IMG/VR virus record: IMGVR_UViG_3300042450_002433
Location: 1 to 64,000 of that record
DNA: 64,000 nt
From: a virus
Direction: 5' to 3' (one strand)
In this document: positions 1 to 64,000 of the stretch, piece after piece
How the letters are laid out: the number at the start of each line of letters is the position of its first letter
Numbering within the stretch: the stretch's first letter is position 1
Translations under genes and position numbers: made by a program
The notes under the pieces: generated by a model
What the model saw: the letters and a program-made list of their open reading frames with translations, nothing else
What the model was told of the DNA's origin: nothing
Database searches by the model: none

Positions 1-746
1 TCCTCAGCATCATCACTATCCTCACCGTCATCCCCATCAGTAGGGTCTGTTGGGACGGACTCGGCATCGGTATCATCTTCGGATTCGGCACCGTCAGGAG
101 AACCTTCATCCCCCTTCTCTTCTTCCTTATCCTTCTGATCCTTAGCCTGTTGCTTGGCGAGATCGTAAATCTCTTTGGACAGTTTGACCACATCGTCCCA
201 TGACGAAGTAGTCGCGACTCGCTGAACCAAACTCAATTCTTCAGCGGTGAAGGGGATGGTCTTGAGCCAACCGATTTTGTATTGTAGATTGATTCGATCA
301 ACGAGCGGAAGTTCAGCAAGATCGGAAATCTTCTTGAGACCAAACAGATCGCGCTCTAGCAGATCGCGGTAACCCGCAACGAATGACTTACGCAAGCCAG
401 GGAAGCGGGTCTTGATCATTCGTTCGATTCGTGCGTCTTCGACCACATTCAAGTAGTCTTTCGCATTCATCATATGCTTCTTGTCAATGTACTCACAGGC
501 AGACATAAGAGGTTCGCGCCCCGCAGGTGTATGCAAGGCATGACTTACTTCATGACCGATGAGAAGATCAAGAGTATCGCTGCTGAGATCTTTCCATACA
601 GGCAGGGTCAAGACTCGCTTCTCCATATCGAACATCGCGGTCTGAGCAGACGGACTATGCTCGACAGTAATGTCTTCGGTAGCCATCAGTTTGGCTAAGA
701 GGTTCTTGGCTTCGAGGTTCGTTGAGGTTGGTAAAGTCATTGTCAT
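1..746 (-). CDS. HExxH metallopeptidase / CobT-like protein (partial)
   Basis: This gene runs off the left edge; 248 residues of the N-terminal part are visible. Residues 65-69 read HEVSH, an HExxH zinc-binding motif, followed about 25 residues later by NVVEDARIE, the conserved EDAR segment of CobT-like phage peptidases. From about residue 200 the chain becomes highly acidic (runs of D, E and S), which in this family links the peptidase part to a C-terminal von Willebrand A domain; that part is outside the window. The start at 746 has a GAGAG Shine-Dalgarno about 8 nt upstream; an ATG at 740 is the alternative. It is divergent from the CobS-like ATPase, and the pairing resembles CobS/CobT or MoxR/VWA chaperone pairs. 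The substrate is unknown. Confidence 0.85.
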   Translation of the reverse strand, partial: MTMTLPTSTNLEAKNLLAKLMATEDITVEHSPSAQTAMFDMEKRVLTLPVWKDLSSDTLDLLIGHEVSHALHTPAGREPLMSACEYIDKKHMMNAKDYLNVVEDARIERMIKTRFPGLRKSFVAGYRDLLERDLFGLKKISDLAELPLVDRINLQYKIGWLKTIPFTAEELSLVQRVATTSSWDDVVKLSKEIYDLAKQQAKDQKDKEEEKGDEGSPDGAESEDDTDAESVPTDPTDGDDGEDSDDAE

Positions 747-772
747 GGGAAGTTCTCTCTTTCTCTTACACT

Positions 773-797
773 TGAAGTATAGGGTATTCCAATAGAA
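773..797 (-). promoter_or_regulatory. Leftward promoter element of the divergent pair
   Basis: Read on the minus strand this 25-mer matches the element at 988-1012 in 24 of 25 positions. It contains a TATACT -10 hexamer and lies about 27 nt upstream of the peptidase start. There is no consensus -35; the conserved TTCTATTGGAATACC block takes that place and may bind an activator. Confidence 0.6.
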
Positions 798-987
798 TTG
801 CAAGGCGTTTAGAGCATCTGGATGCCGTTTTCTCAAATATATTTGACTTTCCGTACCCATAACCTTCTCATAGAAATTCCTTAGGGAAAGGTCATGACCC
901 CCCTCTACTATAGGGGAATGCCGTACCCTGTCCGATAACAAATATCTGATACAACTTTCTTACTTTGTGACCCCCTAGGGGTTGAAT

Positions 988-1012
988 TTCTATTGGAATA
1001 CCTTATACTTCA
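988..1012 (+). promoter_or_regulatory. Rightward promoter element of the divergent pair
   Basis: This is an inverted copy of 773-797 with a single mismatch. TATACT at 1004-1009 would place the transcription start near 1016, giving a leader of about 20 nt with an AAAGGA Shine-Dalgarno before the CobS-like gene. The two leaders are also similar, so the whole promoter-leader unit looks duplicated. Confidence 0.6.
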
Positions 1013-1035
1013 GATGTGAAAGAAAGGAACTTTAT

Positions 1036-2280
1036 ATGACGCATCTCACTTCAAAACAAAAAGCATTCGTCTCTGCCGCTCGTAAGGCATATCCGACTGC
1101 TACCGTCTTATCCCGTTCGCAAGTCGAGTCTGTTGCATCAATGGCAGGTTTAAACCTCCCACAATGGCTCACCAACGATCCTGCCTATCGGGCGGGTCGA
1201 GGGTTATATACTCTGCCCGATACGGATGGCGGTACCCCTGCTGCCAAGCCTGTGAAGGTATCAGCACCTGCTGCTGTTGCTCCTCCGACCGATGTTCCCG
1301 TATCGGTGGTCAAGACTGTTTCCGCTACTCCAACTGCCGATATGAGTTTGGCATTTATGGGTGGCGGTACTCTTGTTCCTGAGCGTATGGAAACATATGT
1401 TCCCTTCGGAGCACATAAGGATGTAACCGCAGTGGTGAAGAGTCGCAAGTTCTACCCCGTCTACATTACGGGTCTGAGTGGTAACGGTAAGACAACTACG
1501 ATTGAACAAGCCTGTGCGGAAAACAATCGGGAATTCTTCCGTGTGAACATTACACCCGAAACCTCTGAGGACGATCTGCTTGGTGGATTCCGACTCGTGG
1601 GTGGAGAGACCGTATGGGTTGACGGGCCTGTCATCGTTGCAATGAAGCGTGGCGGCATTCTTCTCCTTGACGAGGTCGATCTCGGTACAGTCAAGATCAT
1701 GTGCTTGCAGCCTGTCCTAGAAGGTAAGGCGATCTTTCTCAAGAAGACCAATACATGGGTCAAGCCTGAAAAGGGATTCAATGTCTTTCTGACGGGTAAC
1801 ACAAAGGGTCGCGGAGACGATACGGGTAAGTTTGTGGGTACGAATTCCATGAATGAAGCCTTTCTTGATCGTGTTCCTGAGACCGTTGAACAGGACTATC
1901 CATCCGAAGTGGTGGAGACAAAGATTGTAAAGGGTGTTCTGAACTACCTCGGTGTTACCGATCAGGATGACTTTGCCGTTGTCATCGTCAAGTGGGCACA
2001 AGCAATTCGTAAGTCTTATGCTGAAGGTGCCGTTGAAGATGTAGTGACTACTCGCCGACTTGTTCAGGCGGCTAATGCACTCGCCATCTACGGTGATCGG
2101 GCTAAGGCGATTGAGAAGGTGACTACTCGGTTCGATGTTGCGACTCGTGCTGCCTTCATCGACCTGTATCAGAAGATGGATGCATCGAATAGTCCGACTG
2201 AGGATATCGCTGCTGCTCCGACTGCTGCTACTCCAAAGAAGAGTGATACTTCTACTGTGAAGGGGAACTGCCCTTTCTAA
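1036..2280 (+). CDS. CobS-like (MoxR-type) AAA+ ATPase
   Basis: 414 residues. The N-terminal 140 residues contain a small helical segment and an Ala/Pro/Val-rich linker. The AAA+ core has Walker A GLSGNGKT at 146-153 and Walker B ILLLDEVD with D212/E213, followed by sensor-like FLTGNTKGRG. The closest family is CobS/MoxR, found in many marine T4-like phages and often annotated as a cobaltochelatase subunit. Here the partner is the divergent HExxH/CobT-like gene, so a chaperone or remodelling complex is more likely than cobalamin synthesis; no other cobalamin gene is present. The start at 1036 was chosen because AAAGGA precedes it by about 7 nt and it lies downstream of the promoter; an upstream in-frame ATG at 982 lies before the promoter. 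Confidence 0.9.
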   Translation: MTHLTSKQKAFVSAARKAYPTATVLSRSQVESVASMAGLNLPQWLTNDPAYRAGRGLYTLPDTDGGTPAAKPVKVSAPAAVAPPTDVPVSVVKTVSATPTADMSLAFMGGGTLVPERMETYVPFGAHKDVTAVVKSRKFYPVYITGLSGNGKTTTIEQACAENNREFFRVNITPETSEDDLLGGFRLVGGETVWVDGPVIVAMKRGGILLLDEVDLGTVKIMCLQPVLEGKAIFLKKTNTWVKPEKGFNVFLTGNTKGRGDDTGKFVGTNSMNEAFLDRVPETVEQDYPSEVVETKIVKGVLNYLGVTDQDDFAVVIVKWAQAIRKSYAEGAVEDVVTTRRLVQAANALAIYGDRAKAIEKVTTRFDVATRAAFIDLYQKMDASNSPTEDIAAAPTAATPKKSDTSTVKGNCPF

Positions 2281-2329
2281 GTATGGGATATGTGTTGTGA
2301 TGCTTCGTTAACAATCTTTCTTTCATGTA

Positions 2330-2366
2330 AGCCCCTGCCTCTCTATGAGTGGTGGGGGTTTTCTTA
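2330..2366 (+). terminator. Rho-independent terminator after the CobS-like gene
   Basis: GCCCCTGCC pairs with GGTGGGGGT across a short loop and is followed by TTTTC. The same CCCCTGCC/GGxGGGGG stem recurs at 20681-20715. Confidence 0.75.
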
Positions 2367-2763
2367 TATGAGAGTTGTAGAAAAATTATGGAAATAGTTT
2401 TGAAATATGTCGGCCCACTTTATAATTCTGCGGTACATGCCATGGAGCCTCGGTGTGGCGAAGACCCCCCCTACCCTTGTATGCCGAATCCAATTCCAAT
2501 TTCCCAATGCCCCATATCCCCCTTCTCTCCCAATACACTTACAGGTTCCCCAAAACACATACAGGAATACTTCTTTATCCCAAAACATATACAGAGAGGT
2601 TCTCCCATCAAAACAAAGTGGCCCCCCCCACCCCCTTTCCCTTTTCATATTTCGGTATTCCCCATTTTCAAAAAAATTTCCCGATGGCCACAGAGCCTTT
2701 TACAGGTCGAGGCCGATGTGCCCCTTGTGAATTGCATAGGACTATAGTATACTAAATACCATC
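2367..2763. other. C-rich non-coding region with short repeats
   Basis: No convincing gene. The top strand is strongly C-rich with runs of 7-9 C near 2466 and 2625. Three imperfect copies of CCCAAAACACATACAG lie at about 2529-2545, 2548-2565 and 2578-2596. A possible promoter (TTGAAA 2400-2405, TATAAT 2421-2426, 15 nt spacer) has no gene behind it, so a small RNA is possible. Overlapping short ORFs occur in all + frames, but none has a ribosome binding site or a protein-like composition. Confidence 0.5.
2725..2753 (+). promoter_or_regulatory. Sigma70-type promoter for the 2764 gene
   Basis: TTGTGA at 2725-2730 and TATACT at 2748-2753 with a 17 nt spacer. The -10 box ends 10 nt before the ATG, predicting a leader of about 4 nt. 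A late-type ACTAAATA octamer overlaps at 2751-2758. Confidence 0.6.
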
Positions 2764-3894
2764 ATGAAAAACTTCAACGAAAATTGGGACGGCAGACTTC
2801 CCCGCAAGAACAACAACACCAACGGCATCAATACTCTCTCCGAGGCATCTCAGCAAGTCATCGGTAAGTATCGCTTTACTCCCTTTATGGAGGACACGAA
2901 TAGTGAAGGTGTTGCAGGATGGACGATCAGCATTCAGAACAAGGGAGTGGTTGCATATATTGCAGAACCTAAGATTAAATCAGGCACCTCACCCTATCAG
3001 ATCTTTCGTACCAAAGGCTTATCCTTCAAGAATTTCTTTCCAGGGGAACTGAAGATGTCGGCATACCCTGGCAAAGAGAACCGAGTTGTCAGCGAGAAGG
3101 AGATTCGTTTTGTTCCCCGTCAGTTGCTCAAGGCTGTTGCCATGTGGATGGACAAGTATGGCACCAAGGCATTGACAGAGATGCTGACACCCGCACAACC
3201 TATCATCGAGGCACATGACGATCTGACGGGGTATTACGATGGTGCGCGTGGTGGTGGCGGTGCAGGAAATGCAAAGTACTTGGATAAGGCAATTGCAGAT
3301 TTTGCAAAAGATATGAAGGCTCTTGCAGCAAAAGGCGATCCTCGTAAAGATCTCAAAGCATTCAAGGCATATATTCCAATCATTCACAAGATTGAGTATG
3401 GAATGGATGCAGGTGGCGGGTTGACATGGCCATATGAAACATCAACGGGCAAGACCAAGGCATCGTTCCTTAAGGGATTCTCTCCTGAACAGAAGAAGGC
3501 AGATAAGGCTCTCCGTAGCATCTCGACATGGTGGTCGCAGTCGGGTCTTCAAAGAATCACTCCAAGATCAGAGAAGATTTGGAATGACGGATGGAATAGT
3601 TATAGAAAGTATATGGGTGAACGGGTCACAGAGGAGACAGCCGCAGCGGACGGGGCGCAGTCCCTTGACGAAGTGCAGTTCATCACCCCGAAGGTGCCAT
3701 TGACGGGCGGCAGCAACACCAAAGAGAAGACTGATTACAAACTATATGTCGAACTCAAAGATGTTGTAAATGATGTAATCAAGAAATTGGAACAGGCAGA
3801 ATCAATGATTCGAAGTCCAAGTAAGAATTCCAATCTGAGCATCTTGCAGACAGTTACTCAGGCAAAGCAGAAACTCAAGATCGCGGTCAAGTAA
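2764..3894 (+). CDS. Phage protein of unknown function, possible capsid-targeted
   Basis: 376 residues; I do not recognise the family. It starts MKNFNENWDGRLP, and the next gene starts MKQFNKNWDGVHH, so the two share an N-terminal module. TLSEA at residues 24-28 is a good match to the (L/I)xE cut site of T4-type prohead proteases. The middle contains a Gly-rich turn (GARGGGGAG) followed by a Lys-rich helix. The C-terminal 60 residues are predicted helical and rich in K and Q. The gene heads a co-directional run to 9813 and lacks a Shine-Dalgarno, in keeping with a near-leaderless mRNA. Confidence 0.8.
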   Translation: MKNFNENWDGRLPRKNNNTNGINTLSEASQQVIGKYRFTPFMEDTNSEGVAGWTISIQNKGVVAYIAEPKIKSGTSPYQIFRTKGLSFKNFFPGELKMSAYPGKENRVVSEKEIRFVPRQLLKAVAMWMDKYGTKALTEMLTPAQPIIEAHDDLTGYYDGARGGGGAGNAKYLDKAIADFAKDMKALAAKGDPRKDLKAFKAYIPIIHKIEYGMDAGGGLTWPYETSTGKTKASFLKGFSPEQKKADKALRSISTWWSQSGLQRITPRSEKIWNDGWNSYRKYMGERVTEETAAADGAQSLDEVQFITPKVPLTGGSNTKEKTDYKLYVELKDVVNDVIKKLEQAESMIRSPSKNSNLSILQTVTQAKQKLKIAVK

Positions 3895-3904
3895 AAGGAA
3901 CTAT

Positions 3905-4468
3905 ATGAAACAGTTCAATAAGAATTGGGATGGTGTTCATCACAACCACATCGCCGAGGCAATGGCACAGTATGAGGCGAATAAGGCAATGACACATTAT
4001 GAGGCGAATAGTCGTTTCCCCATGAGTAATATTGGTAATGTTGGAAATCTAGGTAGAGTCAGCATGGGGAGTCCTATGGGAACTCCTGCTAAGGAGGATA
4101 CTTCTAATTCGGAAGCCAATGCAAAGACCTTTGTTGAGATTCTCTGTCAGCGAACAGGCAAGACGGGTATGGTCTTTCGTCTGATGACCGCAGGACATCC
4201 GATGCATTTCCTTCAGATGGAAACCATCCCCACAAAGAACGGTGAGACAGAGCAGTCTTGGTATGTGTTCTTTGAGATGAAGAACTTTAATGGTGGACTT
4301 GCAGATAAGACGATGGCAGGGCGAGGAACCTTTGTACGGCGCAATGATAGTGCAAATTGGACGGATATGATGTTCGCCGTTCAGAGTGTTTCTATGGCAC
4401 GAACAAAGTGGGATACTCTAAGGAAGTCCGCAGTATGGGACAAGACCATGGCTACGGGTAGGGTTTAA
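3905..4468 (+). CDS. Phage protein of unknown function, N-terminal paralogue of 2764
   Basis: 187 residues. The first 11 residues (MKQFNKNWDGV) match those of the preceding protein, and HIAEAM at residues 15-20 gives a candidate (L/I)xE prohead-protease site. A degenerate internal repeat, MAQYEANKAMTHYEAN, follows, then a Met/Gly-rich low-complexity stretch (about 37-60) and a compact beta-rich C-terminal domain. AAGGAA about 5 nt upstream serves as the ribosome binding site. The shared start with the neighbour suggests common targeting rather than common activity. Confidence 0.8.
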   Translation: MKQFNKNWDGVHHNHIAEAMAQYEANKAMTHYEANSRFPMSNIGNVGNLGRVSMGSPMGTPAKEDTSNSEANAKTFVEILCQRTGKTGMVFRLMTAGHPMHFLQMETIPTKNGETEQSWYVFFEMKNFNGGLADKTMAGRGTFVRRNDSANWTDMMFAVQSVSMARTKWDTLRKSAVWDKTMATGRV

Positions 4469-4492
4469 ATTAACTTTAAGGAAACAGGAAAC

Positions 4493-4972
4493 ATGACAGA
4501 CTCAAATGCATCTCGTATTCGTTCTTTGACAGAAGCCGCTAACAGCATCACCAACCCTATCACGGAAGCACGAACAAGTCCCAAAGAGCATGAATGGCTT
4601 TCGGACATGAAGGCTAAGGATGTTGCTGCCATTGGTAAACTGCTCAAGAGCAAGGACACAAAGGGACTAGAACAGTATCTTATCTCCAACTATTTGATGC
4701 ATCGTGATGGTACGGCATATGGCAAGAACCTTGACCGAAGTGCAATCGAAATCATCAAGCGTTCATTTGCTGATGTTCATGAAGAGGTTCAAGTCGAAGA
4801 AGTCGAGACTGTTGAGGAAGCAGTTGCCATCGACAAGAACATGAACATCAAGGCAATGGTTGCTGTCTTGAAGGATATTTCCGATGCCCTCATGGGTAAG
4901 AATGTTGTGACCCAACGCGAACGCTTGAAGGCTATTACTCAGGTATTGGCATCGAAGCGCGGTTTCATGTAA
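4493..4972 (+). CDS. Phage protein of unknown function with two LTE/ITE sites
   Basis: 159 residues, mostly helical. SLTEAANS (residues 11-18) and PITEART (about 22-28) both fit the (L/I)xE cleavage rule of T4-type prohead proteases, and an acidic EEVQVEEVETVEEAV stretch lies in the centre. Acidic connectors with such sites are typical of processed virion precursors. An AAGGAAACAGGAAAC leader supplies the Shine-Dalgarno. Function unknown. Confidence 0.75.
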   Translation: MTDSNASRIRSLTEAANSITNPITEARTSPKEHEWLSDMKAKDVAAIGKLLKSKDTKGLEQYLISNYLMHRDGTAYGKNLDRSAIEIIKRSFADVHEEVQVEEVETVEEAVAIDKNMNIKAMVAVLKDISDALMGKNVVTQRERLKAITQVLASKRGFM

Positions 4973-4992
4973 TTTAACCTTTAAGGAAACAA

Positions 4993-5433
4993 GTGAAATC
5001 CTTTTCTTGCTATAGCATGGCAGAAGCCATCGGTAACACTCTCTACCTTGTTCGTGGTCTTCCAGGTTCAGGGAAGTCTACCTATGCAAAGACACTTGTA
5101 CCAACAGGGGCGCACTTTGAAGCCGATCAGTATTTCATGAAGGGTCAGAAGTATAACTTCGATCCCACAAAGTTAAAGGATGCCCATGCCGAGTGCCTTG
5201 CTCGTACACGCAAGGCAATGAATAGTGGCAATCATAAGATTGTTGCCGTATCCAATACCTTCACGATGAAGTGGGAGATGCAACCATACATCGACCTTGC
5301 AAAGTCTCTTGGATGGACGGTGCATGTTGTTCGCACAACGGGCAAATACCAATCCATTCATGGTGTTCCTCAGGATGCCATTGACCGAATGCAAAGTCGA
5401 TTCGAACCCTTTGCAGGAGAAGTGATCAAGTGA
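4993..5433 (+). CDS. P-loop kinase (AAA_33 / polynucleotide kinase-like)
   Basis: 146 residues from a GTG start preceded by AAGGAAAC. Walker A is GLPGSGKS at residues 22-29, followed by a lid-type segment and DRMQSRFEPF near the C-terminus, the arrangement of small predicted ATP/GTP kinases related to T4 PseT kinase and NEDD4-binding-protein-2-like kinases. No phosphatase domain is present. The N-terminus VKSFSCYSMAEA resembles the capsid-targeting peptide, although the candidate cut site is MAE rather than LxE or IxE. It overlaps the next start by 4 nt. The substrate is unknown. Confidence 0.85.
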   Translation: MKSFSCYSMAEAIGNTLYLVRGLPGSGKSTYAKTLVPTGAHFEADQYFMKGQKYNFDPTKLKDAHAECLARTRKAMNSGNHKIVAVSNTFTMKWEMQPYIDLAKSLGWTVHVVRTTGKYQSIHGVPQDAIDRMQSRFEPFAGEVIK

Positions 5434-5726
5434 AATCATTCGCTGACTATCTCTCCGAAGGCTCACATAGTTTCAAGGACTTCAAGGATCCATGGGCTAT
5501 CATGTCTCCCGAGGATCGCAAGGAAGCGAACCGCCTGACCATACTGATCTTGAAGGTGATGCCGAGTTCACCGAGGCAGAAGGAACTCCAAGCCAAGCGG
5601 GATGTGATATTCAAGAAGTATAAGATCGGCGAGGATTGGACAAAGGAATACAAGGGTTCCATTAACTGTAACAATCCAAAGGGTTTCTCTCAACGAGCGC
5701 ATTGTCAAGGAAAGAAGAAGCGATGA
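5430..5726 (+). CDS. Small putative capsid-targeted protein with CNNPKGFSQ motif
   Basis: 98 residues from a GTG start that overlaps the previous stop. MKSFADYLSEG is a clear capsid-targeting-type N-terminus with an LSE cut site at residues 8-10. The C-terminus carries CNNPKGFSQRAHCQGKKKR; related Cys/His-containing basic tails recur in virion-associated proteins of marine T4-like phages. The two Cys and one His could bind a metal. The basic tail could bind DNA inside the head. Function unknown. Confidence 0.8.
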   Translation: MKSFADYLSEGSHSFKDFKDPWAIMSPEDRKEANRLTILILKVMPSSPRQKELQAKRDVIFKKYKIGEDWTKEYKGSINCNNPKGFSQRAHCQGKKKR

Positions 5727-6211
5727 AGACCTATGCCGAACTAATAGACTTGCTCGAACTCTTCAACGAGCCATTCACCTTTGCGAAAGAATGGTCTGAT
5801 GGATATTCAATCGGGTATGAGTACAAAGGAGCAAAGGGTGGATTACTTGAAGTGACCTTTGGACTACAACCTGATACGGCGATTGTTAATTTTACTGTTA
5901 ATGATAGTATTGCTATTCGCGGTGAAGGAGATGCACCGCGAGTGTTTGCTTCGGTGATGGATGCATTCAAAAGATTCCTTGCGAAAAGGCAACCCAAGTA
6001 TTTGGTATTCAGCGCAAACAAGGCAGACTATGATTTGAAGAATCAGACACGCCGATCCACATCAAGACCGCGTGTTTATGGTGCGATGATCAAGCGACTT
6101 GCCCCACAGTTTGGATATAAGTTAAAGCAAGAAAAAGATGTTACGGATCGTGATGCCTTTGGCGGTAACTATGACTCTAGCACCTTTATCCTGCAAAAAA
6201 CAAAGAGATAA
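5723..6211 (+). CDS. Putative capsid-targeted protein, paralogous family A (member 1)
   Basis: 162 residues. The start at ATG 5723 overlaps the preceding stop (ATGA); an in-frame ATG at 5702 would add an unrelated tail. MKTYAELIDLLELF has an LLE site at residues 10-12. The C-terminal half shares a pattern with the products at 9050 and 12043: a VFASVMDAFKRF helix, a short strand (LVFSA), then SRPRVYGAMIKRLAPQFGY. This family is widespread in marine T4-like phages without an assigned function. The fold is probably alpha/beta. Confidence 0.8.
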   Translation: MKTYAELIDLLELFNEPFTFAKEWSDGYSIGYEYKGAKGGLLEVTFGLQPDTAIVNFTVNDSIAIRGEGDAPRVFASVMDAFKRFLAKRQPKYLVFSANKADYDLKNQTRRSTSRPRVYGAMIKRLAPQFGYKLKQEKDVTDRDAFGGNYDSSTFILQKTKR

Positions 6212-6214
6212 ATA
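6207..6214 (+). promoter_or_regulatory. Late-type promoter octamer
   Basis: GATAAATA overlaps the stop codon of the preceding gene and lies 6 nt before the GTG of the ADP-ribosyltransferase gene, which has no Shine-Dalgarno. Confidence 0.45.
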
Positions 6215-6220
6215 CTTGCC

Positions 6221-7126
6221 GTGAAGACCTACTTCCAACTCATTGAGGCAATTAAGCCCAAGCCTAGCAAGCCATTTACATTTCGTCTGCTCCCTGCCAA
6301 GCCGTGGACGATCTGTGATGTGTTGGCAAGCCCTACCCCCAAAGGTCTCATTACGATCTGCAAAGAAGGGGCTGAGGTATTCTATGACTCCGACCTGAAG
6401 ATGTTTGATGTCAATAAACTTCTAACCAATTATCCTGCATGGGTGAGACAGTTAGAAAAATACGGCTGGGCAATGGGTAATTTTTTCGATCTACAGGGAT
6501 CGCAGAAGATGTCTTATGTTTCCAAGATATTAGAAATGGCTGCGTGTAAAAATCGCGCCGAATGGACATACTGGACAGGTGGAAAAGTATATCGTGGACT
6601 TGGAAAAACCCCTGCCGATCTCAAGAACTATTCCTATACGGGGGAACACCTGAAAGCAGTTGGGGAAGATTGGCTCATCGGATCCACCACCTATAAGAGT
6701 AAATATGATATTCAGTCTTGGACTCCGAATATTAAAATTGGTGCTCGATTCGCAACATCTGCCGAAGACAACATCAACAAGAAAAACAGTATGTCCGCAA
6801 TGATAGAACTCGATATAGATCGATCAGATACATTTCTATCTCCACAGGTTATTCGTAAACTTTCAGAGTATCCTGGAGAAGACGAGGTATTGCGAGTAAA
6901 GAACAATGCTGTTCCTGTTGTGATTTATATCAGGCTAAAGGATATATTGTTCCATCTACAAACCAAGACTCCAAAGAATATACAGGGCAACGAGGATACC
7001 CATCTCCCATATATGATTAAACTTTTCGAAGGACTGATGGGATCTGCGAATGCCAAGAAGTTACTAGCCAATCCAACCGTATTTGCACAGATCAAAAAAC
7101 TAGTTAAATTTGATGTCAAACCCTAA
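6221..7126 (+). CDS. Putative capsid-targeted ADP-ribosyltransferase (Alt-like role)
   Basis: 301 residues from GTG. The three ADP-ribosyltransferase regions of the R-S-E class are in order: R125 in VYRG, S166-W-T168 at the start of a strand followed by GARFA, and E220-D-E222 in PGEDEVL, the ExE pair that marks arginine-type transferases. The N-terminus MKTYFQLIEAIK has LIE at residues 7-9, fitting the gp21-type cut site. T4 packages its Alt transferase in the head and injects it to modify host RNA polymerase; this protein has the motifs and the targeting peptide for an equivalent role, though the rest of the sequence does not look like Alt. It overlaps the next gene by 1 nt. The target is unknown. 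Confidence 0.8.
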   Translation: MKTYFQLIEAIKPKPSKPFTFRLLPAKPWTICDVLASPTPKGLITICKEGAEVFYDSDLKMFDVNKLLTNYPAWVRQLEKYGWAMGNFFDLQGSQKMSYVSKILEMAACKNRAEWTYWTGGKVYRGLGKTPADLKNYSYTGEHLKAVGEDWLIGSTTYKSKYDIQSWTPNIKIGARFATSAEDNINKKNSMSAMIELDIDRSDTFLSPQVIRKLSEYPGEDEVLRVKNNAVPVVIYIRLKDILFHLQTKTPKNIQGNEDTHLPYMIKLFEGLMGSANAKKLLANPTVFAQIKKLVKFDVKP

Positions 7127-7677
7127 TGAAGACCTACTTCCAACTCCTCCTTAGTATTAAAGAAGCCACCGCTGCACCTGTAGAGGTATCAGTTGGCAAG
7201 CGTAGTTGGGAGCAGTTGAGACAGGAGTTGCAACAGTTACTTGGTAGCGGAAGAAAACCAACCTATGCCGACATTGGTCACATCCCAGTTGAGAAGAAGC
7301 ACTACTCCATCTATGGAATCAAGAAGAAACTTCCTGTTCCATTTGAACTGTGGTGGACGGACGATGGCTCGACCATCAACAGAAAAAAGTCGGCAGGAGG
7401 TGGTGATGAGTTCCTAATGCACGGTGTTGCAGGAAAGACAGGACTGAATGGTTTTCTCAAGACCGTTGGTGGAGATCAGTCTCGCTACAAGGGACGCATC
7501 GATCATGAGCGCAAGGCAGTAACTGTGGTATTTGGCGGGGCATATGATTACAACAGCATTCTGCGTATGCGGGCATTGGAGAAGGGTATCCCCAATATCA
7601 TTCGCAAAATGAAACAGTTGTATCCCAACTATGCTCTGCACTATTGGGATACTGATGGGAAGGTGCAGTCACTATGA
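7126..7677 (+). CDS. Putative capsid-targeted protein of unknown function
   Basis: 183 residues. MKTYFQLLLSIKEATAAP nearly repeats the start of the preceding protein and has IKE at residues 11-13 as candidate cut site. Residues 25-45 form a Gln/Leu-rich helix. The C-terminal half has beta strands and ends with a helix (IPNIIRKMKQLYPNYALHYW) that weakly recalls the end of family A. Start and stop overlap both neighbours, so it is co-translated with the ADP-ribosyltransferase and metallopeptidase genes. Confidence 0.8.
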   Translation: MKTYFQLLLSIKEATAAPVEVSVGKRSWEQLRQELQQLLGSGRKPTYADIGHIPVEKKHYSIYGIKKKLPVPFELWWTDDGSTINRKKSAGGGDEFLMHGVAGKTGLNGFLKTVGGDQSRYKGRIDHERKAVTVVFGGAYDYNSILRMRALEKGIPNIIRKMKQLYPNYALHYWDTDGKVQSL

Positions 7678-9047
7678 AAACCTTCACAGAACTTATGGGA
7701 GAGATCCTACTCGAACGAGAACTCGACCGCCCAATGCGTGAGGCGGCGGGTCGTTCTTTTGATAAGTTCAAAAAGAACATCATGAGTGTTCTTCGTAAAT
7801 CGGTGAATGACTGTGCGAAAAATTTTCACAATACAGTTGATTTTAGACCATGGGGTGGAATAGGACGAGCATCAGCCACATCGTATCTGGTCAGTAGCAT
7901 ACAGAACAATCAACCATCATCTTATAAACTACGCCTGTACTTTGCGGATAAGTATGCAATCCTTACTTACTCTGTAGTGGACGAATCGCAGATTGTTCTT
8001 CCTTCGAATATTTCGATGAGTGCCTATAAACAAAATGTGCACAAGAGTAATATGCCATTATTGCTTAAGATTGAGTTGCTTGGTTCCTTTGGTGATTTTA
8101 AGGGATCGTATTTTTCAGGAAAGACATCTCAGGGAAACCCACTTGTTCAACTCGCGGGTATGAGTTCACTTCGACATGATGGAGGACATCCCTTTGAGGA
8201 AGCACTCATCGAATTCATCGATGGCAAGAAGGCAGGAAAATCAGCACAGGCACTCGTCCGTCCACTAAACAAGTGGCTTGATAAATTTGAGACAGAACTA
8301 TCTCATCTTCGTGATACCTATGTGCATGAGTTCATCCATCTGTTCGATGACTTTCGATATAAGTCAAAGACTAGTCATCCTGGAAACATCATGCGCGGAA
8401 TTAAATCTTCTCATGATAAGACAGACCTTTACAAGAAGGACTATTACATTAGTGATGCAGAGTGGAATGCATTCTTCCAAGGTGCTGCATCCTCAGTTGA
8501 GAATGCCATTGCTTCTTTCCTGATTGCAGCAACGAATGAACAGGCTGCGATAAAGGCATATAGATTCAACAAGAACTTTAACACGATGACTAATGGAGCG
8601 AAGTGCAAGGAAGTGGGCGACATCGTAATTCAAGATCTTTGGCGCAAGTTTGATGACAACCTTACAGAGCCATGGATATGGGAACACCTAAAGAATATGG
8701 GTATCGACAAACTTGGGCAAGGCAACATCCCTACCTTCTGCATGGCATTCGTATCATGGAAAGCATATAGCACAAGCAAATACTTCCTTGAAGATCCTGC
8801 GAAGAGGAAGAAGTTCTTGCTTCGCATCATGTCATTCACTCAAGACATTCGCAACATCATTGAGGAATACAGAGTTCGCATGAGTCAGGGAAAGATTCCT
8901 ACTGTTCAAGAGTTCAATCGCTCTAAGGCACAGTTTAGCCGCAAAGGGGATCCAACAAAAACGCATGACATATATTCACATCTCTATAGTGGACTGATGA
9001 TTGGCAAGAAGCCGTTTGATCCTACAGCAGTAGTAAAGGAATGGTAA
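7674..9047 (+). CDS. Putative capsid-targeted zinc metallopeptidase (HExxH)
   Basis: 457 residues. HEFIH at 218-222 within YVHEFIHLFDDF is a zinc-peptidase motif on a predicted helix; the third ligand is not obvious. MKTFTELMGEILLE has LLE at residues 12-14, in line with head targeting and cleavage. About 200 residues of alpha/beta sequence precede the motif and a long helical region follows. It overlaps the previous gene by 4 nt. Injected proteases are not part of the T4 scheme, so a host-directed or head-internal protease are both open. Not related to the HExxH protein at 1-746 beyond the motif. Confidence 0.8.
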   Translation: MKTFTELMGEILLERELDRPMREAAGRSFDKFKKNIMSVLRKSVNDCAKNFHNTVDFRPWGGIGRASATSYLVSSIQNNQPSSYKLRLYFADKYAILTYSVVDESQIVLPSNISMSAYKQNVHKSNMPLLLKIELLGSFGDFKGSYFSGKTSQGNPLVQLAGMSSLRHDGGHPFEEALIEFIDGKKAGKSAQALVRPLNKWLDKFETELSHLRDTYVHEFIHLFDDFRYKSKTSHPGNIMRGIKSSHDKTDLYKKDYYISDAEWNAFFQGAASSVENAIASFLIAATNEQAAIKAYRFNKNFNTMTNGAKCKEVGDIVIQDLWRKFDDNLTEPWIWEHLKNMGIDKLGQGNIPTFCMAFVSWKAYSTSKYFLEDPAKRKKFLLRIMSFTQDIRNIIEEYRVRMSQGKIPTVQEFNRSKAQFSRKGDPTKTHDIYSHLYSGLMIGKKPFDPTAVVKEW

Positions 9048-9049
9048 AG

Positions 9050-9535
9050 ATGAAATCATTCCGTCAACATCTTCACGAAATATTCAACTCCACTCCTATC
9101 CCATTAACAATGGTGAAGACACCGCTACACATGAACAGCGGTGGTGTAGTGTGGTACGGAAACTGGTCGGTGAATGGAAAGCCTCATTTGTTTGAAGCAT
9201 ATGGTCGCCCTATCAGATCCGATGATGAGGTTACGGGTTGGGTGTTTGGATTTACTGTTGATGACGAGGCTTCTGCACCACCTAATCAGGAAGCAGCGAT
9301 GAAATCTGAAACAGGACGAATATTCGCAACAGCCCTTGAGGCTCTTCGGCAACTTGTCAAAGAATATAGTCCAAAGATGATTCGTTTTACGGCAGCAAAA
9401 GAAAGAAAGAAAAATGATTCCCGTGTTCGCCTGTATAATTCTATGGTAAAGCGATTTGCAGGACAGCACGGATATAGATTAAAGGATCAGTCGGAGGATC
9501 AATTCGTCCAACTATATGTACTGGTAAAGCAATGA
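9050..9535 (+). CDS. Putative capsid-targeted protein, paralogous family A (member 2)
   Basis: 161 residues. The start at 9050 is preferred over an ATG at 9041 because AAAGGA lies 9 nt upstream and it gives MKSFRQHLHEIF with LHE at residues 8-10. The C-terminal half matches the 5723 product in order: IFATALEALRQL, IRFTAAK, SRVRLYNSMVKRFAGQHGY. The N-terminal half is a different beta-rich segment. Function unknown. Confidence 0.8.
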   Translation: MKSFRQHLHEIFNSTPIPLTMVKTPLHMNSGGVVWYGNWSVNGKPHLFEAYGRPIRSDDEVTGWVFGFTVDDEASAPPNQEAAMKSETGRIFATALEALRQLVKEYSPKMIRFTAAKERKKNDSRVRLYNSMVKRFAGQHGYRLKDQSEDQFVQLYVLVKQ

Positions 9536-9813
9536 AATCATTCAAAGAATATCTCGAAGAAAAGCGTGACTGCAAAGCAGAATACTTAAAGATGTATGGC
9601 GGCAGTAATCCTACAGCCAAACAGAAACTCGCAAGAAAGAAGAAGACATCGCGCAAGCGTATTCTTCGTGAACTTGGGCGCGAAGGCAAAAGCAATGATG
9701 GCAAGGAGATAGACCACAAAGATGGTAATGCCTTGAACAATCATCCAAGTAATATTCGAGTCATTAGTCGAGCAGAGAACCGCTCTCGAAACAACAATAA
9801 GTGGCGTAAGTGA
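9532..9813 (+). CDS. HNH endonuclease with capsid-targeting-type N-terminus
   Basis: 93 residues. The C-terminal half has an HNH pattern: EIDHKDGNALNNHPSNIRV with the DH pair, then N residues about 8-12 positions later, and a final R-rich tail. The middle is strongly basic, suited to DNA binding. MKSFKEYLEEKRD has LEE at residues 8-10. A free-standing HNH enzyme in a T4-like genome is usually a homing endonuclease, but the targeting peptide suggests that this one may travel in the head. It overlaps the previous stop by 4 nt and ends the 2764-9813 run. Confidence 0.8.
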   Translation: MKSFKEYLEEKRDCKAEYLKMYGGSNPTAKQKLARKKKTSRKRILRELGREGKSNDGKEIDHKDGNALNNHPSNIRVISRAENRSRNNNKWRK

Positions 9814-9927
9814 TTGCAATCGCCATGTGATTGGTTGTGGATTTTTGGATTTATACTATTTAATACATAGATGTAACAAATAATATAATGGGAATTTTCA
9901 AACAACCTCAACAAGGAGAATCCTCAC

Positions 9928-11514
9928 ATGGCAATACTACATTGGCAAGGCGCAATATCAGGAACGGGTCATACATCAGTCGCAGCATACGATTTTAATA
10001 TTGCATCAAACTGGAAAGTGCAGAGATATGGTCAGCCTGTAAGTACTTGGTCTACATCCCTAACAGCACCAGGAGCAAATGATTTTATCAGTATTGGTGA
10101 ATCTGTTATTGCAAGAACTCCTCTTCTTTTCGGAGGATATACAGGAACTATGGCATCGGGTAGATGGGATTCAAACGGCATTCCTGGTACTACAGGAACG
10201 ACTTTCACATCTTCGCTAGGTTTTGCAAATATACAACTTAAGCCCGCAGTCTATCCATTCCCATATCTTGGTGGTGGAGTAACAGGAGACATTTACAATT
10301 ACCTTTTCTCTGAGAAGGTAAAAAATGGTGCAGGACTAACAAATGAGGCTGCAATGGGCAGTGCTCTTGATATTGCCCGATCACAAGCAGGTCTTAAACT
10401 TAAAGTTTCATCAACTGTAAACATTATTCATACAGGACGAATTGATCCTACAATTGCTTCGGGAGGAACAGCCTCCGATGGATATCCTAACTATTCAGTT
10501 GTTAATATTAACTTTGTTCAATCAAGAGTGCAGCAAACAGGAGTTACGGCTGGTGTTTGCTATACTCATTTATACATGGCTGAGGCTGCAACAGGAGCCA
10601 ATAATGATGGTCTTGGAAATGTAATTATTAATGATGGAAGTTTTAATTCAATGATGAACGCTAGAACAGGTAACCCTTCTGGTACTTCTACAGGAAAAGC
10701 CTCTTCAGTTACATTGAATAATACTGTGGTTAAATCTATTGTTACTCCTAATTGTGATTTTAATGTTGCTGCGAATAGTACAGTTGGAACTCTTACTGTA
10801 GTTGAAGGGTATCTACCGTACTATGCAAAAAGCAAGAAAGACCTAGCAGTTGACAATCGTGAGATTACTTTCTTGGGAAAAGCCAATACAAATCTTGCCA
10901 ATTCCTCATTAGGTTTTATTAATACTGCATCCTCATCTGCTACGGGTTCATTTGTATCGGGAATCTATTTGAATAAGCAATATGCAGGTCTCAATACTGG
11001 TAATTTTGATTATATTCCAACTCTTGTTGTTGGATCTCCTGATGGGGCTACGGCTACTTCTACACCTGTAACAATCGAAAACATTCAGATTCTTGCAGCA
11101 GGAGCATCGGGTGCCCCTTCGAATCTTGATACTCTTCGTAGATGGAATGTATTGTTTAATGGCAATGCTACCGTTACTACTGTTGCCAATGATGGTGGAA
11201 TTGTATCGGCATATGAAGATATCAGGAACGATGCTACAGTGACAGTTGGAGAATTGCAGATGAGAAACAATGCTCTATTGGATCTCACACAAGCACCCAA
11301 CTTCAATGGTTGGTATTTTGGTACTTCTACAGGTAACTCTATTATCGGGGGAATTAATTTCCTTGATGACACAAGTATTGTTCTTGGTTCTGCGGGAGTT
11401 CGTCTGTATAACACCAAGGTTATTGCAGGATATGACTTCCGTGCTGCGACTGATGTTCCTACAACTTCTAAGTTTGCTGTGTTCGCATCAGATGCGATTA
11501 GTGGTAAGAAGTAA
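9928..11514 (+). CDS. Virion-type structural protein (beta-rich, fibre or decoration)
   Basis: 528 residues, rich in G, S, T, A and N with few charged residues and no Cys-rich or catalytic motif: the composition of phage fibre, spike or decoration proteins. Long stretches alternate short beta strands and turns (VTPNCDFNVAANSTVGT), suggesting a beta-helix or beta-prism. The start has a strong AAGGAG Shine-Dalgarno. A terminator follows directly, so it may be a single-gene unit expressed late. A weak promoter (TTGGTT 9831, TATACT 9852, spacer 15) precedes it. Confidence 0.75.
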   Translation: MAILHWQGAISGTGHTSVAAYDFNIASNWKVQRYGQPVSTWSTSLTAPGANDFISIGESVIARTPLLFGGYTGTMASGRWDSNGIPGTTGTTFTSSLGFANIQLKPAVYPFPYLGGGVTGDIYNYLFSEKVKNGAGLTNEAAMGSALDIARSQAGLKLKVSSTVNIIHTGRIDPTIASGGTASDGYPNYSVVNINFVQSRVQQTGVTAGVCYTHLYMAEAATGANNDGLGNVIINDGSFNSMMNARTGNPSGTSTGKASSVTLNNTVVKSIVTPNCDFNVAANSTVGTLTVVEGYLPYYAKSKKDLAVDNREITFLGKANTNLANSSLGFINTASSSATGSFVSGIYLNKQYAGLNTGNFDYIPTLVVGSPDGATATSTPVTIENIQILAAGASGAPSNLDTLRRWNVLFNGNATVTTVANDGGIVSAYEDIRNDATVTVGELQMRNNALLDLTQAPNFNGWYFGTSTGNSIIGGINFLDDTSIVLGSAGVRLYNTKVIAGYDFRAATDVPTTSKFAVFASDAISGKK

Positions 11515-11544
11515 GTTTCAGTATTACAGTTACACATTCACACA

Positions 11545-11578
11545 AAGGACGGCATCGAAAGGTGCCGTCCTTTCTTTT
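11545..11578 (+). terminator. Rho-independent terminator
   Basis: AAGGACGGCA pairs perfectly with TGCCGTCCTT around an 8 nt loop, followed by TCTTTT. Confidence 0.9.
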
Positions 11579-11623
11579 ACTACCTTTAAGAAGTAAACAT
11601 CAAAACCTCACAGATGTACTTGG

Positions 11624-11631
11624 CATAAATA
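11624..11631 (+). promoter_or_regulatory. Late-type promoter octamer
   Basis: CATAAATA lies 19 nt upstream of the SNase-like gene, after a terminator and before an AAGGA ribosome binding site. Confidence 0.5.
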
Positions 11632-11650
11632 CGAAGACCAAGGAATCCCC

Positions 11651-12040
11651 ATGTACGAGTACACCATAACTAAAGTTGAGAAGGTTGTTGATGGAGATAC
11701 ACTCGATGTTCTCTTTGATGTCGGCTTTAGTATGTTTCGAAAAGAACGAATTCGGTTGTTGGGAATTGACACCCCCGAAACTCATACCACCAACCTCGAA
11801 GAGAAGAAGATGGGAATGGCAGCAAAGGCATATGCCGAAGCATGGCTCATCAATCAAAAGACTCTTCGAGCAAAGACTACCAAGGATGACAAGTATGGTC
11901 GGATTCTTGCAGAGGTATATGGCGACAATTCTGAATGCCTGAACGAGAAGATGGTGGTTGCAGGTTATGCATGGAAATATGATGGCGGTACAAAGACCAA
12001 GGATTTGTCTGTTCTCATAGAACAGCAAAAGGCACAGTAA
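11651..12040 (+). CDS. Staphylococcal-nuclease-like (SNase) thermonuclease
   Basis: 129 residues, a complete SNase fold without a signal peptide. Conserved pieces appear in order: VVDGDTLDV, RIRLLGIDTPET (active-site Arg and Asp), then DKYGRILAEVY (second active-site Arg) and VVAGYAWKY. The family cleaves DNA and RNA with calcium. In phages it may recycle host nucleic acid or act in the particle. There is no capsid-targeting peptide. The next gene begins 3 nt after its stop. Confidence 0.9.
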   Translation: MYEYTITKVEKVVDGDTLDVLFDVGFSMFRKERIRLLGIDTPETHTTNLEEKKMGMAAKAYAEAWLINQKTLRAKTTKDDKYGRILAEVYGDNSECLNEKMVVAGYAWKYDGGTKTKDLSVLIEQQKAQ

Positions 12041-12042
12041 AT

Positions 12043-12804
12043 ATGAAATCTTTCAGTTCACATATCACCGAACTCTTTGATACCTCACACCCGTGGAGCG
12101 CAATGCAGACGGGCGGTGATCATGAGATCTATCGATTTGCTTTCGCAAAGATGCGAGGTGGAAAGATGATTCCATGTCCCATTGGTTCTGGTGGTCTTGA
12201 CATCGAAAAGTTTTATAGGGAAAACGGATTAGAGATCACAGGAAGAGATTCCAACAACATACCGCTTGTGAACGGAAAGCCAACACCTCTTCATGGAGTG
12301 GTATACGAAGTCGGACTTCATAGTCTTGCACACAACCCTACCCTCTATACCGACATGATGGAAAAATCAAACCTTGAGAAACCCGATATGTCGAAGGTGT
12401 GGGAACTGTACTTTCAACGAATGGATTCATTTGTAAAATGGAGTACGAATGCGCTTCCACATCGTTCGGGTTCACGATGGTATTGGTCTTATGACAATAC
12501 CGTAGGTGGTGGCGATGAAGATCTGAACATCATGAGCGGAGGAGAAGCAGCAAAGGTGTTTGGTACAGTTCTTGATATCACCAAGGCATTCGCGGCGAAA
12601 CACAATCCCAAGGGCATTCTTATCGGAACCAAAAGTACGGCAAAAGATGTACGGGGTCGGATATATTCGGGCATGGCAACTCGAAATGCAGGACAAGTCA
12701 TTCAAATTCCATACCCTCCACGCGATGGAATGAAGCAAGGAAACATGATTTGGTTCGACAAAATAAAGCAATTCAATCCGCTTGCAAATCAAGCAAAGGT
12801 GTGA
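12043..12804 (+). CDS. Putative capsid-targeted protein, paralogous family A (member 3, extended)
   Basis: 253 residues. MKSFSSHITELFD has ITE at residues 8-10. The C-terminal 90 residues follow the family A pattern (KVFGTVLDITKAF, ILIGTKS, VRGRIYSGMATRNAGQ), here preceded by an extra 150-residue region with several Trp and His. The GGGDEDLNI segment just before the shared domain is also seen in relatives in other marine phages as far as I can recall. Function unknown. Confidence 0.8.
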   Translation: MKSFSSHITELFDTSHPWSAMQTGGDHEIYRFAFAKMRGGKMIPCPIGSGGLDIEKFYRENGLEITGRDSNNIPLVNGKPTPLHGVVYEVGLHSLAHNPTLYTDMMEKSNLEKPDMSKVWELYFQRMDSFVKWSTNALPHRSGSRWYWSYDNTVGGGDEDLNIMSGGEAAKVFGTVLDITKAFAAKHNPKGILIGTKSTAKDVRGRIYSGMATRNAGQVIQIPYPPRDGMKQGNMIWFDKIKQFNPLANQAKV

Positions 12805-12810
12805 TATAGT
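12782..12810 (+). promoter_or_regulatory. Sigma70-type promoter abutting a start codon
   Basis: TTGCAA at 12782-12787, 17 nt spacer, TATAGT at 12805-12810. The ATG at 12818 begins 7 nt after the -10 box, so the predicted transcript is leaderless. Confidence 0.7.
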
Positions 12811-12817
12811 ATCCCAC

Positions 12818-13306
12818 ATGCAAAACTTCTCGACCCATGCCATCCTTGCCGCTCTTTCTTATCATCCCGTATACAAGAAAAAGTTGTCCTACAAGTATGT
12901 CGATCTAAAAACGACAGACATCAAGAAGATGCCTCCCATTTCCTATGGAGTGAATGTGGAAAATGGAATGGCAGTAGTCACCGTTCTTCCCGATGGCAAG
13001 GAGACATCCAATACCGCCGAGTATGGCGATATTATCGTCTGTGGTGTGTCCCGAGAGAAGTATGTGATCAAGGCGGCGAAGTTTTCGAAGTTGTATATGG
13101 GCCCAATCGGCAGAACTGTGATTCCTGAACAGACCCCTCGCATGGTGGCTCGTTATACCAAACCCCAAACAATTACATTCGAAGCCCCATGGGGTGAACA
13201 GATGGTCTGCAAGGCAGGAGACTATGTCGTTCGTGAGGCAGATGGCAACGGGTACTACCGAATCGCCAAGGCAGAGTTTGAAAAGACTTACGAGCGTATT
13301 CCCTAA
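12818..13306 (+). CDS. Phage protein of unknown function (leaderless mRNA predicted)
   Basis: 162 residues. Starts MQNFSTHAILAALSYH; there is no (L/I)xE site near the start. The chain is beta-rich with a C-terminal segment PWGEQMVCKAGDYVVREADGNGYYRI that resembles small SH3-like or cupin-like barrels of phage proteins of unknown role. The in-frame upstream ATG at 12782 lies inside the promoter and was rejected. No Shine-Dalgarno. Confidence 0.8.
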   Translation: MQNFSTHAILAALSYHPVYKKKLSYKYVDLKTTDIKKMPPISYGVNVENGMAVVTVLPDGKETSNTAEYGDIIVCGVSREKYVIKAAKFSKLYMGPIGRTVIPEQTPRMVARYTKPQTITFEAPWGEQMVCKAGDYVVREADGNGYYRIAKAEFEKTYERIP

Positions 13307-13309
13307 ATA
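13302..13309 (+). promoter_or_regulatory. Late-type promoter octamer
   Basis: CCTAAATA, whose TAA is the stop of the preceding gene; 20 nt upstream of the next start, which has a TAGGAG ribosome binding site. Confidence 0.5.
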
Positions 13310-13329
13310 CATGGTAGGAGTATTACCAT

Positions 13330-13626
13330 ATGGGCAAATCGTTCGATCCTAATAATCCATTTGAAGACAATTTCTCGTTCGAGGTGGTAGACTCACCCGA
13401 GGAGAATGTTCGTGCTGCTGTCGGCAAGATGGAAACTCAGAAGGAAGTTGCCATACGGGTATATGGTGAAAAGATGAAAGAGGTGGAGGGCATGATCTTG
13501 CCACTCCTAAATAATCTTCTGAAGAACCCCGACAAAGAATATATCAAATGGGGAAATCGTACCGAAGCAATCAACAAGCAGATTGCTAAAATCACTTCAG
13601 TGACACGAACTCAACTCGAACTATAA
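13330..13626 (+). CDS. Small conserved phage protein of unknown function
   Basis: 98 residues, acidic N-terminus (DPNNPFEDNFSFEVV) followed by a single long amphipathic helix from about residue 28 to 90. Similar small helical proteins starting with NPFED occur in marine T4-like phages, without a known role. TAGGAG ribosome binding site. Confidence 0.75.
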   Translation: MGKSFDPNNPFEDNFSFEVVDSPEENVRAAVGKMETQKEVAIRVYGEKMKEVEGMILPLLNNLLKNPDKEYIKWGNRTEAINKQIAKITSVTRTQLEL

Positions 13627-13638
13627 TTAGGAATTATC

Positions 13639-13866
13639 ATGAATCAAAAGAAAACTGTGTCAAGTAAGAATAATACCGACAACACCTTCAAGTGGGCGAC
13701 TCTTGTCCTTGCGGGATTGTCTCTTGTATTTTCCTTTACTGCTATTCGTAAAGTAAACCGAATGAAGGATACTGTATGTGTGGTAGTCGAATGTCCACAA
13801 CCAACGAGTGCTGCTCCCGATGCACCAATTGTTGACGGTGTTCCTACTATGCTTGTAGCCCCATAA
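13639..13866 (+). CDS. Small single-pass membrane protein
   Basis: 75 residues. A hydrophilic start is followed by one hydrophobic helix at about 20-36 (WATLVLAGLSLVFSFTAI), a positive patch (RKVNRMK) and a short segment with two Cys and a Pro/Ala-rich tail. The length and topology fit small phage inner-membrane proteins. Function unknown. TTAGGAATT upstream is a weak ribosome binding site. Confidence 0.7.
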   Translation: MNQKKTVSSKNNTDNTFKWATLVLAGLSLVFSFTAIRKVNRMKDTVCVVVECPQPTSAAPDAPIVDGVPTMLVAP

Positions 13867-13876
13867 GAATCATCAG

Positions 13877-15337
13877 ATGAAATCTCTAACCTCATATATC
13901 AAATCATATACTGAAGAGATGGAAGTATGGGGTATTCCATTGATGGAAAAGAGTGACGGCACAGGCAAGCAGAGACATACTCTTACTGCATCGGGATGGA
14001 ACAAATCCTTTGTCGATGGATCATCCAATATATGGACACCCGTTGGCCCTCCTGAAGTTGTGTCGGCAGATGTAGCACCACCACCAAATGCTACGATCCT
14101 GAATTCGAAAAATAAGAGCAAGGTGTTTCTCATGAACCTGACTCTTCAAACAGATTCGGGCAATCGGATTGTTGTGTCCAAGTATCTGTCATCCGATGAG
14201 GGTGGTATCTCAAATACCGAATTCAAAATTAAAGTCGGGTTGAAGCGAACACGAGAGTCCTTCAAGATTAGCACCAAGCAACTGCTTGCGGGTGCACCAA
14301 CAATGGACATGGACATCGGTAGAGTCGGCGCACCCCAAGTAGAAAAGTTTTATGCATTCAGTGATGCGAATGTGTTGATTGATTTGGTTGTTAAAAATCT
14401 TGAGACACATCTTCAATCAAATACAAATCTTGTATCGGCAGTCGAGTCGTTTCTTAGTCGCGGATGCGATCATATGAATTGGCCCTCGGACACTCCCGAA
14501 TCTCTCAAGGTAGCAATAACACAGGTTCTATCCGAACTCATTGTTGGTGTGTGTCTTCTGAAGAATACCGCCTTCGTCCTATCAAGTAAAATTCCATTCA
14601 CAAGTTCGGTTGAATCGTTCTATCTTCCTGTAAAGGATTTTCTTTCGACCATTGACTTTGTGCTGAAGTTGCGCGATGGGAATATTGTTAAGTTCTCTTC
14701 GAAGGTCAAGGAGGGTGCTGCCGCAGCATTCGGCCCGCGACTCATATGGGCTGCTGTTACTTCGGCTCCAAATTCCCCCATTCACAGAGCAGCGAATCGA
14801 TTGTTGAAGGGAACAGAAATTGGTAAGTTCACCGACATTCTTAGATCACGAGAAAACAAATTGAAACAGGCTGCATATGAGTATGCCTTTTCCCTAATTG
14901 GAATGGGCAATGTGGATTCATGGGTAAAGAGTACCGCAAGTGCTAAATGTAATATTACAGGTATTTCTCAGAAAGAGCGAGAGGAACTGATTCAAAAAGT
15001 TTCTTCATATGCTGCAACTAAAAATCTAATGTCGAAGTCATACTTTAAAGCATTGCGAGATGGAGATGTTTGTGCTCTCTCGATTGTCGTTCGATATATC
15101 ATTGCCGATGCACTCAATAGCGATGCCAAAAGTCAAAAACCAATGTTGATGATTCTTAGAATGTATGAGTATTTCCAACTCCACATGGACAAGACGGCAT
15201 TCATGCGAACAGGATCCGTGAAGTTCTTCCTCAAGGGTCTGCGATCACACATCAGTAAAATTACGATTGACCCAGGTAAGGGTTCACTTGGGGACACATC
15301 AGGCTCGTATGGATTCCTCAACTTCAGACTTGAGTGA
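13877..15337 (+). CDS. Phage protein of unknown function, possible capsid-targeted
   Basis: 486 residues. MKSLTSYIKSYTEEMEV resembles the capsid-targeting start, but the nearest Glu site is YTE, not LxE or IxE. The sequence is mixed alpha/beta without recognised motifs: an N-terminal segment ending in a Pro-rich linker (about 60-75), a beta-rich part to about 150, and a long helical C-terminal part. It may belong to the same packaged class, but this is uncertain. Confidence 0.75.
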   Translation: MKSLTSYIKSYTEEMEVWGIPLMEKSDGTGKQRHTLTASGWNKSFVDGSSNIWTPVGPPEVVSADVAPPPNATILNSKNKSKVFLMNLTLQTDSGNRIVVSKYLSSDEGGISNTEFKIKVGLKRTRESFKISTKQLLAGAPTMDMDIGRVGAPQVEKFYAFSDANVLIDLVVKNLETHLQSNTNLVSAVESFLSRGCDHMNWPSDTPESLKVAITQVLSELIVGVCLLKNTAFVLSSKIPFTSSVESFYLPVKDFLSTIDFVLKLRDGNIVKFSSKVKEGAAAAFGPRLIWAAVTSAPNSPIHRAANRLLKGTEIGKFTDILRSRENKLKQAAYEYAFSLIGMGNVDSWVKSTASAKCNITGISQKEREELIQKVSSYAATKNLMSKSYFKALRDGDVCALSIVVRYIIADALNSDAKSQKPMLMILRMYEYFQLHMDKTAFMRTGSVKFFLKGLRSHISKITIDPGKGSLGDTSGSYGFLNFRLE

Positions 15338-15380
15338 TATGCCTGTTATTATCGGACTATAGAAAAATTGAACAGTGGGC

Positions 15381-15409
15381 TTGACAGGGTATTGCATTTG
15401 TGCTATACT
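15381..15409 (+). promoter_or_regulatory. Sigma70-type promoter
   Basis: TTGACA at 15381-15386, 17 nt spacer, TATACT at 15404-15409: a consensus-grade host promoter 34 nt upstream of the 15444 membrane-protein gene. Confidence 0.85.
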
Positions 15410-15443
15410 CTGTTTTATCAAAGTGAGAAACCGAACAGAACAC

Positions 15444-15653
15444 ATGACACCCGTCACAACCATCCTCAAGGGTCTTCTTCTTCTCTCACTCCTTATGAGC
15501 GGAGTGGTAATGCTCAACTCGGGGTCAGCGAACCTTTGCAGTGGATTCTTTGGATGGATCTTTTTGAGTGCCCTTGTATGGTTGGTTCTTGCTGTTGTGC
15601 TTTCCCCGATTCTTATTATTGTTGGTTTCGTTGGAAAGATGCTTGGGCTGTAA
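15444..15653 (+). CDS. Small two-helix membrane protein
   Basis: 69 residues with two hydrophobic helices (about 8-25 and 36-62) and few charges. The start at 15444 was chosen because it lies downstream of the promoter; the longer frame from 15375 would begin before it. Candidate roles are a holin, a lysis inhibitor or a superinfection-exclusion protein, but nothing in the sequence decides between them. Its strong own promoter suggests early expression. Confidence 0.65.
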   Translation: MTPVTTILKGLLLLSLLMSGVVMLNSGSANLCSGFFGWIFLSALVWLVLAVVLSPILIIVGFVGKMLGL

Positions 15654-15682
15654 AAAATCTTACAAACAATTGCGATTGGGTC

Positions 15683-15710
15683 TTGACAAACCCAAAACTT
15701 AGTGTATACT
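15683..15710 (+). promoter_or_regulatory. Sigma70-type promoter
   Basis: TTGACA at 15683-15688, 16 nt spacer, TATACT at 15705-15710, upstream of the 15746 gene. Confidence 0.85.
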
Positions 15711-15745
15711 TTAGAGATAACCTTAACACACAGGAGTCAGATCGA

Positions 15746-15997
15746 ATGCCTCGTCCACGAAAGAATATCGTCCTAAACTTTGACGCAATCTCAACCGCAC
15801 TGAACAGCGGAGACACCATCAAGTTGAAGGTTCTTGCTGCGGAGTATGGAACATGTCCTCCCGTAATCAAGCGATGTCTGATTGAGTTTTACGGAGACAA
15901 GATTGATTTTGTTCCAGGTCGTAACGGTGGTGTTCGCAATCTGAACACCACACAGTCACAAACGAATTGTTCACCCTCATTGGCGGCGGTTGCTTGA
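15746..15997 (+). CDS. Small helix-turn-helix-like protein
   Basis: 83 residues. The region LKVLAAEYGTCPPVIKRCLIEFYG (split here at residue 27-50) has the spacing of a helix-turn-helix with a Gly in the turn, followed by a basic tail PGRNGGVRN. A DNA-binding or transcriptional role early in infection is plausible given the strong promoter. The start at 15746 has CAGGAG 9 nt upstream; the same frame extends to 15368 but passes through the promoters. Confidence 0.65.
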   Translation: MPRPRKNIVLNFDAISTALNSGDTIKLKVLAAEYGTCPPVIKRCLIEFYGDKIDFVPGRNGGVRNLNTTQSQTNCSPSLAAVA

Positions 15998-16015
15998 TTC
16001 AAGGAGTATTACATT

Positions 16016-16360
16016 ATGTCTCTGCGACCCCGCCAATTTAATTTCCTCGCTGCCTTTGAGGCAGAGCATGGTCAGCCCGACTATGTTTCTCGACCAACAC
16101 TCCTTGAGTTTGTTGAGAAGCATAAGGGAAACAAAGGTCAGTTCGGCTATATGCTGAGATGGCCTGCGTGGTTGACCTACAACCAACCCGATGACCGTCC
16201 ATACAAGTCTCTCCGAAGGGGGCAGTTCTTGATGACAAAGGCATGGGTAGAGTATAACGAATGGAAGAGCCAGAGCAATTCTGCGACTCAACATTCGACA
16301 CATACTTCTGCCACGGGCAGCGAGGAAGCAAGCCACACCCCTGACCTATCGGAGATGTAA
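16016..16360 (+). CDS. Small phage protein of unknown function
   Basis: 114 residues. The first 85 residues look folded, with aromatic-rich segments (FGYMLRWPAWLTYNQP, KAWVEYNEW). The last 30 are Ser/Thr/His-rich and disordered. It resembles the small winged-helix-like region of some phage regulators only vaguely. CAAGGAG ribosome binding site. It follows the helix-turn-helix-like gene by 18 nt and is probably co-transcribed. Confidence 0.65.
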   Translation: MSLRPRQFNFLAAFEAEHGQPDYVSRPTLLEFVEKHKGNKGQFGYMLRWPAWLTYNQPDDRPYKSLRRGQFLMTKAWVEYNEWKSQSNSATQHSTHTSATGSEEASHTPDLSEM

Positions 16361-16452
16361 CTCCGAAGGAACGGGATATCTAAACCAACTGCTAGTGGAG
16401 CAGTTTTACCCAAGTGAGAGCGACTTATCGCTCAGAAAGAGATTGAGAAACT
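16361..16452 (+). other. Structured leader
   Basis: Two hairpins, ACTGCtagtggaGCAGT and GAGCGActtaTCGCTC, lie between the two genes. The second ends about 16 nt before the next start and may affect its translation. Confidence 0.4.
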
Positions 16453-16782
16453 ATGGCTACGAGTACAATGAATCGCAAGGCTGTTAAGAACACGAAGAGC
16501 AACGGAACCCGCCGTTCATACATCTCCGCACAGAACCTTATGGAAGGTGATGAGTTTGTGATGCGCGGCGAGTCGAATGTCTTCGTTGAGAAGATCGTTC
16601 GTAATGAGGCGAAGAATTCCGTCACCGTTACCTTCTGCAATGACATGAAGCGTAAGTATGTGTGGAATGATCGTGCGCTCATCATTGAGACCGCAAGTCG
16701 GAATGCGTATCGCCGTAACTCCTTGCGCCGCAATGGTTATCAGAACTACTTCGATGTTCTCGAAGAGCAGTTCGGAGTCTGA
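16453..16782 (+). CDS. Small basic phage protein of unknown function
   Basis: 109 residues, basic at both ends. Residues 25-75 form beta strands (GDEFVMRGESNVFVEKIV, NSVTVTFCNDM) like a small barrel of the SH3 or OB type. The C-terminus is Arg/Asn-rich. A nucleic-acid-binding role is possible. A strong terminator follows, so this gene ends the transcript starting at about 15390. Confidence 0.65.
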   Translation: MATSTMNRKAVKNTKSNGTRRSYISAQNLMEGDEFVMRGESNVFVEKIVRNEAKNSVTVTFCNDMKRKYVWNDRALIIETASRNAYRRNSLRRNGYQNYFDVLEEQFGV

Positions 16783-16815
16783 TAACTTACTCAGTCTGAA
16801 CATCTTAACTTAGAG

Positions 16816-16849
16816 CATCCCCTGCCGAAAGGTGGGGGATGTTTTTTTA
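16816..16849 (+). terminator. Rho-independent terminator
   Basis: CATCCCC(T)GCC pairs with GG(T)GGGGGATG around a GAAA-like loop, followed by eight T residues. Confidence 0.9.
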
Positions 16850-16879
16850 TTATCGGACGCAATGTATCGGCCATACCTA

Positions 16880-16908
16880 TTGACAGGCGGCTAAGGATAG
16901 ACTATTCT
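16880..16908 (+). promoter_or_regulatory. Sigma70-type promoter
   Basis: TTGACA at 16880-16885, 17 nt spacer, TATTCT at 16903-16908; leader of about 45 nt to the 16960 gene. Confidence 0.75.
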
Positions 16909-16959
16909 TTGGGTGTTGGAGGGGAGAACCCTTCCGAGACTCGATTAAAGGAGAACCAC

Positions 16960-17760
16960 ATGACTACGCTCAATTCAACATTTACGCCTCCTCCTGTGGA
17001 TCGTTACGCCGACATTCATGATGATGCGGCAGAGATGGTCATTACAGGCCCAGCCATAATCGATGTATATGTCAAAACCATTTACAACTCTCCAGTCCAT
17101 CGGGTATTAGATGTGAAGGTGGTTCCATTCGCAACTTATGTTACGGATCGGCACAATACGATTATTGATGTTTCGGCTGTTGTGCGAGTCGAAGCAACAG
17201 TTTGGAATAGTATTTCTCAGACTTTGTCGGTTGTCTCTCAGAATCTTGTACGAACCAAGGGTGGGCGATATGGTTATTTGGAACATGCAAAGCAATCAGA
17301 CTTGCATCAATACCTCGCGCACTCATTGAATCTAGTGAAGAGTTATTTTGAAAATGTCCCATTGGAGCGGAAAGATTATTGGGACAATGTTCCCAAACAA
17401 ATTTTGGTGGTAGATTCAAATGAGCGAGAAGAGATGCGTACAGTCTTCATCAACAGTTTGGTTGCTCGTGTTCGCGAAGAGTTGAAGACTAACGATCCGA
17501 TCAAGAAGGGCAGTACGATCAAGGTTGTGCGTGGAAGAAAAATCCCACATGGCACAACGGGTGTTGTGTTTTGGTCGGGAGTAAGTCAGTGGGGTTTGCG
17601 GTACGGATTTAAGGATTCGAGCGGAACTGTGTTTTGGGCTGCTGCGGGTAATGTTGAACTTGATGGGCAGATTGATGACGCAACTGTTATTGCTGAGGCA
17701 AAGAAGCGATATGAGCAGGATCATGTAGCAAAGAATGTCTTCGGTTCGTCTCGGGCATAA
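16960..17760 (+). CDS. Phage protein of unknown function with KOW-like C-terminal segment
   Basis: 266 residues. The start at 16960 has AAAGGAG at good distance; the longer frame from 16909 was rejected. The middle is a beta-rich domain of unknown type. Near residues 185-235, IKVVRGRKIPHGTTGVVFWSG followed by GLRYGFKDSSG (written here in two parts) looks like a KOW-type RNA- or protein-binding barrel. It is a single-gene unit between a promoter and a terminator. Function unknown. Confidence 0.7.
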   Translation: MTTLNSTFTPPPVDRYADIHDDAAEMVITGPAIIDVYVKTIYNSPVHRVLDVKVVPFATYVTDRHNTIIDVSAVVRVEATVWNSISQTLSVVSQNLVRTKGGRYGYLEHAKQSDLHQYLAHSLNLVKSYFENVPLERKDYWDNVPKQILVVDSNEREEMRTVFINSLVARVREELKTNDPIKKGSTIKVVRGRKIPHGTTGVVFWSGVSQWGLRYGFKDSSGTVFWAAAGNVELDGQIDDATVIAEAKKRYEQDHVAKNVFGSSRA

Positions 17761-17793
17761 GATTTTGCCTGATTGGTAAGTGTTTTTTATTTT

Positions 17794-17820
17794 AACCCCT
17801 GTCATGTACAGGGGTTTTTC
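17794..17820 (+). terminator. Rho-independent terminator
   Basis: AACCCCTGT-catg-ACAGGGGTT followed by TTTC. Confidence 0.85.
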
Positions 17821-17825
17821 ATATC

Positions 17826-17833
17826 TATAAATA
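17826..17833 (+). promoter_or_regulatory. Late-type promoter (exact TATAAATA)
   Basis: An exact T4 late-promoter octamer directly after a terminator and 20 nt before the 17854 gene. Confidence 0.65.
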
Positions 17834-17853
17834 ACGGATCAGGAGGTCTTACT

Positions 17854-18000
17854 ATGGCAAGCAGTAGAGGCGGGTTCAACAATAGGAACCAACGAACAAA
17901 AAAACAAATGACTCTTATCAAAAAAACTAATCGTAAGCGGAATCTTGAGGGATGCGCTGCTAAAAAGATTGCGATCAAGGAGATGAAAAATGACCAATAA
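17854..18000 (+). CDS. Very small basic protein
   Basis: 48 residues, rich in Lys, Arg and Asn (13 K and 6 R), probably nucleic-acid binding. An AGGAGG Shine-Dalgarno 6 nt upstream decides the start; the longer frame begins inside the terminator. It overlaps the next gene by 11 nt. It may be a small packaged or condensing protein. Confidence 0.6.
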   Translation: MASSRGGFNNRNQRTKKQMTLIKKTNRKRNLEGCAAKKIAIKEMKNDQ

Positions 18001-18367
18001 CAATGATATGATTTCTCAGGCAATGGGAATCTTGGGAGGTTCCAAGAAGGAGACAGCCCCGCAGAAGGCTCAGGTAGCCTCCGAGACAGGAAAGTCGCTA
18101 CCGAAGCCATGGCTTCTCAAGGAGACCCCACAGACACACACAGCGGCTCCCACCCACAGACAGACTGATACGGTTCAGCCCACACAGGAGATTACCTCCA
18201 AGGTTTCCCGTGCAGAGCGGATTGTTGTCAAGGAACTTGCACGATATGCGGCTCTCCATTCTTCTATTTTGGAGATGAAATATGAGATGGAACGGGGTGG
18301 CAATATTGCCCTGATCGAACAGCGACTTGACGAGACTCTTAAAAATGCAAAGGTTGTAATTAAGTAA
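17990..18367 (+). CDS. Phage protein of unknown function
   Basis: 125 residues. Residues 1-70 are low complexity (Lys, Thr, Pro, Gln). Residues 72-122 form a helical region with KVSRAERIVVKELARYAALHS. GGAGATGAAAA supplies the ribosome binding site inside the previous gene. The following gene starts 8 nt later, so the two probably act in the same pathway of virion assembly. Confidence 0.65.
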   Translation: MTNNNDMISQAMGILGGSKKETAPQKAQVASETGKSLPKPWLLKETPQTHTAAPTHRQTDTVQPTQEITSKVSRAERIVVKELARYAALHSSILEMKYEMERGGNIALIEQRLDETLKNAKVVIK

Positions 18368-18375
18368 GGAATCGA

Positions 18376-18828
18376 ATGTATCATTATCAACGCCAAATTA
18401 TTGCTGAAGCCGCAAAGTACCAAAAAGACCCAACTCCAAAGGAAGATACTCCTATGAAGGATCCTGAGGGGGCTATGGCAATAACACAACTTCGAAGCAT
18501 TATCGAAAAGGCAAATGATATACTTCCTACCCTTAAGGCAGAGTCACAGTTAGAGGCATGGGTGCAAAGTAAGATATCTTTAGCAGACGATTATATTACT
18601 ACCGTAAGAGATCATATCAAGCAGAATGCTGATGTGGTGGACGAGTCGGCTCATGTGTCGGAGCAGATCATCAAGCCAACCCGTATGGAGGTGCAGAAGC
18701 ACTTCGATGCACAGACAGGTTCACCGCGAGATCGGGTGCTGTCTACCGAACGGGCACTAATGGTTTCGGAACTCATGGTTGGCGATGATGGGGTAGTGAG
18801 CACTTATAAATTCAATGATTCTCCTTGA
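18376..18828 (+). CDS. Putative virion-associated protein with IAE cut site
   Basis: 150 residues. The N-terminus MYHYQRQIIAEAAKYQ contains IAE at 9-11 followed by A, a strong (L/I)xE site. A helical domain AMAITQLRSIIEKANDILP ... LEAWVQSKISLADDYI (about residues 35-75) matches a module I have seen repeatedly in head or neck-region proteins of marine T4-like phages, but its function is not known. The next gene starts with the near-identical MINDIQRRILAEAAKF. Confidence 0.75.
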   Translation: MYHYQRQIIAEAAKYQKDPTPKEDTPMKDPEGAMAITQLRSIIEKANDILPTLKAESQLEAWVQSKISLADDYITTVRDHIKQNADVVDESAHVSEQIIKPTRMEVQKHFDAQTGSPRDRVLSTERALMVSELMVGDDGVVSTYKFNDSP

Positions 18829-18852
18829 CACCTGCTGTGGGTGTGATATAGT
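18825..18852 (+). promoter_or_regulatory. Sigma70-type promoter
   Basis: TTGACA at 18825-18830, 16 nt spacer, TATAGT at 18847-18852. It overlaps the end of the previous gene and leaves a leader of about 150 nt before the 19012 gene. Confidence 0.8.
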
Positions 18853-18859
18853 ACATCCC

Positions 18860-18976
18860 ATGTAAAGCCGACCTGCGCCTCCGTAGTTGGGGTAATAAGA
18901 CAGGTGAAAGACTCTCTCCTAACGGGAGTTGCGGGGTGGTTCAACAGGTTCCCACTCTTTCTTAAAAATTAAACAG
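18860..18976 (+). other. Long structured leader
   Basis: About 120 nt of non-coding transcript with a CTCTCCtaaCGGGAG hairpin near 18913-18930 and a GTGG...CCAC pairing. No ORF or tRNA. It could be a regulatory leader or a small RNA. Confidence 0.4.
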
Positions 18977-18984
18977 ACTAAATA
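18977..18984 (+). promoter_or_regulatory. Late-type promoter octamer
   Basis: ACTAAATA 27 nt upstream of the 19012 start, which has a CAGGAGAG ribosome binding site. Confidence 0.5.
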
Positions 18985-19011
18985 CTTTCCAATACAGGAG
19001 AGTATAAGTCC

Positions 19012-20643
19012 ATGATTAATGATATCCAAAGAAGAATTTTAGCAGAAGCCGCCAAGTTTGGTGGCTCTAATATTTCAAGTGCACAGATAATTGCCAATGA
19101 ACTGAATGAAACAAATCATCAGTCATTCATGAATGGTGGTGCAGGGGGTGTAGCCACTTTCGGATTTGGCAAAGCACAGTTCGAAGGAAAGATGCGTCAA
19201 TTGCTCATGAAAATGGGCTTTGAAAAGGGCATCAACAAGATGGATATCAATGGCAACAAGATGGTTCTTTACTTTGCCAATAGTGCAAAGGCAAATGATT
19301 TTGTCATTACCTTTAATGGTCTTGTTAAGAGAAGCAGCAAGGGATCACCCGCAACGCTCAGTACCTCGTTTGACAAGATTAAGTCTCCTGCGGGAACGAA
19401 CGCAGTCGTTACGGTTGACTTCAGTATGATGAAGACCGAGGACTTGGAGAACGGATCGGATGTGTTTGTCATGCTTGAGGCTCTATATGAAAACAGCATC
19501 GAGGAAGCCAAGACAAAAAATACTCATGTTACAAGTGTTCCCGCAGGTGCTTCTGAAAAAGAATTTGCCAAGGCTCGTGCCGCGAATCCGTATCGAGTTC
19601 GTCTTGGCAAAGGTAAACCTGCTGGTGCACCCGCCGATAAGGTGAAAGAAGATATTGAAGAGAGTGCTTCAAAGGCTGCACTCGAAGACTTCATGTATGC
19701 CCTACCCAAGGCTGCTATTGAGGAACTTCGACCTGTGATGAAGATGAAGCAGGGTGTTGGACGCATGGCAAAGATCACCGCTGTACTCAAGAAGCACGGA
19801 ATCACACAGAAGTTTATGGGTGCATTTCCCACATCAGTAGTGAATGATTACTTCGACACCTTCCACGGTGAGAGCGTTGAACTCGAATCTGACGGAATCA
19901 ATGAATCAATGAATAATTATCTTGCCTTCTACAACGGCAAGAAGATCACCGTTCAGGCAGAAACTTCATACAAGGCTCAACTCAAGGCTATTGAGATGTT
20001 CAAGGCTCCCGCAAGCAAGAAACACATGGTCAATGTAAAACTTGCAGGTGGAGGTGCATTAGCCAACAATGAGAGCGTTGAGGAAAATGAGGAAAAGATT
20101 GACGAGCAAAGTGTTGCAAGACGATTAGGACAAACTATTGGGGCACTTCGACACGGCAAGCCAACTCCTAAAGATCGGTTAGACGATTTAACCGTTGAAA
20201 GAAAACGAAGAGACTATCAGAAAAAACTTAAAAATGATCCAGTCTTTCAAGCGCAAAATGCTGCTGCCAAAAAGGAAGAGCAAGATTATATCAAAGCAGA
20301 AATTGCACGCTTGAAAACCTTTTTGACAAAGGAAGAAGTCGAGAGCGTTGAGGAATCACTTGCTCAACCTGACGAAAAGGTCATTGGTATTTTCTATGAG
20401 AAGACACAGAATAATGTATTTGAGTATCGCATGTCAACCGATCCATGGGGCAAGAGCCACGGTCTTCCACACGAAGTCTGTGTCGGCCCAAGGAACTTTG
20501 TAAGCGGAGCAAAAGTCAATTGGAGAGCAGCGAATGTCAAAGCCACCGTCTGCTATATTGCCGTTGATGAGTTGGAAGATGGCAAGCCCGACATCGACAA
20601 GTGGAACATCAAGAAGCACTTTAAGTATGTGAAGGCAAACTGA
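19012..20643 (+). CDS. Large multi-segment virion precursor-like protein
   Basis: 543 residues. MINDIQRRILAEAAKF has LAE at 10-12 followed by A. Several compact segments are joined by acidic linkers containing ESVE (near residues 285, 365 and 445), the layout of head precursor proteins cut by the prohead protease. One segment, YLAFYNGKKITVQAETSY (about 303-320) followed by a KKHMVNVKLA strand, is a small domain common in marine T4-like phage head proteins. The last 100 residues are a separate domain containing two Cys. Probably packaged; activity unknown. Two promoters, early and late type, precede it. Confidence 0.75.
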   Translation: MINDIQRRILAEAAKFGGSNISSAQIIANELNETNHQSFMNGGAGGVATFGFGKAQFEGKMRQLLMKMGFEKGINKMDINGNKMVLYFANSAKANDFVITFNGLVKRSSKGSPATLSTSFDKIKSPAGTNAVVTVDFSMMKTEDLENGSDVFVMLEALYENSIEEAKTKNTHVTSVPAGASEKEFAKARAANPYRVRLGKGKPAGAPADKVKEDIEESASKAALEDFMYALPKAAIEELRPVMKMKQGVGRMAKITAVLKKHGITQKFMGAFPTSVVNDYFDTFHGESVELESDGINESMNNYLAFYNGKKITVQAETSYKAQLKAIEMFKAPASKKHMVNVKLAGGGALANNESVEENEEKIDEQSVARRLGQTIGALRHGKPTPKDRLDDLTVERKRRDYQKKLKNDPVFQAQNAAAKKEEQDYIKAEIARLKTFLTKEEVESVEESLAQPDEKVIGIFYEKTQNNVFEYRMSTDPWGKSHGLPHEVCVGPRNFVSGAKVNWRAANVKATVCYIAVDELEDGKPDIDKWNIKKHFKYVKAN

Positions 20644-20680
20644 GTAACAAAGATTCTGTTGAAGTTCAAAAAAATGATAA

Positions 20681-20715
20681 GCCCCTGCCAACGAATGGCG
20701 GGGGTTTGTCTTTTA
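20681..20715 (+). terminator. Rho-independent terminator
   Basis: GCCCCTGCCA pairs with TGGCGGGGGT, then TTGTCTTTT. The sequence is closely similar to the terminator at 2330. Confidence 0.85.
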
Positions 20716-20767
20716 ATTTGATTGGAGTATGGTAAGAATGTGTTCAGACAGGCAGTCCACTGATATA

Positions 20768-20804
20768 GATACACGCACCTCCCGAATAATCGGTAGGTGT
20801 AAAA
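20768..20804 (+). promoter_or_regulatory. Hairpin next to the ribosome binding site
   Basis: ACACGCACCTCCCGA pairs imperfectly with TCGGTAGGTGT just before AAAAGGAG. It could occlude the ribosome binding site of the outer-membrane-protein gene or protect the 5' end. Confidence 0.4.
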
Positions 20805-20819
20805 GGAGAAATGATAGAA

Positions 20820-21608
20820 ATGAGAAATACGAATACACTCGCATCAGGTTTGGCAATCGCAGTTTCAACAATTGCTTTTGCACAAACTGCCGATGTTGTT
20901 CCTGTTGCCGTCACACCTGCTAATACAACAGCAAGTGCTTCTGCATGGAATCTGAATTGGTCGTTCGATGAAACTGCGGAGATGCATACCTTCAAGTCAG
21001 GTGGAAGTACTCTTCTTGGTTTGAATCAGAATCTCGGAGTCGATATCACTAAGGACATTAGTATGAATCTCAATGTCCCTGTGTATACCCAAGACGATAA
21101 CACCACCATCGGTGATATCTCTCTCGGTGGATCGTGGACTTTAAAGGAGGGAAAGAATGATACTATTGGCACATGGGATTTGGCTTTTGGCGGCGGTATC
21201 TACATTCCTGTTGGTTCGGAGTATTTCCGTTCGGCAAATGTCAATCCGTTTATCAATGGAAAGTTTGACTGCAAGGCGTGGGTCTTCGACTTTACACAAA
21301 CCGCAGAGTATCGGTTTGATGGCGGCGAGGCATATATTACTTGGCTCGGCGCGATGACCAACTCCGATGTACTGACTCTTGAAAGTAATCTTTCATACGA
21401 GTGGAATGCATTTGACTTCGGTGTTCAGTTTGATCAAGTTTATTATGTTAACAGTGGAGAGTCGCAACTCTTCCTTGGCCCTGTTGCCAATTGGAAAGTT
21501 GCTTCGAGTGTTGATCTAAACATGGGAGTCTTAATTCCTGTGAGTCAGAATGTCGATACCCCCGAGGCGAATGCAATCGTCACGGCAGGTATCGGTATTA
21601 AGTTTTGA
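20820..21608 (+). CDS. Predicted outer-membrane beta-barrel protein
   Basis: 262 residues. Residues 1-22 form a signal peptide (MRNTN, hydrophobic core, AFA cut before QTADVV). The mature part is a series of alternating amphipathic strands with aromatic girdles (WNLNWSFDE, MNLNVPVYT, WDLAFGGGIYI, WVFDFTQTAEY, AVNWKV-like repeats) and ends GIGIKF, with the terminal Phe used by the outer-membrane assembly machinery. No plug or OmpA-like peptidoglycan domain is visible. The start at 20820 is preferred because AAGGAG is 11 nt away, while the ATG at 20811 leaves only 2 nt. A phage-encoded porin-like protein could alter the host surface, block superinfection or affect permeability; none of these is shown by the sequence. 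Confidence 0.75.
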   Translation: MRNTNTLASGLAIAVSTIAFAQTADVVPVAVTPANTTASASAWNLNWSFDETAEMHTFKSGGSTLLGLNQNLGVDITKDISMNLNVPVYTQDDNTTIGDISLGGSWTLKEGKNDTIGTWDLAFGGGIYIPVGSEYFRSANVNPFINGKFDCKAWVFDFTQTAEYRFDGGEAYITWLGAMTNSDVLTLESNLSYEWNAFDFGVQFDQVYYVNSGESQLFLGPVANWKVASSVDLNMGVLIPVSQNVDTPEANAIVTAGIGIKF

Positions 21609-21655
21609 GTTCGGTTACCCAATTCATTTAATTTTCAATAAAGGAGAAATAAAAA

Positions 21656-21808
21656 ATGAGCAATAAGTGCCCCGTTACTGACTGTGGTTTCTGCTGGAAG
21701 AACCCGAAGCATTTGGTTCTTGCCCTCGCTATCCTCCCATTCACCCTCAAGGGAGTGAATGTTCTGTGGGAAGCAGTTCATACAGCCGTTACTTCGCTAA
21801 CCAAGTAA
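21656..21808 (+). CDS. Small Cys-containing membrane-associated peptide
   Basis: 50 residues, starting 48 nt after the barrel protein with an AAAGGAGAAAT ribosome binding site. MSNKCPVTDCGFCW has three Cys, like a metal or Fe-S ligand set; a hydrophobic stretch (HLVLALAILPFTLKGVNVLW) follows. It is probably co-transcribed with the outer-membrane protein and ends before a terminator. Function unknown. Confidence 0.7.
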   Translation: MSNKCPVTDCGFCWKNPKHLVLALAILPFTLKGVNVLWEAVHTAVTSLTK

Positions 21809-21829
21809 GTCTAAACTTACATCTAATAG

Positions 21830-21858
21830 AGGGGGGGGGTCTTCGGATCCCCCCCTTT
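21830..21858 (+). terminator. Rho-independent terminator
   Basis: A G-run of nine followed by TCTTCGGA and a C-run of seven then TTTTC, with a UUCG-type loop. Confidence 0.9.
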
Positions 21859-21867
21859 TCCATTCCG

Positions 21868-21875
21868 ACTAAATA
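21868..21875 (+). promoter_or_regulatory. Late-type promoter octamer
   Basis: ACTAAATA between a terminator and the ATG at 21881, which is only 5 nt away. Confidence 0.55.
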
Positions 21876-21880
21876 AAGGG

Positions 21881-22171
21881 ATGAAGAGTTTTCTCCAACA
21901 TGTCATGGAAAATACAACGGCAAACATGGTCTACTTTGGAACAAACGGTGCAGGGTTTGCCGTTGACACTGTATCGTCTAACTTCGATGTTGATCAGTGG
22001 GGAGAAAAACATGACAACATGAAACCATGGGAAGTTCGAAATGCAGAAGATGCTACCACCCGAAGAACTCATCTTTTACGATGGATGAAAGCCTCAAGCA
22101 AATTCCAAGCACGAGCAGTCAATGACAGCAGCGTACCACTAACTCCAGATTGGCAGTCAAGAAAACGATGA
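21881..22171 (+). CDS. Putative capsid-targeted protein of unknown function
   Basis: 96 residues. MKSFLQHVMENTTANMV fits the capsid-targeting form, with VME at residues 8-10 (Val in place of Leu/Ile). The remainder is polar with a small strand-rich core and a basic C-terminus. It overlaps the next gene by 4 nt. Confidence 0.7.
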   Translation: MKSFLQHVMENTTANMVYFGTNGAGFAVDTVSSNFDVDQWGEKHDNMKPWEVRNAEDATTRRTHLLRWMKASSKFQARAVNDSSVPLTPDWQSRKR

Positions 22172-23094
22172 AGACCTTTAACATATATCTCAATGAAAGA
22201 TACGATGGCGATGGCGATTGTATGGATGCCGCAGCAAACTATATGATGCGATGCCATTCTGCTTTCTTTGGGGAACAGGAAAAGAATATGAAAGGTGCGG
22301 TTCTCGTCCATGCACTTGTTTGGGGTCAGGGTACTTGTATGGGAATGCGATTCCCTCATGCGTGGGTTGAGAACGGAGATACGGTTATTGACAAATCAAA
22401 CGGACGAGATATCCGTATGGACAAAAGAGTATATTATGCGATGGGGCAGGTTAAGCCAAAGGAAACAGGTACATATAAAGTCTACACATATCAAGAGATG
22501 AAGAAGAAGTTAACTTCGACTCGTCATTATGGCCCATGGGATCTTGATGAACGCCTTGAAGAAACTACCATCTCAAGCAAAAGACAAATTGGTAAGCGAA
22601 ATAGACAAATCAGTTCAAGTCTTTTATCTGCACTCAAAGAAAATGTAGAAGAGGGAATCGTAACTGATCGTCCGACAACGGGACACTATCAAGGCAACCG
22701 ACAGTTATCGCGACAAAGTGTCGCAACAAATGTTCCTATGGTTTCGTGGAATGATCTCAAGCGACTAGAGAGTGTTCTTGATAATATGTTTGTTGCTGCT
22801 AAACTCGATATCAAGTTCACCAAACATTTTTTTGAACGAATGAATGGAAGTCGTGGATATGGCAGCAATGTCAGCATCGCAGAAATTCAAGATGCCTTTC
22901 GAAAAACTTATGCGAAGTATGCACAAAAGATTTACTCACATCCTGCCGATTGGAAGGCAATCATATTGGATGTCGGCAAAAGTCTTAATATGCCATTCAC
23001 TCTTGAGTGGGACGGTAAGATGAAAAAGATGGTAATGCTCACCGCGATGAAGAAGCAAAACTTTATGAGTCCCGATCCTAAGTTGCCCGTATGA
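22168..23094 (+). CDS. Putative capsid-targeted two-domain protein: cysteine hydrolase-like plus toxin-like C-terminus
   Basis: 308 residues. The start at 22168 (ATGA overlap) gives MKTFNIYLNERYDGDG with LNE at residues 8-10. Residues 15-95 have GDCMDAAANYM, then VHALVWGQG and FPHAWVENGDTVIDKSNG: a Cys, a His in HAWVE and an Asp in order, as in papain-fold hydrolases. The C-terminal domain (about 215-308) has FTKHFFERMNG ... EIQDAFRKTY ... NMPFTLEWDGKMKKMVMLTAMKK (quoted in pieces), a domain common at the ends of marine phage proteins and faintly like BrnT/RelE-type toxins. The two domains are joined by a Ser/Arg/Gln-rich linker. Both functions are inferred. Confidence 0.75.
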   Translation: MKTFNIYLNERYDGDGDCMDAAANYMMRCHSAFFGEQEKNMKGAVLVHALVWGQGTCMGMRFPHAWVENGDTVIDKSNGRDIRMDKRVYYAMGQVKPKETGTYKVYTYQEMKKKLTSTRHYGPWDLDERLEETTISSKRQIGKRNRQISSSLLSALKENVEEGIVTDRPTTGHYQGNRQLSRQSVATNVPMVSWNDLKRLESVLDNMFVAAKLDIKFTKHFFERMNGSRGYGSNVSIAEIQDAFRKTYAKYAQKIYSHPADWKAIILDVGKSLNMPFTLEWDGKMKKMVMLTAMKKQNFMSPDPKLPV

Positions 23095-23276
23095 AAGAAG
23101 ATATCATTCAAAAAGGTAAAGATTGGTTTCAATTCCAAAAGGGAATGGCAGACTATCTTCTTGCTGCAAACTCCAAGAAAAAGTATAGCAAGAGTAAGAC
23201 CAAGGCGATTCCCAATGATACTGTTATAGCCCCACACTCGGCGCAAAAATCAAACATCATAATGACAAGACTATAA
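23091..23276 (+). CDS. Small basic protein of unknown function
   Basis: 61 residues, overlapping the preceding stop by 4 nt. Lys-rich (12 K), with an aromatic helix WFQFQKGMADYLLAAN. Its coupling to the upstream gene suggests an accessory or antidote-like role, but there is no direct evidence. Confidence 0.65.
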   Translation: MKEDIIQKGKDWFQFQKGMADYLLAANSKKKYSKSKTKAIPNDTVIAPHSAQKSNIIMTRL

Positions 23277-23279
23277 ATA
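23272..23279 (+). promoter_or_regulatory. Late-type promoter (exact TATAAATA)
   Basis: An exact T4-type octamer overlapping the stop of the previous gene; the ATG at 23288 is 8 nt downstream and AGGAG overlaps the octamer end. Confidence 0.65.
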
Positions 23280-23287
23280 GGAGACAT

Positions 23288-24349
23288 ATGAAAACCTTTT
23301 TCCAATTACGAAACGAATACGATCATGAGCAGAATATAACATTCTATGAGGAACTTAATAAGTACCTCGAAGAGAAGTTGCTTATTGTGGGTAAGGGTGC
23401 CAACTATGGTCAGGCTGTTATTCTTGCAGGTGGTGCTGGCTCAGGCAAATCATTTGCCGCAACGAATCTCATGCAGGGAGAGAAATTTAAAATTTTCAAT
23501 CCCGATGATATCAAAGACATGCTTCTAAAGATGAGAGACAATCTCATCAACAGTAAAACAGGATTGCCAAAATCACAAAGCCTCAAAGATATGGTTCCTG
23601 TTCTACAGGATCTCGATCTTTTAAATCCTGACGATACAGGGAGACTTCATATGTTAGTGAAGGGAATGAAAGCAGAACACAAAAAACTTGCTTACTTCTT
23701 CACCGATAAAACTCGAAGTGTACTTCCAAATGTTATGTTTGATGCTACTCTCAAAGACATGGGAGCACTTACGAGTACCTTGAAGGGTGATGAGGGAATG
23801 TTGCATTGGCTAAAATTGGCGGGATATAAACCAGAAAATATTCACATCGTATGGATTCTCACTGATTATAAGATTGCACTACAGCAAAACCTGACTCGCG
23901 AAAGAGTTGTTGCATCTGAGATTCTGTTTCAGACACATCGAGGCGCAGCAGGTACGATGAAAGATATTCTATTCTCGTCTTATCCTCAACTCGGAATCAA
24001 TGGTGATGTTGCTGTTATAATGGGTGGAAAGAACAATACGATTGAACTTCAAAAGGGTGGAGAATACACATACAAGTCAGGCCCGAATAGAGGAAAAACT
24101 ATCAGGCTTGACCGAACGATTGATGGCGTTGCTATCATGGATTTTAAATATTTCCGTGTGAAGAATGCAGGAAGCAGAGAGATCAATCGCGAGGCTCTTG
24201 TTTCAATTGTTGACTACATCAAGAGTTATGCACCAACCCCTACTGACACGGCTGAAAGAACATTACATGATGTTCTCAGGAACATAGCCAAAAGTGGAGG
24301 AAAACAGGTTCATCCAACAACTTTGAAGGCTATAGGAATTTCCACTTGA
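23288..24349 (+). CDS. Zeta-toxin-like P-loop kinase with capsid-targeting-type N-terminus
   Basis: 353 residues. Walker A GGAGSGKS at about 47-54, followed by KIFNPDDIKDMLLK and a helical region, resembles zeta-toxin/UDP-N-acetylglucosamine kinase-like and related phage P-loop proteins. VIWILTDYKIALQQNLTRERVV (about 195-216, given in part) carries a conserved Arg pair suited to a kinase lid. MKTFFQLRNEYDHEQ has the targeting form but RNE instead of a good cut site. No obvious antitoxin is adjacent, and delivery from the particle would make one unnecessary. Substrate not established. Confidence 0.75.
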   Translation: MKTFFQLRNEYDHEQNITFYEELNKYLEEKLLIVGKGANYGQAVILAGGAGSGKSFAATNLMQGEKFKIFNPDDIKDMLLKMRDNLINSKTGLPKSQSLKDMVPVLQDLDLLNPDDTGRLHMLVKGMKAEHKKLAYFFTDKTRSVLPNVMFDATLKDMGALTSTLKGDEGMLHWLKLAGYKPENIHIVWILTDYKIALQQNLTRERVVASEILFQTHRGAAGTMKDILFSSYPQLGINGDVAVIMGGKNNTIELQKGGEYTYKSGPNRGKTIRLDRTIDGVAIMDFKYFRVKNAGSREINREALVSIVDYIKSYAPTPTDTAERTLHDVLRNIAKSGGKQVHPTTLKAIGIST

Positions 24350-24374
24350 CAAGCACCCCTGTTTGAGGTAGTAT
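24346..24374 (+). promoter_or_regulatory. Sigma70-type promoter abutting a start codon
   Basis: TTGACA at 24346-24351, 17 nt spacer, TAGTAT at 24369-24374; ATG at 24381. Confidence 0.7.
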
Positions 24375-24380
24375 TAAGAA

Positions 24381-24920
24381 ATGCTAAAGCCACGCCTACT
24401 CAAATCTCTTATCGCACAAAACGCAGCCCTTCTTCGTGAACAGCAAGGACTGATGGAATATTTCCGCATCTTGGAGATCTCTCTTCATGTGATTGAAAAG
24501 ACAGGAAAAGATTCGGGTGTTGTTCAACTACAAGAACTTGCAAACATTCGTAAGGACATGCGGAAAATTCTCATTGCTCATCGCAATATGATTTTCAATA
24601 CCACAGGTGCTATTCGACCACCGACCAAGAAAGAACTTGGGATGTTGGCTGATCCTACCAAAAATTCACAGCACAAGTTTGTGGAGATCAACGAAGATCT
24701 TCAAAATCTACTCAATCAGTTGATGAACGATATCAGTAACTATCATCACTCAAAGGATGGCTTTGTGGATTTTGGGGAAGACACTCATGCAAGAGATGTT
24801 GAGGAAGATGAATCTGAATCTCATATCGACCCCGTTAATTTTGGTGGCGATCTAGAGGGAGAGTGGCAAGATTTTCCACCTCCTCCTGATGGGGATCCCT
24901 TTCGTGAAACAGGAGACTGA
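24381..24920 (+). CDS. Phage protein of unknown function (leaderless mRNA predicted)
   Basis: 179 residues. The first 120 residues are helical with heptad-like Leu spacing (LIAQNAALLREQQGLMEYF). The tail is very acidic (DVEEDESESHIDP) and ends in PPPPDGDPF. No Shine-Dalgarno; the -10 box ends 6 nt upstream. It overlaps the next start by 1 nt. Confidence 0.75.
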   Translation: MLKPRLLKSLIAQNAALLREQQGLMEYFRILEISLHVIEKTGKDSGVVQLQELANIRKDMRKILIAHRNMIFNTTGAIRPPTKKELGMLADPTKNSQHKFVEINEDLQNLLNQLMNDISNYHHSKDGFVDFGEDTHARDVEEDESESHIDPVNFGGDLEGEWQDFPPPPDGDPFRETGD

Positions 24921-25507
24921 TGGATAATCACACCACATATGATCTGACTGAAGCATCGCTTTCTCGATTGTATCAGCATACCGAAGAGCGCAATGTCGGA
25001 ATCATTTCCGCGTTTCGTGGTCGATACTCTAAGAGTGAAAACATGTCCCGCAGTGGTCAGTTAGAATCACAAATTCGCACAGGCGGCTTTGGATTCTATC
25101 GTCTCGAAGGACATTACATTGAGGGCTTTGGTTCTGAAAAATCAAAGGATGTCAAGGAGCGATCATACCTTGTTATCGGTAACAAAGGTTCTGATGGTGG
25201 TAACCTCAAGGGATTCTTGAAGAAGATGGGTGCCAAATTTAATCAGGACTCCGTTCTATATAAACCATTCGATAATAAAAATGCGTCCCTTATTGGAACA
25301 CAGGCAAAGGACGAGGAAGGGAATGATGTAGAATTTCCTGGTCTTGGAAAAGAAATTTCAGTTGGCGAATTCAAGCCAATGAAAATCAATCAATTCTATT
25401 CGCGAATGAAAGGCAAGCCATTTGTCTTTGAGTCGTATGCCGTACAGAAGACATGGATCGAATCGTATTCGCAATATATTCTTTCGAGACTTTCAAATCC
25501 GACTTGA
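24920..25507 (+). CDS. Conserved phage protein, possibly DUF3293-like
   Basis: 195 residues. IISAFRGRYS, then NMSRSGQLESQIRTGG, GFYRLEGHYIEGFGS and ERSYLVIGN follow the order of elements in DUF3293-type proteins (a strand with an N/S-rich turn, a short LExxI helix, a Gly-rich strand and an ExSYLV strand). I am not certain of the assignment and the function of that family is unknown. It is translationally coupled to the upstream gene. Confidence 0.7.
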   Translation: MDNHTTYDLTEASLSRLYQHTEERNVGIISAFRGRYSKSENMSRSGQLESQIRTGGFGFYRLEGHYIEGFGSEKSKDVKERSYLVIGNKGSDGGNLKGFLKKMGAKFNQDSVLYKPFDNKNASLIGTQAKDEEGNDVEFPGLGKEISVGEFKPMKINQFYSRMKGKPFVFESYAVQKTWIESYSQYILSRLSNPT

Positions 25508-25531
25508 CTTTTAATTTTTAATTGGTAGAAT
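25504..25531 (+). promoter_or_regulatory. Sigma70-type promoter abutting a start codon
   Basis: TTGACT at 25504-25509, 16 nt spacer with an A/T-rich run, TAGAAT at 25526-25531; ATG at 25539. Confidence 0.7.
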
Positions 25532-25538
25532 ATACACT

Positions 25539-25874
25539 ATGAGCAACGCAGCCCCTACTGTCCTTTCTTCGGAACTTCAACTCCTTCGCAACCAAATCCT
25601 TACAGCCTTGCGAGAGGGCATTTGTTCTGTGGTATTCACCAAGAGTGATAGCACAGAACGAACCATGCGATGCACCCTACAGGCACAGTACCTGCCTACT
25701 TTCCCCGAACCTGACCTAGTAGCAATTCCTAGGACTAACTCAACAGCCGCTCGTCCCCGTACCCCTCTGAATGTTTCTGTATGGGATCTCGAAAAGAATG
25801 CATTTCGTTCTTTCAACCTTTCTAATATTATTAGATGGGAACAGGAAGACCAACCAACAGAACAAAAACGATAA
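25539..25874 (+). CDS. Small phage protein of unknown function (leaderless mRNA predicted)
   Basis: 111 residues. An N-terminal helix (LLRNQILTALREG) is followed by strands CSVVFTK, TMRCTLQAQYLP, LNVSVWDLEKNAFRSFNLSN. Similar small proteins in T4-like marine phages carry the CTLQ..LP..P pattern and are usually labelled as hypothetical. No ribosome binding site. Precedes the RNA gene region. Confidence 0.75.
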   Translation: MSNAAPTVLSSELQLLRNQILTALREGICSVVFTKSDSTERTMRCTLQAQYLPTFPEPDLVAIPRTNSTAARPRTPLNVSVWDLEKNAFRSFNLSNIIRWEQEDQPTEQKR

Positions 25875-25882
25875 GGTCATCT

Positions 25883-26026
25883 GCACGGTATCGTAAGGCG
25901 TACTAGGTACATCGACTGATCAGCGATATCTGAAGAAGAAGTTAGTGGGGTTCCCAGTAATGGGGTAAGCCGAGAGTCGTAATCTCAACCTTGCTGTTTC
26001 GATGGGTTCAAGTCCCTCACCGTGCT
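25883..26026 (+). ncRNA. tRNA-like element with oversized body
   Basis: GCACGGT at 25883-25889 pairs perfectly with ACCGTGC at 26019-26025, followed by T. A T-arm-like hairpin with a TTCAAGT loop lies directly before the 3' strand, its stem GA(T)GGG/CCCTC having one bulged T. The distance between acceptor strands is about 130 nt, about twice a normal tRNA. Two inner hairpins could act as anticodon arms: one with loop CTGATCA (GAT, Ile) near 25912-25928 and one with loop GTCGTAA (CGT, Thr) near 25972-25987. It may be an intron-containing tRNA, a fused or decayed pair of tRNAs, or another structured RNA. Confidence 0.4.
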
Positions 26027-26031
26027 TTCTT

Positions 26032-26105
26032 GTCCTTGTAACTCAGTTGGATAGAGTAACAGATTTCTAATCTGTAGGTCGGTGGTTCGAGTCCACCCAA
26101 GGACG
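26032..26105 (+). tRNA. tRNA-Arg (TCT)
   Basis: Acceptor GTCCTTG/CAAGGAC, discriminator G, T-arm GGTGGTTCGAGTCCACC, anticodon stem ACAGA/TCTGT with loop TTTCTAA. The CCA end is not encoded. Reads AGA, a codon likely less favoured by the host. Confidence 0.93.
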
Positions 26106-26110
26106 CTTTC

Positions 26111-26183
26111 GCTCTTGTAGCGCAGTTGGTAGCGCAGTTGACTTTTAATCAATTGGTCGTGGGTTCGAGTCCCACCGAGAGCA
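26111..26183 (+). tRNA. tRNA-Lys (TTT)
   Basis: Acceptor GCTCTTG/CGAGAGC with one G-T pair, anticodon loop CTTTTAA, T-arm GTGGGTTCGAGTCCCAC. CCA not encoded. Confidence 0.93.
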
Positions 26184-26199
26184 TTCGATACTGTAGGAG

Positions 26200-26207
26200 A
26201 CTAAATA
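26200..26207 (+). promoter_or_regulatory. Late-type promoter octamer overlapping a start
   Basis: ACTAAATA ends on the A of ATG 26207. A transcript from it would start close to the second in-frame ATG at 26216, which gives the MKSF start. Confidence 0.5.
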
Positions 26208-26743
26208 TGGATGACATGAAATCATTCACGCATCATATCAAAGAAGCATCCCTTGGACAGATTTACTGTGACATGGATGGTGTTCTTGTAGACATCATTG
26301 GTGGCATCTCAAAGTTGTATAAGATTTCGGGATTGTCGAATAGAAATTTTGACAGTATCGTAGATCCACTTAAGTCTAAAATTGATAAAGAACATCCACA
26401 CCTATTTGCAGAACTTCCATGGACAGCAGATGGGAAAGTGTTGTGGAGATATATCTCCAAGCACAATCCAAACATCTTATCTGCACATACGAATACATGG
26501 CAACCTGACTCGAAGCAAGATAAGATTCGTTGGATCGACAAGCACCTCGATCCCAAACCCGCAATGAATCATATTGTTATACGAAGAGACAAGGAAAAAT
26601 TTGCTGTTGCAAATGGTGTGCCCAATATACTGATTGATGATTGGAAACTTAATATTGCTGAATGGACGAAAGCAGGTGGTATTGGAATCTTACATAAGAA
26701 TACCGCCGACACAATTGCTACTCTGAAAAAACTTGGTTATTAA
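26207..26743 (+). CDS. Putative capsid-targeted HAD-family phosphatase (5'-nucleotidase-like)
   Basis: 178 residues from 26207, or 175 from ATG 26216. YCDMDGVLVD is HAD motif I with the nucleophile and acid/base Asp pair; ILIDDWKLNI near residue 145 supplies motif IV Asp residues; SAHTNTW may provide motif II. Size and motifs match deoxyribonucleotidase-like phage proteins. MKSFTHHIKEASLG has IKE at 8-10 followed by A. AGGAG 7 nt before 26207 supports that start on a read-through message, while the late-type octamer and the conserved peptide support 26216. Substrate probably nucleotides. Confidence 0.8.
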   Translation: MDDMKSFTHHIKEASLGQIYCDMDGVLVDIIGGISKLYKISGLSNRNFDSIVDPLKSKIDKEHPHLFAELPWTADGKVLWRYISKHNPNILSAHTNTWQPDSKQDKIRWIDKHLDPKPAMNHIVIRRDKEKFAVANGVPNILIDDWKLNIAEWTKAGGIGILHKNTADTIATLKKLGY

Positions 26744-26749
26744 TATAAT

Positions 26750-26822
26750 GGCGAAGTAGTCCAAAGGCAGAGACAGTTGACTTAAAATCAACAAAGTGTG
26801 GGTTCGACTCCCACCTTCGTCA
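26750..26822 (+). tRNA. tRNA-Leu (TAA), short variable loop
   Basis: Acceptor GGCGAAG/CTTCGTC with one G-T pair, anticodon stem GTTGA/TCAAC with loop CTTAAAA giving TAA, T-arm GTGGGTTCGACTCCCAC. The variable loop is only about 5 nt, whereas bacterial and T4 tRNA-Leu have a long variable arm. Confidence 0.85.
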
Positions 26823-26841
26823 CTGAATGAAAGGAATTATT

Positions 26842-27219
26842 ATGCAAGGTAATAACGGTGCTGGTAAGGGAGATGTATATCGCCCAATCGATAAGACTCA
26901 GTTTGATAAGAACTTTGACGATATCTTTGGGAAGCAGCCTATCAAAAATATTGCGCCTCCTGATGTACAACCCAAGCAAAAAAGAAATGAAAAGCCTCCC
27001 ACTTCATGGATAGTTCCGATTGAAGAATCTATGTTCTTTGACTTGGATGAAACTACGGGAAAAGAAATAAGTGAGAAGAAGTGTTACATTCGCATTCCTC
27101 CTGAGGTATGTCGCAAGTTAAAACTTCGAGTAGGCACTCCTCTTGACATTCGAGTAAGGAACGGGTGTATTCAGGTTACCCGCCAAATTCGAAATAAAAA
27201 GAAAGGAAAGACCACATGA
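26842..27219 (+). CDS. Conserved phage protein with C-terminal AbrB/SpoVT-like segment
   Basis: 125 residues. MQGNNGAGKGDVYRPIDKTQFDKNFD-type starts (here residues 1-26, quoted in part: GKGDVYRPID) are widespread in phages. The C-terminal half CYIRIPPEVCRKLKLRVGTPLDIRVRNG (in part IRIPPEVCRKLKL) has the strand-helix-strand pattern of a swapped-hairpin AbrB-like DNA-binding fold. The start at 26842 has AAGGA 6 nt upstream; an in-frame ATG at 26827 lacks one. Confidence 0.75.
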   Translation: MQGNNGAGKGDVYRPIDKTQFDKNFDDIFGKQPIKNIAPPDVQPKQKRNEKPPTSWIVPIEESMFFDLDETTGKEISEKKCYIRIPPEVCRKLKLRVGTPLDIRVRNGCIQVTRQIRNKKKGKTT

Positions 27220-27458
27220 GTAACTATATTCCAGGCAAGGGATATCGCGATGGATGGGCTGATCGGTATGGGGGGAAGCCCAAGGCATGTCCTGAGGCAT
27301 GGGGCTGTGCTACTACCGATGACTCCGTCTATTGGAGCGAATACGGTGTTGGATATCGGGAAGCATCTGTAAAGATTCTCGAAGAAGCAAAGCAAGATAT
27401 TCAGAAGATGAAGCAGGATGTTGAGCAGTACCTGACAGAAGATGCTTCGGAAGACTAA
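27216..27458 (+). CDS. Small phage protein of unknown function
   Basis: 80 residues, overlapping the previous stop by 4 nt. GYRDGWADRYGGKP and YWSEYGVGYREA form two related Gly/Tyr-rich segments, followed by a C-terminal acidic helix (ILEEAKQDIQKMKQDVEQYL). Function unknown. Confidence 0.7.
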   Translation: MSNYIPGKGYRDGWADRYGGKPKACPEAWGCATTDDSVYWSEYGVGYREASVKILEEAKQDIQKMKQDVEQYLTEDASED

Positions 27459-27461
27459 ATA
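27454..27461 (+). promoter_or_regulatory. Late-type promoter octamer
   Basis: ACTAAATA contains the stop of the previous gene; ATG at 27467 is 5 nt away. Confidence 0.5.
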
Positions 27462-27466
27462 AGGAC

Positions 27467-27832
27467 ATGAACATTATCACTACCCTACTCACCCTTCAGG
27501 CACAACTCAAAGTTCTCCATTGGCAGACCAAGTCATATGCCGAGCATAAGGCTTTGGGCAAGTTATATGAAAGTCTTGATGGTAGCATTGACACCTTTGT
27601 CGAGACCTTCTCAGGTCGCAATGGAGTTCCAACCGCCAAGGGTGATTACAAACTGACTGTGGCAAATTATAAAGATAACAATGGATGTGTTGCAATCATT
27701 GATAGTGCAATTGCATATATGATGAAGGATCTCCCAACAATCGTTAAGCCTGAGGATACTGATCTTTTGAATATTCGAGACGAGATGGTCGGTTCACTAA
27801 ACAGAACAAAGTATCTACTTCGTCTAAAATGA
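27467..27832 (+). CDS. Ferritin/Dps-like helical protein (DUF5856-like)
   Basis: 121 residues, all helical. LLTLQAQLKVLHWQTKSYAEH followed by a helix with LDGSIDTFVETFSG resembles helices A and B of Dps/ferritin-like proteins (the LHWxT...H pattern and an acidic second helix) and the DUF5856 family of T4-like phages. The full set of ferroxidase ligands is not evident, so iron storage is not implied. AAGGAC is a weak ribosome binding site. Confidence 0.75.
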   Translation: MNIITTLLTLQAQLKVLHWQTKSYAEHKALGKLYESLDGSIDTFVETFSGRNGVPTAKGDYKLTVANYKDNNGCVAIIDSAIAYMMKDLPTIVKPEDTDLLNIRDEMVGSLNRTKYLLRLK

Positions 27833-27834
27833 TC

Positions 27835-27862
27835 TTGACAAATCGGGAGAACATGATACAAT
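27835..27862 (+). promoter_or_regulatory. Sigma70-type promoter of the tmRNA
   Basis: TTGACA at 27835-27840, 16 nt spacer, TACAAT at 27857-27862, about 22 nt upstream of the mature tmRNA 5' end, leaving a short precursor for RNase P. Confidence 0.8.
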
Positions 27863-27884
27863 CATCAATGTAGTAAATTACTTC

Positions 27885-28237
27885 GGGGTCGAACAGGTAT
27901 CGAATGCATGAAGACTGATGTGTGATGCGCTAAGAGGAACCATGCTAGGCTCTTAAACTCGTATGGAAATAACAACTGCCAGATTTAATAAGAAGCAGTC
28001 ACGCCGTTTGGCTCTCGCAGCCTGACGCACTCGATCATCCGACTCCTTTAGGATGATTGGGTAAAACAAAGGATGGGTCTTTAGGAATGGGAGTGCCAAT
28101 AAAGACCGAGAATAAAGGCTCCAAATCTGATCCGCTAAGTCGCCATCAGCGGCGGGTCTGAATAAAGTGATGGATATTAGCGTAGTAGGCAGCACAGTAA
28201 GCATGACATCACGGGGGTTCGATTCCCCCCGACTCCA
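27885..28237 (+). ncRNA. ssrA: Transfer-messenger RNA (tmRNA)
   Basis: About 353 nt. The tRNA-like ends are GGGGTCG (27885-27891) and CGACTCC (28230-28236) with discriminator A, and a T-arm GGGGGTTCGATTCCCCCC, followed by no CCA. The tag frame ends at the TGA at 28023-28025 with RLALAA, the typical ALAA-type degradation signal. Read upstream in frame from 27963 it gives MEITTARFNKKQSRRLALAA; the exact resume codon (ATG, GAA or the codon before) cannot be fixed by eye. tmRNA with SmpB rescues stalled ribosomes and tags the peptide for host ClpXP. No smpB gene is present in the window, so host SmpB must be used. Confidence 0.93.
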
Positions 28238-28245
28238 TTAGGTAT

Positions 28246-28317
28246 GCGAATGTAACTCAGTGGTAGAGTCTCGGTTTTCCAAACCGATGGTCGTGGGTTC
28301 GAATCCCATCGTTCGCT
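28246..28317 (+). tRNA. tRNA-Gly (TCC)
   Basis: Acceptor GCGAATG/CGTTCGC with one T-G pair, anticodon loop TTTCCAA, T-arm GTGGGTTCGAATCCCAT. Starts 8 nt after the tmRNA, probably on the same transcript. CCA not encoded. Confidence 0.93.
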
Positions 28318-28339
28318 TTGTCTCTTGTCTCTGCACTAT

Positions 28340-28420
28340 AATTCCGAAGAACGGTTTTTGTGGAGTAAAGCAAATCCCCCGAATCGGCACGGGGTCATGA
28401 GAGACTTGCCGTTCGTAGCG
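28340..28420 (+). other. Unassigned structured element in the tRNA cluster
   Basis: GAACGG at 28349-28354 pairs with CCGTTC at 28409-28414, enclosing CCCCCG...CGGGG. It sits in a 149 nt gap between tRNA-Gly and tRNA-Asn and shows no ORF. It does not fold as a tRNA by eye. Possibly a small RNA or a decayed tRNA. Confidence 0.35.
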
Positions 28421-28466
28421 TTTTGATGTGGTCGTATTATGGTAATTAGAAATCTGCATCACATTT

Positions 28467-28538
28467 TGGTTCGTAGCACAATGGCAGTGCATCCCGCTGT
28501 TAACGGGACGGCTGAAGGTTCGAGTCCTTCCGAACCAG
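28467..28538 (+). tRNA. tRNA-Asn (GTT)
   Basis: Acceptor TGGTTCG/CGAACCA, anticodon stem CCCG/CGGG with loop CTGTTAA, T-arm GAAGGTTCGAGTCCTTC. CCA not encoded. Confidence 0.93.
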
Positions 28539-28542
28539 TTTT

Positions 28543-28624
28543 GGGAGAATACTCAAGCGGTCAACGAGGTTTGACTGTAAATCAAATGGCATTGCCTTCG
28601 GGGGTTCGAATCCCTCTTCTCCCA
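28543..28624 (+). tRNA. tRNA-Tyr (GTA)
   Basis: Acceptor GGGAGAA/TTCTCCC, anticodon loop CTGTAAA, a class II variable arm of about 14 nt as expected for tRNA-Tyr, T-arm GGGGTTCGAATCCCT. Confidence 0.93.
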
Positions 28625-28629
28625 TTCCC

Positions 28630-28701
28630 GCCATCTTAGCACAGAGGTAGTGCAGTTCACTTGTAATGAACAGGTCATCGGTTCAAATCCGATAGATGGC
28701 T
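28630..28701 (+). tRNA. tRNA-Thr (TGT)
   Basis: Acceptor GCCATCT/AGATGGC, anticodon stem GTTCA/TGAAC with loop CTTGTAA, T-arm ATCGGTTCAAATCCGAT. Confidence 0.93.
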
Positions 28702-28703
28702 TT

Positions 28704-28910
28704 ATGATGCTAGAGTTTAGAAACCCAATTCCCGTTCTTGTAATAGCGGACAAGAAAAAAGGATATGCACTTTATGTCACTAGTGGTGGAACTTTTGACA
28801 ATGACTTGTGGTGTGTTGTTCTATGTGAAGGTGGTATTATTCGACACTACACATCAACTCAAATTTTGATGCAGCATAACGGCACATTTGACATCACAAA
28901 ATTGACTTGA
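28704..28910 (+). CDS. Small conserved phage protein
   Basis: 68 residues starting 3 nt after tRNA-Thr (ATG 28704, or 28707). The core GYALYVTSGGTFDNDLW followed by VVLCEGGIIRHYTSTQI forms a small beta-barrel that is common in T4-like phages, with no known role. No ribosome binding site is visible because the tRNA occupies that position; translation must follow tRNA processing or use a leaderless form. Confidence 0.7.
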   Translation: MMLEFRNPIPVLVIADKKKGYALYVTSGGTFDNDLWCVVLCEGGIIRHYTSTQILMQHNGTFDITKLT

Positions 28911-28935
28911 CACAATCTCTAACATGGAGTATACT
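28907..28935 (+). promoter_or_regulatory. Sigma70-type promoter abutting a start codon
   Basis: TTGACA at 28907-28912, 17 nt spacer, TATACT at 28930-28935 (near-consensus). ATG at 28943. Confidence 0.85.
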
Positions 28936-28942
28936 GTATCAA

Positions 28943-29275
28943 ATGGAAGAATATTCATTCAAAATCAATAGTAGATACGGAGTTCCTCGTTCGGTAGTTT
29001 TGATCGATCCCGATAGGGGAGTTTTCAAGATAACGGGTGAGTCTTTATTTTCTCGTGGAGGAGAAGATATGTTCGACTTCGAAGGCGGCCCGTTCTATAT
29101 GGTAGGTGAACAGTTTTTCGATATTGGAGAAATTGTTTCTGTCGAACCATTCCCAACCCCAACTCCTATCAATGAGAGTGAACGCCCAACTGCAAGTGTT
29201 CTTGTTTCTGTAAACTATAGTAAGCGTGGGCTTAAGGAGACTAAGAAGTGGCGAAACCAAAACTCTGGGCAATAA
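28943..29275 (+). CDS. Phage protein of unknown function (leaderless mRNA predicted)
   Basis: 110 residues. The N-terminal 70 residues are beta-rich (YGVPRSVVLIDPDRGVFKI, ending FDIGEIVSVEPF), followed by a Pro/Thr-rich tail. Its -10 box ends 7 nt before the start and there is no Shine-Dalgarno. It overlaps the next gene by 28 nt. Confidence 0.75.
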   Translation: MEEYSFKINSRYGVPRSVVLIDPDRGVFKITGESLFSRGGEDMFDFEGGPFYMVGEQFFDIGEIVSVEPFPTPTPINESERPTASVLVSVNYSKRGLKETKKWRNQNSGQ

Positions 29276-29649
29276 AACTTCTTCACGGTTCTGAGGACTG
29301 TGGATATCTAAATGATCATGGCAGAGTTGTTGCCGTGTATGATACTGAAAACAATGCAGAAAAGGATGCAAAATGGCTGAACGAATTACACAAGAAGACG
29401 GGATCGAAAACAATCTATCAAACAGTTCGCTTCAGGGAGGAGCAGGACTTCGAGACGGCTCTACAGACGGAGGAGTCGATGCCTCTGTCAAAAAACTATG
29501 CAGAGAAATCGCCGCCGCCCAAGAAAAGCGAAGAGAAGAAATTGAAGCGTCCTACCCCCGAGTGTTCGGAAGCGGCACCAAGACCGACAATCCTGAGCGA
29601 TCTGTCGGGACTGTTCACTGGGAGTTTGGATACGGATGGGACACTCTAG
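29248..29649 (+). CDS. Phage protein of unknown function, overlapping the next gene
   Basis: 133 residues from GTG with AAGGAGA 7 nt upstream. Residues 1-60 look folded (KLWAIKLLHGSEDCGYLND, then a helix NNAEKDAKWLNELHKK); from about 75 the sequence is Lys/Pro/Glu-rich and disordered. The last 277 nt overlap the next gene in another frame, so the disordered tail may be a by-product of the overlap. Confidence 0.7.
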   Translation: MAKPKLWAIKLLHGSEDCGYLNDHGRVVAVYDTENNAEKDAKWLNELHKKTGSKTIYQTVRFREEQDFETALQTEESMPLSKNYAEKSPPPKKSEEKKLKRPTPECSEAAPRPTILSDLSGLFTGSLDTDGTL

Positions 29650-29969
29650 TTGCCAATCTTGCTCGAATGATTGATAATGAGATTGCGCGAGATCCATCCC
29701 TTTTAGAAGGGGGTTCAAATTCTTTTCGGGTATTGCAAATGAAGGAAAAGTTTGGAACCCTGCGATTTTACTATGAGGGCGGGAATGATCGAATTCGGGG
29801 ATTGGTTGATATGACAGAGCAACTCTCAGGAACTGTCTGTGAGGTCTGTGGTTCGCTAGGAACGCTCTGTCGAAGTGGGAAGGGCGCAGGGGGGTGGTAT
29901 AAGACTCTCTGTGAGGATTGTGCCATTACGATGGAATACGATATTGTTCTGTTAGATGACGAAGTATAA
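29373..29969 (+). CDS. Zinc-ribbon-like conserved phage protein
   Basis: 198 residues from ATG with AAAGGA 6 nt upstream. The first 70 residues overlap the previous gene and are polar. The C-terminal domain has VLQMKEKFGTLRFYYEGG and CEVCGSLGTLC plus CEDC, a probable four-Cys zinc site. This KFGxLRFY plus CxxCG combination is common in phages and prophages, with no established function. Confidence 0.75.
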   Translation: MAERITQEDGIENNLSNSSLQGGAGLRDGSTDGGVDASVKKLCREIAAAQEKRREEIEASYPRVFGSGTKTDNPERSVGTVHWEFGYGWDTLVANLARMIDNEIARDPSLLEGGSNSFRVLQMKEKFGTLRFYYEGGNDRIRGLVDMTEQLSGTVCEVCGSLGTLCRSGKGAGGWYKTLCEDCAITMEYDIVLLDDEV

Positions 29970-29972
29970 ATA
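29965..29972 (+). promoter_or_regulatory. Late-type promoter (exact TATAAATA)
   Basis: The octamer contains the stop of the previous gene and lies 8 nt before the ATG at 29981; no Shine-Dalgarno. Confidence 0.6.
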
Positions 29973-29980
29973 CGATTACT

Positions 29981-30388
29981 ATGAAAGACACATTCAACAA
30001 TCCACTTGTTAATGATATCAAAAAGATGCTAACAGAGCAGCCCAAAGATATAACAATCATCCCTGCAATTTCGGGAATGGTTTCTTTGAACAGTATCGAT
30101 ATTACGGATCCCGATGAGCCGATTATAGTATTTCGGGGTGCAGGAACTCTTCCATATTCACATCGCTTCAAGTTCATGAAAACCGAATTGCAGCGATTGG
30201 CAGATCATGTAATGTCTGCATCCAATATGCTTAAAATTCTCACCGATGTAGATGGTAAAAATCGCTCGGGAAAACTGAGCGCATATTACATAAAGGGATT
30301 TGCAGAAGCAGAACAACTTATGGAAATGCCCGCAACAAAAACCAAGATTAGTAAGGCAAAAAAGGCGAAGGCAAGCAAGATTAACTAA
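29981..30388 (+). CDS. Phage protein with FNNP-type N-terminus
   Basis: 135 residues. MKDTFNNPLVNDIKKMLTEQ resembles MFNNPFNSKIVADITKFLEE of the 61831 protein, and both have an (L/I)xE-type site (LTE, LEE) at about residue 18-20. The centre is alpha/beta, and the C-terminus is a Lys/Ala-rich tail (KTKISKAKKAKASKIN) as in DNA-binding packaged proteins. It overlaps the next gene by 1 nt. Confidence 0.7.
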   Translation: MKDTFNNPLVNDIKKMLTEQPKDITIIPAISGMVSLNSIDITDPDEPIIVFRGAGTLPYSHRFKFMKTELQRLADHVMSASNMLKILTDVDGKNRSGKLSAYYIKGFAEAEQLMEMPATKTKISKAKKAKASKIN

Positions 30389-30792
30389 TGGCTACACCTC
30401 GCAACAATGCCCGTGTAGTTGCATGTCGCACTCGAACATGCGCTCCTGCTAGTGATGTAAAGGCTCTCCTTGCTGCTAAGTTAGGCAAGGACGGAAAGTC
30501 TGATAGCAGAGGGTATTCTGATATTATTACATTGGTTGGCAAGATGAAAGAGTCCAATGTATGGGGTGGGTCAATTAAGGGATATCTCTTCAAGGGGTCT
30601 GTTGATACTTCTATGAAGAGTGGAATTACTTCATTCGCCACAAGTAATGGATGGCAACGAACGAATGGAAATCGTATTATTAAATACGGCACAATCATTC
30701 GTGGTGGAAAATCGGGTCGCCGTCATCTCCTCATATTTGGATACTACAAGGGAACTCCCAATAGAGTGTATTGCTCGTTGACAATAATATGA
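30388..30792 (+). CDS. Phage protein of unknown function
   Basis: 134 residues, basic. An N-terminal Arg/Cys-rich start (VVACRTRTCAPASDVKAL), then GKMKESNVWGGSIKGYLFKGS and strand-rich C-terminal part with RRHLLIFGYYKGTPNRVY. No known family. Translationally coupled to the upstream gene. Confidence 0.65.
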   Translation: MATPRNNARVVACRTRTCAPASDVKALLAAKLGKDGKSDSRGYSDIITLVGKMKESNVWGGSIKGYLFKGSVDTSMKSGITSFATSNGWQRTNGNRIIKYGTIIRGGKSGRRHLLIFGYYKGTPNRVYCSLTII

Positions 30793-30887
30793 AAAATTTG
30801 ATTGACTTAAGTAGGAGTTCGGGTAGACTAATTCCGTTAAGCACCGTTCTGGTGCCGTATACTCCATTCCATGAAAGGAACTTTGAT

Positions 30888-31193
30888 ATGATTAGAAAAG
30901 AAAAAGGACTGCTTGAGAACATTGATCTTGGCAACATTCTGATTGTCGTTGGGCTTGCCGCAACTGCAAGTGCAGTATGGTGTGTGTTTGATGGTAAGAT
31001 GCCTATGGCACTCTATCTGTTTGGTGTGGGAGCAATTGTTAACCTCGCAGGAAATGCTGTTGTCTCTGCCAAAGAACGCATGACAAACGCCATTGTTGAA
31101 TACAACGAACGCGAACGGCAGCAGGAAATTTGGAGACACATCGGAGACATGGAAGATCGAATGTCCGAACTAGAAACCAAGAAGAGTCGGTAA
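30888..31193 (+). CDS. Small two-helix membrane protein with cytoplasmic coiled coil
   Basis: 101 residues. Two hydrophobic helices (about 13-33 and 40-58) are followed by an amphipathic charged helix (EYNERERQQEIWRHIGDMED). Start 30888 was chosen for AAAGGA 8 nt upstream; longer versions reach back through a GCACC/GGTGC hairpin. Possible holin-like or superinfection-exclusion protein; not resolved by sequence. Confidence 0.65.
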   Translation: MIRKEKGLLENIDLGNILIVVGLAATASAVWCVFDGKMPMALYLFGVGAIVNLAGNAVVSAKERMTNAIVEYNERERQQEIWRHIGDMEDRMSELETKKSR

Positions 31194-31220
31194 CCGCCAC
31201 CCACATGATGCAACTACTTT

Positions 31221-31248
31221 GGGGGGAGTTTTCTCCCCCCATTTCTTT
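31221..31248 (+). terminator. Rho-independent terminator
   Basis: GGGGGGAG-tttt-CTCCCCCC followed by ATTTCTTTT, directly before tRNA-Glu. Confidence 0.9.
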
Positions 31249-31249
31249 T

Positions 31250-31324
31250 GGCCCCATCGTCTAGCCTGGTCTAGGACACCTCCCTTTCACGGAGGTAACA
31301 GGGGTTCAAATCCCCTTGGGGTCA
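31250..31324 (+). tRNA. tRNA-Glu (TTC)
   Basis: Acceptor GGCCCCA/TGGGGTC with one G-T pair, anticodon stem CCTCC/GGAGG with loop CTTTCAC, T-arm AGGGGTTCAAATCCCCT. Confidence 0.93.
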
Positions 31325-31348
31325 CTTACTTATCAAAATGTAGCAAAC

Positions 31349-31356
31349 GATAAATA
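31349..31356 (+). promoter_or_regulatory. Late-type promoter octamer
   Basis: GATAAATA 32 nt before the serine protease gene. Confidence 0.45.
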
Positions 31357-31388
31357 ATCTTTGGGCAATACCCCTCATGGAGGTGACC

Positions 31389-32093
31389 ATGGGAAACAAG
31401 ATTTTTAGTTTCGCACTTGCCGCAGCAATCATACTAGGTGCTGTTCATCGAGAGGATATCCCCTCGACACAGGCAAATATAAAAACCATCGCAGAGTCAG
31501 TCGTTAAACGCTCTGTCGAGATCACTGCTTTTGTTGATGGATCACAATCAATCGGATCGGGTGTCTTGTATGAGAAGGATGGGAATGTTTTTGTACTGAC
31601 CGCCGCGCATGTTATAGGTGAAGGAAAAGGATTGTATATTGTTGAACAAATTGATATAGATGATGAAACACAGACACAAACATGGACAGCAGATGTGGTC
31701 GCATATGAGACCGATTCAGATTGGGCAATACTTCGGCTTGTGGGGGATACGAGATGCATTTTTGGTGGAACAACCTTCGTGCACTCATCCCCACAGGTCG
31801 GAGACGAAGTCTATGCAGTCGGTTCTCCTCTCGGAGAGGAGAACACGATATCGGAAGGCATAGTTGCAAACCCAAACCGCACAGTAAGTTGGAATAAAGA
31901 TAAACATTTTGCGGTCACATGTGCGGGCACACATGGATCAAGTGGTGGTGGAATCTTTGATACCAAGACAGGAAATTGTATTGGCATCGTTGTTCGAATG
32001 AATCCATATGCAAAACTTTTATATATCGTCAAGATCAAAACAATACTAGATGATCTAGAGAAAATTGGACAGTTATCTCTTTTCCCCACTTGA
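31389..32093 (+). CDS. Exported trypsin-like serine protease (HtrA/Deg-like)
   Basis: 234 residues. The catalytic triad is in place: H74 in LTAAHV, D111 in DSDWAIL, S185 in GSSGGG. An N-terminal signal sequence (MGNKIFSFALAAAIILGA) suggests export to the periplasm. There is no PDZ domain, so the protein is shorter than DegP. The start at 31389 has GGAGG 5 nt upstream; an ATG at 31377 is inside that signal. A phage-encoded periplasmic protease might relieve envelope stress from the phage's own outer-membrane protein or degrade surface proteins. Confidence 0.85.
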   Translation: MGNKIFSFALAAAIILGAVHREDIPSTQANIKTIAESVVKRSVEITAFVDGSQSIGSGVLYEKDGNVFVLTAAHVIGEGKGLYIVEQIDIDDETQTQTWTADVVAYETDSDWAILRLVGDTRCIFGGTTFVHSSPQVGDEVYAVGSPLGEENTISEGIVANPNRTVSWNKDKHFAVTCAGTHGSSGGGIFDTKTGNCIGIVVRMNPYAKLLYIVKIKTILDDLEKIGQLSLFPT

Positions 32094-32117
32094 CATTCAG
32101 CATCTGCACTGTATGAT
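32090..32117 (+). promoter_or_regulatory. Sigma70-type promoter of the clamp gene
   Basis: TTGACA at 32090-32095, 16 nt spacer, TATGAT at 32112-32117, followed by a 36 nt region with an AAGGAGG ribosome binding site. Confidence 0.8.
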
Positions 32118-32153
32118 TAACCAAACAACCAAAGCCAAGGAGGCTTATACAAT

Positions 32154-32855
32154 ATGAGTACAACCGTGAATACCATCAGTCTTTCCGCAGATACAATCAA
32201 CATCCTCAAGAATTTTGCATCAATCAATAGCAATCTTCATGTGAAGCAAGGCAATGCGCTTTCTACTGTATCTCCATCAATGACAATTCTTGCAGAGGCA
32301 ACCATTGCAGAAGAGTTTGATGTTGAGTTTGGTATTTGGGACATGGCAAAGTTTTTGTCAACGATCAGTCTCTTCAAGGATCCGACCTTCGAGTTTGATA
32401 CTAACTATGTGACTATTAGTTCTGCGGGTTCGAAGGCATCGGTCAAGTACTATTACAGCGATCCAAGTCTACTGACAAAGGCAGACAAGAAGATCAATAT
32501 GCCAAAGGAGTTTGTATCTTTCAATCTGAATGCAAACGATCTTGGAGCAATTCTTAAGGCAGCATCAGTACTTCAAGCACCTGATATGTGTGTTCAGTCA
32601 TGTGATGATGGTATCTGTGTTCGCATCTGTGACAAGAAGGATCCGACTGCACACAGTTGGAGTCTTGTAGTGGGAGAAAATTCACAGGGCGTTGATTTCA
32701 AGTTTTGGTTTAAGGTCGAGAATCTCAAGATGATTCATGGAGACTACAAGGTTCAACTTGCCGAAAAGCGAGTTGCTAAGTTTAGTAGTTCTTCTAGTTC
32801 AGTAGTATATTGGGTTGCAATGGAATCCGACAGTACCACTTCTTCCAAGGCTTAA
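32154..32855 (+). CDS. 45: Sliding clamp (DNA polymerase processivity factor)
   Basis: 233 residues, close to T4 gp45 (228). Sequence landmarks include LSADTINILKNFASINSNL at the start, DMAKFLSTISLF, and ASVLQAPDM in the inter-domain region, as in marine T4-like gp45. The homotrimer encircles DNA and tethers the polymerase; in T4 it also activates late transcription through gp33/gp55. Followed 2 nt later by the clamp-loader gene, the T4 gene order 45-44-62-regA. Confidence 0.93.
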   Translation: MSTTVNTISLSADTINILKNFASINSNLHVKQGNALSTVSPSMTILAEATIAEEFDVEFGIWDMAKFLSTISLFKDPTFEFDTNYVTISSAGSKASVKYYYSDPSLLTKADKKINMPKEFVSFNLNANDLGAILKAASVLQAPDMCVQSCDDGICVRICDKKDPTAHSWSLVVGENSQGVDFKFWFKVENLKMIHGDYKVQLAEKRVAKFSSSSSSVVYWVAMESDSTTSSKA

Positions 32856-32857
32856 TT

Positions 32858-33790
32858 ATGAATGATCTTCTCGTAGAGAAATACAGACCCCGCAAGGTGT
32901 CGGACTGTGTACTTCCTGAGTCTCTGTCCGATACATTTCAAGACATTGTAAAGTCGGGTGATATTCCGAACATGATTCTTTCAGGGGGTGCGGGATGCGG
33001 AAAGACAACCGTAGCCCGTGCCCTCTGTGATGAATTGGGTCGCGATATGATGTTTATCAATGCATCTGAAGATGGAGGTATTGATACACTTCGTACTAGA
33101 ATTCGTCAATTTGCATCAGCAGTTTCATTGAGTGGTAGTGCTAAAGTTGTTATTCTCGATGAAGCAGATTATCTCAATCCTCAATCTACACAACCAGCAC
33201 TGCGAGGATTCATTGAAGAGTTTTCTTCAAATTGTCGTTTCATACTGACTTGTAATTTCAAGCATCGCATCATTGAGCCACTTCATTCAAGATGTACGAC
33301 TATTGATTTCAAGATTCCTGCAAAAGAAAAACCAAAGATGGCGAAACAGTTTTTGTCGAGGACAAAAGATATCCTCGACAAGGAGTCTGTGCAATATGAT
33401 GAACGGGTTCTTGCAGAACTCATCATTCGCTATTTCCCCGATTTCCGCAGAGTCCTCAATGAGATTCAGAGATACTCTGTATCAGGTTCTATCGATACAG
33501 GAATTCTTGTTACTGCTGATATTGGTGCAGAGACACTGATCAAAGCATTAAAGGCAAAGAACTTTCCTGATATTCGTAGGTGGGTTGTTGACAATAGTGA
33601 TCGGGATACTGCTCATATATTTCGTAAGATATATGAAACACTCCTCGATTCCTTGCAGCCAACGGCAATCCCACAGGCAGTTCTCGTTCTTTCGGACTAT
33701 CAGCACAAAGCAGCATTTGCCGCCGATCAGGAGATCAATCTTGCCGCCTGTTGCATTATGTTGGCATCGGAGTGTACATTTAAAACCTAA
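32858..33790 (+). CDS. 44: Clamp loader large subunit (ATPase)
   Basis: 310 residues. Walker A in LSGGAGCGKTTVA (about 40-52), Walker B VVILDEADYL (about 105-114), sensor TCNFKHRI and an SRC arginine-finger motif (LHSRCTTIDF). It loads gp45 with gp62. The start at 32858 follows the clamp stop by 2 nt; an in-frame ATG at 32810 lies within the clamp gene. Confidence 0.95.
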   Translation: MNDLLVEKYRPRKVSDCVLPESLSDTFQDIVKSGDIPNMILSGGAGCGKTTVARALCDELGRDMMFINASEDGGIDTLRTRIRQFASAVSLSGSAKVVILDEADYLNPQSTQPALRGFIEEFSSNCRFILTCNFKHRIIEPLHSRCTTIDFKIPAKEKPKMAKQFLSRTKDILDKESVQYDERVLAELIIRYFPDFRRVLNEIQRYSVSGSIDTGILVTADIGAETLIKALKAKNFPDIRRWVVDNSDRDTAHIFRKIYETLLDSLQPTAIPQAVLVLSDYQHKAAFAADQEINLAACCIMLASECTFKT

Positions 33791-33793
33791 ATA
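33786..33793 (+). promoter_or_regulatory. Late-type promoter octamer
   Basis: CCTAAATA contains the stop of gene 44. Confidence 0.4.
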
Positions 33794-33817
33794 GAGATGT
33801 CGAAAGGAGGCGGTCTT

Positions 33818-34546
33818 ATGGTAGTTAGTAGCCTCAATGATCTCTCTATTACGATTCATGAAATCGGAAAGAGATATAACATCGAAAACTATATTGCAGA
33901 ATTCAAGACTTCAATGACAACTGAAGTCAATCCAAAGTTTTGGGATGAATTCAATGCTCTTAGATCTGCTTCTTTGGGTGAACTCATAAACCCATTGGAA
34001 AAAATTGTAATGATGTCCAGTGTTATTTCGGATTCTGAATTGGACAAGGTTTCCAAAATCAATAAGCGACTTGAGCAAAAATATGGATATCGCGATTTCA
34101 TAAAGGAATGTGAAAGTGCAAGACAGACATTTCTTCGCGAACGAAATTCCTATTTTGCAATGAAAGTTGCAAAAAAGCACAGCGAAGATACGGGCAATGG
34201 TGGTCTTGGTACTTACTTCGACATCACAGGGATGACAGATTCCGTGCTTGCTGAATGGCTCGATTTGGTATTGGAAAAGATATATCCTAGTCATCTTGAC
34301 ATTGAGTATGAGGATATGAATGGCAAAAGAATTAAAACAAAGATCAACCACAGAATCTGTGTAATCGGGCAGGAATATATTGAAGCACCTCTGATTGATC
34401 GGTATCATGGCACGAATGCATATGATCAGTTTCTATTGCACTCCGTATATGACATGAAAAAAAGAATGTGGATCTACCTCCCAATGCGCCTCATCATAAG
34501 CATAAAGTCTGACGATATTAACATCGATGAATTGGATCTATCATGA
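33818..34546 (+). CDS. Phage protein of unknown function inserted between genes 44 and 62
   Basis: 242 residues. AAGGAGG 7 nt upstream fixes the start at 33818; ATG 33797 lies before it. Mainly helical N-terminal half (LEKIVMMSSVISDSELDKV, LEQKYGYRDFIKECESAR) and a beta-rich C-terminal part. In T4 gene 62 follows 44 directly, so this is an extra gene. It overlaps the gp62-like gene by 4 nt. No family recognised. Confidence 0.75.
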   Translation: MVVSSLNDLSITIHEIGKRYNIENYIAEFKTSMTTEVNPKFWDEFNALRSASLGELINPLEKIVMMSSVISDSELDKVSKINKRLEQKYGYRDFIKECESARQTFLRERNSYFAMKVAKKHSEDTGNGGLGTYFDITGMTDSVLAEWLDLVLEKIYPSHLDIEYEDMNGKRIKTKINHRICVIGQEYIEAPLIDRYHGTNAYDQFLLHSVYDMKKRMWIYLPMRLIISIKSDDINIDELDLS

Positions 34547-34938
34547 GCAAACTGAATCCGTTTGACTATATCAAGAGCATCAACGAGAAGTCGGGAAATA
34601 TGATGGCGATGAGTCCTGATGCAGAGAAGGACTATATTCCATTCATGATCAATCGAGGTCTTTCTTTTTCCCCCGATACAATCCTGTATGCCAATGAAAT
34701 GAACTGTATGCCAATGTCAGACAAGCGCATGCAGTATGACTACCTGTATCATTCCATACGCAAGCGAAAAAGATTTGATAAGTGGATCAAGCCTGAAGAA
34801 TCTGACGAGACTGCTATTGAGGCAATCATGTTGGTCTATATGGTTGGTCGAAAACGAGCCATGGAATATCTTCGACTGCTGCCAAAGGAAAAGTTGGAAA
34901 GTATCATGAAAAGCAAGGGCGGTTCAAATGCTAAATAA
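34543..34938 (+). CDS. 62: Clamp loader small subunit
   Basis: 131 residues, shorter than T4 gp62 (187) but with the conserved N-terminal half: PFDYIKSINEKSGNMM, EKDYIPFMINRGLSF, LYANEMN, and YDYLYHSIRKRKRFDKW. This fits the short gp62 of marine T4-like phages. It forms the loader with gp44. Followed by regA. Confidence 0.88.
   Translation: MSKLNPFDYIKSINEKSGNMMAMSPDAEKDYIPFMINRGLSFSPDTILYANEMNCMPMSDKRMQYDYLYHSIRKRKRFDKWIKPEESDETAIEAIMLVYMVGRKRAMEYLRLLPKEKLESIMKSKGGSNAK
34930..34937 (+). promoter_or_regulatory. Late-type promoter octamer
   Basis: GCTAAATA containing the stop of gene 62, 33 nt before the regA start. Confidence 0.4.
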
Positions 34939-34970
34939 CAGCAGTCTTGTTTTATGGAAAGCATTGAATC

Positions 34971-35405
34971 GTGGACATAGAAACCATCGTAAGCACCCTT
35001 GTTGAGATCACCCTCCCCTCTGCCGATAACTTCTTAAAGGTTAAGGAGACGCTGACTCGCATTGGAATCTCTTCAAAGACAGAAAAGAAATTATATCAGT
35101 CTTGTCATATTCTCCACAAGAGAGGCAAGTACTATGTCATTCATTTCAAGGAATTGTTCCTGCTTGATGGATTGGAGGCAGACTTCAGTGACTCCGACAA
35201 AAGCCGCCGTAATACGATTGCAAACTTATTGGAGCAATGGGGATTAGTAAAGATCGTAAATCCCGAGGTCACCAAGGATCCTGTGTGTTCCATTTCACAT
35301 TTCAAGATACTTCCATTTGGTCAGAAAAAAGAATGGGAACTGATTCCCAAGTACCGCATAGGGATTCGAAAGAAGCCCCTTGACAGCGACCCTGATCTAG
35401 AGTAA
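34971..35405 (+). CDS. regA: RegA translational repressor
   Basis: 144 residues from GTG with GGAAAG upstream. ITLPSADNFLKVKETLTRIG, LYQSCHILHKRGKYYVIHFKE (quoted in part) and RRNTIANLLEQWGLVKIV closely match T4 RegA (122 residues), with about 9 extra residues at the N-terminus and a longer tail. RegA binds the initiation regions of early phage mRNAs and blocks translation. Gene order 45-44-(extra)-62-regA conserves the T4 block. Confidence 0.93.
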   Translation: MDIETIVSTLVEITLPSADNFLKVKETLTRIGISSKTEKKLYQSCHILHKRGKYYVIHFKELFLLDGLEADFSDSDKSRRNTIANLLEQWGLVKIVNPEVTKDPVCSISHFKILPFGQKKEWELIPKYRIGIRKKPLDSDPDLE

Positions 35406-35408
35406 GAT
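35380..35408 (+). promoter_or_regulatory. Sigma70-type promoter of dut
   Basis: TTGACA at 35380-35385, 17 nt spacer, TAAGAT at 35403-35408, overlapping the end of regA. Confidence 0.8.
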
Positions 35409-35434
35409 AGACGGATACAATCGAGGTTTATATT

Positions 35435-35983
35435 ATGAGTAACTCCAGCACTGTCACTCTAGGCTGTTACAAACTTCATCCACAGGCATTCCTCCCTGCA
35501 TATGCAACGGAGGATTCTGCATGCTTTGATGTTCAGGTCTGTCTTCCACCAGGCAAACGAGAAGTTGATACTTGGTCGGAATACAATGTTTCATGCAAGA
35601 GCATGGCATTTACTGAGGATCTAGATGGCGTTGGAAATGCTTCAATCCTTCTATATCCAGGTGATCGTGCATTACTTCCAACCCAACTTGTACTTGACAT
35701 TCCTAAGGGATTCTCTGTTCGATTGCATATGCGTTCAGGACTAGCCCTCAAGGGCGGTCTTATGCTTTCTAATTGCGAAGGGGTTATCGACTCAGACTAT
35801 ACCCTACAACTCATGGTTCCCGTAACCAACACAAGTAAAACAAATGTCCGCATAACTCATGGTGATCGCATTTGCCAAGGAGAAATTGTGGAAAAAAAAT
35901 CAACACATATCGTCCAATTAGCCGATGAAGTTAATAGGAAGACAGATCGCATTGGTGGTTTTGGCTCAACAGGAAAGGATTAA
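35435..35983 (+). CDS. dut: dUTPase (dUTP diphosphatase)
   Basis: 182 residues, trimeric dUTPase type. Motif 2 MRSGLALKGG, motif 3 CEGVIDSDYTLQL with the catalytic Asp, motif 4 HGDRICQGEI, and the C-terminal motif 5 RIGGFGSTG. It hydrolyses dUTP to dUMP, keeps uracil out of DNA and supplies dTMP synthesis. Residues 45-65 hold a longer insert than in cellular enzymes. Followed 2 nt later by a nucleotide-modification-type gene. Confidence 0.93.
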   Translation: MSNSSTVTLGCYKLHPQAFLPAYATEDSACFDVQVCLPPGKREVDTWSEYNVSCKSMAFTEDLDGVGNASILLYPGDRALLPTQLVLDIPKGFSVRLHMRSGLALKGGLMLSNCEGVIDSDYTLQLMVPVTNTSKTNVRITHGDRICQGEIVEKKSTHIVQLADEVNRKTDRIGGFGSTGKD

Positions 35984-35985
35984 TT

Positions 35986-36375
35986 ATGGATCGTAATGAA
36001 TTGCTTGCTTCTCACAAATCACTATGCGAGAAATCATATAGTTTGATGCAACGAAAAAACAACGACTATGCGGGGAAGGGAGGAGATGAACCATTTGCAA
36101 ACTTCACCCGTTGTGAATCGATGGGCATTTGTCAAACAGAATCGGGAATGCTTGTTCGAATGACAGATAAGATGTCGAGACTATCCTCCTTTGTGGAGTC
36201 GGGAACGCTCGAAGTGAAAGACGAGTCTGTAGAAGACACCTGTCTTGATCTGATTAACTATTCCGTTCTTTTCTATTCATATCTTCAATCCAAGAAGGAA
36301 AAGCACAATGCTCTGCCAAGCAGCAATCTCAACGGTCATCCTCTCTATGACCCTCCTGTTCCCCCTGCCCAATAG
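35986..36375 (+). CDS. Nucleotide modification-associated domain protein (DUF1599-like)
   Basis: 129 residues. RKNNDYAGKGGDEPFANF and LVRMTDKMSRLSSF ... VEDTCLDLINYSVLF are the landmarks of nucleotide-modification-associated domain 1, related to MazG-like all-alpha NTP pyrophosphatases and found near phage nucleotide-metabolism genes. Its location after dut and before methyltransferase and Mom-like genes supports a role in nucleotide pools or DNA modification. It overlaps the lytic transglycosylase gene by 68 nt. Confidence 0.85.
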   Translation: MDRNELLASHKSLCEKSYSLMQRKNNDYAGKGGDEPFANFTRCESMGICQTESGMLVRMTDKMSRLSSFVESGTLEVKDESVEDTCLDLINYSVLFYSYLQSKKEKHNALPSSNLNGHPLYDPPVPPAQ

Positions 36376-36766
36376 TAAGTCCAATGGAGTCCTTGACGCA
36401 AACATCAAGCAACTGCTCCCTGCCATGGCTAGGGTGGAGTCGAGGGGTGACCCAAAGGCTATTGGGGACAGGGGCGATGCAATTGGACTATATCAGATTC
36501 ACCGCTCGTATTGGACAGATGCCGTTAACTATGACAAAACCCTCGGCGGGACATACAAAGACTGCTTCGATCCTGACTATGCCCGAAGAGTTGTCTGTGC
36601 CTACCTCCACCGATACGGAAGTAATAATTCAGATATTGAGCAACTTGCACGAATTCACAACGGCGGGTGTAACATCTTGAAGAAACAGAATAGCAAATTG
36701 AAATCTGAAATCAAGGCATGGAATAATACTACAAAGTATTGGAACAAAATCAAAAAGGAATTGTGA
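36308..36766 (+). CDS. Exported lytic transglycosylase-like endolysin (SLT domain)
   Basis: 152 residues. Residues 1-25 form a signal or anchor sequence (ISTVILSMTLLFPLP). The catalytic Glu is in MARVESRGDP, followed by GLYQIHRSYW and RIHNGG, the order of goose-lysozyme/SLT-type transglycosylases. It may be exported by the Sec system and act on peptidoglycan. The start lies in the previous gene with AAGGA about 9 nt upstream. Confidence 0.85.
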   Translation: MLCQAAISTVILSMTLLFPLPNSKSNGVLDANIKQLLPAMARVESRGDPKAIGDRGDAIGLYQIHRSYWTDAVNYDKTLGGTYKDCFDPDYARRVVCAYLHRYGSNNSDIEQLARIHNGGCNILKKQNSKLKSEIKAWNNTTKYWNKIKKEL

Positions 36767-37041
36767 TGAAACAATTGCGGACTATTGGTAAATGGGTATC
36801 TGTTCAGACTAAAGGTCTTGGACAGCAAAAGAAAACTTCGGCAGGAATCATCTATACTGAAAAACTTAACAACCCAAACATTTGGAGTGTTGTTATTTGT
36901 GTCGGAGACAAAGTAACCGAAGACATCAAAGTCGGTGATAGAGTTCTGTGGGATCTTACAAAAAATGGTGGACGGGGATATGCTGCATGTGATATAGTGC
37001 ACCAAGACAACATTCTAGCCATAGAAAGAGATGAAACATGA
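36766..37041 (+). CDS. GroES-like cochaperonin (gp31 role)
   Basis: 91 residues. It has the GroES plan: a mobile-loop region (KGLGQQKKTSAGIIYTEKL, ending in an I-I-Y hydrophobic tripeptide), the SVVICVGDKV strand, IKVGDRVLWDLTKNGG and a final HQDNILAIERD. T4 gp31 replaces GroES for folding of the capsid protein gp23. The start at 36766 overlaps the preceding TGA. Confidence 0.88.
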   Translation: MKQLRTIGKWVSVQTKGLGQQKKTSAGIIYTEKLNNPNIWSVVICVGDKVTEDIKVGDRVLWDLTKNGGRGYAACDIVHQDNILAIERDET

Positions 37042-37433
37042 GCAAGCCATTCGGATATTCGTATTACCTTGATATGTACAACTGTCGCATCGGTGCAGCC
37101 GATGACTTAGAACTTCACTACCGCTTTCTTGAGCGAGTAGTAGACAAGATCGGCATGACTCGTATGTCGCAACCCGTTGTCATGCACGGCCCAACTAAAA
37201 ATGGATCGGAGATTTATCCCGACAAGGCAGGGGTAAGTGGTTGGGTTCCACTCATTGAGAGTGGCATTCAGATTCACTCAATGGAACCTAAGCGATTCAT
37301 TACGCTTGATGTATACTCATGCAACAAGTTTGATAAGAACATCATTCTCGACTACGCACGAGAATGCTTTGGGTTCGAGCAACATGAAGAGAATTTCTTT
37401 ATTCGTGGAGTGGGATACGGGGATATTACATGA
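37038..37433 (+). CDS. speD: S-adenosylmethionine decarboxylase-like protein (SpeD)
   Basis: 131 residues. GVSGWVPLIESGIQIHSMEP, with the Ser that would give the pyruvoyl group after self-cleavage at ES, then ITLDVYSCNKFD with the conserved Cys, and an N-terminal Tyr/Leu strand (YYLDMYNC). In cellular SpeD the motif reads ESH; here Gly replaces the His directly after Ser. AdoMet decarboxylase makes the aminopropyl donor for spermidine; speD occurs in several marine T4-like phages. Overlaps both neighbours by 4 nt. Confidence 0.88.
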   Translation: MSKPFGYSYYLDMYNCRIGAADDLELHYRFLERVVDKIGMTRMSQPVVMHGPTKNGSEIYPDKAGVSGWVPLIESGIQIHSMEPKRFITLDVYSCNKFDKNIILDYARECFGFEQHEENFFIRGVGYGDIT

Positions 37434-38431
37434 GTGACTTTTCTCCCTTTGGGCGTAATATGTTTGGTGAGAACATTGAAGAGGAAACTCAATCAAAGGT
37501 TGCTCGTAAGTTTATTGTGCCCCCATTCACCATCCTGTCTGCACGGGATGGTTCTTGGCAGAAGAGGAAGAAGGCATGGCTCAAGCGAGGAATCAAAGGG
37601 GAACTTGGCAGGGGCGATAAACTTCTCTATGGTGACAAAGTAGACTCTATTGACTACTATCGTCAGAAGGAAGGGGAGGTGGTTGACTCCATCGAAAGCA
37701 ACACATCGGTATTTGATCCCGTGTTGTGTGAGTTGGCGTATCGGTGGTTCACCAAAGAAGGCGATCAGGTTGTCGATCCCTTTGCGGGTGGAATGGTTCG
37801 TGGTGTTGTTGCCTCTTATCTCAATCGAAGATATTGGGGTTGTGACTTAAGTCAACCACAAATTAAATCTAATCAGGAACAGGCTTCGCTACTAGAAGAA
37901 CTCAGTGCTCCGATTGTTTGGGTGAACGGAGATTCCGAGAGGGAATTGAAATTAAGCCCCGATTCTGATTTCATTTTTAGTTGTCCTCCCTATGGAGATC
38001 TCGAACAGTATTCAGAAGATCCACGCGATTTGTCTGCAATGAACAATGATTCATTCCTGACTGCATATAAGAATATCATTCGTCTTGCATGTGATCGTTT
38101 ACGAATGAATCGGTTTGCCTGTTTCGTGGTAGGAGATTACCGTTGCCCCAAGGGATTTTATCGAAACTTTGTTGGACAAACAGTAAGTGCATTCGAGGAT
38201 GCAGGAGTACGCTTCTACAATGAGGCTATCCTTGCTACTCCTGTTGCCTCTGCTGCGATGCGAGTAACACAACAGTTTGAAGCATCAAGAAAGTTTGCAA
38301 AAACTCATCAGAATGTTCTTGTGTTTTGCAAGGGTGATCCTAAACTAGCAACTCAAAGAATCTCACAGAAACACATTGAAGAATCGGTTGCTGAACATGC
38401 ACAATCAAGCCTGACGGATATTATGAAATGA
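37430..38431 (+). CDS. DNA methyltransferase (N4/N6 amino type)
   Basis: 333 residues. Motif IV is SCPPYGDL and motif I VVDPFAGGMVRG follows the order X-I-...-IV found in beta/N4-N6 amino methyltransferases; DLSQPQI supplies the acidic residue that binds AdoMet. RYWGCDLS and the ending HQNVLVFCKGD match phage methylases annotated as DNA modification methylase. No cognate endonuclease is adjacent. Together with the Mom-like gene downstream it could modify phage DNA against restriction. Confidence 0.88.
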   Translation: MSDFSPFGRNMFGENIEEETQSKVARKFIVPPFTILSARDGSWQKRKKAWLKRGIKGELGRGDKLLYGDKVDSIDYYRQKEGEVVDSIESNTSVFDPVLCELAYRWFTKEGDQVVDPFAGGMVRGVVASYLNRRYWGCDLSQPQIKSNQEQASLLEELSAPIVWVNGDSERELKLSPDSDFIFSCPPYGDLEQYSEDPRDLSAMNNDSFLTAYKNIIRLACDRLRMNRFACFVVGDYRCPKGFYRNFVGQTVSAFEDAGVRFYNEAILATPVASAAMRVTQQFEASRKFAKTHQNVLVFCKGDPKLATQRISQKHIEESVAEHAQSSLTDIMK

Positions 38432-39354
38432 GTAAGCGATCTGCCATCGATATCATTGAACGCGCTAAGAACTATGACAAAGATCATTGTTGGCAGTATG
38501 ACATTCGGGTCAACAACCTCCAAGAGGATATTGTCGAGAGTGGGATCGACCCTGAGCAGATCAACTCTATTAAAGTAACTGATATCTATTTTAAGCCTTT
38601 GACAGGATACCTAGAGCGGCAAGACGCTACGGAATTCATTCAGCGACATGAATGGCTAGGAAATCTGTCTCAGTACACAACACATTGGTTTGGTGCATTC
38701 TATCATGATCCCAATCAGGGGCTGATGGGCAGAGAAATCATGGTGGGAGTTATCCTTATGAATATGCCTAATGCATTTTCAAAATTGCTAGGAGATGATA
38801 CCCAAACCATTGAGCGACTTATCAGTCGCGGTGCTTGTATTTCATGGAGTCCAAAGAATCTTGCGAGTTCTTTTCTCATGTGGACAATCCAATGGATGGT
38901 AAAGAACACCCCATATAGATTGTTTACTGCCTACTCCGATCCAACTGCGAAGGAAATCGGTACCATCTATCAGGCTTGCAACTTCTATTACTTGGGCAAG
39001 AAGTCGGGAACAACTACTCGATATATCAATCCATACACGGGCAGAATTGTGTCTGACCGCTTCTTTAGAGTTCGCAGTGCATATAAGAAGTATGCCAAGG
39101 AACTTGGAATTGCATGGGACAAGAGTTGGAGTAATGATCAAAAAATGCTATGGGAAAATATGTCTCCTGTCATCGAACAGATGCTTCGAGACTTTAGCAA
39201 GAAAAAACAATCTCAATCAGTTCCAGTTGACTTTCCATCAAAACACAAGTATGCTTATGTACTTGGTGCTACCAAAGCAGAAACCAAAAAACTTCGGAAG
39301 AAGTTTGTAGAGAGAAACAAAACGCCCGAATATCCAAAGCAAAGAGGCACATGA
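38428..39354 (+). CDS. Mom-like GNAT-family DNA modification protein
   Basis: 308 residues. FIQRHEWLGNL, THWFGAFY and then IMVGVILMNMP, ISRGACISWSPKNLASSFLM and LFTAYSDPTAKEIGTIYQACN follow the arrangement of Mom-type GNAT proteins (phage Mu Mom converts adenine in DNA to a carbamoylmethyl derivative). The C-terminal third is basic (KKFVERNKTPEYPKQRG), suited to DNA binding. Its position between the methyltransferase and the polymerase supports a role in DNA hypermodification. The exact product is unknown. Confidence 0.82.
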   Translation: MSKRSAIDIIERAKNYDKDHCWQYDIRVNNLQEDIVESGIDPEQINSIKVTDIYFKPLTGYLERQDATEFIQRHEWLGNLSQYTTHWFGAFYHDPNQGLMGREIMVGVILMNMPNAFSKLLGDDTQTIERLISRGACISWSPKNLASSFLMWTIQWMVKNTPYRLFTAYSDPTAKEIGTIYQACNFYYLGKKSGTTTRYINPYTGRIVSDRFFRVRSAYKKYAKELGIAWDKSWSNDQKMLWENMSPVIEQMLRDFSKKKQSQSVPVDFPSKHKYAYVLGATKAETKKLRKKFVERNKTPEYPKQRGT

Positions 39355-41888
39355 CGCAGTTCTATACCAATGTGGTCACTAAGGGCGGGAGACTCATGCA
39401 CAGAGGCTATGACAAACATGGCAAACGAGTGCATGAGTCTCTTACCTTTCGCCCTACTCTTTTTGTTCCAACGAAAAAGGAAAAGACAACCTCTTGGTCT
39501 ACGATTGATGGGAAGAGAGTTGAGCCTATTGACTTTGAGAATATGTTTGAGGCGAGGGAATTCGTCAAGAAGTATTCCGATGTCGAAGGGTTTACTGTAT
39601 ATGGCGATATCGATGCACAGTATCAGTTCATTGCAGACACTTATGGAAGTGAAGGCGAACTTGAATACGACTCCTCGACTATTCGAGTCTTGTATATCGA
39701 CATTGAAGTAGAGACCGAGAATGGGTTTTCCACTCCTGATGATCCATGTGAGCGGGTCAATGCCATTACACTTTATCAGAACGGCAAGACACACACCTTT
39801 GGTCTTGGTCAGTTTAGTATTGAAGGTGTGCATTGCTATTGCCATACTGATGAGAAATCCATGCTCAGAGAATTCCTTGATGTATGGGAGATTCTCGATC
39901 CCGATATCATTACGGGGTGGAACATCAATATGTTTGATATGCCATACCTGTATCGCCGAATGGAAAGACTGATTGGAAGCAAAGCAGCAAAGCGACTATC
40001 TCCATGGGCAGAAGTGCGAGAGCGCAAGGTAGTTGTTATGAATCGCGAGAATTGGGTCTATGACTTCAGTGGAATTACTGTTCTTGACTACATCGATATG
40101 TACAAGAAATTCACCTTTGTCACTCGTGAGTCCTATGGCTTGCAGCATATTGCCATGGTAGAGTTGGGCGAGGGCAAGGCAAATTATGCCGATGTCGGAA
40201 CACTAAACGACTTGTACCACAAAGACTTTCAGAGGTTCATCGAATACAATATCAAAGATACGCTGTTGGTGTCGCAGTTGGAAGACAAGTTGCGACTGAT
40301 CGAACTCTCTCAGGCTCTTGCCTATAGCGCACGGGGTAATTTTGCTGATGTGTTTTCACAGGTACGAATGTGGGACAGCATCATATACAACTATCTTCGA
40401 ACCAAGCAAATTGCAATTCCCTCAAAAATCAATTCTAGTAAGTCGGATAAGTTCGAAGGGGCATATGTAAAAGATCCACAGGTTGGTGTGCATGAATGGG
40501 TAGTTTCTTTGGACTTGGATAGTCTATATCCCCATCTGATCATGCAGTACAACATCAGTCCCGAAACGCTTGTGTCTGAAAGAATTCCGAATATCTCTGT
40601 CGATAGCCTACTTCAGGTGGGAAGCGATCCTGCATTGGAAGGATTCCTGTCGATGGTCAAGAGTAAAAACCTTGCCGTTGCTGCCAATGGCACGATGTAT
40701 CGAAAAGACATTCGAGGGTTTCTTCCCGAACTGATGGATACCATGTATGCACAGCGGAAAGAGTACAAGAAGCGAATGCTTGATGCCAAGGGGTGGTTGA
40801 AGGTAAATATAAATGCAGATGCTGATATGGTCGAATTGAAGAAGAAGGAAGTATCAAAGTACCACAACTTCCAATTGGTTCGTAAGGTGCAATTGAATTC
40901 TGCCTTCGGTGCATTGGGCAATGAGTACTGTCGTTACTACAACCTGAGCATGGCAGAAGCAATTACGGTATCAGGACAGTTGTCCATTCGGTGGGCAGAA
41001 AACAATCTGAATCTCTTCTTGAACAAGGCATGTGGAACTGTCGGTGAAGACTGTGTGATTGCTTCGGATACCGATTCCGTATATCTTCGACTCAGTGGTC
41101 TAGTCACAAAGACCCTCGGCAAGAAGGGAACTAAGGAGACGATTGAATTCCTAGACAAAGCATGTAATGAAGTATTGCTGCCAAAGATCAACAAGTGGTA
41201 TTCTCAACTTGCATTGCGAATGAATGCATATGCAGACAAGATGTCGATGAAGCGAGAAGGAATTGCGGCAAAGGGAATATGGACTGCGAAGAAGCGGTAT
41301 ATGCTTTCGGTTCATCTTGGGGAAGAGAATGTCTACATGACCGATCCCGATCTTAAGATCATGGGAATCGAAACTGCTCGATCCTCAACCCCACAGATTG
41401 TTCGGATTCGCCTGAAGGAATCTATTCGACTGATCATGACCGAAGACGAAGGTGCAATGCGATCTTTCGTAGAGAAATTCTATGAGGAGTTTATGACATT
41501 GCCTGTGGCACAGATCGCATTCCCCCGTGGCTGCAATGGGATGGACAACTATACCGATGCCGCAAGGATCTATAAGAAGGCAACCCCAATTGCAGTTAAG
41601 GGTGCACTGATCTATAACCATGCAATCAAACAGAAGTCACTGACAAAGAAGTACCCAAAGATTCGCGATGGTGAAAAGGTAAAGTATGTATATCTTAAGG
41701 AACCAAATCCAATTCGCGACAGAGTTGTCTCGTTTGTTCTTGTCTTGCCTGAAGAATTCGGGTTGGATTCCTTCATCGACAGAGAGACACAATTCGATAA
41801 GGCATTCATCGAGCCACTCACCACCATTCTGAATTCTATCGGATGGAAAGTAAAAGAGCAAAGTTCGTTGGAGAGTTTGTTTTCATAA
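39351..41888 (+). CDS. 43: DNA polymerase, family B
   Basis: 845 residues (T4 gp43: 898). Exonuclease site I: LYIDIEVETENG (about 115-126). Polymerase motif A: SLDLDSLYPHLIMQYN; motif B: KVQLNSAFGALGNEYCR; motif C: ASDTDSVYLRL. The reading frame is continuous, with no intein or intron split as seen in some T4-like polymerases. The C-terminus ends SSLESLF, a possible clamp-binding tail. The start overlaps the Mom-like gene by 4 nt. Confidence 0.97.
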   Translation: MTQFYTNVVTKGGRLMHRGYDKHGKRVHESLTFRPTLFVPTKKEKTTSWSTIDGKRVEPIDFENMFEAREFVKKYSDVEGFTVYGDIDAQYQFIADTYGSEGELEYDSSTIRVLYIDIEVETENGFSTPDDPCERVNAITLYQNGKTHTFGLGQFSIEGVHCYCHTDEKSMLREFLDVWEILDPDIITGWNINMFDMPYLYRRMERLIGSKAAKRLSPWAEVRERKVVVMNRENWVYDFSGITVLDYIDMYKKFTFVTRESYGLQHIAMVELGEGKANYADVGTLNDLYHKDFQRFIEYNIKDTLLVSQLEDKLRLIELSQALAYSARGNFADVFSQVRMWDSIIYNYLRTKQIAIPSKINSSKSDKFEGAYVKDPQVGVHEWVVSLDLDSLYPHLIMQYNISPETLVSERIPNISVDSLLQVGSDPALEGFLSMVKSKNLAVAANGTMYRKDIRGFLPELMDTMYAQRKEYKKRMLDAKGWLKVNINADADMVELKKKEVSKYHNFQLVRKVQLNSAFGALGNEYCRYYNLSMAEAITVSGQLSIRWAENNLNLFLNKACGTVGEDCVIASDTDSVYLRLSGLVTKTLGKKGTKETIEFLDKACNEVLLPKINKWYSQLALRMNAYADKMSMKREGIAAKGIWTAKKRYMLSVHLGEENVYMTDPDLKIMGIETARSSTPQIVRIRLKESIRLIMTEDEGAMRSFVEKFYEEFMTLPVAQIAFPRGCNGMDNYTDAARIYKKATPIAVKGALIYNHAIKQKSLTKKYPKIRDGEKVKYVYLKEPNPIRDRVVSFVLVLPEEFGLDSFIDRETQFDKAFIEPLTTILNSIGWKVKEQSSLESLFS

Positions 41889-41889
41889 C

Positions 41890-41897
41890 CTAAATAT
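41890..41897 (+). promoter_or_regulatory. Late-type promoter octamer
   Basis: CCTAAATA directly after gene 43, 6 nt upstream of the next ATG. Confidence 0.45.
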
Positions 41898-41903
41898 CGC
41901 AGT

Positions 41904-42677
41904 ATGACACAAGCATTCAAATCTTTCGAACCCAAAGAAACAGTGAAGTATCCACATGCACATCTTTGCTTCGATGATCACTCAATTTCTGCATGGTATT
42001 CTCTTCGCGATCTCTTTAAAAAGTATGGTGCAAAAGTTGTATTCTATGTTGACTCATTTCATTTACTATCAAATGATGAGTTGCAGATGCTGCGAGATCT
42101 TCGTTCAGACGGGCATGTAATCGGATGTCACGGCAAAAATCACAGAGATGCGATTGTATATTCTAGAAGATATAACATTGAAAAATATATCGATGACGAG
42201 GTTCTTCCTGCAATGGAAGACATGGCAGGAGCAGGGTTTAAACCAACTCATTTTGCATTTCCATATTCGCACTTTGATGACACTCTTTACTCTGCAATAA
42301 TCCCGATGTTTTGCTATGTGCGACCTGGGAATGAAAGCCATTTCTACCTAGGCAATCGAATGTACTTTAGTCCGAGCAGATTGGATAAGGATGAGAATCC
42401 ACGAGAACACCTAATTCGTGCAGGACAACTCAATAGAGTCCTACAAGGATTGCGAGAAACTGCTAAAGCACTTAAGGGCATCAGTATTATATTTCACGAT
42501 ATTCGACCAATAGATACTGCTGCACATACAGGCACACATGCTCATGGGCACATCACGCATGAAGAACTTGAACAGGTACTAAAGACTCTAAACGAAGCAG
42601 GATACACATACGAAACCTTTGAAACACTCTGCAAATATGGAGCAGATATATTTGACAAGCCTGATGGATTAGTGTAA
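41904..42677 (+). CDS. Polysaccharide deacetylase-like protein (NodB fold)
   Basis: 257 residues. LCFDDHSISAW (the TFDDG-like motif 1 with two Asp), GCHGKNH (motif 2, H-x-x-x-H type) and FAFPYSHFDD (motif 3) are in order, and IIFHDIRP near residue 195 gives motif 5 His. The enzyme would remove acetyl groups from a polysaccharide. It stands just before uvsX, apart from the glycan island starting at 44289. Confidence 0.82.
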   Translation: MTQAFKSFEPKETVKYPHAHLCFDDHSISAWYSLRDLFKKYGAKVVFYVDSFHLLSNDELQMLRDLRSDGHVIGCHGKNHRDAIVYSRRYNIEKYIDDEVLPAMEDMAGAGFKPTHFAFPYSHFDDTLYSAIIPMFCYVRPGNESHFYLGNRMYFSPSRLDKDENPREHLIRAGQLNRVLQGLRETAKALKGISIIFHDIRPIDTAAHTGTHAHGHITHEELEQVLKTLNEAGYTYETFETLCKYGADIFDKPDGLV

Positions 42678-42680
42678 GAT
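42652..42680 (+). promoter_or_regulatory. Sigma70-type promoter of uvsX
   Basis: TTGACA at 42652-42657, 17 nt spacer, TAAGAT at 42675-42680; GTGAGG ribosome binding site follows. Confidence 0.8.
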
Positions 42681-42710
42681 AAGCCAAATCAACCAAGTGA
42701 GGTATACATA

Positions 42711-43766
42711 ATGAATCTGAAAGATATTCTTAAAGCGTCTGGTAACATCTATGGTGGCATCGCATCCGATGGAATTGAAGGGAGCGACACCGAGTCTTAT
42801 ATCTCCACGGGAGCATATGCATTCAATGCTCTGTTGAGTGGATCGCTTTATGGCGGCATCCCAAACAACAAGATCGTGGCACTTGCAGGAGAACAAGCCA
42901 CAGGCAAGACATACTTTGCCATGAACATTGTGCGAGAGTTTCTTGCAAGCAATCCTAAAGCAATGGTGCTGTATTTCGATTCAGAGCAAGCAGTTACGAG
43001 TGATTTGCTCGAAAGTCGTGGCGTGGATGGTACGCGAGTGGCAGTACTGCCCGTTGCTACGGTAGAAGAGTTTCGCCAACAGTGCATCTCATCCGTAGAT
43101 AAGTATCTCGAAACTAATAAGGATGATCGTCCTCCTATGCTTGTTGTATTGGACTCATTGGGAATGTTAAGCACAACCAAAGAGATGACCGATACGGCGG
43201 CAGGGAAAGACACGCGAGACATGACACGGGCACAGGCAGTCAAGGCTACCTTCCGTGTGCTTACCATCAAGTTGGGACATGCCTGTGTTCCTCTCGTAAT
43301 GACCAACCACACTTATGATGTTGTGGGTTCGTATTTCCCAACAAAGGAAATGGGCGGTGGTGGTGGCTTGAAGTATGCCGCTTCCACAATCATCTACCTG
43401 AGCAAGAAGAAGGATAAGGTAGACAATGAAGTTGTAGGAAGTATTATTCACTGCAAGACATACAAGAGCCGTAAAACCAAGCAGGACAAGACCGTGGATG
43501 TACAGTTGAACTATGACACGGGATTGAATGAGTATTATGGGCTGCTCGACATTGCTATCAAGCACGGTATCTTTACCAAGGTCAGTACAAAGATTGATGT
43601 TGGAAGTGGGAAGACTGTGTTTGAGAATCAGATTCTTAAGAATCCTGAAAAGTTCTTTACCGCCGATGTTATGGTAAAACTTGAGGAGGCTGTGAAGAAG
43701 GAATTCTGTTATGGAAACGATATTGAAGAAGAGGCTTCAGAAGTAACTCCAACTGCGAAGGTATAA
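42711..43766 (+). CDS. uvsX: RecA-like recombinase UvsX
   Basis: 351 residues. Walker A GEQATGKT (about 59-66), Walker B region MLVVLDSLGML, and the loop-2 type region KEMGGGGGLKYAASTIIYL. These match UvsX of marine T4-like phages. It drives strand exchange, recombination-dependent replication and repair. It is preceded by its own promoter and followed 2 nt later by another gene. Confidence 0.95.
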   Translation: MNLKDILKASGNIYGGIASDGIEGSDTESYISTGAYAFNALLSGSLYGGIPNNKIVALAGEQATGKTYFAMNIVREFLASNPKAMVLYFDSEQAVTSDLLESRGVDGTRVAVLPVATVEEFRQQCISSVDKYLETNKDDRPPMLVVLDSLGMLSTTKEMTDTAAGKDTRDMTRAQAVKATFRVLTIKLGHACVPLVMTNHTYDVVGSYFPTKEMGGGGGLKYAASTIIYLSKKKDKVDNEVVGSIIHCKTYKSRKTKQDKTVDVQLNYDTGLNEYYGLLDIAIKHGIFTKVSTKIDVGSGKTVFENQILKNPEKFFTADVMVKLEEAVKKEFCYGNDIEEEASEVTPTAKV

Positions 43767-43767
43767 C

Positions 43768-44292
43768 ATGAGCGAAGAAGACAAGACAATGCTTTTTGAT
43801 GGATTTGAAAAGGCTTTCCTCGGCATCCTCCGTAGATGCGGTCAATCGATTCCTATTGCAATCTATGACTATGGTCGTTGCATGGACATTCTCATGGAGA
43901 GAGACGGCATGGAAGAGGACGAAGCAGTCGAGTGGATCGAACACAATTCTATTGGTGCATGGGTTGGCGATGGAACTCCTGCCATGCTCTTTCGATGTGG
44001 TCTGTCTGAATTGGCAGAGGAATGTGATTTGCCACTTTCGGAGAGTAATGAACGAGACTATGGAGACGAGGATCCCAATATCGACAATGATGACGATATG
44101 ACAGAGGAAGAGCAGGAACTCGTTGACGAAGCAATTCAAAATTTTGCACTCAACTTCATGAGATATGTTAAAGAAGTAGACACTTCCCTGTATAATCGTG
44201 CCAAACAATATGCCTCCGACTACTCGGGGAATGCAGTTGTTGAATTTGTGGATCTCGATGAAGGCGATTCCAAGAAGGAGACCGAAGAATGA
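43768..44292 (+). CDS. Conserved acidic phage protein
   Basis: 174 residues. The N-terminal 90 residues, with GFEKAFLGILRRCGQ, AIYDYGRCMDILMERDGM and AVEWIEHNSIGAWVGDG, form a conserved alpha domain common in phages (Tyr-Asp motif, role unknown). The C-terminal half is acidic and helical. It overlaps the first glycan-island gene by 4 nt. Confidence 0.8.
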   Translation: MSEEDKTMLFDGFEKAFLGILRRCGQSIPIAIYDYGRCMDILMERDGMEEDEAVEWIEHNSIGAWVGDGTPAMLFRCGLSELAEECDLPLSESNERDYGDEDPNIDNDDDMTEEEQELVDEAIQNFALNFMRYVKEVDTSLYNRAKQYASDYSGNAVVEFVDLDEGDSKKETEE

Positions 44293-45020
44293 GAATGGTT
44301 ATTAAATTCCCAACAAGAGGTAGACCACAAAAGTTTGTGGGAGTTCTTGACAAGTACATTAATTTTCTATCGGGAATGCATGATGTTCAATTCGTCATCT
44401 CATATGACTATGATGATCCGACAATGAACAATGAGAATATGTTTTCTCTCTTCAATCGATTGAACTCGCAACTAGATGGTCGAATTCATCCCATCTGTGG
44501 TAAGTCCACAGGAAAGATTTCAGCAATCAATGCCAATATGGACAAGGTTCGTGCATTGAACCCTGATGTCATTCTGCTTGCATCTGACGATATGATCCCC
44601 GTGTTGGGTGGCTATGATGAGATCATTGCCAACAATATGGCAAAGCATTTTCCCGACACAGACGGAGTTCTTCACTTCAATGACGGGTTTTCGGGACAAG
44701 ACAGACTCATTACCCTGTCTATCTTGGGACGAAGATACTTTGAACGATTTGGATACTTGTACTATCCAGGATACAAGTCTGTGTTCTGTGATAACGAATT
44801 CACCGATGTAGCAAGACTCCTAGGCAGAGTCACCTACATCGATCAAGTAATCATTCAGCACCAATGGGTAGGAGCAACCGCTCCCGATGCAGTCCATGCT
44901 CGGAATGAATCCCCCGAGATGTATGCATATGATCAGCCCATCTATAACGAGCGAAAAGCCCGTAACTTTGACCTGAAACACGAGGAGATTGTTAACCATG
45001 CCTTGGCGACCAACCCATAA
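44289..45020 (+). CDS. Glycosyltransferase-like protein
   Basis: 243 residues. It starts as a GT-A fold: IKFPTRGRPQKFVGVLD, then FVISYDYDDP and ILLASDDMIPVLGGYDE with the Asp pair at the place of a DxD motif; a C-terminal HQW motif (IIQHQWVGA) follows. Similar proteins in marine phages and bacteria are annotated as family 2-type glycosyltransferases. This opens the glycan island. Overlap with the next gene: 23 nt. Confidence 0.78.
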   Translation: MRMVIKFPTRGRPQKFVGVLDKYINFLSGMHDVQFVISYDYDDPTMNNENMFSLFNRLNSQLDGRIHPICGKSTGKISAINANMDKVRALNPDVILLASDDMIPVLGGYDEIIANNMAKHFPDTDGVLHFNDGFSGQDRLITLSILGRRYFERFGYLYYPGYKSVFCDNEFTDVARLLGRVTYIDQVIIQHQWVGATAPDAVHARNESPEMYAYDQPIYNERKARNFDLKHEEIVNHALATNP

Positions 45021-45594
45021 ACTATCCATTCTTATTCCAAGTCTGAATGAACGAAAGAACTCATTGGATGTTCTGAAAGCAGACATTGCAAAACAGGTCG
45101 GTAATCGTCAAGTAGAGATTCTATCTCTTTGCGATGATCGGCAGATGAGCATTGGACAGAAGCGAAATATGCTACTGCTACAGAGCATGGGCGAGTATGT
45201 TTCCTTTGTGGATGATGATGATACTGTGAGTCCTGACTATGTGGAAAAGATTATCAAAGCAGTATCGCGCAATCCCGACTGTGCCTCACTCACGGGCAGG
45301 ATTGTCTTCTCAGACGGCTACAGTCGCCCGTTCATCCATTCCTTGCGCTATGACCGTTGGATAGATGATCATGAAGGGAAGGTCTATTACCGCCCTCCCA
45401 ACCACCTGAATGCCGTCCGAAGAAGCATTGCCATGCAGGTGAAGTTCCCTGCTTTAAACAGTGGAGAGGATAGAGTCTTCTCCATGGGCATTCGTCCATT
45501 TCTGAAAACAGAAGAATGGATTGAGGGAGTGATATACAACTATGTTTGCCGCAAGACTTTTGAAGAAACCCACAACAACCAAGTAGTGAGATAA
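44998..45594 (+). CDS. Family 2 glycosyltransferase
   Basis: 198 residues. LSILIPSLNERKNSLDVL, MSIGQKRNMLLLQS and FVDDDDTVSPDY (the acidic metal-binding cluster) are classic GT2 features. The start at 44998 has GAGGAG 9 nt upstream. A paralogue lies at 48861. The protein is short, so it is probably a catalytic domain only. Confidence 0.85.
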   Translation: MPWRPTHKLSILIPSLNERKNSLDVLKADIAKQVGNRQVEILSLCDDRQMSIGQKRNMLLLQSMGEYVSFVDDDDTVSPDYVEKIIKAVSRNPDCASLTGRIVFSDGYSRPFIHSLRYDRWIDDHEGKVYYRPPNHLNAVRRSIAMQVKFPALNSGEDRVFSMGIRPFLKTEEWIEGVIYNYVCRKTFEETHNNQVVR

Positions 45595-45600
45595 TCGACA

Positions 45601-46482
45601 ATGAAGAAGACAATACTGTTTTATAATGAATTGCACAATGGCGACATTCACATGTCAAGACCATATGTTATGGATATGATGCAGATTCTTGGGGACAATG
45701 ATTATTACTATTATCATAGAAACAATCCAAAAATTCTATCAGATATTGAGAACTTAAAAACCATTTCCGATTTAAATGTACTTCCAACATCTCCAGATCT
45801 AAAAATCAACGCATGGATAGGACAATTTTCATGGGATGACAAAGGAAACCATTGCTCCCCATTTTATGGATGTAATTTTCCATCTTACTATGAGGTAATG
45901 AAAAAGGTATATCGTGGTCTTGGTATTGCAGATAAAATCAAACCAATAACACACTATATTCCCACGATAAACTACAGCAAATATTCAATAGAAAATATTC
46001 AAAAATATTTCTCAAACAACACACAGAGACATGTCCTACTATGCAACAATAAAGTTGCTTCTTCACAAGCACCAAATGATCCTATGAATTCTATGATTGA
46101 GCAATTGGCATGTCGTTTTGCCGATATCACTTTCATAATTTCAAACAAAAACAATCTCGAAGAAATACTAAAAAAAGACAACATCGTTTATGCTCAAGAT
46201 ATCATTAAAGATCCAACCATAGACTTTGATATGAATGAGATATCGTATATTGGAACCAAATGCGATGTAATCGTTGGTAGGTCTTCAGGGCCTTATGTTT
46301 TTTCAATCACAAAAAATACGGCACACTCTAAACAATTTATTTGCTTTTGTAACAATGTTAATGATGCTTGGTGGTTTGAAAACAGTACAAACATATTACA
46401 CAGTAATGATCATTCCCACATGCTGGATATTATTACATCTGCCATTCAGAATCATCAGTTCTCTAAACCTGTGGAATATTGA
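45601..46482 (+). CDS. Putative glycan-island protein (glycosyltransferase 9-like?)
   Basis: 293 residues. It starts with a Rossmann-like strand (KTILFYNELHNGDIHMSRPYV in part) and has a C-terminal region CDVIVGRSSGPYVFS that resembles the glycosyltransferase B-fold acceptor loop GxSSGP found in family 9 transferases. The composition is clearly more A/T-rich than the phage core genes, suggesting recent acquisition. The donor sugar is unknown. Confidence 0.65.
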   Translation: MKKTILFYNELHNGDIHMSRPYVMDMMQILGDNDYYYYHRNNPKILSDIENLKTISDLNVLPTSPDLKINAWIGQFSWDDKGNHCSPFYGCNFPSYYEVMKKVYRGLGIADKIKPITHYIPTINYSKYSIENIQKYFSNNTQRHVLLCNNKVASSQAPNDPMNSMIEQLACRFADITFIISNKNNLEEILKKDNIVYAQDIIKDPTIDFDMNEISYIGTKCDVIVGRSSGPYVFSITKNTAHSKQFICFCNNVNDAWWFENSTNILHSNDHSHMLDIITSAIQNHQFSKPVEY

Positions 46483-46483
46483 T

Positions 46484-47299
46484 ATGAGTTTACCTTCATT
46501 AGTCATTGGTAAAACCTCTCAATTATCACAGTATTTTCCCAATGAATTTGTAAAAATTTCATCTAGAAACTTAAACCTAGATGAACTATCAAAACAAAGA
46601 TGGGGAACTGTGTTTCTATGTTTTGCAGAACAGCGAACATATCTTGCCAATTCAAAAGAAGATTCTGTTGAAAATTTATTTTGGAATATTAACAAGAATT
46701 TGGTTGAAGAAGTTATTCAATGCCTCACTAATGTTAGTGATAAAATCATATATTATTCAACTGCGGAATTGTGGAATAAATGTAACGGGGAAATATGTTT
46801 AGATTTGCCTTTCGATTTCCACAGCAACCACTACACCAATTCAAAGTGTGTAATCACCCGAGAGTTGCAGAACAAAGAGAAGTATCCAAAGGTTTCGATT
46901 GCATACCCATTCAACTTCAACAGCATCCACAGAGGTGATCAGTATCTCTTCGGCAAAGTGTTCAAGTCGATCCTCACTGGCGAGAAGATCACCGTTGGGG
47001 ACATCGACTACTACAGGGAACTCCTGCACCCTGAGATGGTCGTGCATGCAAGTATGTACTACACGGAGCAGGGTAAGGATCTGATCATTGGTTCGGGACG
47101 CTTGGTTCACATTGGTGACTTCATCAGAAGACTGTACGAATTCTTTGGGATGAGGTTTGACAGCATGGTGAAACAAGAGTACAATTCGCTATCGATCTAT
47201 CGCTCTAACATCTTCTACTCCTCTACTCATGTTCCCGAGTACGATGAGAGGAAACTTTTCAACATCATCACAAGGGAACTTGCCGAAATCAAAGGATGA
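46484..47299 (+). CDS. SDR-like epimerase/dehydratase relative
   Basis: 271 residues. SLPSLVIGKTSQLSQYF resembles a degenerate Rossmann start, IIYYSTAELWNKCNG corresponds to the SSxxVYG strand of extended short-chain dehydrogenases, and NSKCVITRELQNKE occupies the YxxxK region with Tyr not conserved. Activity is therefore doubtful. The first 320 nt are A/T-rich and the rest is clearly more G/C-rich, with the change near 46805. The start at 46484 follows the previous stop by 1 nt. Confidence 0.7.
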   Translation: MSLPSLVIGKTSQLSQYFPNEFVKISSRNLNLDELSKQRWGTVFLCFAEQRTYLANSKEDSVENLFWNINKNLVEEVIQCLTNVSDKIIYYSTAELWNKCNGEICLDLPFDFHSNHYTNSKCVITRELQNKEKYPKVSIAYPFNFNSIHRGDQYLFGKVFKSILTGEKITVGDIDYYRELLHPEMVVHASMYYTEQGKDLIIGSGRLVHIGDFIRRLYEFFGMRFDSMVKQEYNSLSIYRSNIFYSSTHVPEYDERKLFNIITRELAEIKG

Positions 47300-47304
47300 A
47301 CACT

Positions 47305-47658
47305 ATGAACACCCAATCAATCGCAAACGAAATCGAAAACAAAATCATCGAGAAGGTTCGTGAGACCCTTTCCAAAAGAACTCTCCCCGATCTCCCCGAC
47401 AACTTGGTCGCCACAGACAACATGGGTGAGGTGATCGAGAAACTGTGCATCCTCCATATCCGCACATGGCTGCTAGAGGACATGGTTGGTGTCGCCAAGA
47501 CCGATGAAGAGGTTGCCGCCCTCAAGCGCAAGATCGACATCTGTTTCAAGCAGAAGCGTCCTCAGTACATTCAGGCAATCAACCGCATGATCGATGAGTC
47601 AATCGTGAAGGGCAAGAGCCTCGTTGAGGATTCCGTCAAGATCTACAGGGGGAACTGA
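47305..47658 (+). CDS. Small helical protein, possibly DUF4254-like
   Basis: 117 residues, all helical. NMGEVIEKLCILHIRTWLLED and KTDEEVAALKRKIDICFKQK suggest the DUF4254 family found in polysaccharide clusters. AAAGGA 8 nt upstream of 47305 decides the start; ATG 47296 overlaps the previous stop. It lies wholly in the G/C-richer patch. Confidence 0.7.
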   Translation: MNTQSIANEIENKIIEKVRETLSKRTLPDLPDNLVATDNMGEVIEKLCILHIRTWLLEDMVGVAKTDEEVAALKRKIDICFKQKRPQYIQAINRMIDESIVKGKSLVEDSVKIYRGN

Positions 47659-47662
47659 ATCG

Positions 47663-48838
47663 ATGAAGCAGCCAATCACCTTGGTTGGGGACACGATTGG
47701 TCAGGACGATATCTCGTCTCTGATTGCATGGCTACACACCAATCCCCGCCTGACTAAAGGGATCAACACAGTCGAGTTTGAACAGGAATGGAGTCATTGG
47801 CTTGGCTGCAAGTATTCCGTCTTCGTCAACTCAGGCTCTTCGGCTAACCTAGCGATCTTCTACGGTCTCATTCTTTCGAACAGGCTGAAGAACAAGAAGG
47901 TTGTGTTCCCATGCCTGTCTTGGGTCACTACCGTTGCACCAGCCATTCAATTAGGTCTTGAGCCAATCCTCTGCGATTCGGATAGCAATCTAGGAATCGA
48001 CACCGAGAAGTTCGAGGAGATCTGCAAGCGAGACAACCCTGCCGCCCTGATGGTTGTGCATGCATTAGGCTTTCCCAACGACATGAAGCGGCTACAGGAG
48101 ATCTGCACCAAGTACGGTGTCATCCTGTTGGAGGACTCGTGCGAGAGCGTGGGTACGACCGTGTGTGGGAAGAAGACTGGTGCCATCGGTTTGGCTTCAT
48201 CGTTCAGCACCTATTATGGTCACCACTTCTCCACGATTGAGGGTGGCTTCATCTGCACGGATGACTATGAGTTGTACAGCATCTTTAAGAGCATTCGCTC
48301 TCATGGTTGGTCTAGAGATTTAGATGAGGTATCCCGAAAAAATCTACAACTAAAATATGGCATAGATGACTTTAGAAACTTATACACATTCTATTATCCT
48401 GGATTCAATCTGCGATCCACAGATCTACAAGCATATATCGGAAGATTGCAACTTAAAAAACTTGACAGATTTTGCAATACTCGTTGGGAGAATCTAAAGT
48501 TATATGATAGTCTAATTGTGAATGATGAGTGGAAAATAGATATTAGCAAATTTGAATTTGTTTCCAATTTTGCATATCCAATCATCCATTCTCATTCATC
48601 CGAGATTGTCAATCTATTGACAAGTAATCTTGTGGAATGTAGACCTCTTATTGCAGGAAATATATACCGTCAACCATTCTTTTATGAAAAATTTGGAAAT
48701 CCTCTTTTTGAATATCCATTTGCAGACAGAATCCATGATCACGGGATATACCTTCCAAATAACGCAGATATTACCAAGGAAGATATTCATTTAACATGTT
48801 CTATCATAAACTCTATCACAACAAATCACAAGCAATAA
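47663..48838 (+). CDS. DegT-type PLP enzyme with catalytic His (sugar 3-dehydratase-like)
   Basis: 391 residues, DegT/DnrJ/EryC1/StrS family: NSGSSANLAIFY (cofactor phosphate), PCLSWVTTVAPA, VLLEDSCES (Asp for the pyridine nitrogen), then SSFSTYYGHHFSTIEGGF. In aminotransferases this last motif has Lys; here it reads GHH, as in ColD and DdhC-type 3-dehydratases that use His to make 3-deoxy sugars. It would act on an NDP-4-keto-6-deoxy-hexose. The G/C-richer patch ends inside this gene at about 48315. The start at 47663 was chosen; an upstream in-frame start at 47624 lies in the previous gene. Confidence 0.85.
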   Translation: MKQPITLVGDTIGQDDISSLIAWLHTNPRLTKGINTVEFEQEWSHWLGCKYSVFVNSGSSANLAIFYGLILSNRLKNKKVVFPCLSWVTTVAPAIQLGLEPILCDSDSNLGIDTEKFEEICKRDNPAALMVVHALGFPNDMKRLQEICTKYGVILLEDSCESVGTTVCGKKTGAIGLASSFSTYYGHHFSTIEGGFICTDDYELYSIFKSIRSHGWSRDLDEVSRKNLQLKYGIDDFRNLYTFYYPGFNLRSTDLQAYIGRLQLKKLDRFCNTRWENLKLYDSLIVNDEWKIDISKFEFVSNFAYPIIHSHSSEIVNLLTSNLVECRPLIAGNIYRQPFFYEKFGNPLFEYPFADRIHDHGIYLPNNADITKEDIHLTCSIINSITTNHKQ

Positions 48839-48860
48839 CAAAAAGAAATGGATTAAATAA

Positions 48861-49487
48861 ATGAGTGACATTATACTGACAATTGCAATCCCATCTATCC
48901 CTTCTCGTATTCGTATGAATCTAGAGCCATTATTTTCTCGCCTAATGACGCAGATTGGTTCTCGTAAAGATGTAGAGGTAATTTCACTTCTTGATAATAG
49001 GAGCATGAGTATTGCAAGCAAAAGAAAGAAACTCTTAGATATATCGAGAGGAAAGTTTTGTACTTTCCTGGATGACGATGATGATTTTGCCCCAAGTTAT
49101 ATTGACGATGTGACATCTGCGATTGTAGCAAACAGTAATGTTGATGTTATTTGCTACAATCAACAAGCATTTATTGAGAATGTGGAGTATCTTGTTACCA
49201 CAGATATTGATGCACCGATTAATCCTTTTGACCAATTACCAACAACACCAAGAGACAAAAGTGGGAATTTTATCCCATGCCGCCGTCCACCGTGGATATG
49301 GTGCGCTTGGAATGTTAATCTATTAAGATCTATTGATTTTGGAGATTCATCGTTTGGTGAGGATGCAAACTTTATTGCTTCTGTTATGCCAAAAGTAAAA
49401 ACACAGTTTACAATCCCAAAGCCTCTGCACATATACAGATGGTCAAGTACTACCACATCAGTAACTGCTCCTTGGAGTAACCATTGA
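48861..49487 (+). CDS. Family 2 glycosyltransferase
   Basis: 208 residues. LTIAIPSIPSRIRM, VISLLDNRSMSIASKRKKLL and TFLDDDDDFAPSYIDD parallel the 44998 product closely, so the two are paralogues. A C-terminal GEDANFIASVMPK gives the ED motif of GT-A enzymes. Confidence 0.85.
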   Translation: MSDIILTIAIPSIPSRIRMNLEPLFSRLMTQIGSRKDVEVISLLDNRSMSIASKRKKLLDISRGKFCTFLDDDDDFAPSYIDDVTSAIVANSNVDVICYNQQAFIENVEYLVTTDIDAPINPFDQLPTTPRDKSGNFIPCRRPPWIWCAWNVNLLRSIDFGDSSFGEDANFIASVMPKVKTQFTIPKPLHIYRWSSTTTSVTAPWSNH

Positions 49488-49543
49488 TTAATAAAGTAGA
49501 AAAGCCATGGGGATCGTATGAAACCATCTATTGTGATAAATGA
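49484..49543 (+). pseudogene. Remnant of a cupin-type mannose-6-phosphate isomerase gene
   Basis: A 19-codon frame beginning at TTG 49484 and ending with TGA reads KVEKPWGSYETIYCDK, which is the start of type II mannose-6-phosphate isomerase-type cupins. The rest of that protein (about 100 residues or more) is absent. The following 70 nt read in another frame as MKPSIVINDSKPDMTDTAEA without resemblance. It looks like a truncated gene at a cassette junction. Confidence 0.5.
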
Positions 49544-49611
49544 TAGCAAGCCTGATATGACTGATACTGCTGAAGCAATTGTTGTAATACGAAATAAAGG
49601 AATTAAAAACA

Positions 49612-50388
49612 TTGAACTCTGAAAATAATAAAAACTGCTCCCTCTTTGTCGTATTTCATTCTCGCCTACACGAAGAGCAATATCTAGGGAACGAGGTAGC
49701 ATATACCTTTGTCAAAGTTGGCGATATGCCCACACAAATAACATCACCAAAGATTCGTGAAGGAGTTATTGAGTGTTGTAATATGTCTGGGTTTGTGAAT
49801 AAGGGGAAGCATTGGGCAGAGTCTGAATTTTTGATCTCTCTATACCATACCCTTAAGAAAAATCCAAACTATCTAAACGGTAGTCGTTGGGTTGGATTTT
49901 TACAATATGACCATACATGCACTTCTAGAAAGGGAGAGAATCTCCTTGCCCACCTACAAGAAAATCTAGAACAAATAGGAGACGAAAAGGTTGTATGTTT
50001 TGCCCCAATTGATTTGGCTACTGAAATTAATTCAAATCACATTGCAATGGATTTTTCAAATCCACAAAAACTTCGAGGAGATCCCCTCTGTTATTTCCCA
50101 ATGATTGCAGACTATAATAAGTTCTATGGAACGAACCATAAATATATAGACTTCACTAGGAACAAATCTATTGCACTGTGTTCGGCTTTTGTTATCAGTA
50201 CCGTAAATTTCATGAAGATGATGGAATTTGTAATATGGGCTGCTGACAAAAACAACTTAGATCAATTTGATCCTGAACGAAAGCATCGTCTTGCAGGAGG
50301 TCTCATGGAACGATACTACGGCACATGGATTGCATTGTCGGGTATTGAACTTGTTGAATTTCCTTTAGGGGAATTGACACATCTATGA
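49612..50388 (+). CDS. Putative glycosyltransferase (DUF4422-like)
   Basis: 258 residues from a TTG preceded by AAAGGA; the next ATG in frame is at 49726. LFVVFHSRLHEEQY, WVGFLQYDHTCTS and LAGGLMERYYGTWIALSG follow the pattern of DUF4422-like transferases (start strand, YDH acidic site, final ERxxxxW helix). A/T-rich composition like the rest of the island. Confidence 0.7.
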   Translation: MNSENNKNCSLFVVFHSRLHEEQYLGNEVAYTFVKVGDMPTQITSPKIREGVIECCNMSGFVNKGKHWAESEFLISLYHTLKKNPNYLNGSRWVGFLQYDHTCTSRKGENLLAHLQENLEQIGDEKVVCFAPIDLATEINSNHIAMDFSNPQKLRGDPLCYFPMIADYNKFYGTNHKYIDFTRNKSIALCSAFVISTVNFMKMMEFVIWAADKNNLDQFDPERKHRLAGGLMERYYGTWIALSGIELVEFPLGELTHL

Positions 50389-50453
50389 TATCATATCACA
50401 AACTTAACCCCATAAAGATTTAATCTCAGCCCGACATCATAGAACCCAAAACC

Positions 50454-51383
50454 ATGACAAATTCTACCTTTAAAACTTCCTATATCACCCCCCATTCAAT
50501 ACAGTCAATCGTTTTTCAGAACTCTCCAATTGGCTTTGGATCTACATTAATCCACCTTATCGGATTGGTAGAGTATTGTGTTCGACATGAAATTGATTTT
50601 CAATTTGATCGGCGTGGAATATTGTCATTGTATCTAGATGGATCTGAAGATCCATGGCAAAGAGTTTTTGGTGATGATTCTTTCAAAGATGTTAAATTTA
50701 ATCATTCTCGCAAGCACTCAGTTTTTGTTAGTTTGCCCCATTCTTTTCCTTTTTTTACATATATGCAAGTGTGTGATGACAAGACTCTGTTTATTTCAGA
50801 CAAATGGGCAAGAAAATTCAATCCAATTATCAAAGACTTTTTGCCTTTGTCTGCTGAAATGAAAGAGCAAATACAAAAGGACAAAGAATATGTTATGGTT
50901 GGAAATGTTCTTGGCGTTCATCTGAGAGGAACAGATTCAACGAATCATGGAAAAGCAGTATCACTGGAAGATCGTATAGAACAAATCAAAACCTATATGA
51001 TTGATAAAAATTATGACCGAATTTTTCTAATGACTGATGAATCAAGTTACTTAACCAAAGCAATCCAAGTTTTTGGAGATAAATTGGTTTTCCTTCGGGA
51101 TGTTAAAAGAAGTGAAAGCAATTTGTCGCTACATCATCACAGAAATCTTCCAATTGGATTAAAACTTCTATATGATATTGTTAGGGAAATGAATATCCTT
51201 TCAATGTGTAATGGTCAAGTGCTTGGAAGAAGTGGAGTTTCTGCGGTCATTCGATGCATGAATCCCGATGTTCCTTATAAAGTATTTGATGATCCAAATC
51301 TACCCAAACACGATCTTGCTGCTTGGAAAAATAAATTGTCTGAAGAACAAAATGTTTCATATACAACTTTGGAGTATCAATAA
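50454..51383 (+). CDS. Putative fucosyltransferase-like glycosyltransferase
   Basis: 309 residues. VLGVHLRGTDSTNHGK corresponds to the HxRxTD peptide I motif of alpha-1,2/1,6 and O-fucosyltransferases, FLMTDESSYL is the following strand with the TD site, and LGRSGVSAVIRC resembles the GxxSS motif. GDP-fucose use is inferred from the motifs. The stop overlaps the next gene by 1 nt. Confidence 0.78.
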   Translation: MTNSTFKTSYITPHSIQSIVFQNSPIGFGSTLIHLIGLVEYCVRHEIDFQFDRRGILSLYLDGSEDPWQRVFGDDSFKDVKFNHSRKHSVFVSLPHSFPFFTYMQVCDDKTLFISDKWARKFNPIIKDFLPLSAEMKEQIQKDKEYVMVGNVLGVHLRGTDSTNHGKAVSLEDRIEQIKTYMIDKNYDRIFLMTDESSYLTKAIQVFGDKLVFLRDVKRSESNLSLHHHRNLPIGLKLLYDIVREMNILSMCNGQVLGRSGVSAVIRCMNPDVPYKVFDDPNLPKHDLAAWKNKLSEEQNVSYTTLEYQ

Positions 51384-52108
51384 TGCTTAAACTACCTACC
51401 GTAACTGCTGTCTGCTTTGATGGAACTCTTGAGGGTAATCGTAGAGATAACCATATCAAAATTTTTGAAACCTTCAAAGATAAAATTGAATTTGGTGGAG
51501 GGATTAAGTATTTTTCTCATATAGATCCTAAATGTGAAGGGTTTGCCGATTACATCCACACAGACCCAATTCTGAATTTAGCAGAATATAGTGGAGTTGT
51601 AATTGATATTATGCCAAATCATGTGACTACAGATTTTGCAATGATTATTCATGACGATGGATTTCCTATCAACTTGCATCTTTGGAAACCTGAATTTCTA
51701 AATTTTGATTATATTGGTGCACCATGGGGATTAGAAGCAAACACATATCCACACCAATACTACAACAATCAAGTAGAGGGGGGAAATGGAGGGTTCTGTA
51801 TTAGATCTGCAAAACTAATGAAATTGGCACAATTTATCATGGACAAAATTGAACATCCTGCTAAAATTCGTGATAGAATTTCAAAAAATGCTTCATTCCA
51901 TGAAGATGGGTATATTTGTTATGAGATTCGCCACTTTTTAAAGCAACATGGATGTACCTTTGCACCATATAATCTTGCAAAACAATTTTCACTGGAAACT
52001 GTCCTTGAAGACGGGCCAAACGATATAACAAAAGTATTTGGCTTTCACGGAAAACGACACATCAATTTAGATCAGGCTATTGAAATTCTCAGTCAAACAA
52101 AAATTTAA
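51383..52108 (+). CDS. DUF5672-like glycosyltransferase
   Basis: 241 residues. VTAVCFDGTLEGNRR, LHLWKPEFLNFDYIGAPWG, GGNGGFCIRSAKLMKLA and HEDGYICYEIRHFL are the landmarks of DUF5672, a family of putative transferases in O-antigen-type clusters. The final FAPYNLAKQFSLE also matches. Starts on the previous stop. Confidence 0.82.
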   Translation: MLKLPTVTAVCFDGTLEGNRRDNHIKIFETFKDKIEFGGGIKYFSHIDPKCEGFADYIHTDPILNLAEYSGVVIDIMPNHVTTDFAMIIHDDGFPINLHLWKPEFLNFDYIGAPWGLEANTYPHQYYNNQVEGGNGGFCIRSAKLMKLAQFIMDKIEHPAKIRDRISKNASFHEDGYICYEIRHFLKQHGCTFAPYNLAKQFSLETVLEDGPNDITKVFGFHGKRHINLDQAIEILSQTKI

Positions 52109-52118
52109 GGTATAAACA

Positions 52119-52910
52119 ATGATTCCATCATACAGTATCACAATTCAAACATATCAATATCGTTTTGATTCATACTTCAAGGCTCTTCTTGCAAATGCTC
52201 ATCGCCAAAGACCAAATATTGAAAAAGTTATCTTTGTCAATGGGCAGCACAATCAGCAATTTGATGAAAATTATCGAAAGGGAATGACGCAGTATGTCTC
52301 AAATTTCCCCAACACTTTTTTAGTGATGTCCCCTTTCATGCGTGGATGTTCGTTCATGTGGAACACATCAATCAATTATACAAGTAACGACTATACCTTG
52401 GTATTGAGTGATGATATATCGTTTACGGATGGGTTCTTTGATGACTTTGAAAAGATATTAGAACACAATCATAATTTGGGGGATGAATCATTTCGAATTA
52501 ATACGCATTGGGGTCACTTCTGCATCTATCGTAAGGATGTGACAGACAAGAATCGTGTTGGATATTTTGACGAGAGACTTATTGGATTTGGAGAAGAGGA
52601 TGGGGATTGGATGTGGAGATTTCAGAGAAAATTCAATCGCCATATGAGAAACTTTGGTACTCCGAAGTTATTGAGTAACACCGACAACGATTGTCAACCT
52701 GGAAAGAATACAAGAACTCATAGTGGAACCAAATATAGTGCATACAATAAAGAGTTTCAATTTGGTCAAAAGATGGATATTGATCCTAATGGAACCAATA
52801 ATGCATGCGGAGTATATGGAAATTCTCCTCAAAAAATGAGAGAAGGAATGGATACTCCCGACATGTATCCAGGCGAAACTTGGTTCAGAAACAACATCGA
52901 TAAGTTATAA
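52119..52910 (+). CDS. Glycosyltransferase-like protein (GT-A type)
   Basis: 263 residues. YSITIQTYQYRFDSYFKALL, VLSDDISFTDGFFDD (acidic metal-binding site) and GYFDERLIGFGEEDGDW (acceptor-site motif with ExDxD) fit the GT2/GT27 type. Gln/Asn-rich C-terminus. One of at least six transferases in the island. Confidence 0.8.
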   Translation: MIPSYSITIQTYQYRFDSYFKALLANAHRQRPNIEKVIFVNGQHNQQFDENYRKGMTQYVSNFPNTFLVMSPFMRGCSFMWNTSINYTSNDYTLVLSDDISFTDGFFDDFEKILEHNHNLGDESFRINTHWGHFCIYRKDVTDKNRVGYFDERLIGFGEEDGDWMWRFQRKFNRHMRNFGTPKLLSNTDNDCQPGKNTRTHSGTKYSAYNKEFQFGQKMDIDPNGTNNACGVYGNSPQKMREGMDTPDMYPGETWFRNNIDKL

Positions 52911-52923
52911 GAGGAAGGCAATC

Positions 52924-53754
52924 ATGTTTTCAGTATATGGATCATCGGGCTTTATCGGAAGTAGATTCGTGGATATGTATCCAACAGAATCAATTGCAAT
53001 TGATCGGGAACAGAACAATCCCATGAGTGCTGATGTTTTGTACTTCATCAGCACAGCACACAACTACTATATTTTTGAAAAACCACATCTAGACATCGAT
53101 ACAAACCTCAACAAATTGATCGATGTATTAGAAGCGTTTCGATTAAACAATCCCAATGGAGTTTTTAATTTTATCAGTTCTTGGTTTGTATATGGTATGA
53201 ACTCCACAATGGACACCAAGGAATCTGATTATCCCGATCCAAGAGGATTTTATTCAATCACCAAACGAGCAGCAGAACAAATGCTCATGTGTTACTGTGA
53301 TACATATAACCTCAAATACAGAATCCTTCGAATGACAAACATCATTGGAGAAGGCGATAGGGGCGTATCCACAAAGAAAAACGCACTGCAACACATGATG
53401 GGATTGCTCAAGAAGAATGAGCCTGTCAGGTTATATGATGAAGGATCAAACATCAGAGACTATATGCATGTGGATGATGCCTGTAGGGCTATTCACTTAT
53501 GCATCAACAACTCACCAACAAACACAATAGTCAACATCAGCAATAGACAACCTGTAACTATAGGGGAACTTGTCAAATACAGTAAAGAAAAGATGGGATC
53601 TACTTCTGAAATTCAGTCGGTTGAAACCCCTGCTTCCCACAAAGTAGTGCAGTATGTTGCTGTATGTTTGAATAATGACAAATTGCTTTCATATGGATAT
53701 ACTCCATCCATAAATACACTGCAAGCAGTTGATCGTATTTTGAATTCCCTTTGA
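52924..53754 (+). CDS. NAD-dependent epimerase/dehydratase (extended SDR)
   Basis: 276 residues. GSSGFIGSR nucleotide-binding turn at 6-14, then ISSWFVYG and YSITKRAAEQ (the catalytic YxxxK), with RDYMHVDD in the substrate region. It is an NDP-sugar modifying enzyme; it might be the RmlD-like or an epimerase step with the RmlB/RmlC genes that follow. Confidence 0.88.
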   Translation: MFSVYGSSGFIGSRFVDMYPTESIAIDREQNNPMSADVLYFISTAHNYYIFEKPHLDIDTNLNKLIDVLEAFRLNNPNGVFNFISSWFVYGMNSTMDTKESDYPDPRGFYSITKRAAEQMLMCYCDTYNLKYRILRMTNIIGEGDRGVSTKKNALQHMMGLLKKNEPVRLYDEGSNIRDYMHVDDACRAIHLCINNSPTNTIVNISNRQPVTIGELVKYSKEKMGSTSEIQSVETPASHKVVQYVAVCLNNDKLLSYGYTPSINTLQAVDRILNSL

Positions 53755-53764
53755 AAGGTATATT

Positions 53765-54658
53765 ATGAAACTCATTGTGACGGGTGGAAGAGGATTTATT
53801 GGCAGTCATTTTGTCGAGTTGGCACTTAAAAATGGTGACTCTATTATCGACTATGACTGCATGACATATTGTGCAAATGAAGTTTTGCCATTTGATGACA
53901 ATCCAAACTACAAGCATGTATCGGAAAACATCTGCGATATCACACATCTCCCATCATGTGATGTGTTGATCAATTTTGCTGCTGAGACTCATGTAGACAA
54001 CTCCATCAATGACACAACACCATTCTTGAAAAGTAATGTTGTTGGTGTTCACAATCTACTTGAGATTCTTCGTGGCAAGCCGAGCCATGAGAGACCGCTG
54101 TTTGTTCAGATCAGCACCGATGAGGTTTACGGAGACCGATCTGAGGGCGCATTCCAAGAGTCTGATAAACTGACTCCAAGTAATCCTTACTCTGCATCGA
54201 AGGCTGCTGCTGAGATGTTTGTCTTGGGCTATCATCGAACATATGGTATGAATTATTTAATCACTCGTAGTTCAAATAATTATGGAGAACGACAGTATTC
54301 TGAAAAACTGATTCCCAAGAGCCTCGAATGCATTCATACCAACAAGAAGATTCCGCTTCATGGAGATGGCTCTTATGTGCGAGATTGGATCTATGTAAAG
54401 GACAATGTGTCTGCAATTTACACACTCATTCAGGGTGGCGCAAAGAACGATGTCTTCAACATTGGCGCAAACAACCACATGACCAATTTAGAAGTTGCCC
54501 TTGACCTACTAGAGTCTTTCGGAAAGGGGAAAGAAGGAATACAGTTTGTTGACAATAGATGGGGACAGGATCTTAGATATTCTCTCAGCACAGACAAGAT
54601 TAATAAGTTTGGGTGGACTGCAAAGCAAACAAAAGGACTATTCAAATGGTGGAATTAA
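53765..54658 (+). CDS. rmlB: dTDP-glucose 4,6-dehydratase
   Basis: 297 residues, shorter than usual RmlB (about 340-360). TGGRGFIGSHFVELAL at the start, AAETHVDNSINDT, ISTDEVYGD with the catalytic DE, YSASKAAAEM (YxxxK), SSNNYGERQYSEKLIP and VRDWIYVKDN. It makes dTDP-4-keto-6-deoxyglucose, the precursor for rhamnose or other deoxysugars. The truncation is in the C-terminal part, which ends FKWWN. Confidence 0.93.
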   Translation: MKLIVTGGRGFIGSHFVELALKNGDSIIDYDCMTYCANEVLPFDDNPNYKHVSENICDITHLPSCDVLINFAAETHVDNSINDTTPFLKSNVVGVHNLLEILRGKPSHERPLFVQISTDEVYGDRSEGAFQESDKLTPSNPYSASKAAAEMFVLGYHRTYGMNYLITRSSNNYGERQYSEKLIPKSLECIHTNKKIPLHGDGSYVRDWIYVKDNVSAIYTLIQGGAKNDVFNIGANNHMTNLEVALDLLESFGKGKEGIQFVDNRWGQDLRYSLSTDKINKFGWTAKQTKGLFKWWN

Positions 54659-54662
54659 TATA

Positions 54663-55211
54663 ATGCAAGTACAAAAATTGACAATTCCAGATGTGATTTG
54701 CTTCACGCCCAAGGTATTTGAAGATTCTCGGGGATTCTTCTACGAAAGTTTCAACGAGCGTGTATTTGAACAAGCACTTGGTCAATCCGCACCTCAATTT
54801 GTACAGGACAATCATTCACGCTCTGCAAAGGGCGTGTTGCGCGGACTGCACTACCAAACTAAGCAACAACCACAAGGAAAGTTAGTGCGTGTGTCGCAAG
54901 GAGAGGTGTTTGATGTTGCGGTGGATATCCGTAAGTCATCTCCCACATTTGGCAAGTGGGTAGGCGAAATTCTTTCCGCGCAGAACAAAAAGCAACTGTG
55001 GATCCCACCAGGATTTGCACATGGATTTTTAGTTCTCAGTGAAACCGCAGAATTCCTTTACAAGACCACAAATTTCTTTGCACCACAATTTGAGCGTTGC
55101 ATCGCATGGAACGATCCTCTTATTGGTATTGATTGGAAACTTGAAGGCATCGATCCCTTGTTGTCTGTCAAAGACATGCAAGGCAAACCATTAACAGACG
55201 CAGACTATTGA
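54663..55211 (+). CDS. rmlC: dTDP-4-dehydrorhamnose 3,5-epimerase
   Basis: 182 residues, complete. FEDSRGFFYESF, FVQDNHSRSAKGVLRGLHYQ with the catalytic His, GEVFDVAVDIRKSSPTFGKW, IPPGFAHGFLVL and YKTTNFF. With RmlB it gives dTDP-4-keto-rhamnose. No rmlA is visible in the window, so the host must supply dTDP-glucose; the reductase may be the 52924 protein or a host enzyme. Confidence 0.95.
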   Translation: MQVQKLTIPDVICFTPKVFEDSRGFFYESFNERVFEQALGQSAPQFVQDNHSRSAKGVLRGLHYQTKQQPQGKLVRVSQGEVFDVAVDIRKSSPTFGKWVGEILSAQNKKQLWIPPGFAHGFLVLSETAEFLYKTTNFFAPQFERCIAWNDPLIGIDWKLEGIDPLLSVKDMQGKPLTDADY

Positions 55212-55239
55212 CAAAAATTTTATAGAAAGACCATAACAA

Positions 55240-55869
55240 ATGAATCACATGACACCTATTAATCAAGGAACAAAAATGCAAAGCACACTCGATCAGATCT
55301 ATAGAACTCTTTACTATCAAAGTATTTGCCATCCAAACCATCACGATCTTCAGAACTCAGACAAGGGAACCCTTCACTCGTACATAGACTACTACGAATC
55401 CCTGTTTTCTTCTATCAGAGATAAACCAATTCGTTTATTGGAGATTGGGGTGCAGGGCGGTATCTCCCTTCTTATGTGGCGAGAGTACTTTCCAAATGCG
55501 GAGATTACGGGCATCGACATTGACCTAAGTACCTTGCAGGTGAAAGTCAAACAGGCGGCTTCGGCTGATAATCAAATTCGAATACTACAATTGGATGCTA
55601 CCTTACCAAGGGTAACTGATCATCTTTTGGGAAAGTACGATATCATTATTGATGATGGGTCTCATCAATTTGCCCATCAGATAGCAAGTTTCTTGATCTT
55701 AGAGGACTTTCTGAACAAAGATGGGCTGTATGTCATTGAAGATGTCCAAACAGAATCTGAGGCACAATATCTGAATAAGTTGATTCCCTCGTCAGAGATA
55801 GTTGATCTTCGCAAGGTCAAGAATCGATATGATGACCTGTTGGTTGTTCACAAGAAACAAAGCAAATGA
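55240..55869 (+). CDS. AdoMet-dependent methyltransferase (class I)
   Basis: 209 residues. LLEIGVQGGISLLMWREYF (in part), GIDIDLSTLQ and DIIIDDGSHQFAHQI follow the order of motifs in macrocin/MycE-type O-methyltransferases used on sugars. YVIEDVQTESE is motif V-like. Probably methylates a sugar of the glycan made here. Last gene of the island. Confidence 0.85.
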   Translation: MNHMTPINQGTKMQSTLDQIYRTLYYQSICHPNHHDLQNSDKGTLHSYIDYYESLFSSIRDKPIRLLEIGVQGGISLLMWREYFPNAEITGIDIDLSTLQVKVKQAASADNQIRILQLDATLPRVTDHLLGKYDIIIDDGSHQFAHQIASFLILEDFLNKDGLYVIEDVQTESEAQYLNKLIPSSEIVDLRKVKNRYDDLLVVHKKQSK

Positions 55870-55896
55870 TTTATTTGTTTTCATCTCTATAATGCC

Positions 55897-55925
55897 TTGC
55901 AAAACCTCGGCATTTGTGCTATACT
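55897..55925 (+). promoter_or_regulatory. Sigma70-type promoter of the helicase gene
   Basis: TTGCAA at 55897-55902, 17 nt spacer, TATACT at 55920-55925; the ATG at 55936 is 10 nt downstream and there is no Shine-Dalgarno. Confidence 0.8.
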
Positions 55926-55935
55926 ATGAGAACCT

Positions 55936-57372
55936 ATGACAGATAAGATCGAACTCATTATCCTGCGAAGCCTGTTGCACCGTGCAGATTTCACCCGTAG
56001 AGTGCAACCCTTCCTGCGAGAAGAGTACTTTCATGACACCTGTGAGAAGAGATTGTTCAAGACAGTCTCTGAGTTTATCGGCAAGTATAACATTGCCCCT
56101 ACCCGCGAAGCACTGAATATCATCCTCAATCAGCAGGATGGGCTGTCACAGGGAGAATTTGACGAGTGTGTTAAACTCGTGGATTCTCTCGAAAAGACTA
56201 TCGATGAACCTGATGAGGCATGGCTCATCGATCAGACCGAGAAGTTCTGTAAGGACAAGGCAGTCTACAATGCACTCATGGAGTCTATTGAACTTCTTGA
56301 TGAGAAGAAAGCCAATGGAAGATCAAAGAATGCCATTCCCGAAATCCTAACATCGGCACTGAGCGTTTCTTTTGATGAACATATCGGACACGATTTCATT
56401 GATGATGCCGAGCAGCGTTATGAGTTCTATCATCGAGTAGAACAGAAGACTCCTTTCGATCTCGACTTCTTCAATCGAATCACGGCAGGAGGTGTTCCCG
56501 ACAAGACTCTCAATGTGATCCTCGCGGGCACAGGAGTGGGCAAGAGCCTGTTCATGTGTCATCATGCTGCCAACTGCCTAACACAGAGCAAGAATGTCCT
56601 ATACATCACCTGCGAGATGGCAGAGGAAAGAATCGCAGAGCGAATCGATGCCAATCTTATGGATATTTCAATGGATGAACTAAAGAAGTTGCCCATCGAT
56701 ATCTATGCCAAGCGTCTGTCCAAGGTGACTATGGGAATCACGGGGAAACTCCTGATCAAGGAATATCCCACTGCCGCAGCGAATGCCAACCATTTTCGGC
56801 ATCTGCTTGATGAACTGCGCCTGAAGAAGAACTTTAAGCCCGACATCATCTTCATTGACTATCTCAATATCTGTGCTTCGACTCGGTTTAAGCCAGGAGC
56901 AAATGTCAATTCGTATACCTATATCAAGGCAATTGCAGAGGAACTTCGTGGTCTTGCAGTTGAGATGAAGGTGCCAATCTTTACTGCAACACAGACGAAC
57001 CGTTCAGGCTTTGGCAATACGGATGTCGAATTGACCGATACCTCGGAATCATTCGGGCTACCTGCCACTGCGGACTTTATGTTTGCTCTGATTGCAACCG
57101 AACAATTGGATGCAGTCGGTCAGGTCATGGTCAAGCAATTGAAGAACCGTTACAATGATGTTGCTGCCAATCGTAAGTTTGTGATTGGGATAGATCGTTC
57201 GAAGATGAAGTTGTTTGATGTTGATGAATCACAGCAACAGTTGATTCAGGGGAATCATTCTGCTGATGCAGAGGATGAGAACACAGACAATGGCTTTGAC
57301 TCTCCAAACAAGGGTGGCGGGGGGTATGGCTACAAGAAGGGAAAGAAGCCCTCTATGGGTGATTGGTCTTAA
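55936..57372 (+). CDS. 41: Replicative DNA helicase (DnaB-like)
   Basis: 478 residues (T4 gp41: 475). N-terminal primase-interaction region with RSLLHRADFTRRVQPFL; RecA-like core with Walker A LAGTGVGKSLF (about 195-206), Walker B IIFIDYLNI, and the H4-type TATQTNRSGFG. It unwinds DNA 5'-3' on the lagging strand with the gp61 primase. No gp59 or primase gene is in the window. The C-terminus is Gly/Lys-rich and ends MGDWS. The reading frame is certain, so the absence of a leader is informative. Confidence 0.95.
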   Translation: MTDKIELIILRSLLHRADFTRRVQPFLREEYFHDTCEKRLFKTVSEFIGKYNIAPTREALNIILNQQDGLSQGEFDECVKLVDSLEKTIDEPDEAWLIDQTEKFCKDKAVYNALMESIELLDEKKANGRSKNAIPEILTSALSVSFDEHIGHDFIDDAEQRYEFYHRVEQKTPFDLDFFNRITAGGVPDKTLNVILAGTGVGKSLFMCHHAANCLTQSKNVLYITCEMAEERIAERIDANLMDISMDELKKLPIDIYAKRLSKVTMGITGKLLIKEYPTAAANANHFRHLLDELRLKKNFKPDIIFIDYLNICASTRFKPGANVNSYTYIKAIAEELRGLAVEMKVPIFTATQTNRSGFGNTDVELTDTSESFGLPATADFMFALIATEQLDAVGQVMVKQLKNRYNDVAANRKFVIGIDRSKMKLFDVDESQQQLIQGNHSADAEDENTDNGFDSPNKGGGGYGYKKGKKPSMGDWS

Positions 57373-57377
57373 TTCAC

Positions 57378-57452
57378 GGGCGGGTGCCTGATAGTGGTAA
57401 AAGGTCGCACCTTATAAGTGCGCTCATGTGGGTTCGACTCCCATCCCGCCCA
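57378..57452 (+). tRNA. tRNA-Ile (TAT)
   Basis: Acceptor GGGCGGG/CCCGCCC, anticodon stem CGCAC/GTGCG with loop CTTATAA giving TAT, T-arm GTGGGTTCGACTCCCAT. It starts 5 nt after the helicase stop. It reads AUA, for which bacteria normally use a lysidine-modified CAT tRNA. Confidence 0.93.
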
Positions 57453-57463
57453 TTACAAATATG

Positions 57464-57471
57464 CCTAAATA
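57464..57471 (+). promoter_or_regulatory. Late-type promoter octamer
   Basis: CCTAAATA between tRNA-Ile and the ligase-like gene, 18 nt before the ATG, which has a CGGAG ribosome binding site. Confidence 0.5.
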
Positions 57472-57489
57472 ACTTCGCACGGAGCAAAT

Positions 57490-58689
57490 ATGCTGTCATT
57501 CAAACAAGCAAACAGAGTTCTTTCCGAAGAAGTAGTTCGAAATAAGCATCTAGACCATATAGAAGATCTGATGCTTCTTGAGGGTGAAAAAGGCTTAAAG
57601 TTGGCTATTGCATTCCTCAAAGATATTACAGAAAGCCTGAAAACAGGCTCGACTTCTTTAGGACTCTCCACCAAATGGGATGGGAAACCTGCTATTGTGT
57701 GTGGGATTAATCCCGAAAACAATAAGTTTTTTGTTGCTACCAAGGGAGCATTTAGCAAAACTGTCTCTGCATATCACACCGAAGCAGAAATACGGAAAGG
57801 TGTGTCGATTTCCGATCTTGCCGCAAAATTGATCGAGTGCTTAAAGTATCTGCCAGGACTTGGCATCAAGGGAGTATTGCAGGGCGACTTGATGTTTACG
57901 ATGGATTCCAAAAAATCACAGACGATTGATGGAAAAGAATATATTACTTTTGCTCCCAATACGATCATGTATGCAATTGAAAAGGACAGTGCCATTGGGA
58001 AATCGGTTTCCTCTGCAAAACTTGGAATTGCTTTTCATACCGTCTATAGTGGAAAAACGATGCAGGAGTTATCTGCTGTCTCCTTCAACTTTGATGCTAG
58101 TACCCTGAAAAAGAATGCAAATGTGTGGTTCACTGACCCCAACATATATGACATCACGGCTGCACTTCTCAAGCCTGATGAATATGGCAAACTTATGGGC
58201 ATGATCAAAGACTGTGAAGGAAAATCAAAAAAGGTATCGCCGTTCCTGAAGGTTCTTCTTTCCAATGCACAGTTAGTTGAATACATCCTTCCATATATAA
58301 ATGCCACCATTAATGGCGGTCTTTCACAATTTTCTGCCCGTGGTCTTAAGTTGAATTTGGAAACCAAGTTAAACAAGGACATTGAAAAACTAAAGACAGA
58401 AAAAGGCAAGCAGGGCAAAAGAGATATACTGAACAAGTTGCTTGCCTTTGTTGATGCATACGAATCACAGTTCAATTCTATGTTTGAACTACATAATCTT
58501 ATCGCCAAAGCAAAAGAAATTTTGCTCGGTAAGTTCTATATGCTGTCTAGTTTCGGGCATTTCTTCGTGGATGACAACGGGATTTCTCCAACAGATCCTG
58601 AGGGTATTGTGGTTTCTCGTTCAGGAAGAGTCACTAAATTGGTAAATCGACTACGATTTAGTAGACAAAACAGGAAGGTAAACTCGTGA
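57490..58689 (+). CDS. Putative capsid-targeted nucleic-acid ligase-like nucleotidyltransferase
   Basis: 399 residues. LSTKWDGKPAIVCG contains the ligase motif I KxDG with K62 as the candidate adenylated lysine; DPEGIVVSR with E371 fits motif IV and RLRFSRQN motif V is poor. This matches the DUF6267-type proteins of marine T4-like phages. MLSFKQANRVLSEEVV has LSE at residues 11-13. An RNA or DNA ligase or a capping-like transferase is possible; catalytic activity is not proven because motif V lacks a clear Lys pair. It overlaps the next gene by 4 nt. Confidence 0.78.
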   Translation: MLSFKQANRVLSEEVVRNKHLDHIEDLMLLEGEKGLKLAIAFLKDITESLKTGSTSLGLSTKWDGKPAIVCGINPENNKFFVATKGAFSKTVSAYHTEAEIRKGVSISDLAAKLIECLKYLPGLGIKGVLQGDLMFTMDSKKSQTIDGKEYITFAPNTIMYAIEKDSAIGKSVSSAKLGIAFHTVYSGKTMQELSAVSFNFDASTLKKNANVWFTDPNIYDITAALLKPDEYGKLMGMIKDCEGKSKKVSPFLKVLLSNAQLVEYILPYINATINGGLSQFSARGLKLNLETKLNKDIEKLKTEKGKQGKRDILNKLLAFVDAYESQFNSMFELHNLIAKAKEILLGKFYMLSSFGHFFVDDNGISPTDPEGIVVSRSGRVTKLVNRLRFSRQNRKVNS

Positions 58690-61600
58690 TAGAGCGTTTC
58701 TTACATCGAATTGACGAAGCAAAAAAAGACACAGCAGTTATTGCTTTCGGCAGAATGAACCCCCCGACCATCGGTCACGGTGTCTTGGTAGACAAGATTG
58801 TTTCCGAAGCGCAGAAGCACAATGCAGATCATTTCATATTTGCATCTGAAACACAAGACTCAAAGAAGAACCCCCTATCACATAAGCAAAAGGTTGCATA
58901 CCTTAAGAAGTTTTTTCCTAAGGGCAACTTTCCTGTAGGAATGGCAAAGGATCCGTATACTGCCGTTCTATATGTGTGCTCATTGGGATATAAGAACATC
59001 ATCATGGTTGCGGGAAGTGACCAAGTCGAAAACTTTAAAAACATTGCCAAGTATAAGGGCAAGGTTGCAGATCGTGATCCTAAGAAGCGTGTATATTCAT
59101 TTGAAAAATTCGAAGTAGTTCAGGCGGGTGAGGCACGGGATGATGACTCTCAAGGTGTTGAGGGAATGTCTGCTTCCAAGATGAGATCTGCTGCTTTCGA
59201 TGGAGACTTTAAAAAGTTTGCCACGGGCGTTCCAGGTAAGGATAATGCCACCAAGAAGAAGATGTACAGCGATGTTCGTAAGGGATTGAGTCTTGGGGAG
59301 TCATATATCTCAGAGGCTGTAAACCCAAGTGACAAGGTAACAATCCTTGCACTAACTTCTTCGGAAAAAGATCTATCCGATACAATCGAAAAGATGCAGG
59401 AAATCTGCAAGAAGCGCAAAATTGAATTCTATGCAGTGAAGACTTCTAAAGCACAAGTAGAAATTTCAAATGTTACTTCGAAGAAAATCACTATCAAGAA
59501 TTATGACGGTGAAGGTAAAGATATCACTGTTATCCCAAGCGACACAGTAGCAGTTGTTCGTGGTGGTGTGATGAATAGTGATATCGGTGTTGCTATCATG
59601 ACCATCTTGCAGAACAATGGAGTGTTCATGATCAATGAGCGTGGAGGAATGGAACTCTGTGCAAACAAACTAGAAACTGCAATTGCTCTCAAGAAACACA
59701 ATCTCCCACACCCACGCACAACATTTGTTGCAGACGAAAGCAATATTGAAACTGCCGTTAAGGAAATTGGTGGTAAGTTCCCCGTCATCGTAAAGACTCT
59801 TACGGGGGCTGAAGGCATCGGCGTGTCCAAGATTGAAAGCATGGAAAGCCTGAAGTCTGTTCTACAAACTCTATGGAAATACAATGCCGAAATCATTATG
59901 CAGGAATTCCTGCCTGATTTCAAGAATGATGTTCGCAGCATCTGCCTGAATGGTAAAATTTTTGCCTGTGCAAAGCGGGATAAGGCTCCTAAGGATTTCC
60001 GCACAAACATTGCCCGAGGTTCAAAGGGTGGTGCATTCCAACTCTCTGATGAAGAAATCAAGTTGGTGGAGGAAGCCGCTCGGGTTAGCAAGTGCTACTA
60101 TGTCGGAGTTGATCATGTAATCAATGATGGTAAGCCATACATCATTGAAATGAATGCAAGCCCAGGCAGTGGTAATATCTACTACCGCTATTATGAAGAC
60201 GGCAAGGGCAAGAACAATGTCGAGGGCAAAGAGTTGGTCGAAGATTTTGTTGAATATATTCTCAACAAATCCAATTGGAAACTGTTCTCCAACCTCACTG
60301 TTCGTGAAACAGTTAAGATTGATGGAGTCGAATATGAAGCCAAGGTCGATACAGGCAACAGTGGCTACAATATGATTCATGGCGAAGACATCAAAGACAA
60401 TGGAAACCACACGGTTACCTTCAAACTGTCGAATGGTAAAAAGATTACCAAGAAAATCGTCAGTCGAATTATTGTCAAGAGTGGTATTGGGGAGAAGAAG
60501 CGACTTGTTATCTTCATGGACATTGAATTCCATGGAAAGAAATACCCAAACATCAAATTCTCAATTGGTGATCGCAACCATATGTCCACCAAAGTCCTTC
60601 TCGGTCTGCAATTCCTGAGCAAGACAGGAATGTTGGTTGATCCTGCGGAGGCAATATACCCACAGAATCAAACGAAAAAAGAAGAACATGTCAATCTTAA
60701 TAGCAATACACTTTATGAAAAACTCACAAAAAACGGACAGTTAAAAGAGTTAAACAATCGATACGAACAGGACGATGCATTCGAACGCCTTGCGAAGATC
60801 GATCAGAGCGATACAACAAACAACAATAAGATTCGCCTTTCTATTGCATATGAAGAACGCTGCCTGACCCGCAATATGCAGGATGGGGCATATCTAGCAC
60901 GAACCTATATTGAATTCCTCAAAGAGATTCGCAATTCTGAGTTGGGTTCGAATCAGCCTAAGACTGATATCAACGAAGACTTCGAATTCTTTTTACTTGA
61001 AGTTAGCCCACCCAAAGGTGCTGCACGAAGTTTCTCAAAGGATGAAAAAACCAAAGCATCATTCCGAAAACAATATGGTAAGCGGTGGAAGGAAGTGTTC
61101 TATGCGACTGCATGGAAGATGCATGGAGAAGATGTAGAGCCGTCTGAGACATGGCTTGATGAGGCTAAGAAAATCAACAATGTGTTGAAATGGACTTCTA
61201 TGAGTAAGAGAGGCCCGTTACTCATCGGCACCGATAAGATTGTAAAAACCTACAAGCATGACACCCCTGGCGAGCGGAAAGAAATTGAAGAAGATAAGCC
61301 TTGTTGGGTAGGGTTTAAACAATTGGGAATGAAGATGAAGAATGGGAAAAAAGTTCCTAATTGTGTGTCCGTAAAGGAAGATACTTCTGAAGAGGAGATG
61401 TCGGATCTCTATAAGGAATGGCAAAAACTTGTAAATATGTCGGGCAAGGAGATTGATACATTCCTTGATTCTGATGACGGAACTGAGGCAGGACTGTCCC
61501 GCAAGGAGGCAGGTAAGGCAGGTGCAGACGGTGGTAAAATTAGTACAGGTCGAGATTCTGCCCGTGCAATCATTCGAATGCTAGATACCCCCATGGAAAA

Positions 61601-61757
61601 ATGGTCTGATAATGATTGGAAATGGGCAGGGAAGCAAGTCAATTTCATCAATCGAATGAAAGGCGCAAAAGGGCCTTTGAGAGACGAAGACAAAAAACCT
61701 ACTCGTAAATTGTTAGCACTTAAGGTATGGGGACACAACCCCGAAAAGGGATCATAA
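58686..61757 (+). CDS. Multidomain protein: nucleotidyltransferase, RimK-like ATP-grasp, aspartic-protease-like
   Basis: 1,023 residues. MIERFLHRIDEAKKD has IDE at 9-11 followed by A. Residues 15-200: cytidylyltransferase fold with GRMNPPTIGH (22-31) and MSASKMR (about 160-166), as in NMN adenylyltransferase. Residues about 300-520: ATP-grasp with MELCANKLETAIAL, FPVIVKTLTGAEGIGVSK and IIEMNASPGSGN, closest to RimK-type glutamate ligases. Residues about 535-655: VDTGNSGYNMIH, a DTG site like the RimB/retropepsin family. Residues 700-1023: basic helical modules (FRKQYGKRWKEVFYATAWK; WVGFKQLGMKMKNGKKVPNC), as in virion proteins of marine phages. RimK and RimB domains occur as neighbours in bacteria; here they are fused to a nucleotidyltransferase. 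The order of domains suggests a polyprotein cut in the head. Activities are inferred. Confidence 0.8.
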   Translation: MIERFLHRIDEAKKDTAVIAFGRMNPPTIGHGVLVDKIVSEAQKHNADHFIFASETQDSKKNPLSHKQKVAYLKKFFPKGNFPVGMAKDPYTAVLYVCSLGYKNIIMVAGSDQVENFKNIAKYKGKVADRDPKKRVYSFEKFEVVQAGEARDDDSQGVEGMSASKMRSAAFDGDFKKFATGVPGKDNATKKKMYSDVRKGLSLGESYISEAVNPSDKVTILALTSSEKDLSDTIEKMQEICKKRKIEFYAVKTSKAQVEISNVTSKKITIKNYDGEGKDITVIPSDTVAVVRGGVMNSDIGVAIMTILQNNGVFMINERGGMELCANKLETAIALKKHNLPHPRTTFVADESNIETAVKEIGGKFPVIVKTLTGAEGIGVSKIESMESLKSVLQTLWKYNAEIIMQEFLPDFKNDVRSICLNGKIFACAKRDKAPKDFRTNIARGSKGGAFQLSDEEIKLVEEAARVSKCYYVGVDHVINDGKPYIIEMNASPGSGNIYYRYYEDGKGKNNVEGKELVEDFVEYILNKSNWKLFSNLTVRETVKIDGVEYEAKVDTGNSGYNMIHGEDIKDNGNHTVTFKLSNGKKITKKIVSRIIVKSGIGEKKRLVIFMDIEFHGKKYPNIKFSIGDRNHMSTKVLLGLQFLSKTGMLVDPAEAIYPQNQTKKEEHVNLNSNTLYEKLTKNGQLKELNNRYEQDDAFERLAKIDQSDTTNNNKIRLSIAYEERCLTRNMQDGAYLARTYIEFLKEIRNSELGSNQPKTDINEDFEFFLLEVSPPKGAARSFSKDEKTKASFRKQYGKRWKEVFYATAWKMHGEDVEPSETWLDEAKKINNVLKWTSMSKRGPLLIGTDKIVKTYKHDTPGERKEIEEDKPCWVGFKQLGMKMKNGKKVPNCVSVKEDTSEEEMSDLYKEWQKLVNMSGKEIDTFLDSDDGTEAGLSRKEAGKAGADGGKISTGRDSARAIIRMLDTPMEKWSDNDWKWAGKQVNFINRMKGAKGPLRDEDKKPTRKLLALKVWGHNPEKGS

Positions 61758-61800
61758 TGCAACATATCAAAGAAAGCATATGAAGCGGATGATCGTGATC

Positions 61801-61808
61801 TATAAATA
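61801..61808 (+). promoter_or_regulatory. Late-type promoter (exact TATAAATA)
   Basis: Exact T4 late octamer 22 nt upstream of the 61831 ATG, with an AGGAGAG ribosome binding site between. Confidence 0.65.
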
Positions 61809-61830
61809 ACAAGTATCCACAGGAGAGACC

Positions 61831-62130
61831 ATGTTTAACAATCCATTCAATTCCAAAATCGTTGCCGATATTACAAAATTCTTAGAAGAGCATCGTAACG
61901 ATGTTGAAATCAATCCTTGTCTCAATGACAAGGCAAAAGAGGCAGCAATTAAAGTTGTCGAACAAACGGTTCTTGAAGAACAACGAAATGTTCTTGTTAA
62001 GCACTTCAATGAAGCAATTCGCGAGTGCAACTGCCGTGGAACGACTGAGGAAGCCAACAATTTTGCCAAGGCTGTACAGACTCATATTGACACAAATGGC
62101 AAAAAAACTATCGATCCCGCAAAGAACTAA
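61831..62130 (+). CDS. Small protein with FNNP-type N-terminus
   Basis: 99 residues. MFNNPFNSKIVADITKFLEE resembles the 29981 protein start and has LEE at residues 18-20. The rest is helical with two Cys (ECNC) and a polar tail. It follows an exact late octamer, so a structural or packaged role is likely. Function unknown. Confidence 0.7.
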   Translation: MFNNPFNSKIVADITKFLEEHRNDVEINPCLNDKAKEAAIKVVEQTVLEEQRNVLVKHFNEAIRECNCRGTTEEANNFAKAVQTHIDTNGKKTIDPAKN

Positions 62131-62133
62131 ATA
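62126..62133 (+). promoter_or_regulatory. Late-type promoter octamer
   Basis: ACTAAATA containing the stop of the 61831 gene; 24 nt before the next start, with GAGGAGA. Confidence 0.55.
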
Positions 62134-62157
62134 GAAACACAGAGGAGATATACCGAA

Positions 62158-63099
62158 ATGGCAACTTGGAAAAATAACGACAGAGAAGAATCAAAGCCAA
62201 CATGGCTGAATAAGATTCAGAAGAGACTTTGCACCCGTACCGTCCGTGGATGGGAAATGCCTCTTATGGGTTCGTTTTTTGCATATGGTGCGACAGGAGT
62301 ATCTTCTTCCTCGTCAACAATCACTGCATATACCAACGGTACTGTAATTACTGAACTTTTGGTAGCAATGCCTGTTGATGATAAAACATCGGCAATTTTT
62401 ACTCCAAGAACAGGCCCAACAGGGTTTTCATGGGGTCAAGGCGCGACATCGGGAAGCGATCTTCCAAACTATGCACCTTACTTTTCATGCCCATTCAACG
62501 GTGATAGTGCAACAGGTGGAGCCAATCTAGGTGATGCAGGAGTTTCCCATTCATTCTTCAACTATATTGCTACCATGGCAGGTGGAGCATTTGGTGGTGC
62601 AGGACTGACTCCAGGTCGTGCGGGTGGAATTGGATTCCAATATGGTGTTAACAAGTATGGTGTATCTTCGCTTGGTGGTCTGACAGGAGTCACTGCATAT
62701 ATCAAGGTTGCTGTCAATGATGCAAACTTCACAAATACCCTTACAATTGGGTTGTCGGGCACAAACGCAGGATGTCAGTTGTATACAGGTGCAACAGATA
62801 TTAACGATACCACCAAAGTCCCAACCGCCGTTGTAACAACATTCTTCGGAGCAACAAGCACCGATGATGATCTTGTTCCTTATCGATATGACAATATTGC
62901 AGTTCTTGTGGTTGCAGGATCTACTGCATCGGGCATTAAGACCATCAATCTCAAGGCACAGGATTCTCTCGGAGGTGCAGTTGGTGCAAGTGCATTCACC
63001 TCCTTTAGAGTTTACTTCGACCAAAATCCTGGTCTTACCACGAGTGCAGTAAATGCGATGAGCAGTTATTACTATCTCAACTATAACAAGAGTAACTAA
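62158..63099 (+). CDS. Virion-type structural protein
   Basis: 313 residues. TWLNKIQKRLCTRTVRGWEMPL near the start is close to a conserved opening of virion proteins in marine T4-like phages. The rest is Gly, Thr, Ser and Ala-rich with beta-strand character and few charges, as expected of a decoration or fibre-associated protein. AGGAG ribosome binding site. Exact position in the particle not determined. Confidence 0.78.
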   Translation: MATWKNNDREESKPTWLNKIQKRLCTRTVRGWEMPLMGSFFAYGATGVSSSSSTITAYTNGTVITELLVAMPVDDKTSAIFTPRTGPTGFSWGQGATSGSDLPNYAPYFSCPFNGDSATGGANLGDAGVSHSFFNYIATMAGGAFGGAGLTPGRAGGIGFQYGVNKYGVSSLGGLTGVTAYIKVAVNDANFTNTLTIGLSGTNAGCQLYTGATDINDTTKVPTAVVTTFFGATSTDDDLVPYRYDNIAVLVVAGSTASGIKTINLKAQDSLGGAVGASAFTSFRVYFDQNPGLTTSAVNAMSSYYYLNYNKSN

Positions 63100-63111
63100 T
63101 AGGAACTCAAC

Positions 63112-63603
63112 ATGAAGTCTTATAAGCAACTGAGAAAAACAATTAATGAAAATGCACCCCACCAAAGTGCATATGATGCATCTGGAAGTGTTGGGCGTGT
63201 TGGCCCACAGGATGGTGACAATTCTCTCGATGGCAATTATAATCTGTCTTCATTGAGTCCTGTTGCAATCACTCGCATCAATACCTACTTGGGTGCACTT
63301 TCTGCAAAGCCATACATCGACCCTGTGTCTGCCTTGAAACAGGCACAGGGTAGACTTCAAATGATCGGTCTTGATTTCACAATGACCAAAGACTGTGCTA
63401 TGAGATTGTCAACACAGACCGAAGAAATTATTCCACTCGTTCGTTTTGGTGGAACTCTTCGTGCTGATGGATCTGTATATGGATATACAAAGGATGATGG
63501 AATTACTCATCTCCTTGGTCATGGTCTTGCTCTTCGTGTCGAAACACATAAACTTCCAAGTGGTCTTACCCAAGTACATGCAATGATTGTTCCTAACGGC
63601 TAA
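63112..63603 (+). CDS. Putative capsid-targeted or virion protein
   Basis: 163 residues. MKSYKQLRKTINENAPH has INE at residues 11-13, a candidate cut site. The central region QSAYDASGSVGRVGPQDGDN is flexible; a folded C-terminal half (LGALSAKPYIDPVSALKQAQ, then LVRFGGTLRADGSV) follows. It resembles a small virion-associated protein common in marine T4-like phages. It lies 12 nt after the structural gene. Confidence 0.75.
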   Translation: MKSYKQLRKTINENAPHQSAYDASGSVGRVGPQDGDNSLDGNYNLSSLSPVAITRINTYLGALSAKPYIDPVSALKQAQGRLQMIGLDFTMTKDCAMRLSTQTEEIIPLVRFGGTLRADGSVYGYTKDDGITHLLGHGLALRVETHKLPSGLTQVHAMIVPNG

Positions 63604-63618
63604 TCGCCATGGCTCTTT

Positions 63619-64000
63619 ATGATGAAAGGCGACAGCCTGACCAATGAGAATTATGTCCGATATGCAATGCGAAATTATGACAATCCGCACTGCATGGGGA
63701 TTAAAGAGTTTGAAGAAGACCTTGCGCGTATCGTATATCTAAAGAGACTTTTTCGCAGATACAAGAAGGACACTGTCCTTCGAGAACGCTTAATTCTCAA
63801 TCATCTCATCACCTTCTGTAATGTCTTCGGCATTGAAGCAGGGACGCGACTCCTATTCTTCAAGATCGACATGGATCTTCACTACATACTTAAAACATTC
63901 CTAGTATTTCTAGGGTATCTTTCGGACACTCAACCAAAATTTTCACTTGAAGTTGACATAGTCAAGATTGTAATGGACACTGAAATCATAACTCGTCTTC
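63619..64000 (+). CDS. Conserved phage protein (partial)
   Basis: The frame is open from ATG 63619 (or 63622) to the right edge, at least 127 residues. NYVRYAMRNYDNPHCMG, IKEFEEDLARIVYLKRLFRRY, RERLILNHLITFCNVFG and EAGTRLLFFKI are landmarks of a family found in most marine T4-like phages near structural genes; its function is unknown to me. It starts 16 nt after the previous stop without a clear ribosome binding site. Confidence 0.85.
   Translation, partial: MMKGDSLTNENYVRYAMRNYDNPHCMGIKEFEEDLARIVYLKRLFRRYKKDTVLRERLILNHLITFCNVFGIEAGTRLLFFKIDMDLHYILKTFLVFLGYLSDTQPKFSLEVDIVKIVMDTEIITRL

What the first reader, a model, noticed from the sequence alone, without database searches (positions are those of the whole stretch)
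6221..7126. Putative packaged ADP-ribosyltransferase unlike T4 Alt in sequence
R125, S166-W-T168 and E220-x-E222 are in order and spacing for an R-S-E ADP-ribosyltransferase, and the N-terminus has the capsid-targeting form with LIE at 7-9. In T4, Alt is injected and modifies host RNA polymerase. An Alt-like role from a 301-residue, otherwise unfamiliar protein would extend this class.
Basis: partly seen in the sequence, partly recalled or inferred. Interest (0 to 1): 0.8.

Follow-up and report, generated by a model that had tools for sequence, protein, structure and literature searches.

The report
Capsid-tagged phage ADP-ribosyltransferase family
A virus of bacteria appears to carry, inside its head, a previously unlisted kind of enzyme that would tag host molecules with ADP-ribose at the start of infection, as one of about a dozen proteins sharing the same short "load me into the head" tag.

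Summary
In detail: the 301-aa frame at 6221-7126(+) has R125, S166-W-T168, E220-D-E222 and LIE at 7-9. Motif spacing alone is weak (520 of 5000 shuffles match); relatives decide it. Fourteen family members from seven virus records, 17-32% identical to the window protein, all keep R125, S166, E220 and E222. A model of residues 60-301 (pLDDT 77) ranks ADP-ribosyltransferases in all 20 top structural rows. T4 Alt, ModA and ModB show no sequence match; no Pfam, NCBIfam or PHROGs family fits. A late-promoter-like motif lies just upstream. Best reading: a new ADP-ribosyltransferase family, made late, packaged by a T4-like tag and injected. Packaging, activity and target are inferred; this record shows no gp21 or gp23. 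New variant of a known kind; one relative carries six copies.

The parts
6221..7126 (+). ADP-ribosyltransferase-like gene, 301 aa, GTG start
6221..6247 (+). T4-type capsid-targeting-like tag MKTYFQLIE, predicted cut after LIE (residues 7-9)
   Evidence: cut site by analogy with PMC9026906
6208..6214 (+). late-promoter-like motif ATAAATA, 6 nt before the start codon
   Evidence: literature motif
6593..6595 (+). R125 codon (VYRG), invariant in 14 of 14
6689..6724 (+). family signature TYKSKYDIQSWT (residues 157-168), contains S166-W-T168
6878..6886 (+). E220-D-E222, both Glu invariant in 14 of 14
5430..5726 (+). tagged ORF, 98 aa (MKSFADYLSE)
5723..6211 (+). tagged ORF, 162 aa (MKTYAELIDLLE), related to 9050 and 12043
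7126..7677 (+). tagged ORF, 183 aa (MKTYFQLLLSIKE)
7674..9047 (+). tagged ORF, 457 aa (MKTFTELMGEILLE) with a conserved HExxH
9050..9535 (+). tagged ORF, 161 aa (MKSFRQHLHE)
9532..9813 (+). tagged ORF, 93 aa (MKSFKEYLEE), HNH endonuclease domain
12043..12804 (+). tagged ORF, 253 aa (MKSFSSHITE)
13877..15337 (+). tagged ORF, 486 aa (MKSLTSYIKSYTEE), no [LI]xE
21881..22171 (+). tagged ORF, 96 aa (MKSFLQHVME), no [LI]xE
22168..23094 (+). tagged ORF, 308 aa (MKTFNIYLNE)
26216..26743 (+). tagged ORF, 175 aa (MKSFTHHIKE), NT5C-type deoxynucleotidase domain

Best explanation
The gene encodes a mono-ADP-ribosyltransferase of the R-S-E type. It is made late in infection, loaded into the prohead through a T4-type capsid-targeting sequence, trimmed after Leu-Ile-Glu-9 by a gp21-type protease, and injected with the DNA to modify a host macromolecule, most likely on arginine because of its E-x-E motif (that rule is recalled). 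Shown here: the conserved catalytic residues, the ART-like fold of the model, the shared N-terminal tag on 12 ORFs, the late-promoter-like motif, and gp21- and gp23-type genes in three related records. Inferred: activity, packaging, cleavage, injection and target.
For: Catalytic residues invariant in 14 of 14 members at 17-32% identity. Model pLDDT 77.4, pTM 0.76; 20 of 20 top VIA-align rows are ART-superfamily entries, best Z 7.3, next unrelated row 3.6; 4 viral-model matches at E<=0.001; family profile against phiN3 PHIN3_124 E=2.8e-4 over the R and SWT blocks. Tag: 12 ORFs against 0.34 expected; [LI]xE in 10 of 12 against 15 of 120 other ORFs; the tag form on all 12 family members whose N-terminus is in the record. 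gp23 and S77 protease in 3 of 8 records that carry the family. Late-promoter-like motif 5-6 nt upstream in the window, L008 and L018.
Against: No activity or virion data. Neither gp21 nor gp23 found in the window's own record. Foldseek found no solved structure at E<=0.001, and Z under 8 can be a common arrangement. The Glu of the tag is at residue 9, not 10; 3 of 12 family N-termini lack [LI]xE. The loose tag pattern was written after seeing the window. Only three ART orthologs of the ten upstream regions checked besides the window's own show the motif in the same place: window, L008 and L018 (2 of 10 plus the window).
Confidence: 0.74

Rival explanations
1. It is an active ART but is made and used inside the cell, like T4 ModA and ModB, and is not packaged; the shared N-terminus serves another purpose, such as binding a common partner.
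For: No virion data; this record shows no prohead protease; T4 itself has two unpackaged ARTs (literature passage).
Against: The tag matches T4 IPII/IPIII letter by letter in form and keeps the processing site; the upstream motif is of the late type, whereas ModA/ModB are early (recalled).
Confidence: 0.15
2. It has the ART fold and is packaged, but acts as an NAD glycohydrolase or modifies nucleic acid or a small molecule rather than a protein, for example to counter NAD-based defence.
For: ART-fold enzymes include KptA- and DarT-type members (passages); KptA is among the top structural rows; no substrate evidence exists.
Against: E-x-E is kept in 14 of 14, the form typical of arginine-modifying ARTs (recalled); the best structural rows are the protein-modifying toxin Vis.
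Confidence: 0.07
3. It is not an ART at all; the three motifs are a coincidence of spacing in an unrelated phage protein.
For: The bare spacing occurs in 520 of 5000 shuffles; no library or PDB-sequence match.
Against: All four catalytic residues invariant in 14 divergent members and an ART-only top of the structural ranking.
Confidence: 0.04

Closest known systems
T4 Alt (gpAlt, NP_049811.1)
   Same: Phage ART with STS-like and E-x-E motifs that, by the record's note, is in the capsid and enters with the DNA; N-terminal [LI]xE (LITE)
   Different: 682 aa against 301; no sequence match; N-terminus MELITELFDED is not of the MK[ST][FY] form
T4 internal proteins IPI, IPII, IPIII
   Same: N-terminal tag MKTYQEFIAE / MKTFKEF, late, packaged and injected (literature passages); IP genes lie beside tRNA genes as here
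   Different: IPs are small inhibitors of restriction enzymes, not ARTs; T4 carries three, this record 12 tagged ORFs
T4 ModA and ModB
   Same: Small R-S-E ARTs of a T4-type phage
   Different: No sequence match (probability 0.1 and 1.8); no capsid tag
Sinorhizobium phage phiN3 PHIN3_124 (A0A0F6WCN0, unnamed)
   Same: RG, SWT-x5-A-x-RF and E-x-E-V-L; best viral-model match; E=2.8e-4 to the family profile; T4-type phage
   Different: 167 aa, no capsid tag at the annotated start, lacks the TYKSxYxxQ block
Vis toxin ART of Vibrio splendidus (4xzk, 4y1w)
   Same: Best structural rows, Z 7.3 and 7.2 over 135-137 residues
   Different: 16-18% identity; bacterial, not from a phage head

Membership tests
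ART superfamily, R-S-E clade | Catalytic Arg, Ser-x-[Ser/Thr] and [Glu/Gln]-x-Glu in order, conserved | tested here: met
   R125, S166, E220, E222 invariant in 14 of 14; residue 168 is S, T or A in members
ART superfamily, R-S-E clade | ART fold | tested here: met
   Model of residues 60-301; 20 of 20 top VIA rows are ART entries. Caveat: Z 7.3, Foldseek PDB nothing at E<=0.001
ART superfamily, R-S-E clade | The three motifs meet in one NAD site | not testable with these tools
   Coordinates of the model and residue-level alignments were not available
ART superfamily, R-S-E clade | NAD-dependent transfer activity | not testable with these tools
   needs an assay
T4 Alt family | Sequence homology to T4 Alt | tested here: not met
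   hhalign probability 0.1 with 7 and with 14 members
T4 Alt family | Long N-terminal part before the ART domain (682 aa in all) | tested here: not met
   301 aa; members 232-429 aa
T4 Alt family | Packaged in the head and injected | not testable with these tools
   only the tag was seen
T4 ModA / ModB | Sequence homology | tested here: not met
   hhalign probability 0.1 and 1.8
T4-type capsid-targeting-sequence protein | N-terminal tag with bulky residues at 4 and 7 and [LI]xE | tested here: met
   Y4, L7, LIE 7-9; 12 ORFs against 0.34 expected. Glu at 9 rather than 10
T4-type capsid-targeting-sequence protein | Prohead protease of the gp21 type in the same phage | tested here: inconclusive
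   Not found in this record, which also lacks gp23; found in 3 of 8 records of the family
T4-type capsid-targeting-sequence protein | Late expression | tested here: inconclusive
   Late-promoter-like motif 6 nt upstream; no transcript data
Pfam, NCBIfam and PHROGs families | Match over cut-off to a listed ART family | tested here: not met
   14 members scanned; no family matched more than one member and none is an ART

The most novel reading that the evidence does not exclude
A clade of uncultured T4-type phages uses a ten-residue capsid tag as an interchangeable shipping label. It loads a dozen or more different effectors (ART, HExxH protease, HNH nuclease, nucleotidase and unknowns) into one head, and diversifies the ARTs to as many as six per genome, each aimed at a different host target or defence. 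One virion would then deliver a combinatorial set of modifications before any phage gene is transcribed.
Probability: 0.5. Interest if true: 0.8.

Novelty: new variant of a known kind. Interest (0 to 1): 0.64.

Why it matters
T4 Alt is the classic injected ADP-ribosyltransferase, and a survey (PMC9503650, passages read) infers head packaging of phage ARTs from gene context and fusions. Here the label can be read in the protein itself: all 12 family members with an N-terminus in the record carry a tag of the T4 form. If the tag works, 'which phage proteins are injected?' becomes a sequence search, a dozen uncharacterised candidates lie next to this gene, and the six copies in one relative suggest that the injected enzymes diversify against varied host targets.

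Tried and rejected
Rejected: 'the spacing of R, S-x-T and E-x-E shows an ART'. Rejected: membership of the Alt or ModA/ModB families by sequence. Rejected as chance: a PDB-sequence match to PNGase F (E=0.017) and Pfam PF22761 (E=0.027), the latter under its cut-off and shared by no other member.

Led nowhere: direct searches with the protein in viral contigs and phages. Of the 14 aligned members, 7 were run by tblastn against 50,697 phage records: none had a match at E<=1. The first AF2 job, with 3 sequences, was poor (pLDDT 51). Foldseek against PDB gave nothing at E<=0.001. T4 Alt, ModA and ModB do not appear in the VIA list, which does not exclude them. A profile of 8 members matched no PDB sequence. 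The signature pattern matched 17 stretches in genome contigs, none of this family; in viral contigs 6 loci, 5 of this family and 1 chance match, L019; a tighter second pattern 6 loci, all of this family; a variant with AGY for the last Ser none. These are lower bounds: the record of L012 fits the first pattern but was not returned. The 457-aa neighbour found no relatives by scan and one short match in phages. Two scripts failed (on file names, on parsing). Literature listings showed me no description of this family, and one search found no paper with all its terms; this does not prove that none exists.

Full report
WHAT IS THERE. The window is the first 64 kb of a 147,569-base virus record of T4 type: DNA polymerase (best annotated relative cyanophage S-SSM4, 49% identity), UvsX-like recombinase and DnaB-like helicase. 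The frame at 6221-7126(+) encodes 301 aa from GTG. On their own they are weak: a loose R / S-x-[ST] / E-x-E pattern is met by 30 of 149 open frames of the record and by 520 of 5000 shuffles; with RG, S[FWY][ST] and E-x-E-[VIL] it falls to 2 of 149 and 0 of 5000.

FINDING THE FAMILY. The protein has no useful Pfam, PHROGs, PDB-sequence or annotated-phage match, and a direct scan of viral contigs found none. Through the neighbouring AAA ATPase I reached a 168-kb relative (L008) whose gene in the same neighbourhood is 37% identical in the matched part. An alignment of the two reached L012. The shared block TYKSxYxxQSW[ST], searched as DNA, brought L015, L017, L018 and L020, and a tighter pattern L038. 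As a control, the first pattern in 257 billion bases of bacterial and archaeal contigs gave 17 matches, none of the family. A profile then showed further copies in the same records. By my count there are 15 copies in 8 records: G000 1, G002 1, G004 2, G005 1 (broken frame), G006 2, G007 6, G008 1 (partial), G009 1 (partial). Four of the G007 copies are contiguous (L020:1315-5592, minus strand).

IS IT AN ART. Fourteen copies (all but the broken one) align with invariant C109, R125, G126, Y158, S160, Q165, S166, W167, F177, E220, E222 and R225, at 17-32% identity to the window protein. The second structure job, on residues 60-301 with seven relatives, gave pLDDT 77.4 and pTM 0.76; the first, with three sequences, gave pLDDT 51. 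Foldseek against PDB found nothing at E<=0.001, but realignment of its candidates put 20 of 20 top rows on ART-superfamily entries or holotoxins that contain one (by title; TreX and the PltC holotoxin are recalled as such), best the Vis toxin at Z 7.3 over 135 residues; the next, unrelated, row has Z 3.6. Z under 8 alone can be a common arrangement; the unanimity of the list together with the invariant catalytic residues makes it convincing. Among viral models four matches had E<=0.001; the best, an unnamed phiN3 protein, has RG, SWT and E-x-E itself and matches the family profile with E=2.8e-4, probability 41%. T4 Alt, ModA and ModB do not match the profile (probabilities 0.1, 0.1 and 1.8; Alt again 0.1 with 14 members). 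Over the 14 members no family of NCBIfam, Pfam or PHROGs matched more than one, and none listed is an ART (the best PHROG, one member at E=8e-4, is 'minor head protein').

THE TAG. T4 capsid targeting needs the first ten residues of IPIII, residues 4 and 7 for targeting and 8 and 10 for processing, and gp21 cuts after L/I-x-E (PMC9026906, passages). T4 IPII and IPIII start MKTYQEFIAE in the fetched record. In the window's record 12 of 2987 possible starts fit MK[ST][FYL]..[FLYHIM][ILVM]; all lie on the + strand between 5430 and 26216, against a mean of 0.34 and a maximum of 2 in 100 shuffles; a stricter T4-derived form gives 6 against 0. The loose form was written after seeing the window; the controls are independent: in 76 kb of T4 it finds ipII and ipIII only (ipI and Alt are missed), in S-SSM4 1 and in 200 kb of phiN3 3, none of these four strict. 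Without the first 14 residues the 12 proteins are unrelated by blastp except one trio, 5723, 9050 and 12043. [LI]xE occurs in the first 16 residues of 10 of 12, against 15 of 120 other ORFs. The family's N-termini agree: the 12 that are in the record (window plus 11) start [MV][KQR]-x-[FYL], and 9 of 12 have [LI]xE within 18 residues. Some of these starts, L054 and L055 above all, were chosen by me inside longer frames, so this count leans towards the tag. In the window protein the Glu is residue 9, not 10.

HEAD GENES AND TIMING. Neither gp23 (PF07068) nor the S77 protease (PF03420) was found in the window's record; both were found in G002, G006 and G009, 3 of 8 records. In G002 and G006 the gp23 protein has LRE or LKE at residues 45-47, in the manner of LTE in T4 gp23. 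So the cutting enzyme exists in the clade, but I could not show it in this record. T4 and cyanophages use TATAAATA and NATAAATA as late promoters (PMC2984593, passages). Here [CA]TAAATA lies within 60 nt before an ORF start in 39 of 51 cases, [GT]TAAATA in 3 of 36. The window's ART gene has ATAAATA ending 6 nt before its start, and L008 and L018 have the motif 5 nt before theirs; the other 8 of 10 family upstream regions checked do not show it, most of them being inside gene runs.

MECHANISM. Late synthesis, loading into the prohead by the tag, cutting after LIE, injection with the DNA and transfer of ADP-ribose to a host target form the simplest chain that uses every part. The first three steps rest on analogy with T4 and on motif statistics; injection and transfer are inference. 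E-x-E and the likeness to Vis, solved with agmatine (title of 4xzk), favour arginine (recalled rule). The target is open; RNA polymerase is a candidate by analogy only.

NOVELTY. Packaged ARTs as such are known (Alt) and expected to be common (PMC9503650, passages). T4-like phages are known to carry several tagged internal proteins, at least ten across relatives (PMC12373910, passages). New here are an ART family outside the libraries searched, the T4-form tag on its members, its duplication up to six times in one genome, and a cluster of a dozen tagged genes in one record. I file it as a new variant of a known kind.

Noticed in passing
7674-9047 (+): The tagged 457-aa neighbour has an HExxH motif (H218-E219-x-I221-H222) and a later E263, all invariant in three relatives at 47-55% identity: a candidate packaged zinc metalloprotease without a Pfam match.
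   Followed up: partly
6208-6221; also 2752, 21869, 23273, 26201: The late-promoter-like motif [CA]TAAATA often ends only 3-8 nt before the start codon (also in L008 and L018), closer than a normal leader allows; the late transcripts of these genes may be leaderless.
   Followed up: partly
L020:1315-5592 (-) and L053:1209-3567 (-): One 119-kb relative (G007) carries six ART paralogs in two clusters, four of them contiguous.
   Followed up: partly
27885-28237 (+): The phage record carries a tmRNA gene among nine tRNA genes.
   Followed up: no
12043-12081 (+): The tagged protein at 12043 starts MKSFSSHITELFDTS, and T4 Alt starts MELITELFDED: the stretch ITELFD is shared around the likely cut site.
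   Followed up: no
18376-18828 and 19012-20643 (+): Two ORFs start MYHYQRQIIAEAAKY and MINDIQRRILAEAAKF, similar to each other and to T4 gp22 MLKEQLIAEAQKI; perhaps other head-targeted or scaffold-like proteins.
   Followed up: no
L062:29598-30101 (+), phiN3 PHIN3_124: An annotated hypothetical protein of Sinorhizobium phage phiN3 is probably an R-S-E ART too.
   Followed up: partly
58686-61757 and 66774-84002 of the record: A 1023-aa cytidyltransferase-like protein, and long repetitive frames beyond the window that look like tail-fibre or collagen-like genes.
   Followed up: no

Follow-up and report, generated by a model that had tools for sequence, protein, structure and literature searches.

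A predicted one-piece tmRNA with a basic tag encoded by an uncultured T4-like phage

The stretch of DNA analyzed here (the window, 64,000 nt, positions 1 to 64,000 of the IMG/VR virus record IMGVR_UViG_3300042450_002433) raises the question of whether a phage carries a working tmRNA gene of its own, and what the basic character of the encoded tag would mean. A first-pass annotation had proposed a complete phage tmRNA with tRNA-like ends and a T-arm, and this was corroborated by ARAGORN, which predicted a complete one-piece tmRNA of 353 nt with the same ends, and by Rfam. The covariance-model search, which had been suggested as a check, yielded a match to RF00023 at 27885-28240 with 95.3 bits (E 6.7e-36; gathering score 47) that covered positions 1-374 of the 374 positions of the model, i.e., its full length. 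The gene type was standard and not permuted; in two-piece tmRNAs, the 3′ part is encoded upstream of the 5′ part. At the 3′ end, the discriminator base is A, CCA is not encoded, and the next bases are TTA. ARAGORN called 10 RNA genes within the window, including the tmRNA, which lies among seven close tRNA genes. The neighborhood comprises the following features:

26032..26823, plus strand: tRNA-Arg(tct), tRNA-Lys(ttt), and tRNA-Leu(taa), upstream of the tmRNA (ARAGORN), with a gene for a 5′-deoxyribonucleotidase in between
27467..27832, plus strand: gene for a DUF5856 protein ("starvation-inducible transcriptional regulator"; phrog_858, PF19174), just upstream of the tmRNA
27835..27862, plus strand: predicted sigma-70-type promoter TTGACA-16-TACAAT with extended −10 TG (11 of 12 matches), ending 22 nt before the 5′ end of the RNA
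27885..28237, plus strand: one-piece tmRNA (ssrA) gene (ARAGORN, Rfam RF00023, acceptor check)
28246..28701, plus strand: tRNA-Gly(tcc), tRNA-Asn(gtt), tRNA-Tyr(gta), and tRNA-Thr(tgt), directly downstream of the tmRNA (ARAGORN)

The tmRNA is phage-encoded and does not belong to a host chromosome, as it sits in a virus genome together with phage replication and structural genes. The window is part of a record of 147,569 bp that contains genes for a T4-like DNA polymerase, UvsX, gp45, gp44, UvsW, and gp5, as well as for a DnaB-type helicase and a B12-dependent ribonucleotide reductase. The encoded proteins point to a Kyanoviridae-like (T4-like) phage, and the closest isolates by UvsX were the Melnitz phages (61% identity) and Pelagibacter phage HTVC008M (60%). 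Searches of the phage record that detected the positive controls found neither SmpB nor SspB. In the absence of a phage SmpB, the tmRNA would have to use the SmpB of the host, and handling of tagged chains by a phage-encoded SspB was rejected.

Next, the secondary structure was analyzed. The pseudoknots are not included in the Rfam model, and therefore, PK1-PK4 were tested on a hand-written structure that was derived from the window sequence and scored on an alignment of 8 phage homologues. It contains the acceptor stem, three segments of helix 2, PK1-PK4, helix 5, and the T-arm. The elements with assigned positions are, in order:

27885..27891, plus strand: 5′ strand of the acceptor stem, GGGGTCG (helix 1; acceptor check), with a third pair G-U, the alanine identity element
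27933..27966, plus strand: pseudoknot 1, AGAG/CTCT and CCATGC/GTATGG (helices 5 and 6 in the count of the structure; 100% paired, with compensatory changes)
27978..28025, plus strand: tag frame GCC...TGA, encoding ARFNKKQSRRLALAA and the stop (ARAGORN; sequence)
28006..28026, plus strand: helix 5, made up of the tag frame's 3′ portion together with its stop codon (helix 7 in the count)
28035..28073, plus strand: pseudoknot 2, TCATCC/GGATGA and TCCTTT/AAAGGA (helices 8 and 9 in the count)
28076..28122, plus strand: pseudoknot 3, GGTCTTTA/TAAAGACC and GGAG/CTCC (helices 10 and 11 in the count)
28132..28173, plus strand: pseudoknot 4, CCGCT/AGCGG and CCATC/GATGG (helices 12 and 13 in the count)
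28213..28229, plus strand: T-arm GGGGG-TTCGATT-CCCCC (Rfam match, structure count)
28230..28236, plus strand: 3′ strand of the acceptor stem, CGACTCC (structure, acceptor check)

The pseudoknots and the tag region, on whose alignment the first-pass annotation had staked the identification, could be aligned in the 8 phage homologues, the distinct lineages of which are about 72-77% identical to one another. Pairing was possible in 95.9% of the cells, a percentage for which the control with a slid structure is biased, because one of the aligned sequences had supplied the structure. Changes on both sides were found in 25 of 77 pairs. The covariation score was 0.342 versus 0.159 (sd 0.012) in shuffles, and none of 500 shuffles scored as high, although the relatedness of the sequences inflates this test; when the structure was slid, the score was 0.055-0.078. 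The compensatory changes were located in helix 2, in all four pseudoknots, and in helix 5. Their occurrence in each pseudoknot is independent of the origin of the structure, and thus, the support for PK1-PK4 stands despite the favored slide control. Like PK1-PK4, the acceptor stem covaries or is conserved among the homologues. The weakest helices were stem 2 of PK3 (81.3% paired) and helix 5 (82.8%). The G3-U70 pair was present in all 12 ARAGORN-called tmRNAs of the clade, and none of the 12 encoded CCA, nor did any of the phage's own tRNA genes.

The promoter that had been noticed in front of the gene was recovered at the position given above. Matches to TTGACA-N15-19-TANAAT were seen twice in 64 kb versus 0.36 expected, so that the count alone is only mild evidence. 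Relatives were gathered by scans of IMG/VR with two queries, the phage's DNA polymerase and its DUF5856 protein. A promoter precedes the tmRNA also in the near-identical phage L091, in L093 (TTGACA-17-TAGACT, at the same distance from the tmRNA as in the window), and in L190 (perfect consensus, 78 nt upstream). Among the relatives checked, no promoter was found in front of the tmRNA in L092, L183, L095, and L106, where the tmRNA probably depends on read-through.

The relatives contained divergent tmRNAs, which either adjoin the same DUF5856 gene or lie within about 3 kb of it. In total, a tmRNA above the Rfam cut-off was found in 19 of the 50 viral records searched. Many of the relatives presumably stem from lake metagenomes, and the phage group is called freshwater here because of this reading of their record identifiers.

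Two further claims of the annotation concerned the tag, namely, that its frame ends with RLALAA and a stop, and that it is basic upstream of ALAA. Both held: ARAGORN placed the coding part at positions 94-141 of the gene, and the encoded tag ARFNKKQSRRLALAA has a net charge of +5, a basic character that is common to the related phages. The resume codon GCC is found 11 nt after PK1, with an A at −4. Both features agree with the resume rules of E. coli, namely, a resume codon about 12 nt after PK1 and A at −4 (PMC2481249). The tag also has a degron-like hydrophobic end.

Comparison of tags within the clade yielded a uniform picture. ARAGORN predicted the one-piece tags ARFNKKQSRRLALAA, AKFNKKQSRRLALAA, AKFNVQPRQRLALAA, ANKQPYRLALAA, ANKQTRRYALAA, ANKKRRFVYAKPAARQRRLALAA, ANNKSRFVYAKPVARQRRLALAA, and ANTQYRLAA, and a ninth tag, ANRRLALAA, was read by eye from L173-L175, where ARAGORN called none. 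The nine distinct tags contain 35 K/R (26%) and not a single D/E in 133 residues, and their net charges range from +1 to +8. All nine end with LAA, and eight of them with ALAA. The tag frame has been kept across the lineages despite lengths of 9-23 aa; the ALAA codons of L092 differ from those of L183 by three synonymous changes and no replacement. Two other sets served for comparison. The first contained 53 tags from a bacterial phylum sample that we call Chloroflexota-like because it contains a Chloroflexus-type tag; they have 7% K/R and 3% D/E and net charges of −2 to +2 (average +0.4). The second contained twelve other tags, namely, eleven tags from viral contigs and that of Melnitz, with 2% K/R, 13% D/E, and an average net charge of −1.1. 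Rank tests of the clade tags versus the other sets gave P values of 3e-6 and 6e-5, which are descriptive only, as the tags are related by descent. A basic tag thus characterizes this phage group and not phage tmRNAs as a whole.

Most likely, this T4-like freshwater phage has a working one-piece tmRNA gene, the product of which performs ordinary trans-translation with the machinery of the host. This is the best explanation because the gene is full length, the structure covaries, the tag frame ending with LAA is conserved, a promoter is present, and the phage has neither SmpB nor SspB. The RNA would be transcribed from its own promoter, or by read-through with the neighboring genes, and would undergo processing along with the phage tRNAs around it. 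A host enzyme would add CCA, and the host AlaRS would charge the RNA via G3-U70. Cleavage of mRNA by a T4-like phage or by an RNase of the host would make truncated messages frequent, and host SmpB would bring the tmRNA to the ribosomes stalled on them. Translation would switch to the GCC resume codon, add ARFNKKQSRRLALAA, and terminate at the internal stop; the first alanine of the tag would come from the resume codon and follow the alanine with which the tmRNA had been charged. The ribosome would be recycled, and the tagged chain would be degraded, most likely by host ClpXP reading the LALAA end. The phage would benefit from the recycling of ribosomes by an extra tmRNA, and together with the phage tRNA genes, the tmRNA would fit a translation-support module; an added benefit over the tmRNA of the host is only assumed. 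Two observations speak against a functional gene, i.e., that no promoter was found in several relatives and that L190 and L174/L175 have a G at −4 of the resume codon, where A is nearly invariant. In E. coli, a change from A to G at this position works poorly.

The origin of the basic tag has to be considered separately. The gene might have been taken from the present host, or from an earlier one, and might simply have kept the type of tag found there; the phage copy would then be an extra dose of a host function, and its tag would have no special effect. This is compatible with ordinary trans-translation, and we regard it as a serious possibility, although one to which we give somewhat less than an even chance. 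The R-LALAA style of the window tag is closest to Chloroflexus-type tags, and the Chloroflexota-like sample contained several tags of similar style with an R-LALAA end (ANTNTRAQARLALAA, ANNNTRVQPRLALAA) and many without acidic residues; in addition, the tags of the other phages analyzed here resemble bacterial ones. The Chloroflexus-type bacterial tmRNA with the tag ANTNTRAQARLALAA shares with the window RNA the one-piece form, the R-LALAA end, and the AACTGCC resume context. However, its acceptor stem is GGGGATG versus GGGGTCG in the window, and the window RNA differs by the lack of an encoded CCA, by a far more basic tag, and by the lack of close sequence similarity. None of the 53 Chloroflexota-like tags exceeded +2, and among the bacterial tmRNAs fetched from two bacterial groups, no close match to the window tmRNA was found. 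A scan of genome contigs for R-[L/F]-ALAA tags was dominated by ANDERFALAA of Burkholderiales and yielded one other tag, ANNNTRVQAPRLALAA. Searches for evidence of the host did not provide a link either, as neither psbA nor another photosystem gene was found in the phage, and no close relative of the phage DNA polymerase was present in 400 genomes of the Chloroflexota-like phylum or in 399 genomes of a Burkholderiales-type order. One contig of the Chloroflexota-like sample (L438; genome G149, contig C7) encodes a full-length T4-like DNA polymerase with 35% identity and may be phage DNA that was binned with this genome; the stretch fetched contained no tmRNA.

Alternatively, the phage tmRNA could compete with that of the host, and its basic tag could bypass adaptors such as SspB, so that the breakdown of tagged chains is slowed or otherwise altered in a way that benefits the phage. 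The charge difference between the clade tags and the other viral tags is in favor of this view. In E. coli, SspB recognizes AANDENY in the upstream part of the tag, and the basic part of the phage tag would be unlikely to bind it. Furthermore, ClpX grips charged side chains only weakly (PMC6677533), which would, if anything, weaken the unfolding of tightly folded substrates. However, the recognition complex of ClpX contacts five tag residues (PMC7652416), and these are LALAA or similar in 8 of the 9 tags, which are thus still degron-like; from the resemblance of the last five residues of the window tag, LALAA, to a normal degron, degradation by ClpXP would be expected. In addition, the clade tags share descent and cannot be counted as independent. 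We therefore consider altered proteolysis unlikely, and equally doubtful is the wider proposal that freshwater Kyanoviridae-like phages evolved basic, acid-free tags that redirect rescued chains from the adaptor and protease route of the host while rescue is kept. If the basic tag were functional in this way, a virus would change the fate of tagged proteins with ribosome rescue intact, which makes it a testable case.

A decoy RNA that titrates SmpB or AlaRS, and thereby blocks host trans-translation, has a suggested precedent in the TLD-only RNA of mycobacteriophage DS6A (PMC4131195). In the window RNA, the tag frame is intact and helix 5 and PK2-PK4 are retained, none of which a decoy would need, and in view of the covariation and the intact frame, this very improbable reading was rejected. 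The ssrA gene is a common prophage integration site. This fact, which is discussed in PMC9004378, would fit a host ssrA of which the phage carries a relic without function or a fragment from integration (att). This explanation is barely credible and was also rejected due to the covariation and the intact tag frame, as the gene is full length, has compensatory changes and its own promoter, is part of a tRNA cluster in a T4-like genome, and has been retained by many relatives.

The case of ordinary trans-translation can be compared with known phage tmRNAs. The first-pass annotation had called tmRNA rare in phages. It is indeed uncommon, with 402 cases in 18,146 genomes or about 2.3% of the phages sequenced by 2021 (PMC9004378), but several well-known groups carry one, and established examples are mycobacteriophages, including Bxz1 and Wildcat, and Bacillus phage G (PMC4131195). 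These phages and their hosts are unrelated to the present case. The Streptomyces phages Faust and MulchMansion and Enterococcus phages (Schiekvirus) also have a one-piece tmRNA, in their cases in annotated isolate genomes. Their match to relatives of the window RNA is limited to about 30 bases in the region of the T-arm and acceptor, and the tags, ANSKNASAYALAA, ANSKFAFALAA (+1), and AKNEELLAVA (−1), are weakly charged (+1 to −1), unlike that of the window. A blastn search of isolate phages with the window tmRNA region gave matches only to tRNA-type sequences at the neighboring tRNA-Gly, and megablast of 24 kb gave no match.

The most similar case is Melnitz (Methylophilales phage, MZ577097, Kyanoviridae), a T4-like relative that also encodes a tmRNA. 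About 40 genes of the window phage match Melnitz by tblastn (48 ORFs were listed, some of them opposite-strand duplicates). However, the Melnitz tmRNA is a permuted two-piece RNA with the tag ANDNYVPVDYALAA beside the late-transcription coactivator gene, whereas that of the window is a one-piece RNA with a basic tag in a tRNA cluster beside the DUF5856 gene. A single viral family thus contains tmRNAs of both forms, one-piece and two-piece, and the two were probably acquired separately. The present case adds an uncultured freshwater phage group to the phages that bring their own ribosome-rescue RNA. Phage tmRNAs were already known, and a modest new element, as judged from the predicted tags, is the clade-wide basic tag free of acidic residues.

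Several additional observations were made. In L125 (240-667) and L121 (1871-2186), two relatives that have the same DUF5856 gene, permuted two-piece tmRNAs were predicted, with the short tags ANRMAMAA and AAPMRMAA, which are also devoid of acidic residues; the Rfam match of the L125 contig was below the cut-off (33 bits). About 3 kb past the tmRNA, a gene for a trypsin-like serine protease (PF13365; 31377-32093, plus strand) separates tRNA-Glu from the sliding clamp gene. The window also encodes a Mom-like DNA modification protein (38428-39354, plus strand) and an S-adenosylmethionine lyase-like protein (24920-25507, plus strand), which in other phages are anti-restriction types. Lastly, two sugar-nucleotide genes (47624-48838 and 53765-54658, both on the plus strand) encode a DegT/DnrJ aminotransferase and a GDP-mannose dehydratase-like epimerase, respectively, and perhaps serve to modify components of the phage or a sugar on the host surface.

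What the first reader, a model, noticed from the sequence alone, without database searches (positions are those of the whole stretch)
58686..61757. 1,023-residue fusion of nucleotidyltransferase, RimK-like ATP-grasp and RimB-like protease domains
One frame carries GRMNPPTIGH plus MSASKMR, a complete ATP-grasp ending in EMNASPGSGN, and a DTG site in a RimB-like domain, followed by virion-type modules. RimK (adds glutamates to ribosomal protein S6) and RimB are encoded together in bacteria. A fusion with a capsid-targeting start suggests a head-packaged polyprotein that acts on host proteins or NAD after injection.
Basis: partly seen in the sequence, partly recalled or inferred. Interest (0 to 1): 0.85.

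Follow-up and report, generated by a model that had tools for sequence, protein, structure and literature searches.

The report
Phage head polyprotein carrying RimK–RimB enzymes
A T4-like phage gene strings together a NAD-enzyme-like domain and a matched pair of enzymes that add and remove protein-tail glutamates; its start signal and built-in protease sites suggest that it is loaded into the virus head, cut into working pieces and injected into the host.

Summary
Window 58686-61757(+) is one uninterrupted 1023-residue reading frame with a NadD-fold nucleotidyltransferase (NTase), a RimK ATP-grasp ligase and a RimB-type retropepsin. Catalytic residues are intact. It is not an assembly artefact: 71 IMG/VR loci carry the same order NTase-RimK-RimB (22 non-redundant).

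The packaging idea is well supported. The NTase family starts with a T4-internal-protein-like signal (T4 IPIII MKTYQEFIAE|A; relatives MKSFLEFITE|A, MKNFAQHITE|A; window MIERFLHRIDE|A). A second [LIVF]xE site separates NTase from RimK in 22/22 representatives, with P1=E invariant and P2 free. That is the specificity of the T4 prohead protease gp21, which is encoded in two relatives carrying the fusion. The NTase family (T4-GC190) is a published cyanophage virion protein. Best reading: a head-packaged polyprotein that the prohead protease cuts, releasing NTase and a glutamate writer/eraser for injection. Delivery and target are inferred; ribosomal protein S6 is a guess.

Unexpected: 15 of 21 readable representatives carry 6-8 consecutive glutamates directly after RimB, at or above the six needed by a characterised RimB. 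The window copy lacks them. Other copies carry zeta-toxin-like kinase, glucosaminidase or HNH cargo, so the gene looks like a delivery platform.

The parts
58686..58718 (+). Capsid-targeting-type N-terminus MIERFLHRIDE|A (residues 1-11); candidate prohead-protease cut after E11
   Evidence: site list; relatives MKNFAQHITE|A, MTDRFSDYIGE|A; T4 ipIII MKTYQEFIAE|A; pLDDT<50 at 1-12
58722..59294 (+). NadD/NMNAT-fold nucleotidyltransferase domain (residues 13-203), GRMNPPTIGH and MSASKMR motifs
   Evidence: phrog_3041 E=2e-52; invariant motif columns; pLDDT about 85-90; fold match to NaMN adenylyltransferases 8aih, 3e27
59295..59330 (+). Disordered linker (residues 204-215) with two tandem prohead-protease-type sites, LGE205|S and ISE210|A
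   Evidence: conserved as [LIVF]xE in 22/22 representatives; pLDDT<50 at 204-215
59331..60269 (+). RimK-type ATP-grasp glutamate ligase domain (residues 216-528); R292, R417, D476, E488, N490
   Evidence: profile vs PDB 7qyr E=1.1e-65; invariant columns; model mean pLDDT 82, target-normalised TM 0.86 to 7qys_D
60300..60629 (+). RimB-type retropepsin-like aspartic peptidase domain (residues 539-648), catalytic D555 in DTG
   Evidence: PF05618 above cut-off; RloA3/RimB models below cut-off; fold match 5c9f and 1fmb
60630..60707 (+). Disordered segment after RimB (residues 649-674); site of the 6-8 Glu run in most relatives, absent here (QNQTKKEEHVNLN)
   Evidence: pLDDT<50 at 648-674
60714..60941 (+). 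Helical module (residues 677-752), function unknown
   Evidence: Predicted helices, pLDDT about 85 for most of it
61005..61130 (+). SPPKGAARSF...ATAWKMHG module (residues 774-815)
   Evidence: phrog_12788, weak; conserved in fusion relatives
61155..61166 (+). Candidate prohead-protease site LDE826|A
   Evidence: in pLDDT<50 segment 818-900
61218..61385 (+). DTPGER and CWVGFKQLGMK..VPNCV modules (residues 845-900), found in many phage proteins
   Evidence: phrog_4359/9737/36547; matches in other phages
61416..61730 (+). C-terminal DUF3140 (911-1006) and weak DUF6321-like (984-1015) module
57490..58689 (+). Upstream neighbour, DUF6267 protein (phrog_455), overlapping the fusion gene by 4 bases
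   Evidence: neighbours at the corresponding place in other T4-like phages
55936..57372 (+). DnaB-like (gp41-type) helicase; syntenic anchor of the NTase locus in T4-like phages
   Evidence: phrog_19 E=1e-119; same neighbourhood

Best explanation
The gene encodes a head-packaged, prohead-protease-cleaved polyprotein of a T4-like phage. An N-terminal capsid-targeting sequence loads it into the prohead core. The gp21-type protease cuts after L/I/V-x-E at residue 11 and at 205/210 (and possibly 826), releasing a NadD-like NTase and a RimK-RimB enzyme. These are injected with the DNA. RimK adds alpha-linked glutamates to the C-terminus of a host or phage protein; RimB trims them and, as published for the bacterial pair, may stimulate RimK, so the phage carries a preassembled writer and eraser. 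Shown here: domains, catalytic residues, fold, conserved sites at domain edges, and the protease gene in relatives. From literature: virion location of the NTase family and enzyme chemistry of bacterial homologues. Inferred: packaging of this protein, cleavage, injection, target.
For: N-termini match T4 IPIII and IPI across the NTase family. [LI]xE occurs in 49/71 pre-NTase segments (expected 10.4, maximum of 300 shuffles 21) and 54/70 post-NTase linkers (expected 29.6, maximum 39), but 33/71 NTase cores (expected 38.7). Linker site: P1 E 22/22, P3 I/V/L/F, P2 eleven residues, P1' A 18/22, matching the published gp21 motif L/I-X-E (PMC9026906). All four [LI]xE[AS] sites of the window protein fall in pLDDT<50 segments. 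gp21 (PF03420) is present in two relatives that carry the fusion and their major capsid proteins read QEQYL[KR]E|[AS]. T4-GC190, this NTase family, was found in S-SM1 virions (PMC3037559) and NMNAT-like or cytidyltransferase proteins in four other cyanophage virion proteomes (PMC10665884; PMC9602691). Enzymes: RimK profile 7qyr 1.1e-65, fold, residues; RimB fold. The YerA41 RimK-RimB homologue was found in particles by MS (PMC7354516). An independent RimK-RimB insertion in the same gene family, L049, is followed by LSE|A.
Against: No cleavage or packaging data for this phage. Its own record lacks the head-gene block, so no prohead protease was found there. Some fusions (MKTFSEAT, MKTFLEAT) have F instead of L/I at P3 or no exact motif, HTVC008M lacks the N-terminal site, and a few fusions have no clear N-terminal site. 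YerA41 particles also contained many cytoplasmic enzymes, so that MS evidence is weak. RimK scores far below the S6-ligase equivalog and one of the four glutamate contacts checked is changed (S68 to M296). Bacterial RimBK did not glutamylate S6.
Confidence: 0.68

Rival explanations
1. Second maturation protease: the RimB domain, concentrated in the prohead by the capsid-targeting sequence, cuts poly-glutamate tracts in its own polyprotein and/or in the scaffold gp22, releasing modules and helping to clear the core, much like a retroviral protease.
For: 6-8 contiguous Glu directly after RimB in 15/21 readable representatives, the only such run in each protein, mixed codons; characterised RimB needs six or more contiguous Glu and cuts internal runs (PMC11957791); gp22 of both linked fusion phages carries 7-8 Glu while six RimB-less T4-like gp22 carry no run of 4 or more.
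Against: The window protein and L181 lack the run. gp22 of L332/L333, close to the linked clade, lacks it. gp22 and fusion are on one record in only two cases. Acidic tracts are common in prohead cores and the following LxE could simply be a gp21 site. RimB-less phages mature without it.
Confidence: 0.15
2. Ordinary intracellular multi-enzyme protein made during infection (an auxiliary metabolic gene); LxE motifs at the edges are flexible acidic linkers and virion detection of relatives is contamination.
For: Authors of cyanophage proteomics raise this caveat; YerA41 g112 is listed as a middle gene; no late-promoter-like match directly upstream of the gene.
Against: T4-CTS-like starts across the NTase family, position-specific site enrichment, repeated independent virion detection.
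Confidence: 0.15
3. The ATP-grasp domain is not a protein glutamylase but ligates Glu or another amino acid to a small molecule (as MptN, CofF, LysX do), and the peptidase has an unrelated substrate.
For: MptN and LysX models also match; the RimK family is chemically diverse; one of the four glutamate contacts checked is not conserved.
Against: Best sequence and structure matches are S6-type RimKs, well above LysX in the profile search; fusion to RimB, whose only known substrate is poly-Glu; three checked contacts conserved.
Confidence: 0.2

Closest known systems
T4 internal proteins (IPI-III, Alt) with capsid targeting sequence
   Same: Short N-terminal targeting sequence ending in a gp21 L/I-x-E site; proposed packaging and injection
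   Different: T4 proteins are single effectors; here one precursor holds several enzymes with further sites between them
Cyanophage T4-GC190 cytidyltransferase / NMNAT-like virion protein
   Same: Homologous NTase with targeting-type start, same locus near gp41, shared terminal modules in some members
   Different: The isolate members seen lack RimK-RimB; here it is inserted between NTase and C-terminal modules
Bacterial RimK and RimB (RimABK), and the RimBK hybrid of Desulfotalea psychrophila
   Same: Glutamate ligase plus retropepsin that trims poly-Glu; hybrid in one chain
   Different: Order here is RimK then RimB; RimBK has RimB N-terminal; here embedded in a phage polyprotein
Pelagibacter phage Mosig 00005 and Yersinia phage YerA41_066 (stand-alone RimK-RimB)
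   Same: Same RimK-RimB order at about 30% identity; Mosig starts VQPFKNYLEE|A
   Different: No NTase or C-terminal modules
Polyvalent proteins (Iyer et al. 2017, PMC5512222)
   Same: Several disparate enzyme domains in one injected polypeptide
   Different: No RimK or retropepsin mentioned there; the proteases discussed there act in cis, here a separate prohead protease is proposed

Membership tests
T4-type CTS internal head proteins | N-terminal targeting peptide ending in L/I-x-E followed by a small residue | tested here: met
   RIDE11|A; family statistics, T4 comparison
T4-type CTS internal head proteins | S77 prohead protease encoded by the phage | tested here: inconclusive
   Present in two fusion-carrying relatives; not in the incomplete own record
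T4-type CTS internal head proteins | Found in virions, processed, injected | not testable with these tools
   Family-level virion MS only (PMC3037559, PMC10665884, PMC9602691)
RimK family | ATP-grasp catalytic and glutamate-contact residues | tested here: met
   D476, E488, N490, R417 invariant in 41 sequences; R292 conserved, but S68 replaced by M296
RimK family | Subfamily model TIGR00768 above cut-off | tested here: met
   146.8 vs 143.4 bits
S6-glutamate ligase (RimK equivalog) | Curated equivalog score NF007764 | tested here: not met
   70 vs 331 bits
RimB | Pfam PF05618 above cut-off, DTG motif, retropepsin fold | tested here: met
   32.4 vs 27 bits; D555; fold hits 5c9f, 1fmb
RimB | Curated RimB equivalog NF052261 | tested here: not met
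   23.5 vs 200 bits
RimBK hybrid | RimB domain N-terminal to RimK | tested here: not met
   Order reversed in all 71 fusion loci
NadD/NMNAT adenylyltransferases | Nucleotidyltransferase fold with GxxxPxxxGH and SxSxxR-like motifs | tested here: met
   Fold hits; motifs
NadD/NMNAT adenylyltransferases | Adenylation of (nicotinate) mononucleotide | not testable with these tools
   PF01467 below cut-off (18.6 vs 21); no PDB sequence hit
Polyvalent proteins | Several unrelated enzyme domains in one packaged polypeptide | tested here: inconclusive
   Architecture met; packaging inferred

The most novel reading that the evidence does not exclude
T4-like phages carry a poly-glutamate-specific retropepsin inside the head that cuts poly-Glu tracts built into its own polyprotein and the scaffold protein, so the phage head has two maturation proteases, one of retroviral type, alongside a glutamate ligase that could build or rebuild those tracts.
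Probability: 0.13. Interest if true: 0.93.

Novelty: new variant of a known kind. Interest (0 to 1): 0.76.

Why it matters
It joins two literatures: packaged T4-type effectors and the RimK/RimB protein-tail code. If right, phages deliver a ready-made glutamate writer and eraser into the cell at time zero, giving a possible phage route to rewire ribosomes or another glutamylated target. The NTase gene looks like a cargo platform in which prohead-protease sites let one precursor deliver several separate enzymes, with kinase, glucosaminidase and HNH cargo in relatives. It also gives a simple search rule for unknown injected effectors: a targeting-type start plus [LI]xE at domain edges.

Tried and rejected
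Frameshift or assembly artefact: rejected by dozens of independent intact copies. Loss of catalytic residues: rejected; every fusion without DTG is cut off by the contig end. Full-length AlphaFold modelled RimK poorly because the alignment was shallow there; a second run with distant relatives gave mean pLDDT 82. Late-promoter-like ATAAATA: no more than chance in the window. Whole-protein count of [LI]xE[AS] is only marginally high (4 vs 1.3 expected, P=0.04), so I rely on position-specific family statistics. NTase profile vs PDB sequences: nothing. Correlation of poly-Glu in gp22 with RimB: suggestive but imperfect, and the search for RimB on gp22-bearing contigs found none, which says little because they are fragments. 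RimK-RimB as S6 ligase by sequence: equivalog cut-off not met.
Full report
Observation. Window 58686-61757(+) is a single open frame of 1023 residues starting at GTG, overlapping the upstream DUF6267 gene by four bases. The record is a 147,569-base viral contig; it encodes T4-like replication and baseplate genes, but among its ORFs I found no major capsid, portal or prohead protease gene. Domain searches give NTase (phrog_3041, residues 11-210), RimK (PF08443, TIGR00768), RimB (PF05618) and a C-terminal DUF3140. The same order occurs in 71 loci from many metagenomes, 22 non-redundant; complete members are 958-1329 aa. The fusion is real.

Enzymes. A model of residues 214-665 has mean pLDDT 82 and its best PDB matches are Pseudomonas and E. 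coli RimK (target-normalised TM up to 0.86); the alignment profile also prefers S6-type RimKs over LysX and cyanophycin synthetase. D476, E488, N490 and R417 are invariant in 41 sequences. Of the glutamate contacts published for P. aeruginosa RimK (PMC10092738) R64, R189 and N262 map to R292, R417 and N490, while S68 maps to M296. RimB has the DTG (D555) and its fold matches Rickettsia retropepsin and EIAV protease. Every fusion lacking DTG is cut off by its contig end. The NTase fold matches NaMN adenylyltransferases. Scores against the curated S6-ligase and RimB equivalog models are far below their cut-offs, so family membership is supported but the substrate is not.

Packaging and cleavage. 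Cyanophage relatives of the NTase start MKSFLEFITE|A, MKSFGQFLTE|A, MKKFSAFLSE|A, MKKFSDFLTE|A; T4 IPIII starts MKTYQEFIAE|A. In 71 non-redundant NTase proteins [LI]xE is found in 49 segments before the NTase (10.4 expected from shuffles, 21 at most) and 54 of 70 segments after it (29.6 expected, 39 at most), and is not enriched inside the NTase (33 vs 38.7). At the NTase/RimK linker the P1 Glu is invariant in 22/22, P3 is I, V, L or F, P1' is Ala in 18, while P2 takes eleven different residues. This is the pattern expected if selection keeps only the gp21 motif, L/I-X-E (PMC9026906). The four [LI]xE[AS] sites in the window protein (after 11, 205, 210 and 826) all lie in segments with pLDDT below 50, though the whole-protein count is only marginally high. 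Two relatives with the fusion encode the S77 prohead protease, and their capsid proteins have L[KR]E|[AS] near the end of the N-terminal propeptide region. The NTase family is T4-GC190, detected in S-SM1 virions (PMC3037559), with NMNAT-like or cytidyltransferase proteins in other cyanophage virions (PMC10665884; PMC9602691). The YerA41 RimK-RimB homologue was particle-associated by MS (PMC7354516), but so were many cytoplasmic enzymes.

A cargo platform. Other proteins of the NTase family carry different cargo behind the NTase: zeta-toxin-like kinases (L086, L096, L042), glucosaminidase (L053), HNH (L104), a Pol-beta-type domain in front of it (L083), and in L049 a second, Mosig-type RimK-RimB at another position, followed by LSE|A. 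The repeat acquisition of RimK-RimB argues for a function in this setting. Stand-alone Mosig-type RimK-RimB proteins also start with a targeting-type sequence, VQPFKNYLEE|A.

Poly-glutamate. Directly after RimB, 15 of 21 readable representatives have 6-8 consecutive Glu, three have 4-5, and the window protein and L181 have none (L016 is cut off by its contig end before or near this point and is not counted as evidence either way); it is the only such run in each protein and uses mixed codons. A characterised RimB needs six or more contiguous Glu and cuts internal runs (PMC11957791). The scaffold gp22 of the two relatives in which both genes lie on one record has runs of 7 and 8 Glu, absent from six RimB-less T4-like gp22 proteins; but L332 and L333, close to that clade, lack it. 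The run may be a RimB site, an acceptor tail for RimK exposed by the prohead protease, or just an acidic linker. I cannot decide.

Comparison. RimK-RimB hybrids are known in bacteria as RimBK, with RimB first; here RimK comes first. In a pattern-limited scan of bacterial and archaeal genomes this order appeared only in an Izimaplasma MAG contig and as traces in a TMED93 contig that resembles Mosig phage. Polyvalent proteins (PMC5512222) are the nearest general class; that paper mentions neither RimK nor retropepsins. I found no description of a prohead-protease-cleaved multi-enzyme precursor in the papers searched, which is not proof of absence.

Verdict. The protein is most likely a head-delivered polyprotein, cut by the prohead protease into a NadD-like enzyme and a glutamate writer/eraser. 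Anatomy and evolution of the sites are shown; packaging, cleavage, injection and target are inferred.

Noticed in passing
27885-28237 (+): Phage-encoded tmRNA (tag ARFNKKQSRRLALAA) inside a tRNA cluster at 26032-28701.
   Followed up: no
5430-12804, 21881-23094, 63112-63603: Run of ORFs with T4-internal-protein-like starts (MK[ST][FY]...): 12 of 89 selected ORFs in the window versus 2 of 74 in the rest of the record; probably an arsenal of packaged proteins.
   Followed up: partly
about 26216-26743 (+): ORF whose internal ATG gives MKSFTHHIKEASLGQIYCDMDGVL, a targeting-type start directly before a HAD-like phosphatase motif.
   Followed up: no
19012-20643 (+): 543-aa protein starting MINDIQRRILAE|A with further I[NE]E|S spacers and a YNGKKITVQAETSYKAQ module; possibly another multi-module packaged protein.
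   Followed up: no
L218:7910-9019 and L217:7180-8274 (-): gp22 scaffold proteins of fusion-carrying relatives contain 7-8 consecutive Glu; related IMG/VR gp22 have up to 11, others none.
   Followed up: partly
L049, L053, L083, L086, L096, L104: Same NTase gene family with other cargo: second RimK-RimB type, glucosaminidase, Pol-beta NTase, zeta-toxin-like kinase, HNH.
   Followed up: partly
43768-55869 (+): Block that looks like glycosyltransferase and sugar-nucleotide genes (epimerase/dehydratase-like, RmlC-like); assigned by eye only.
   Followed up: no
L193: Candidatus Izimaplasma HR2 MAG contig with a RimK-then-RimB protein at 33% identity; may be phage DNA.
   Followed up: no
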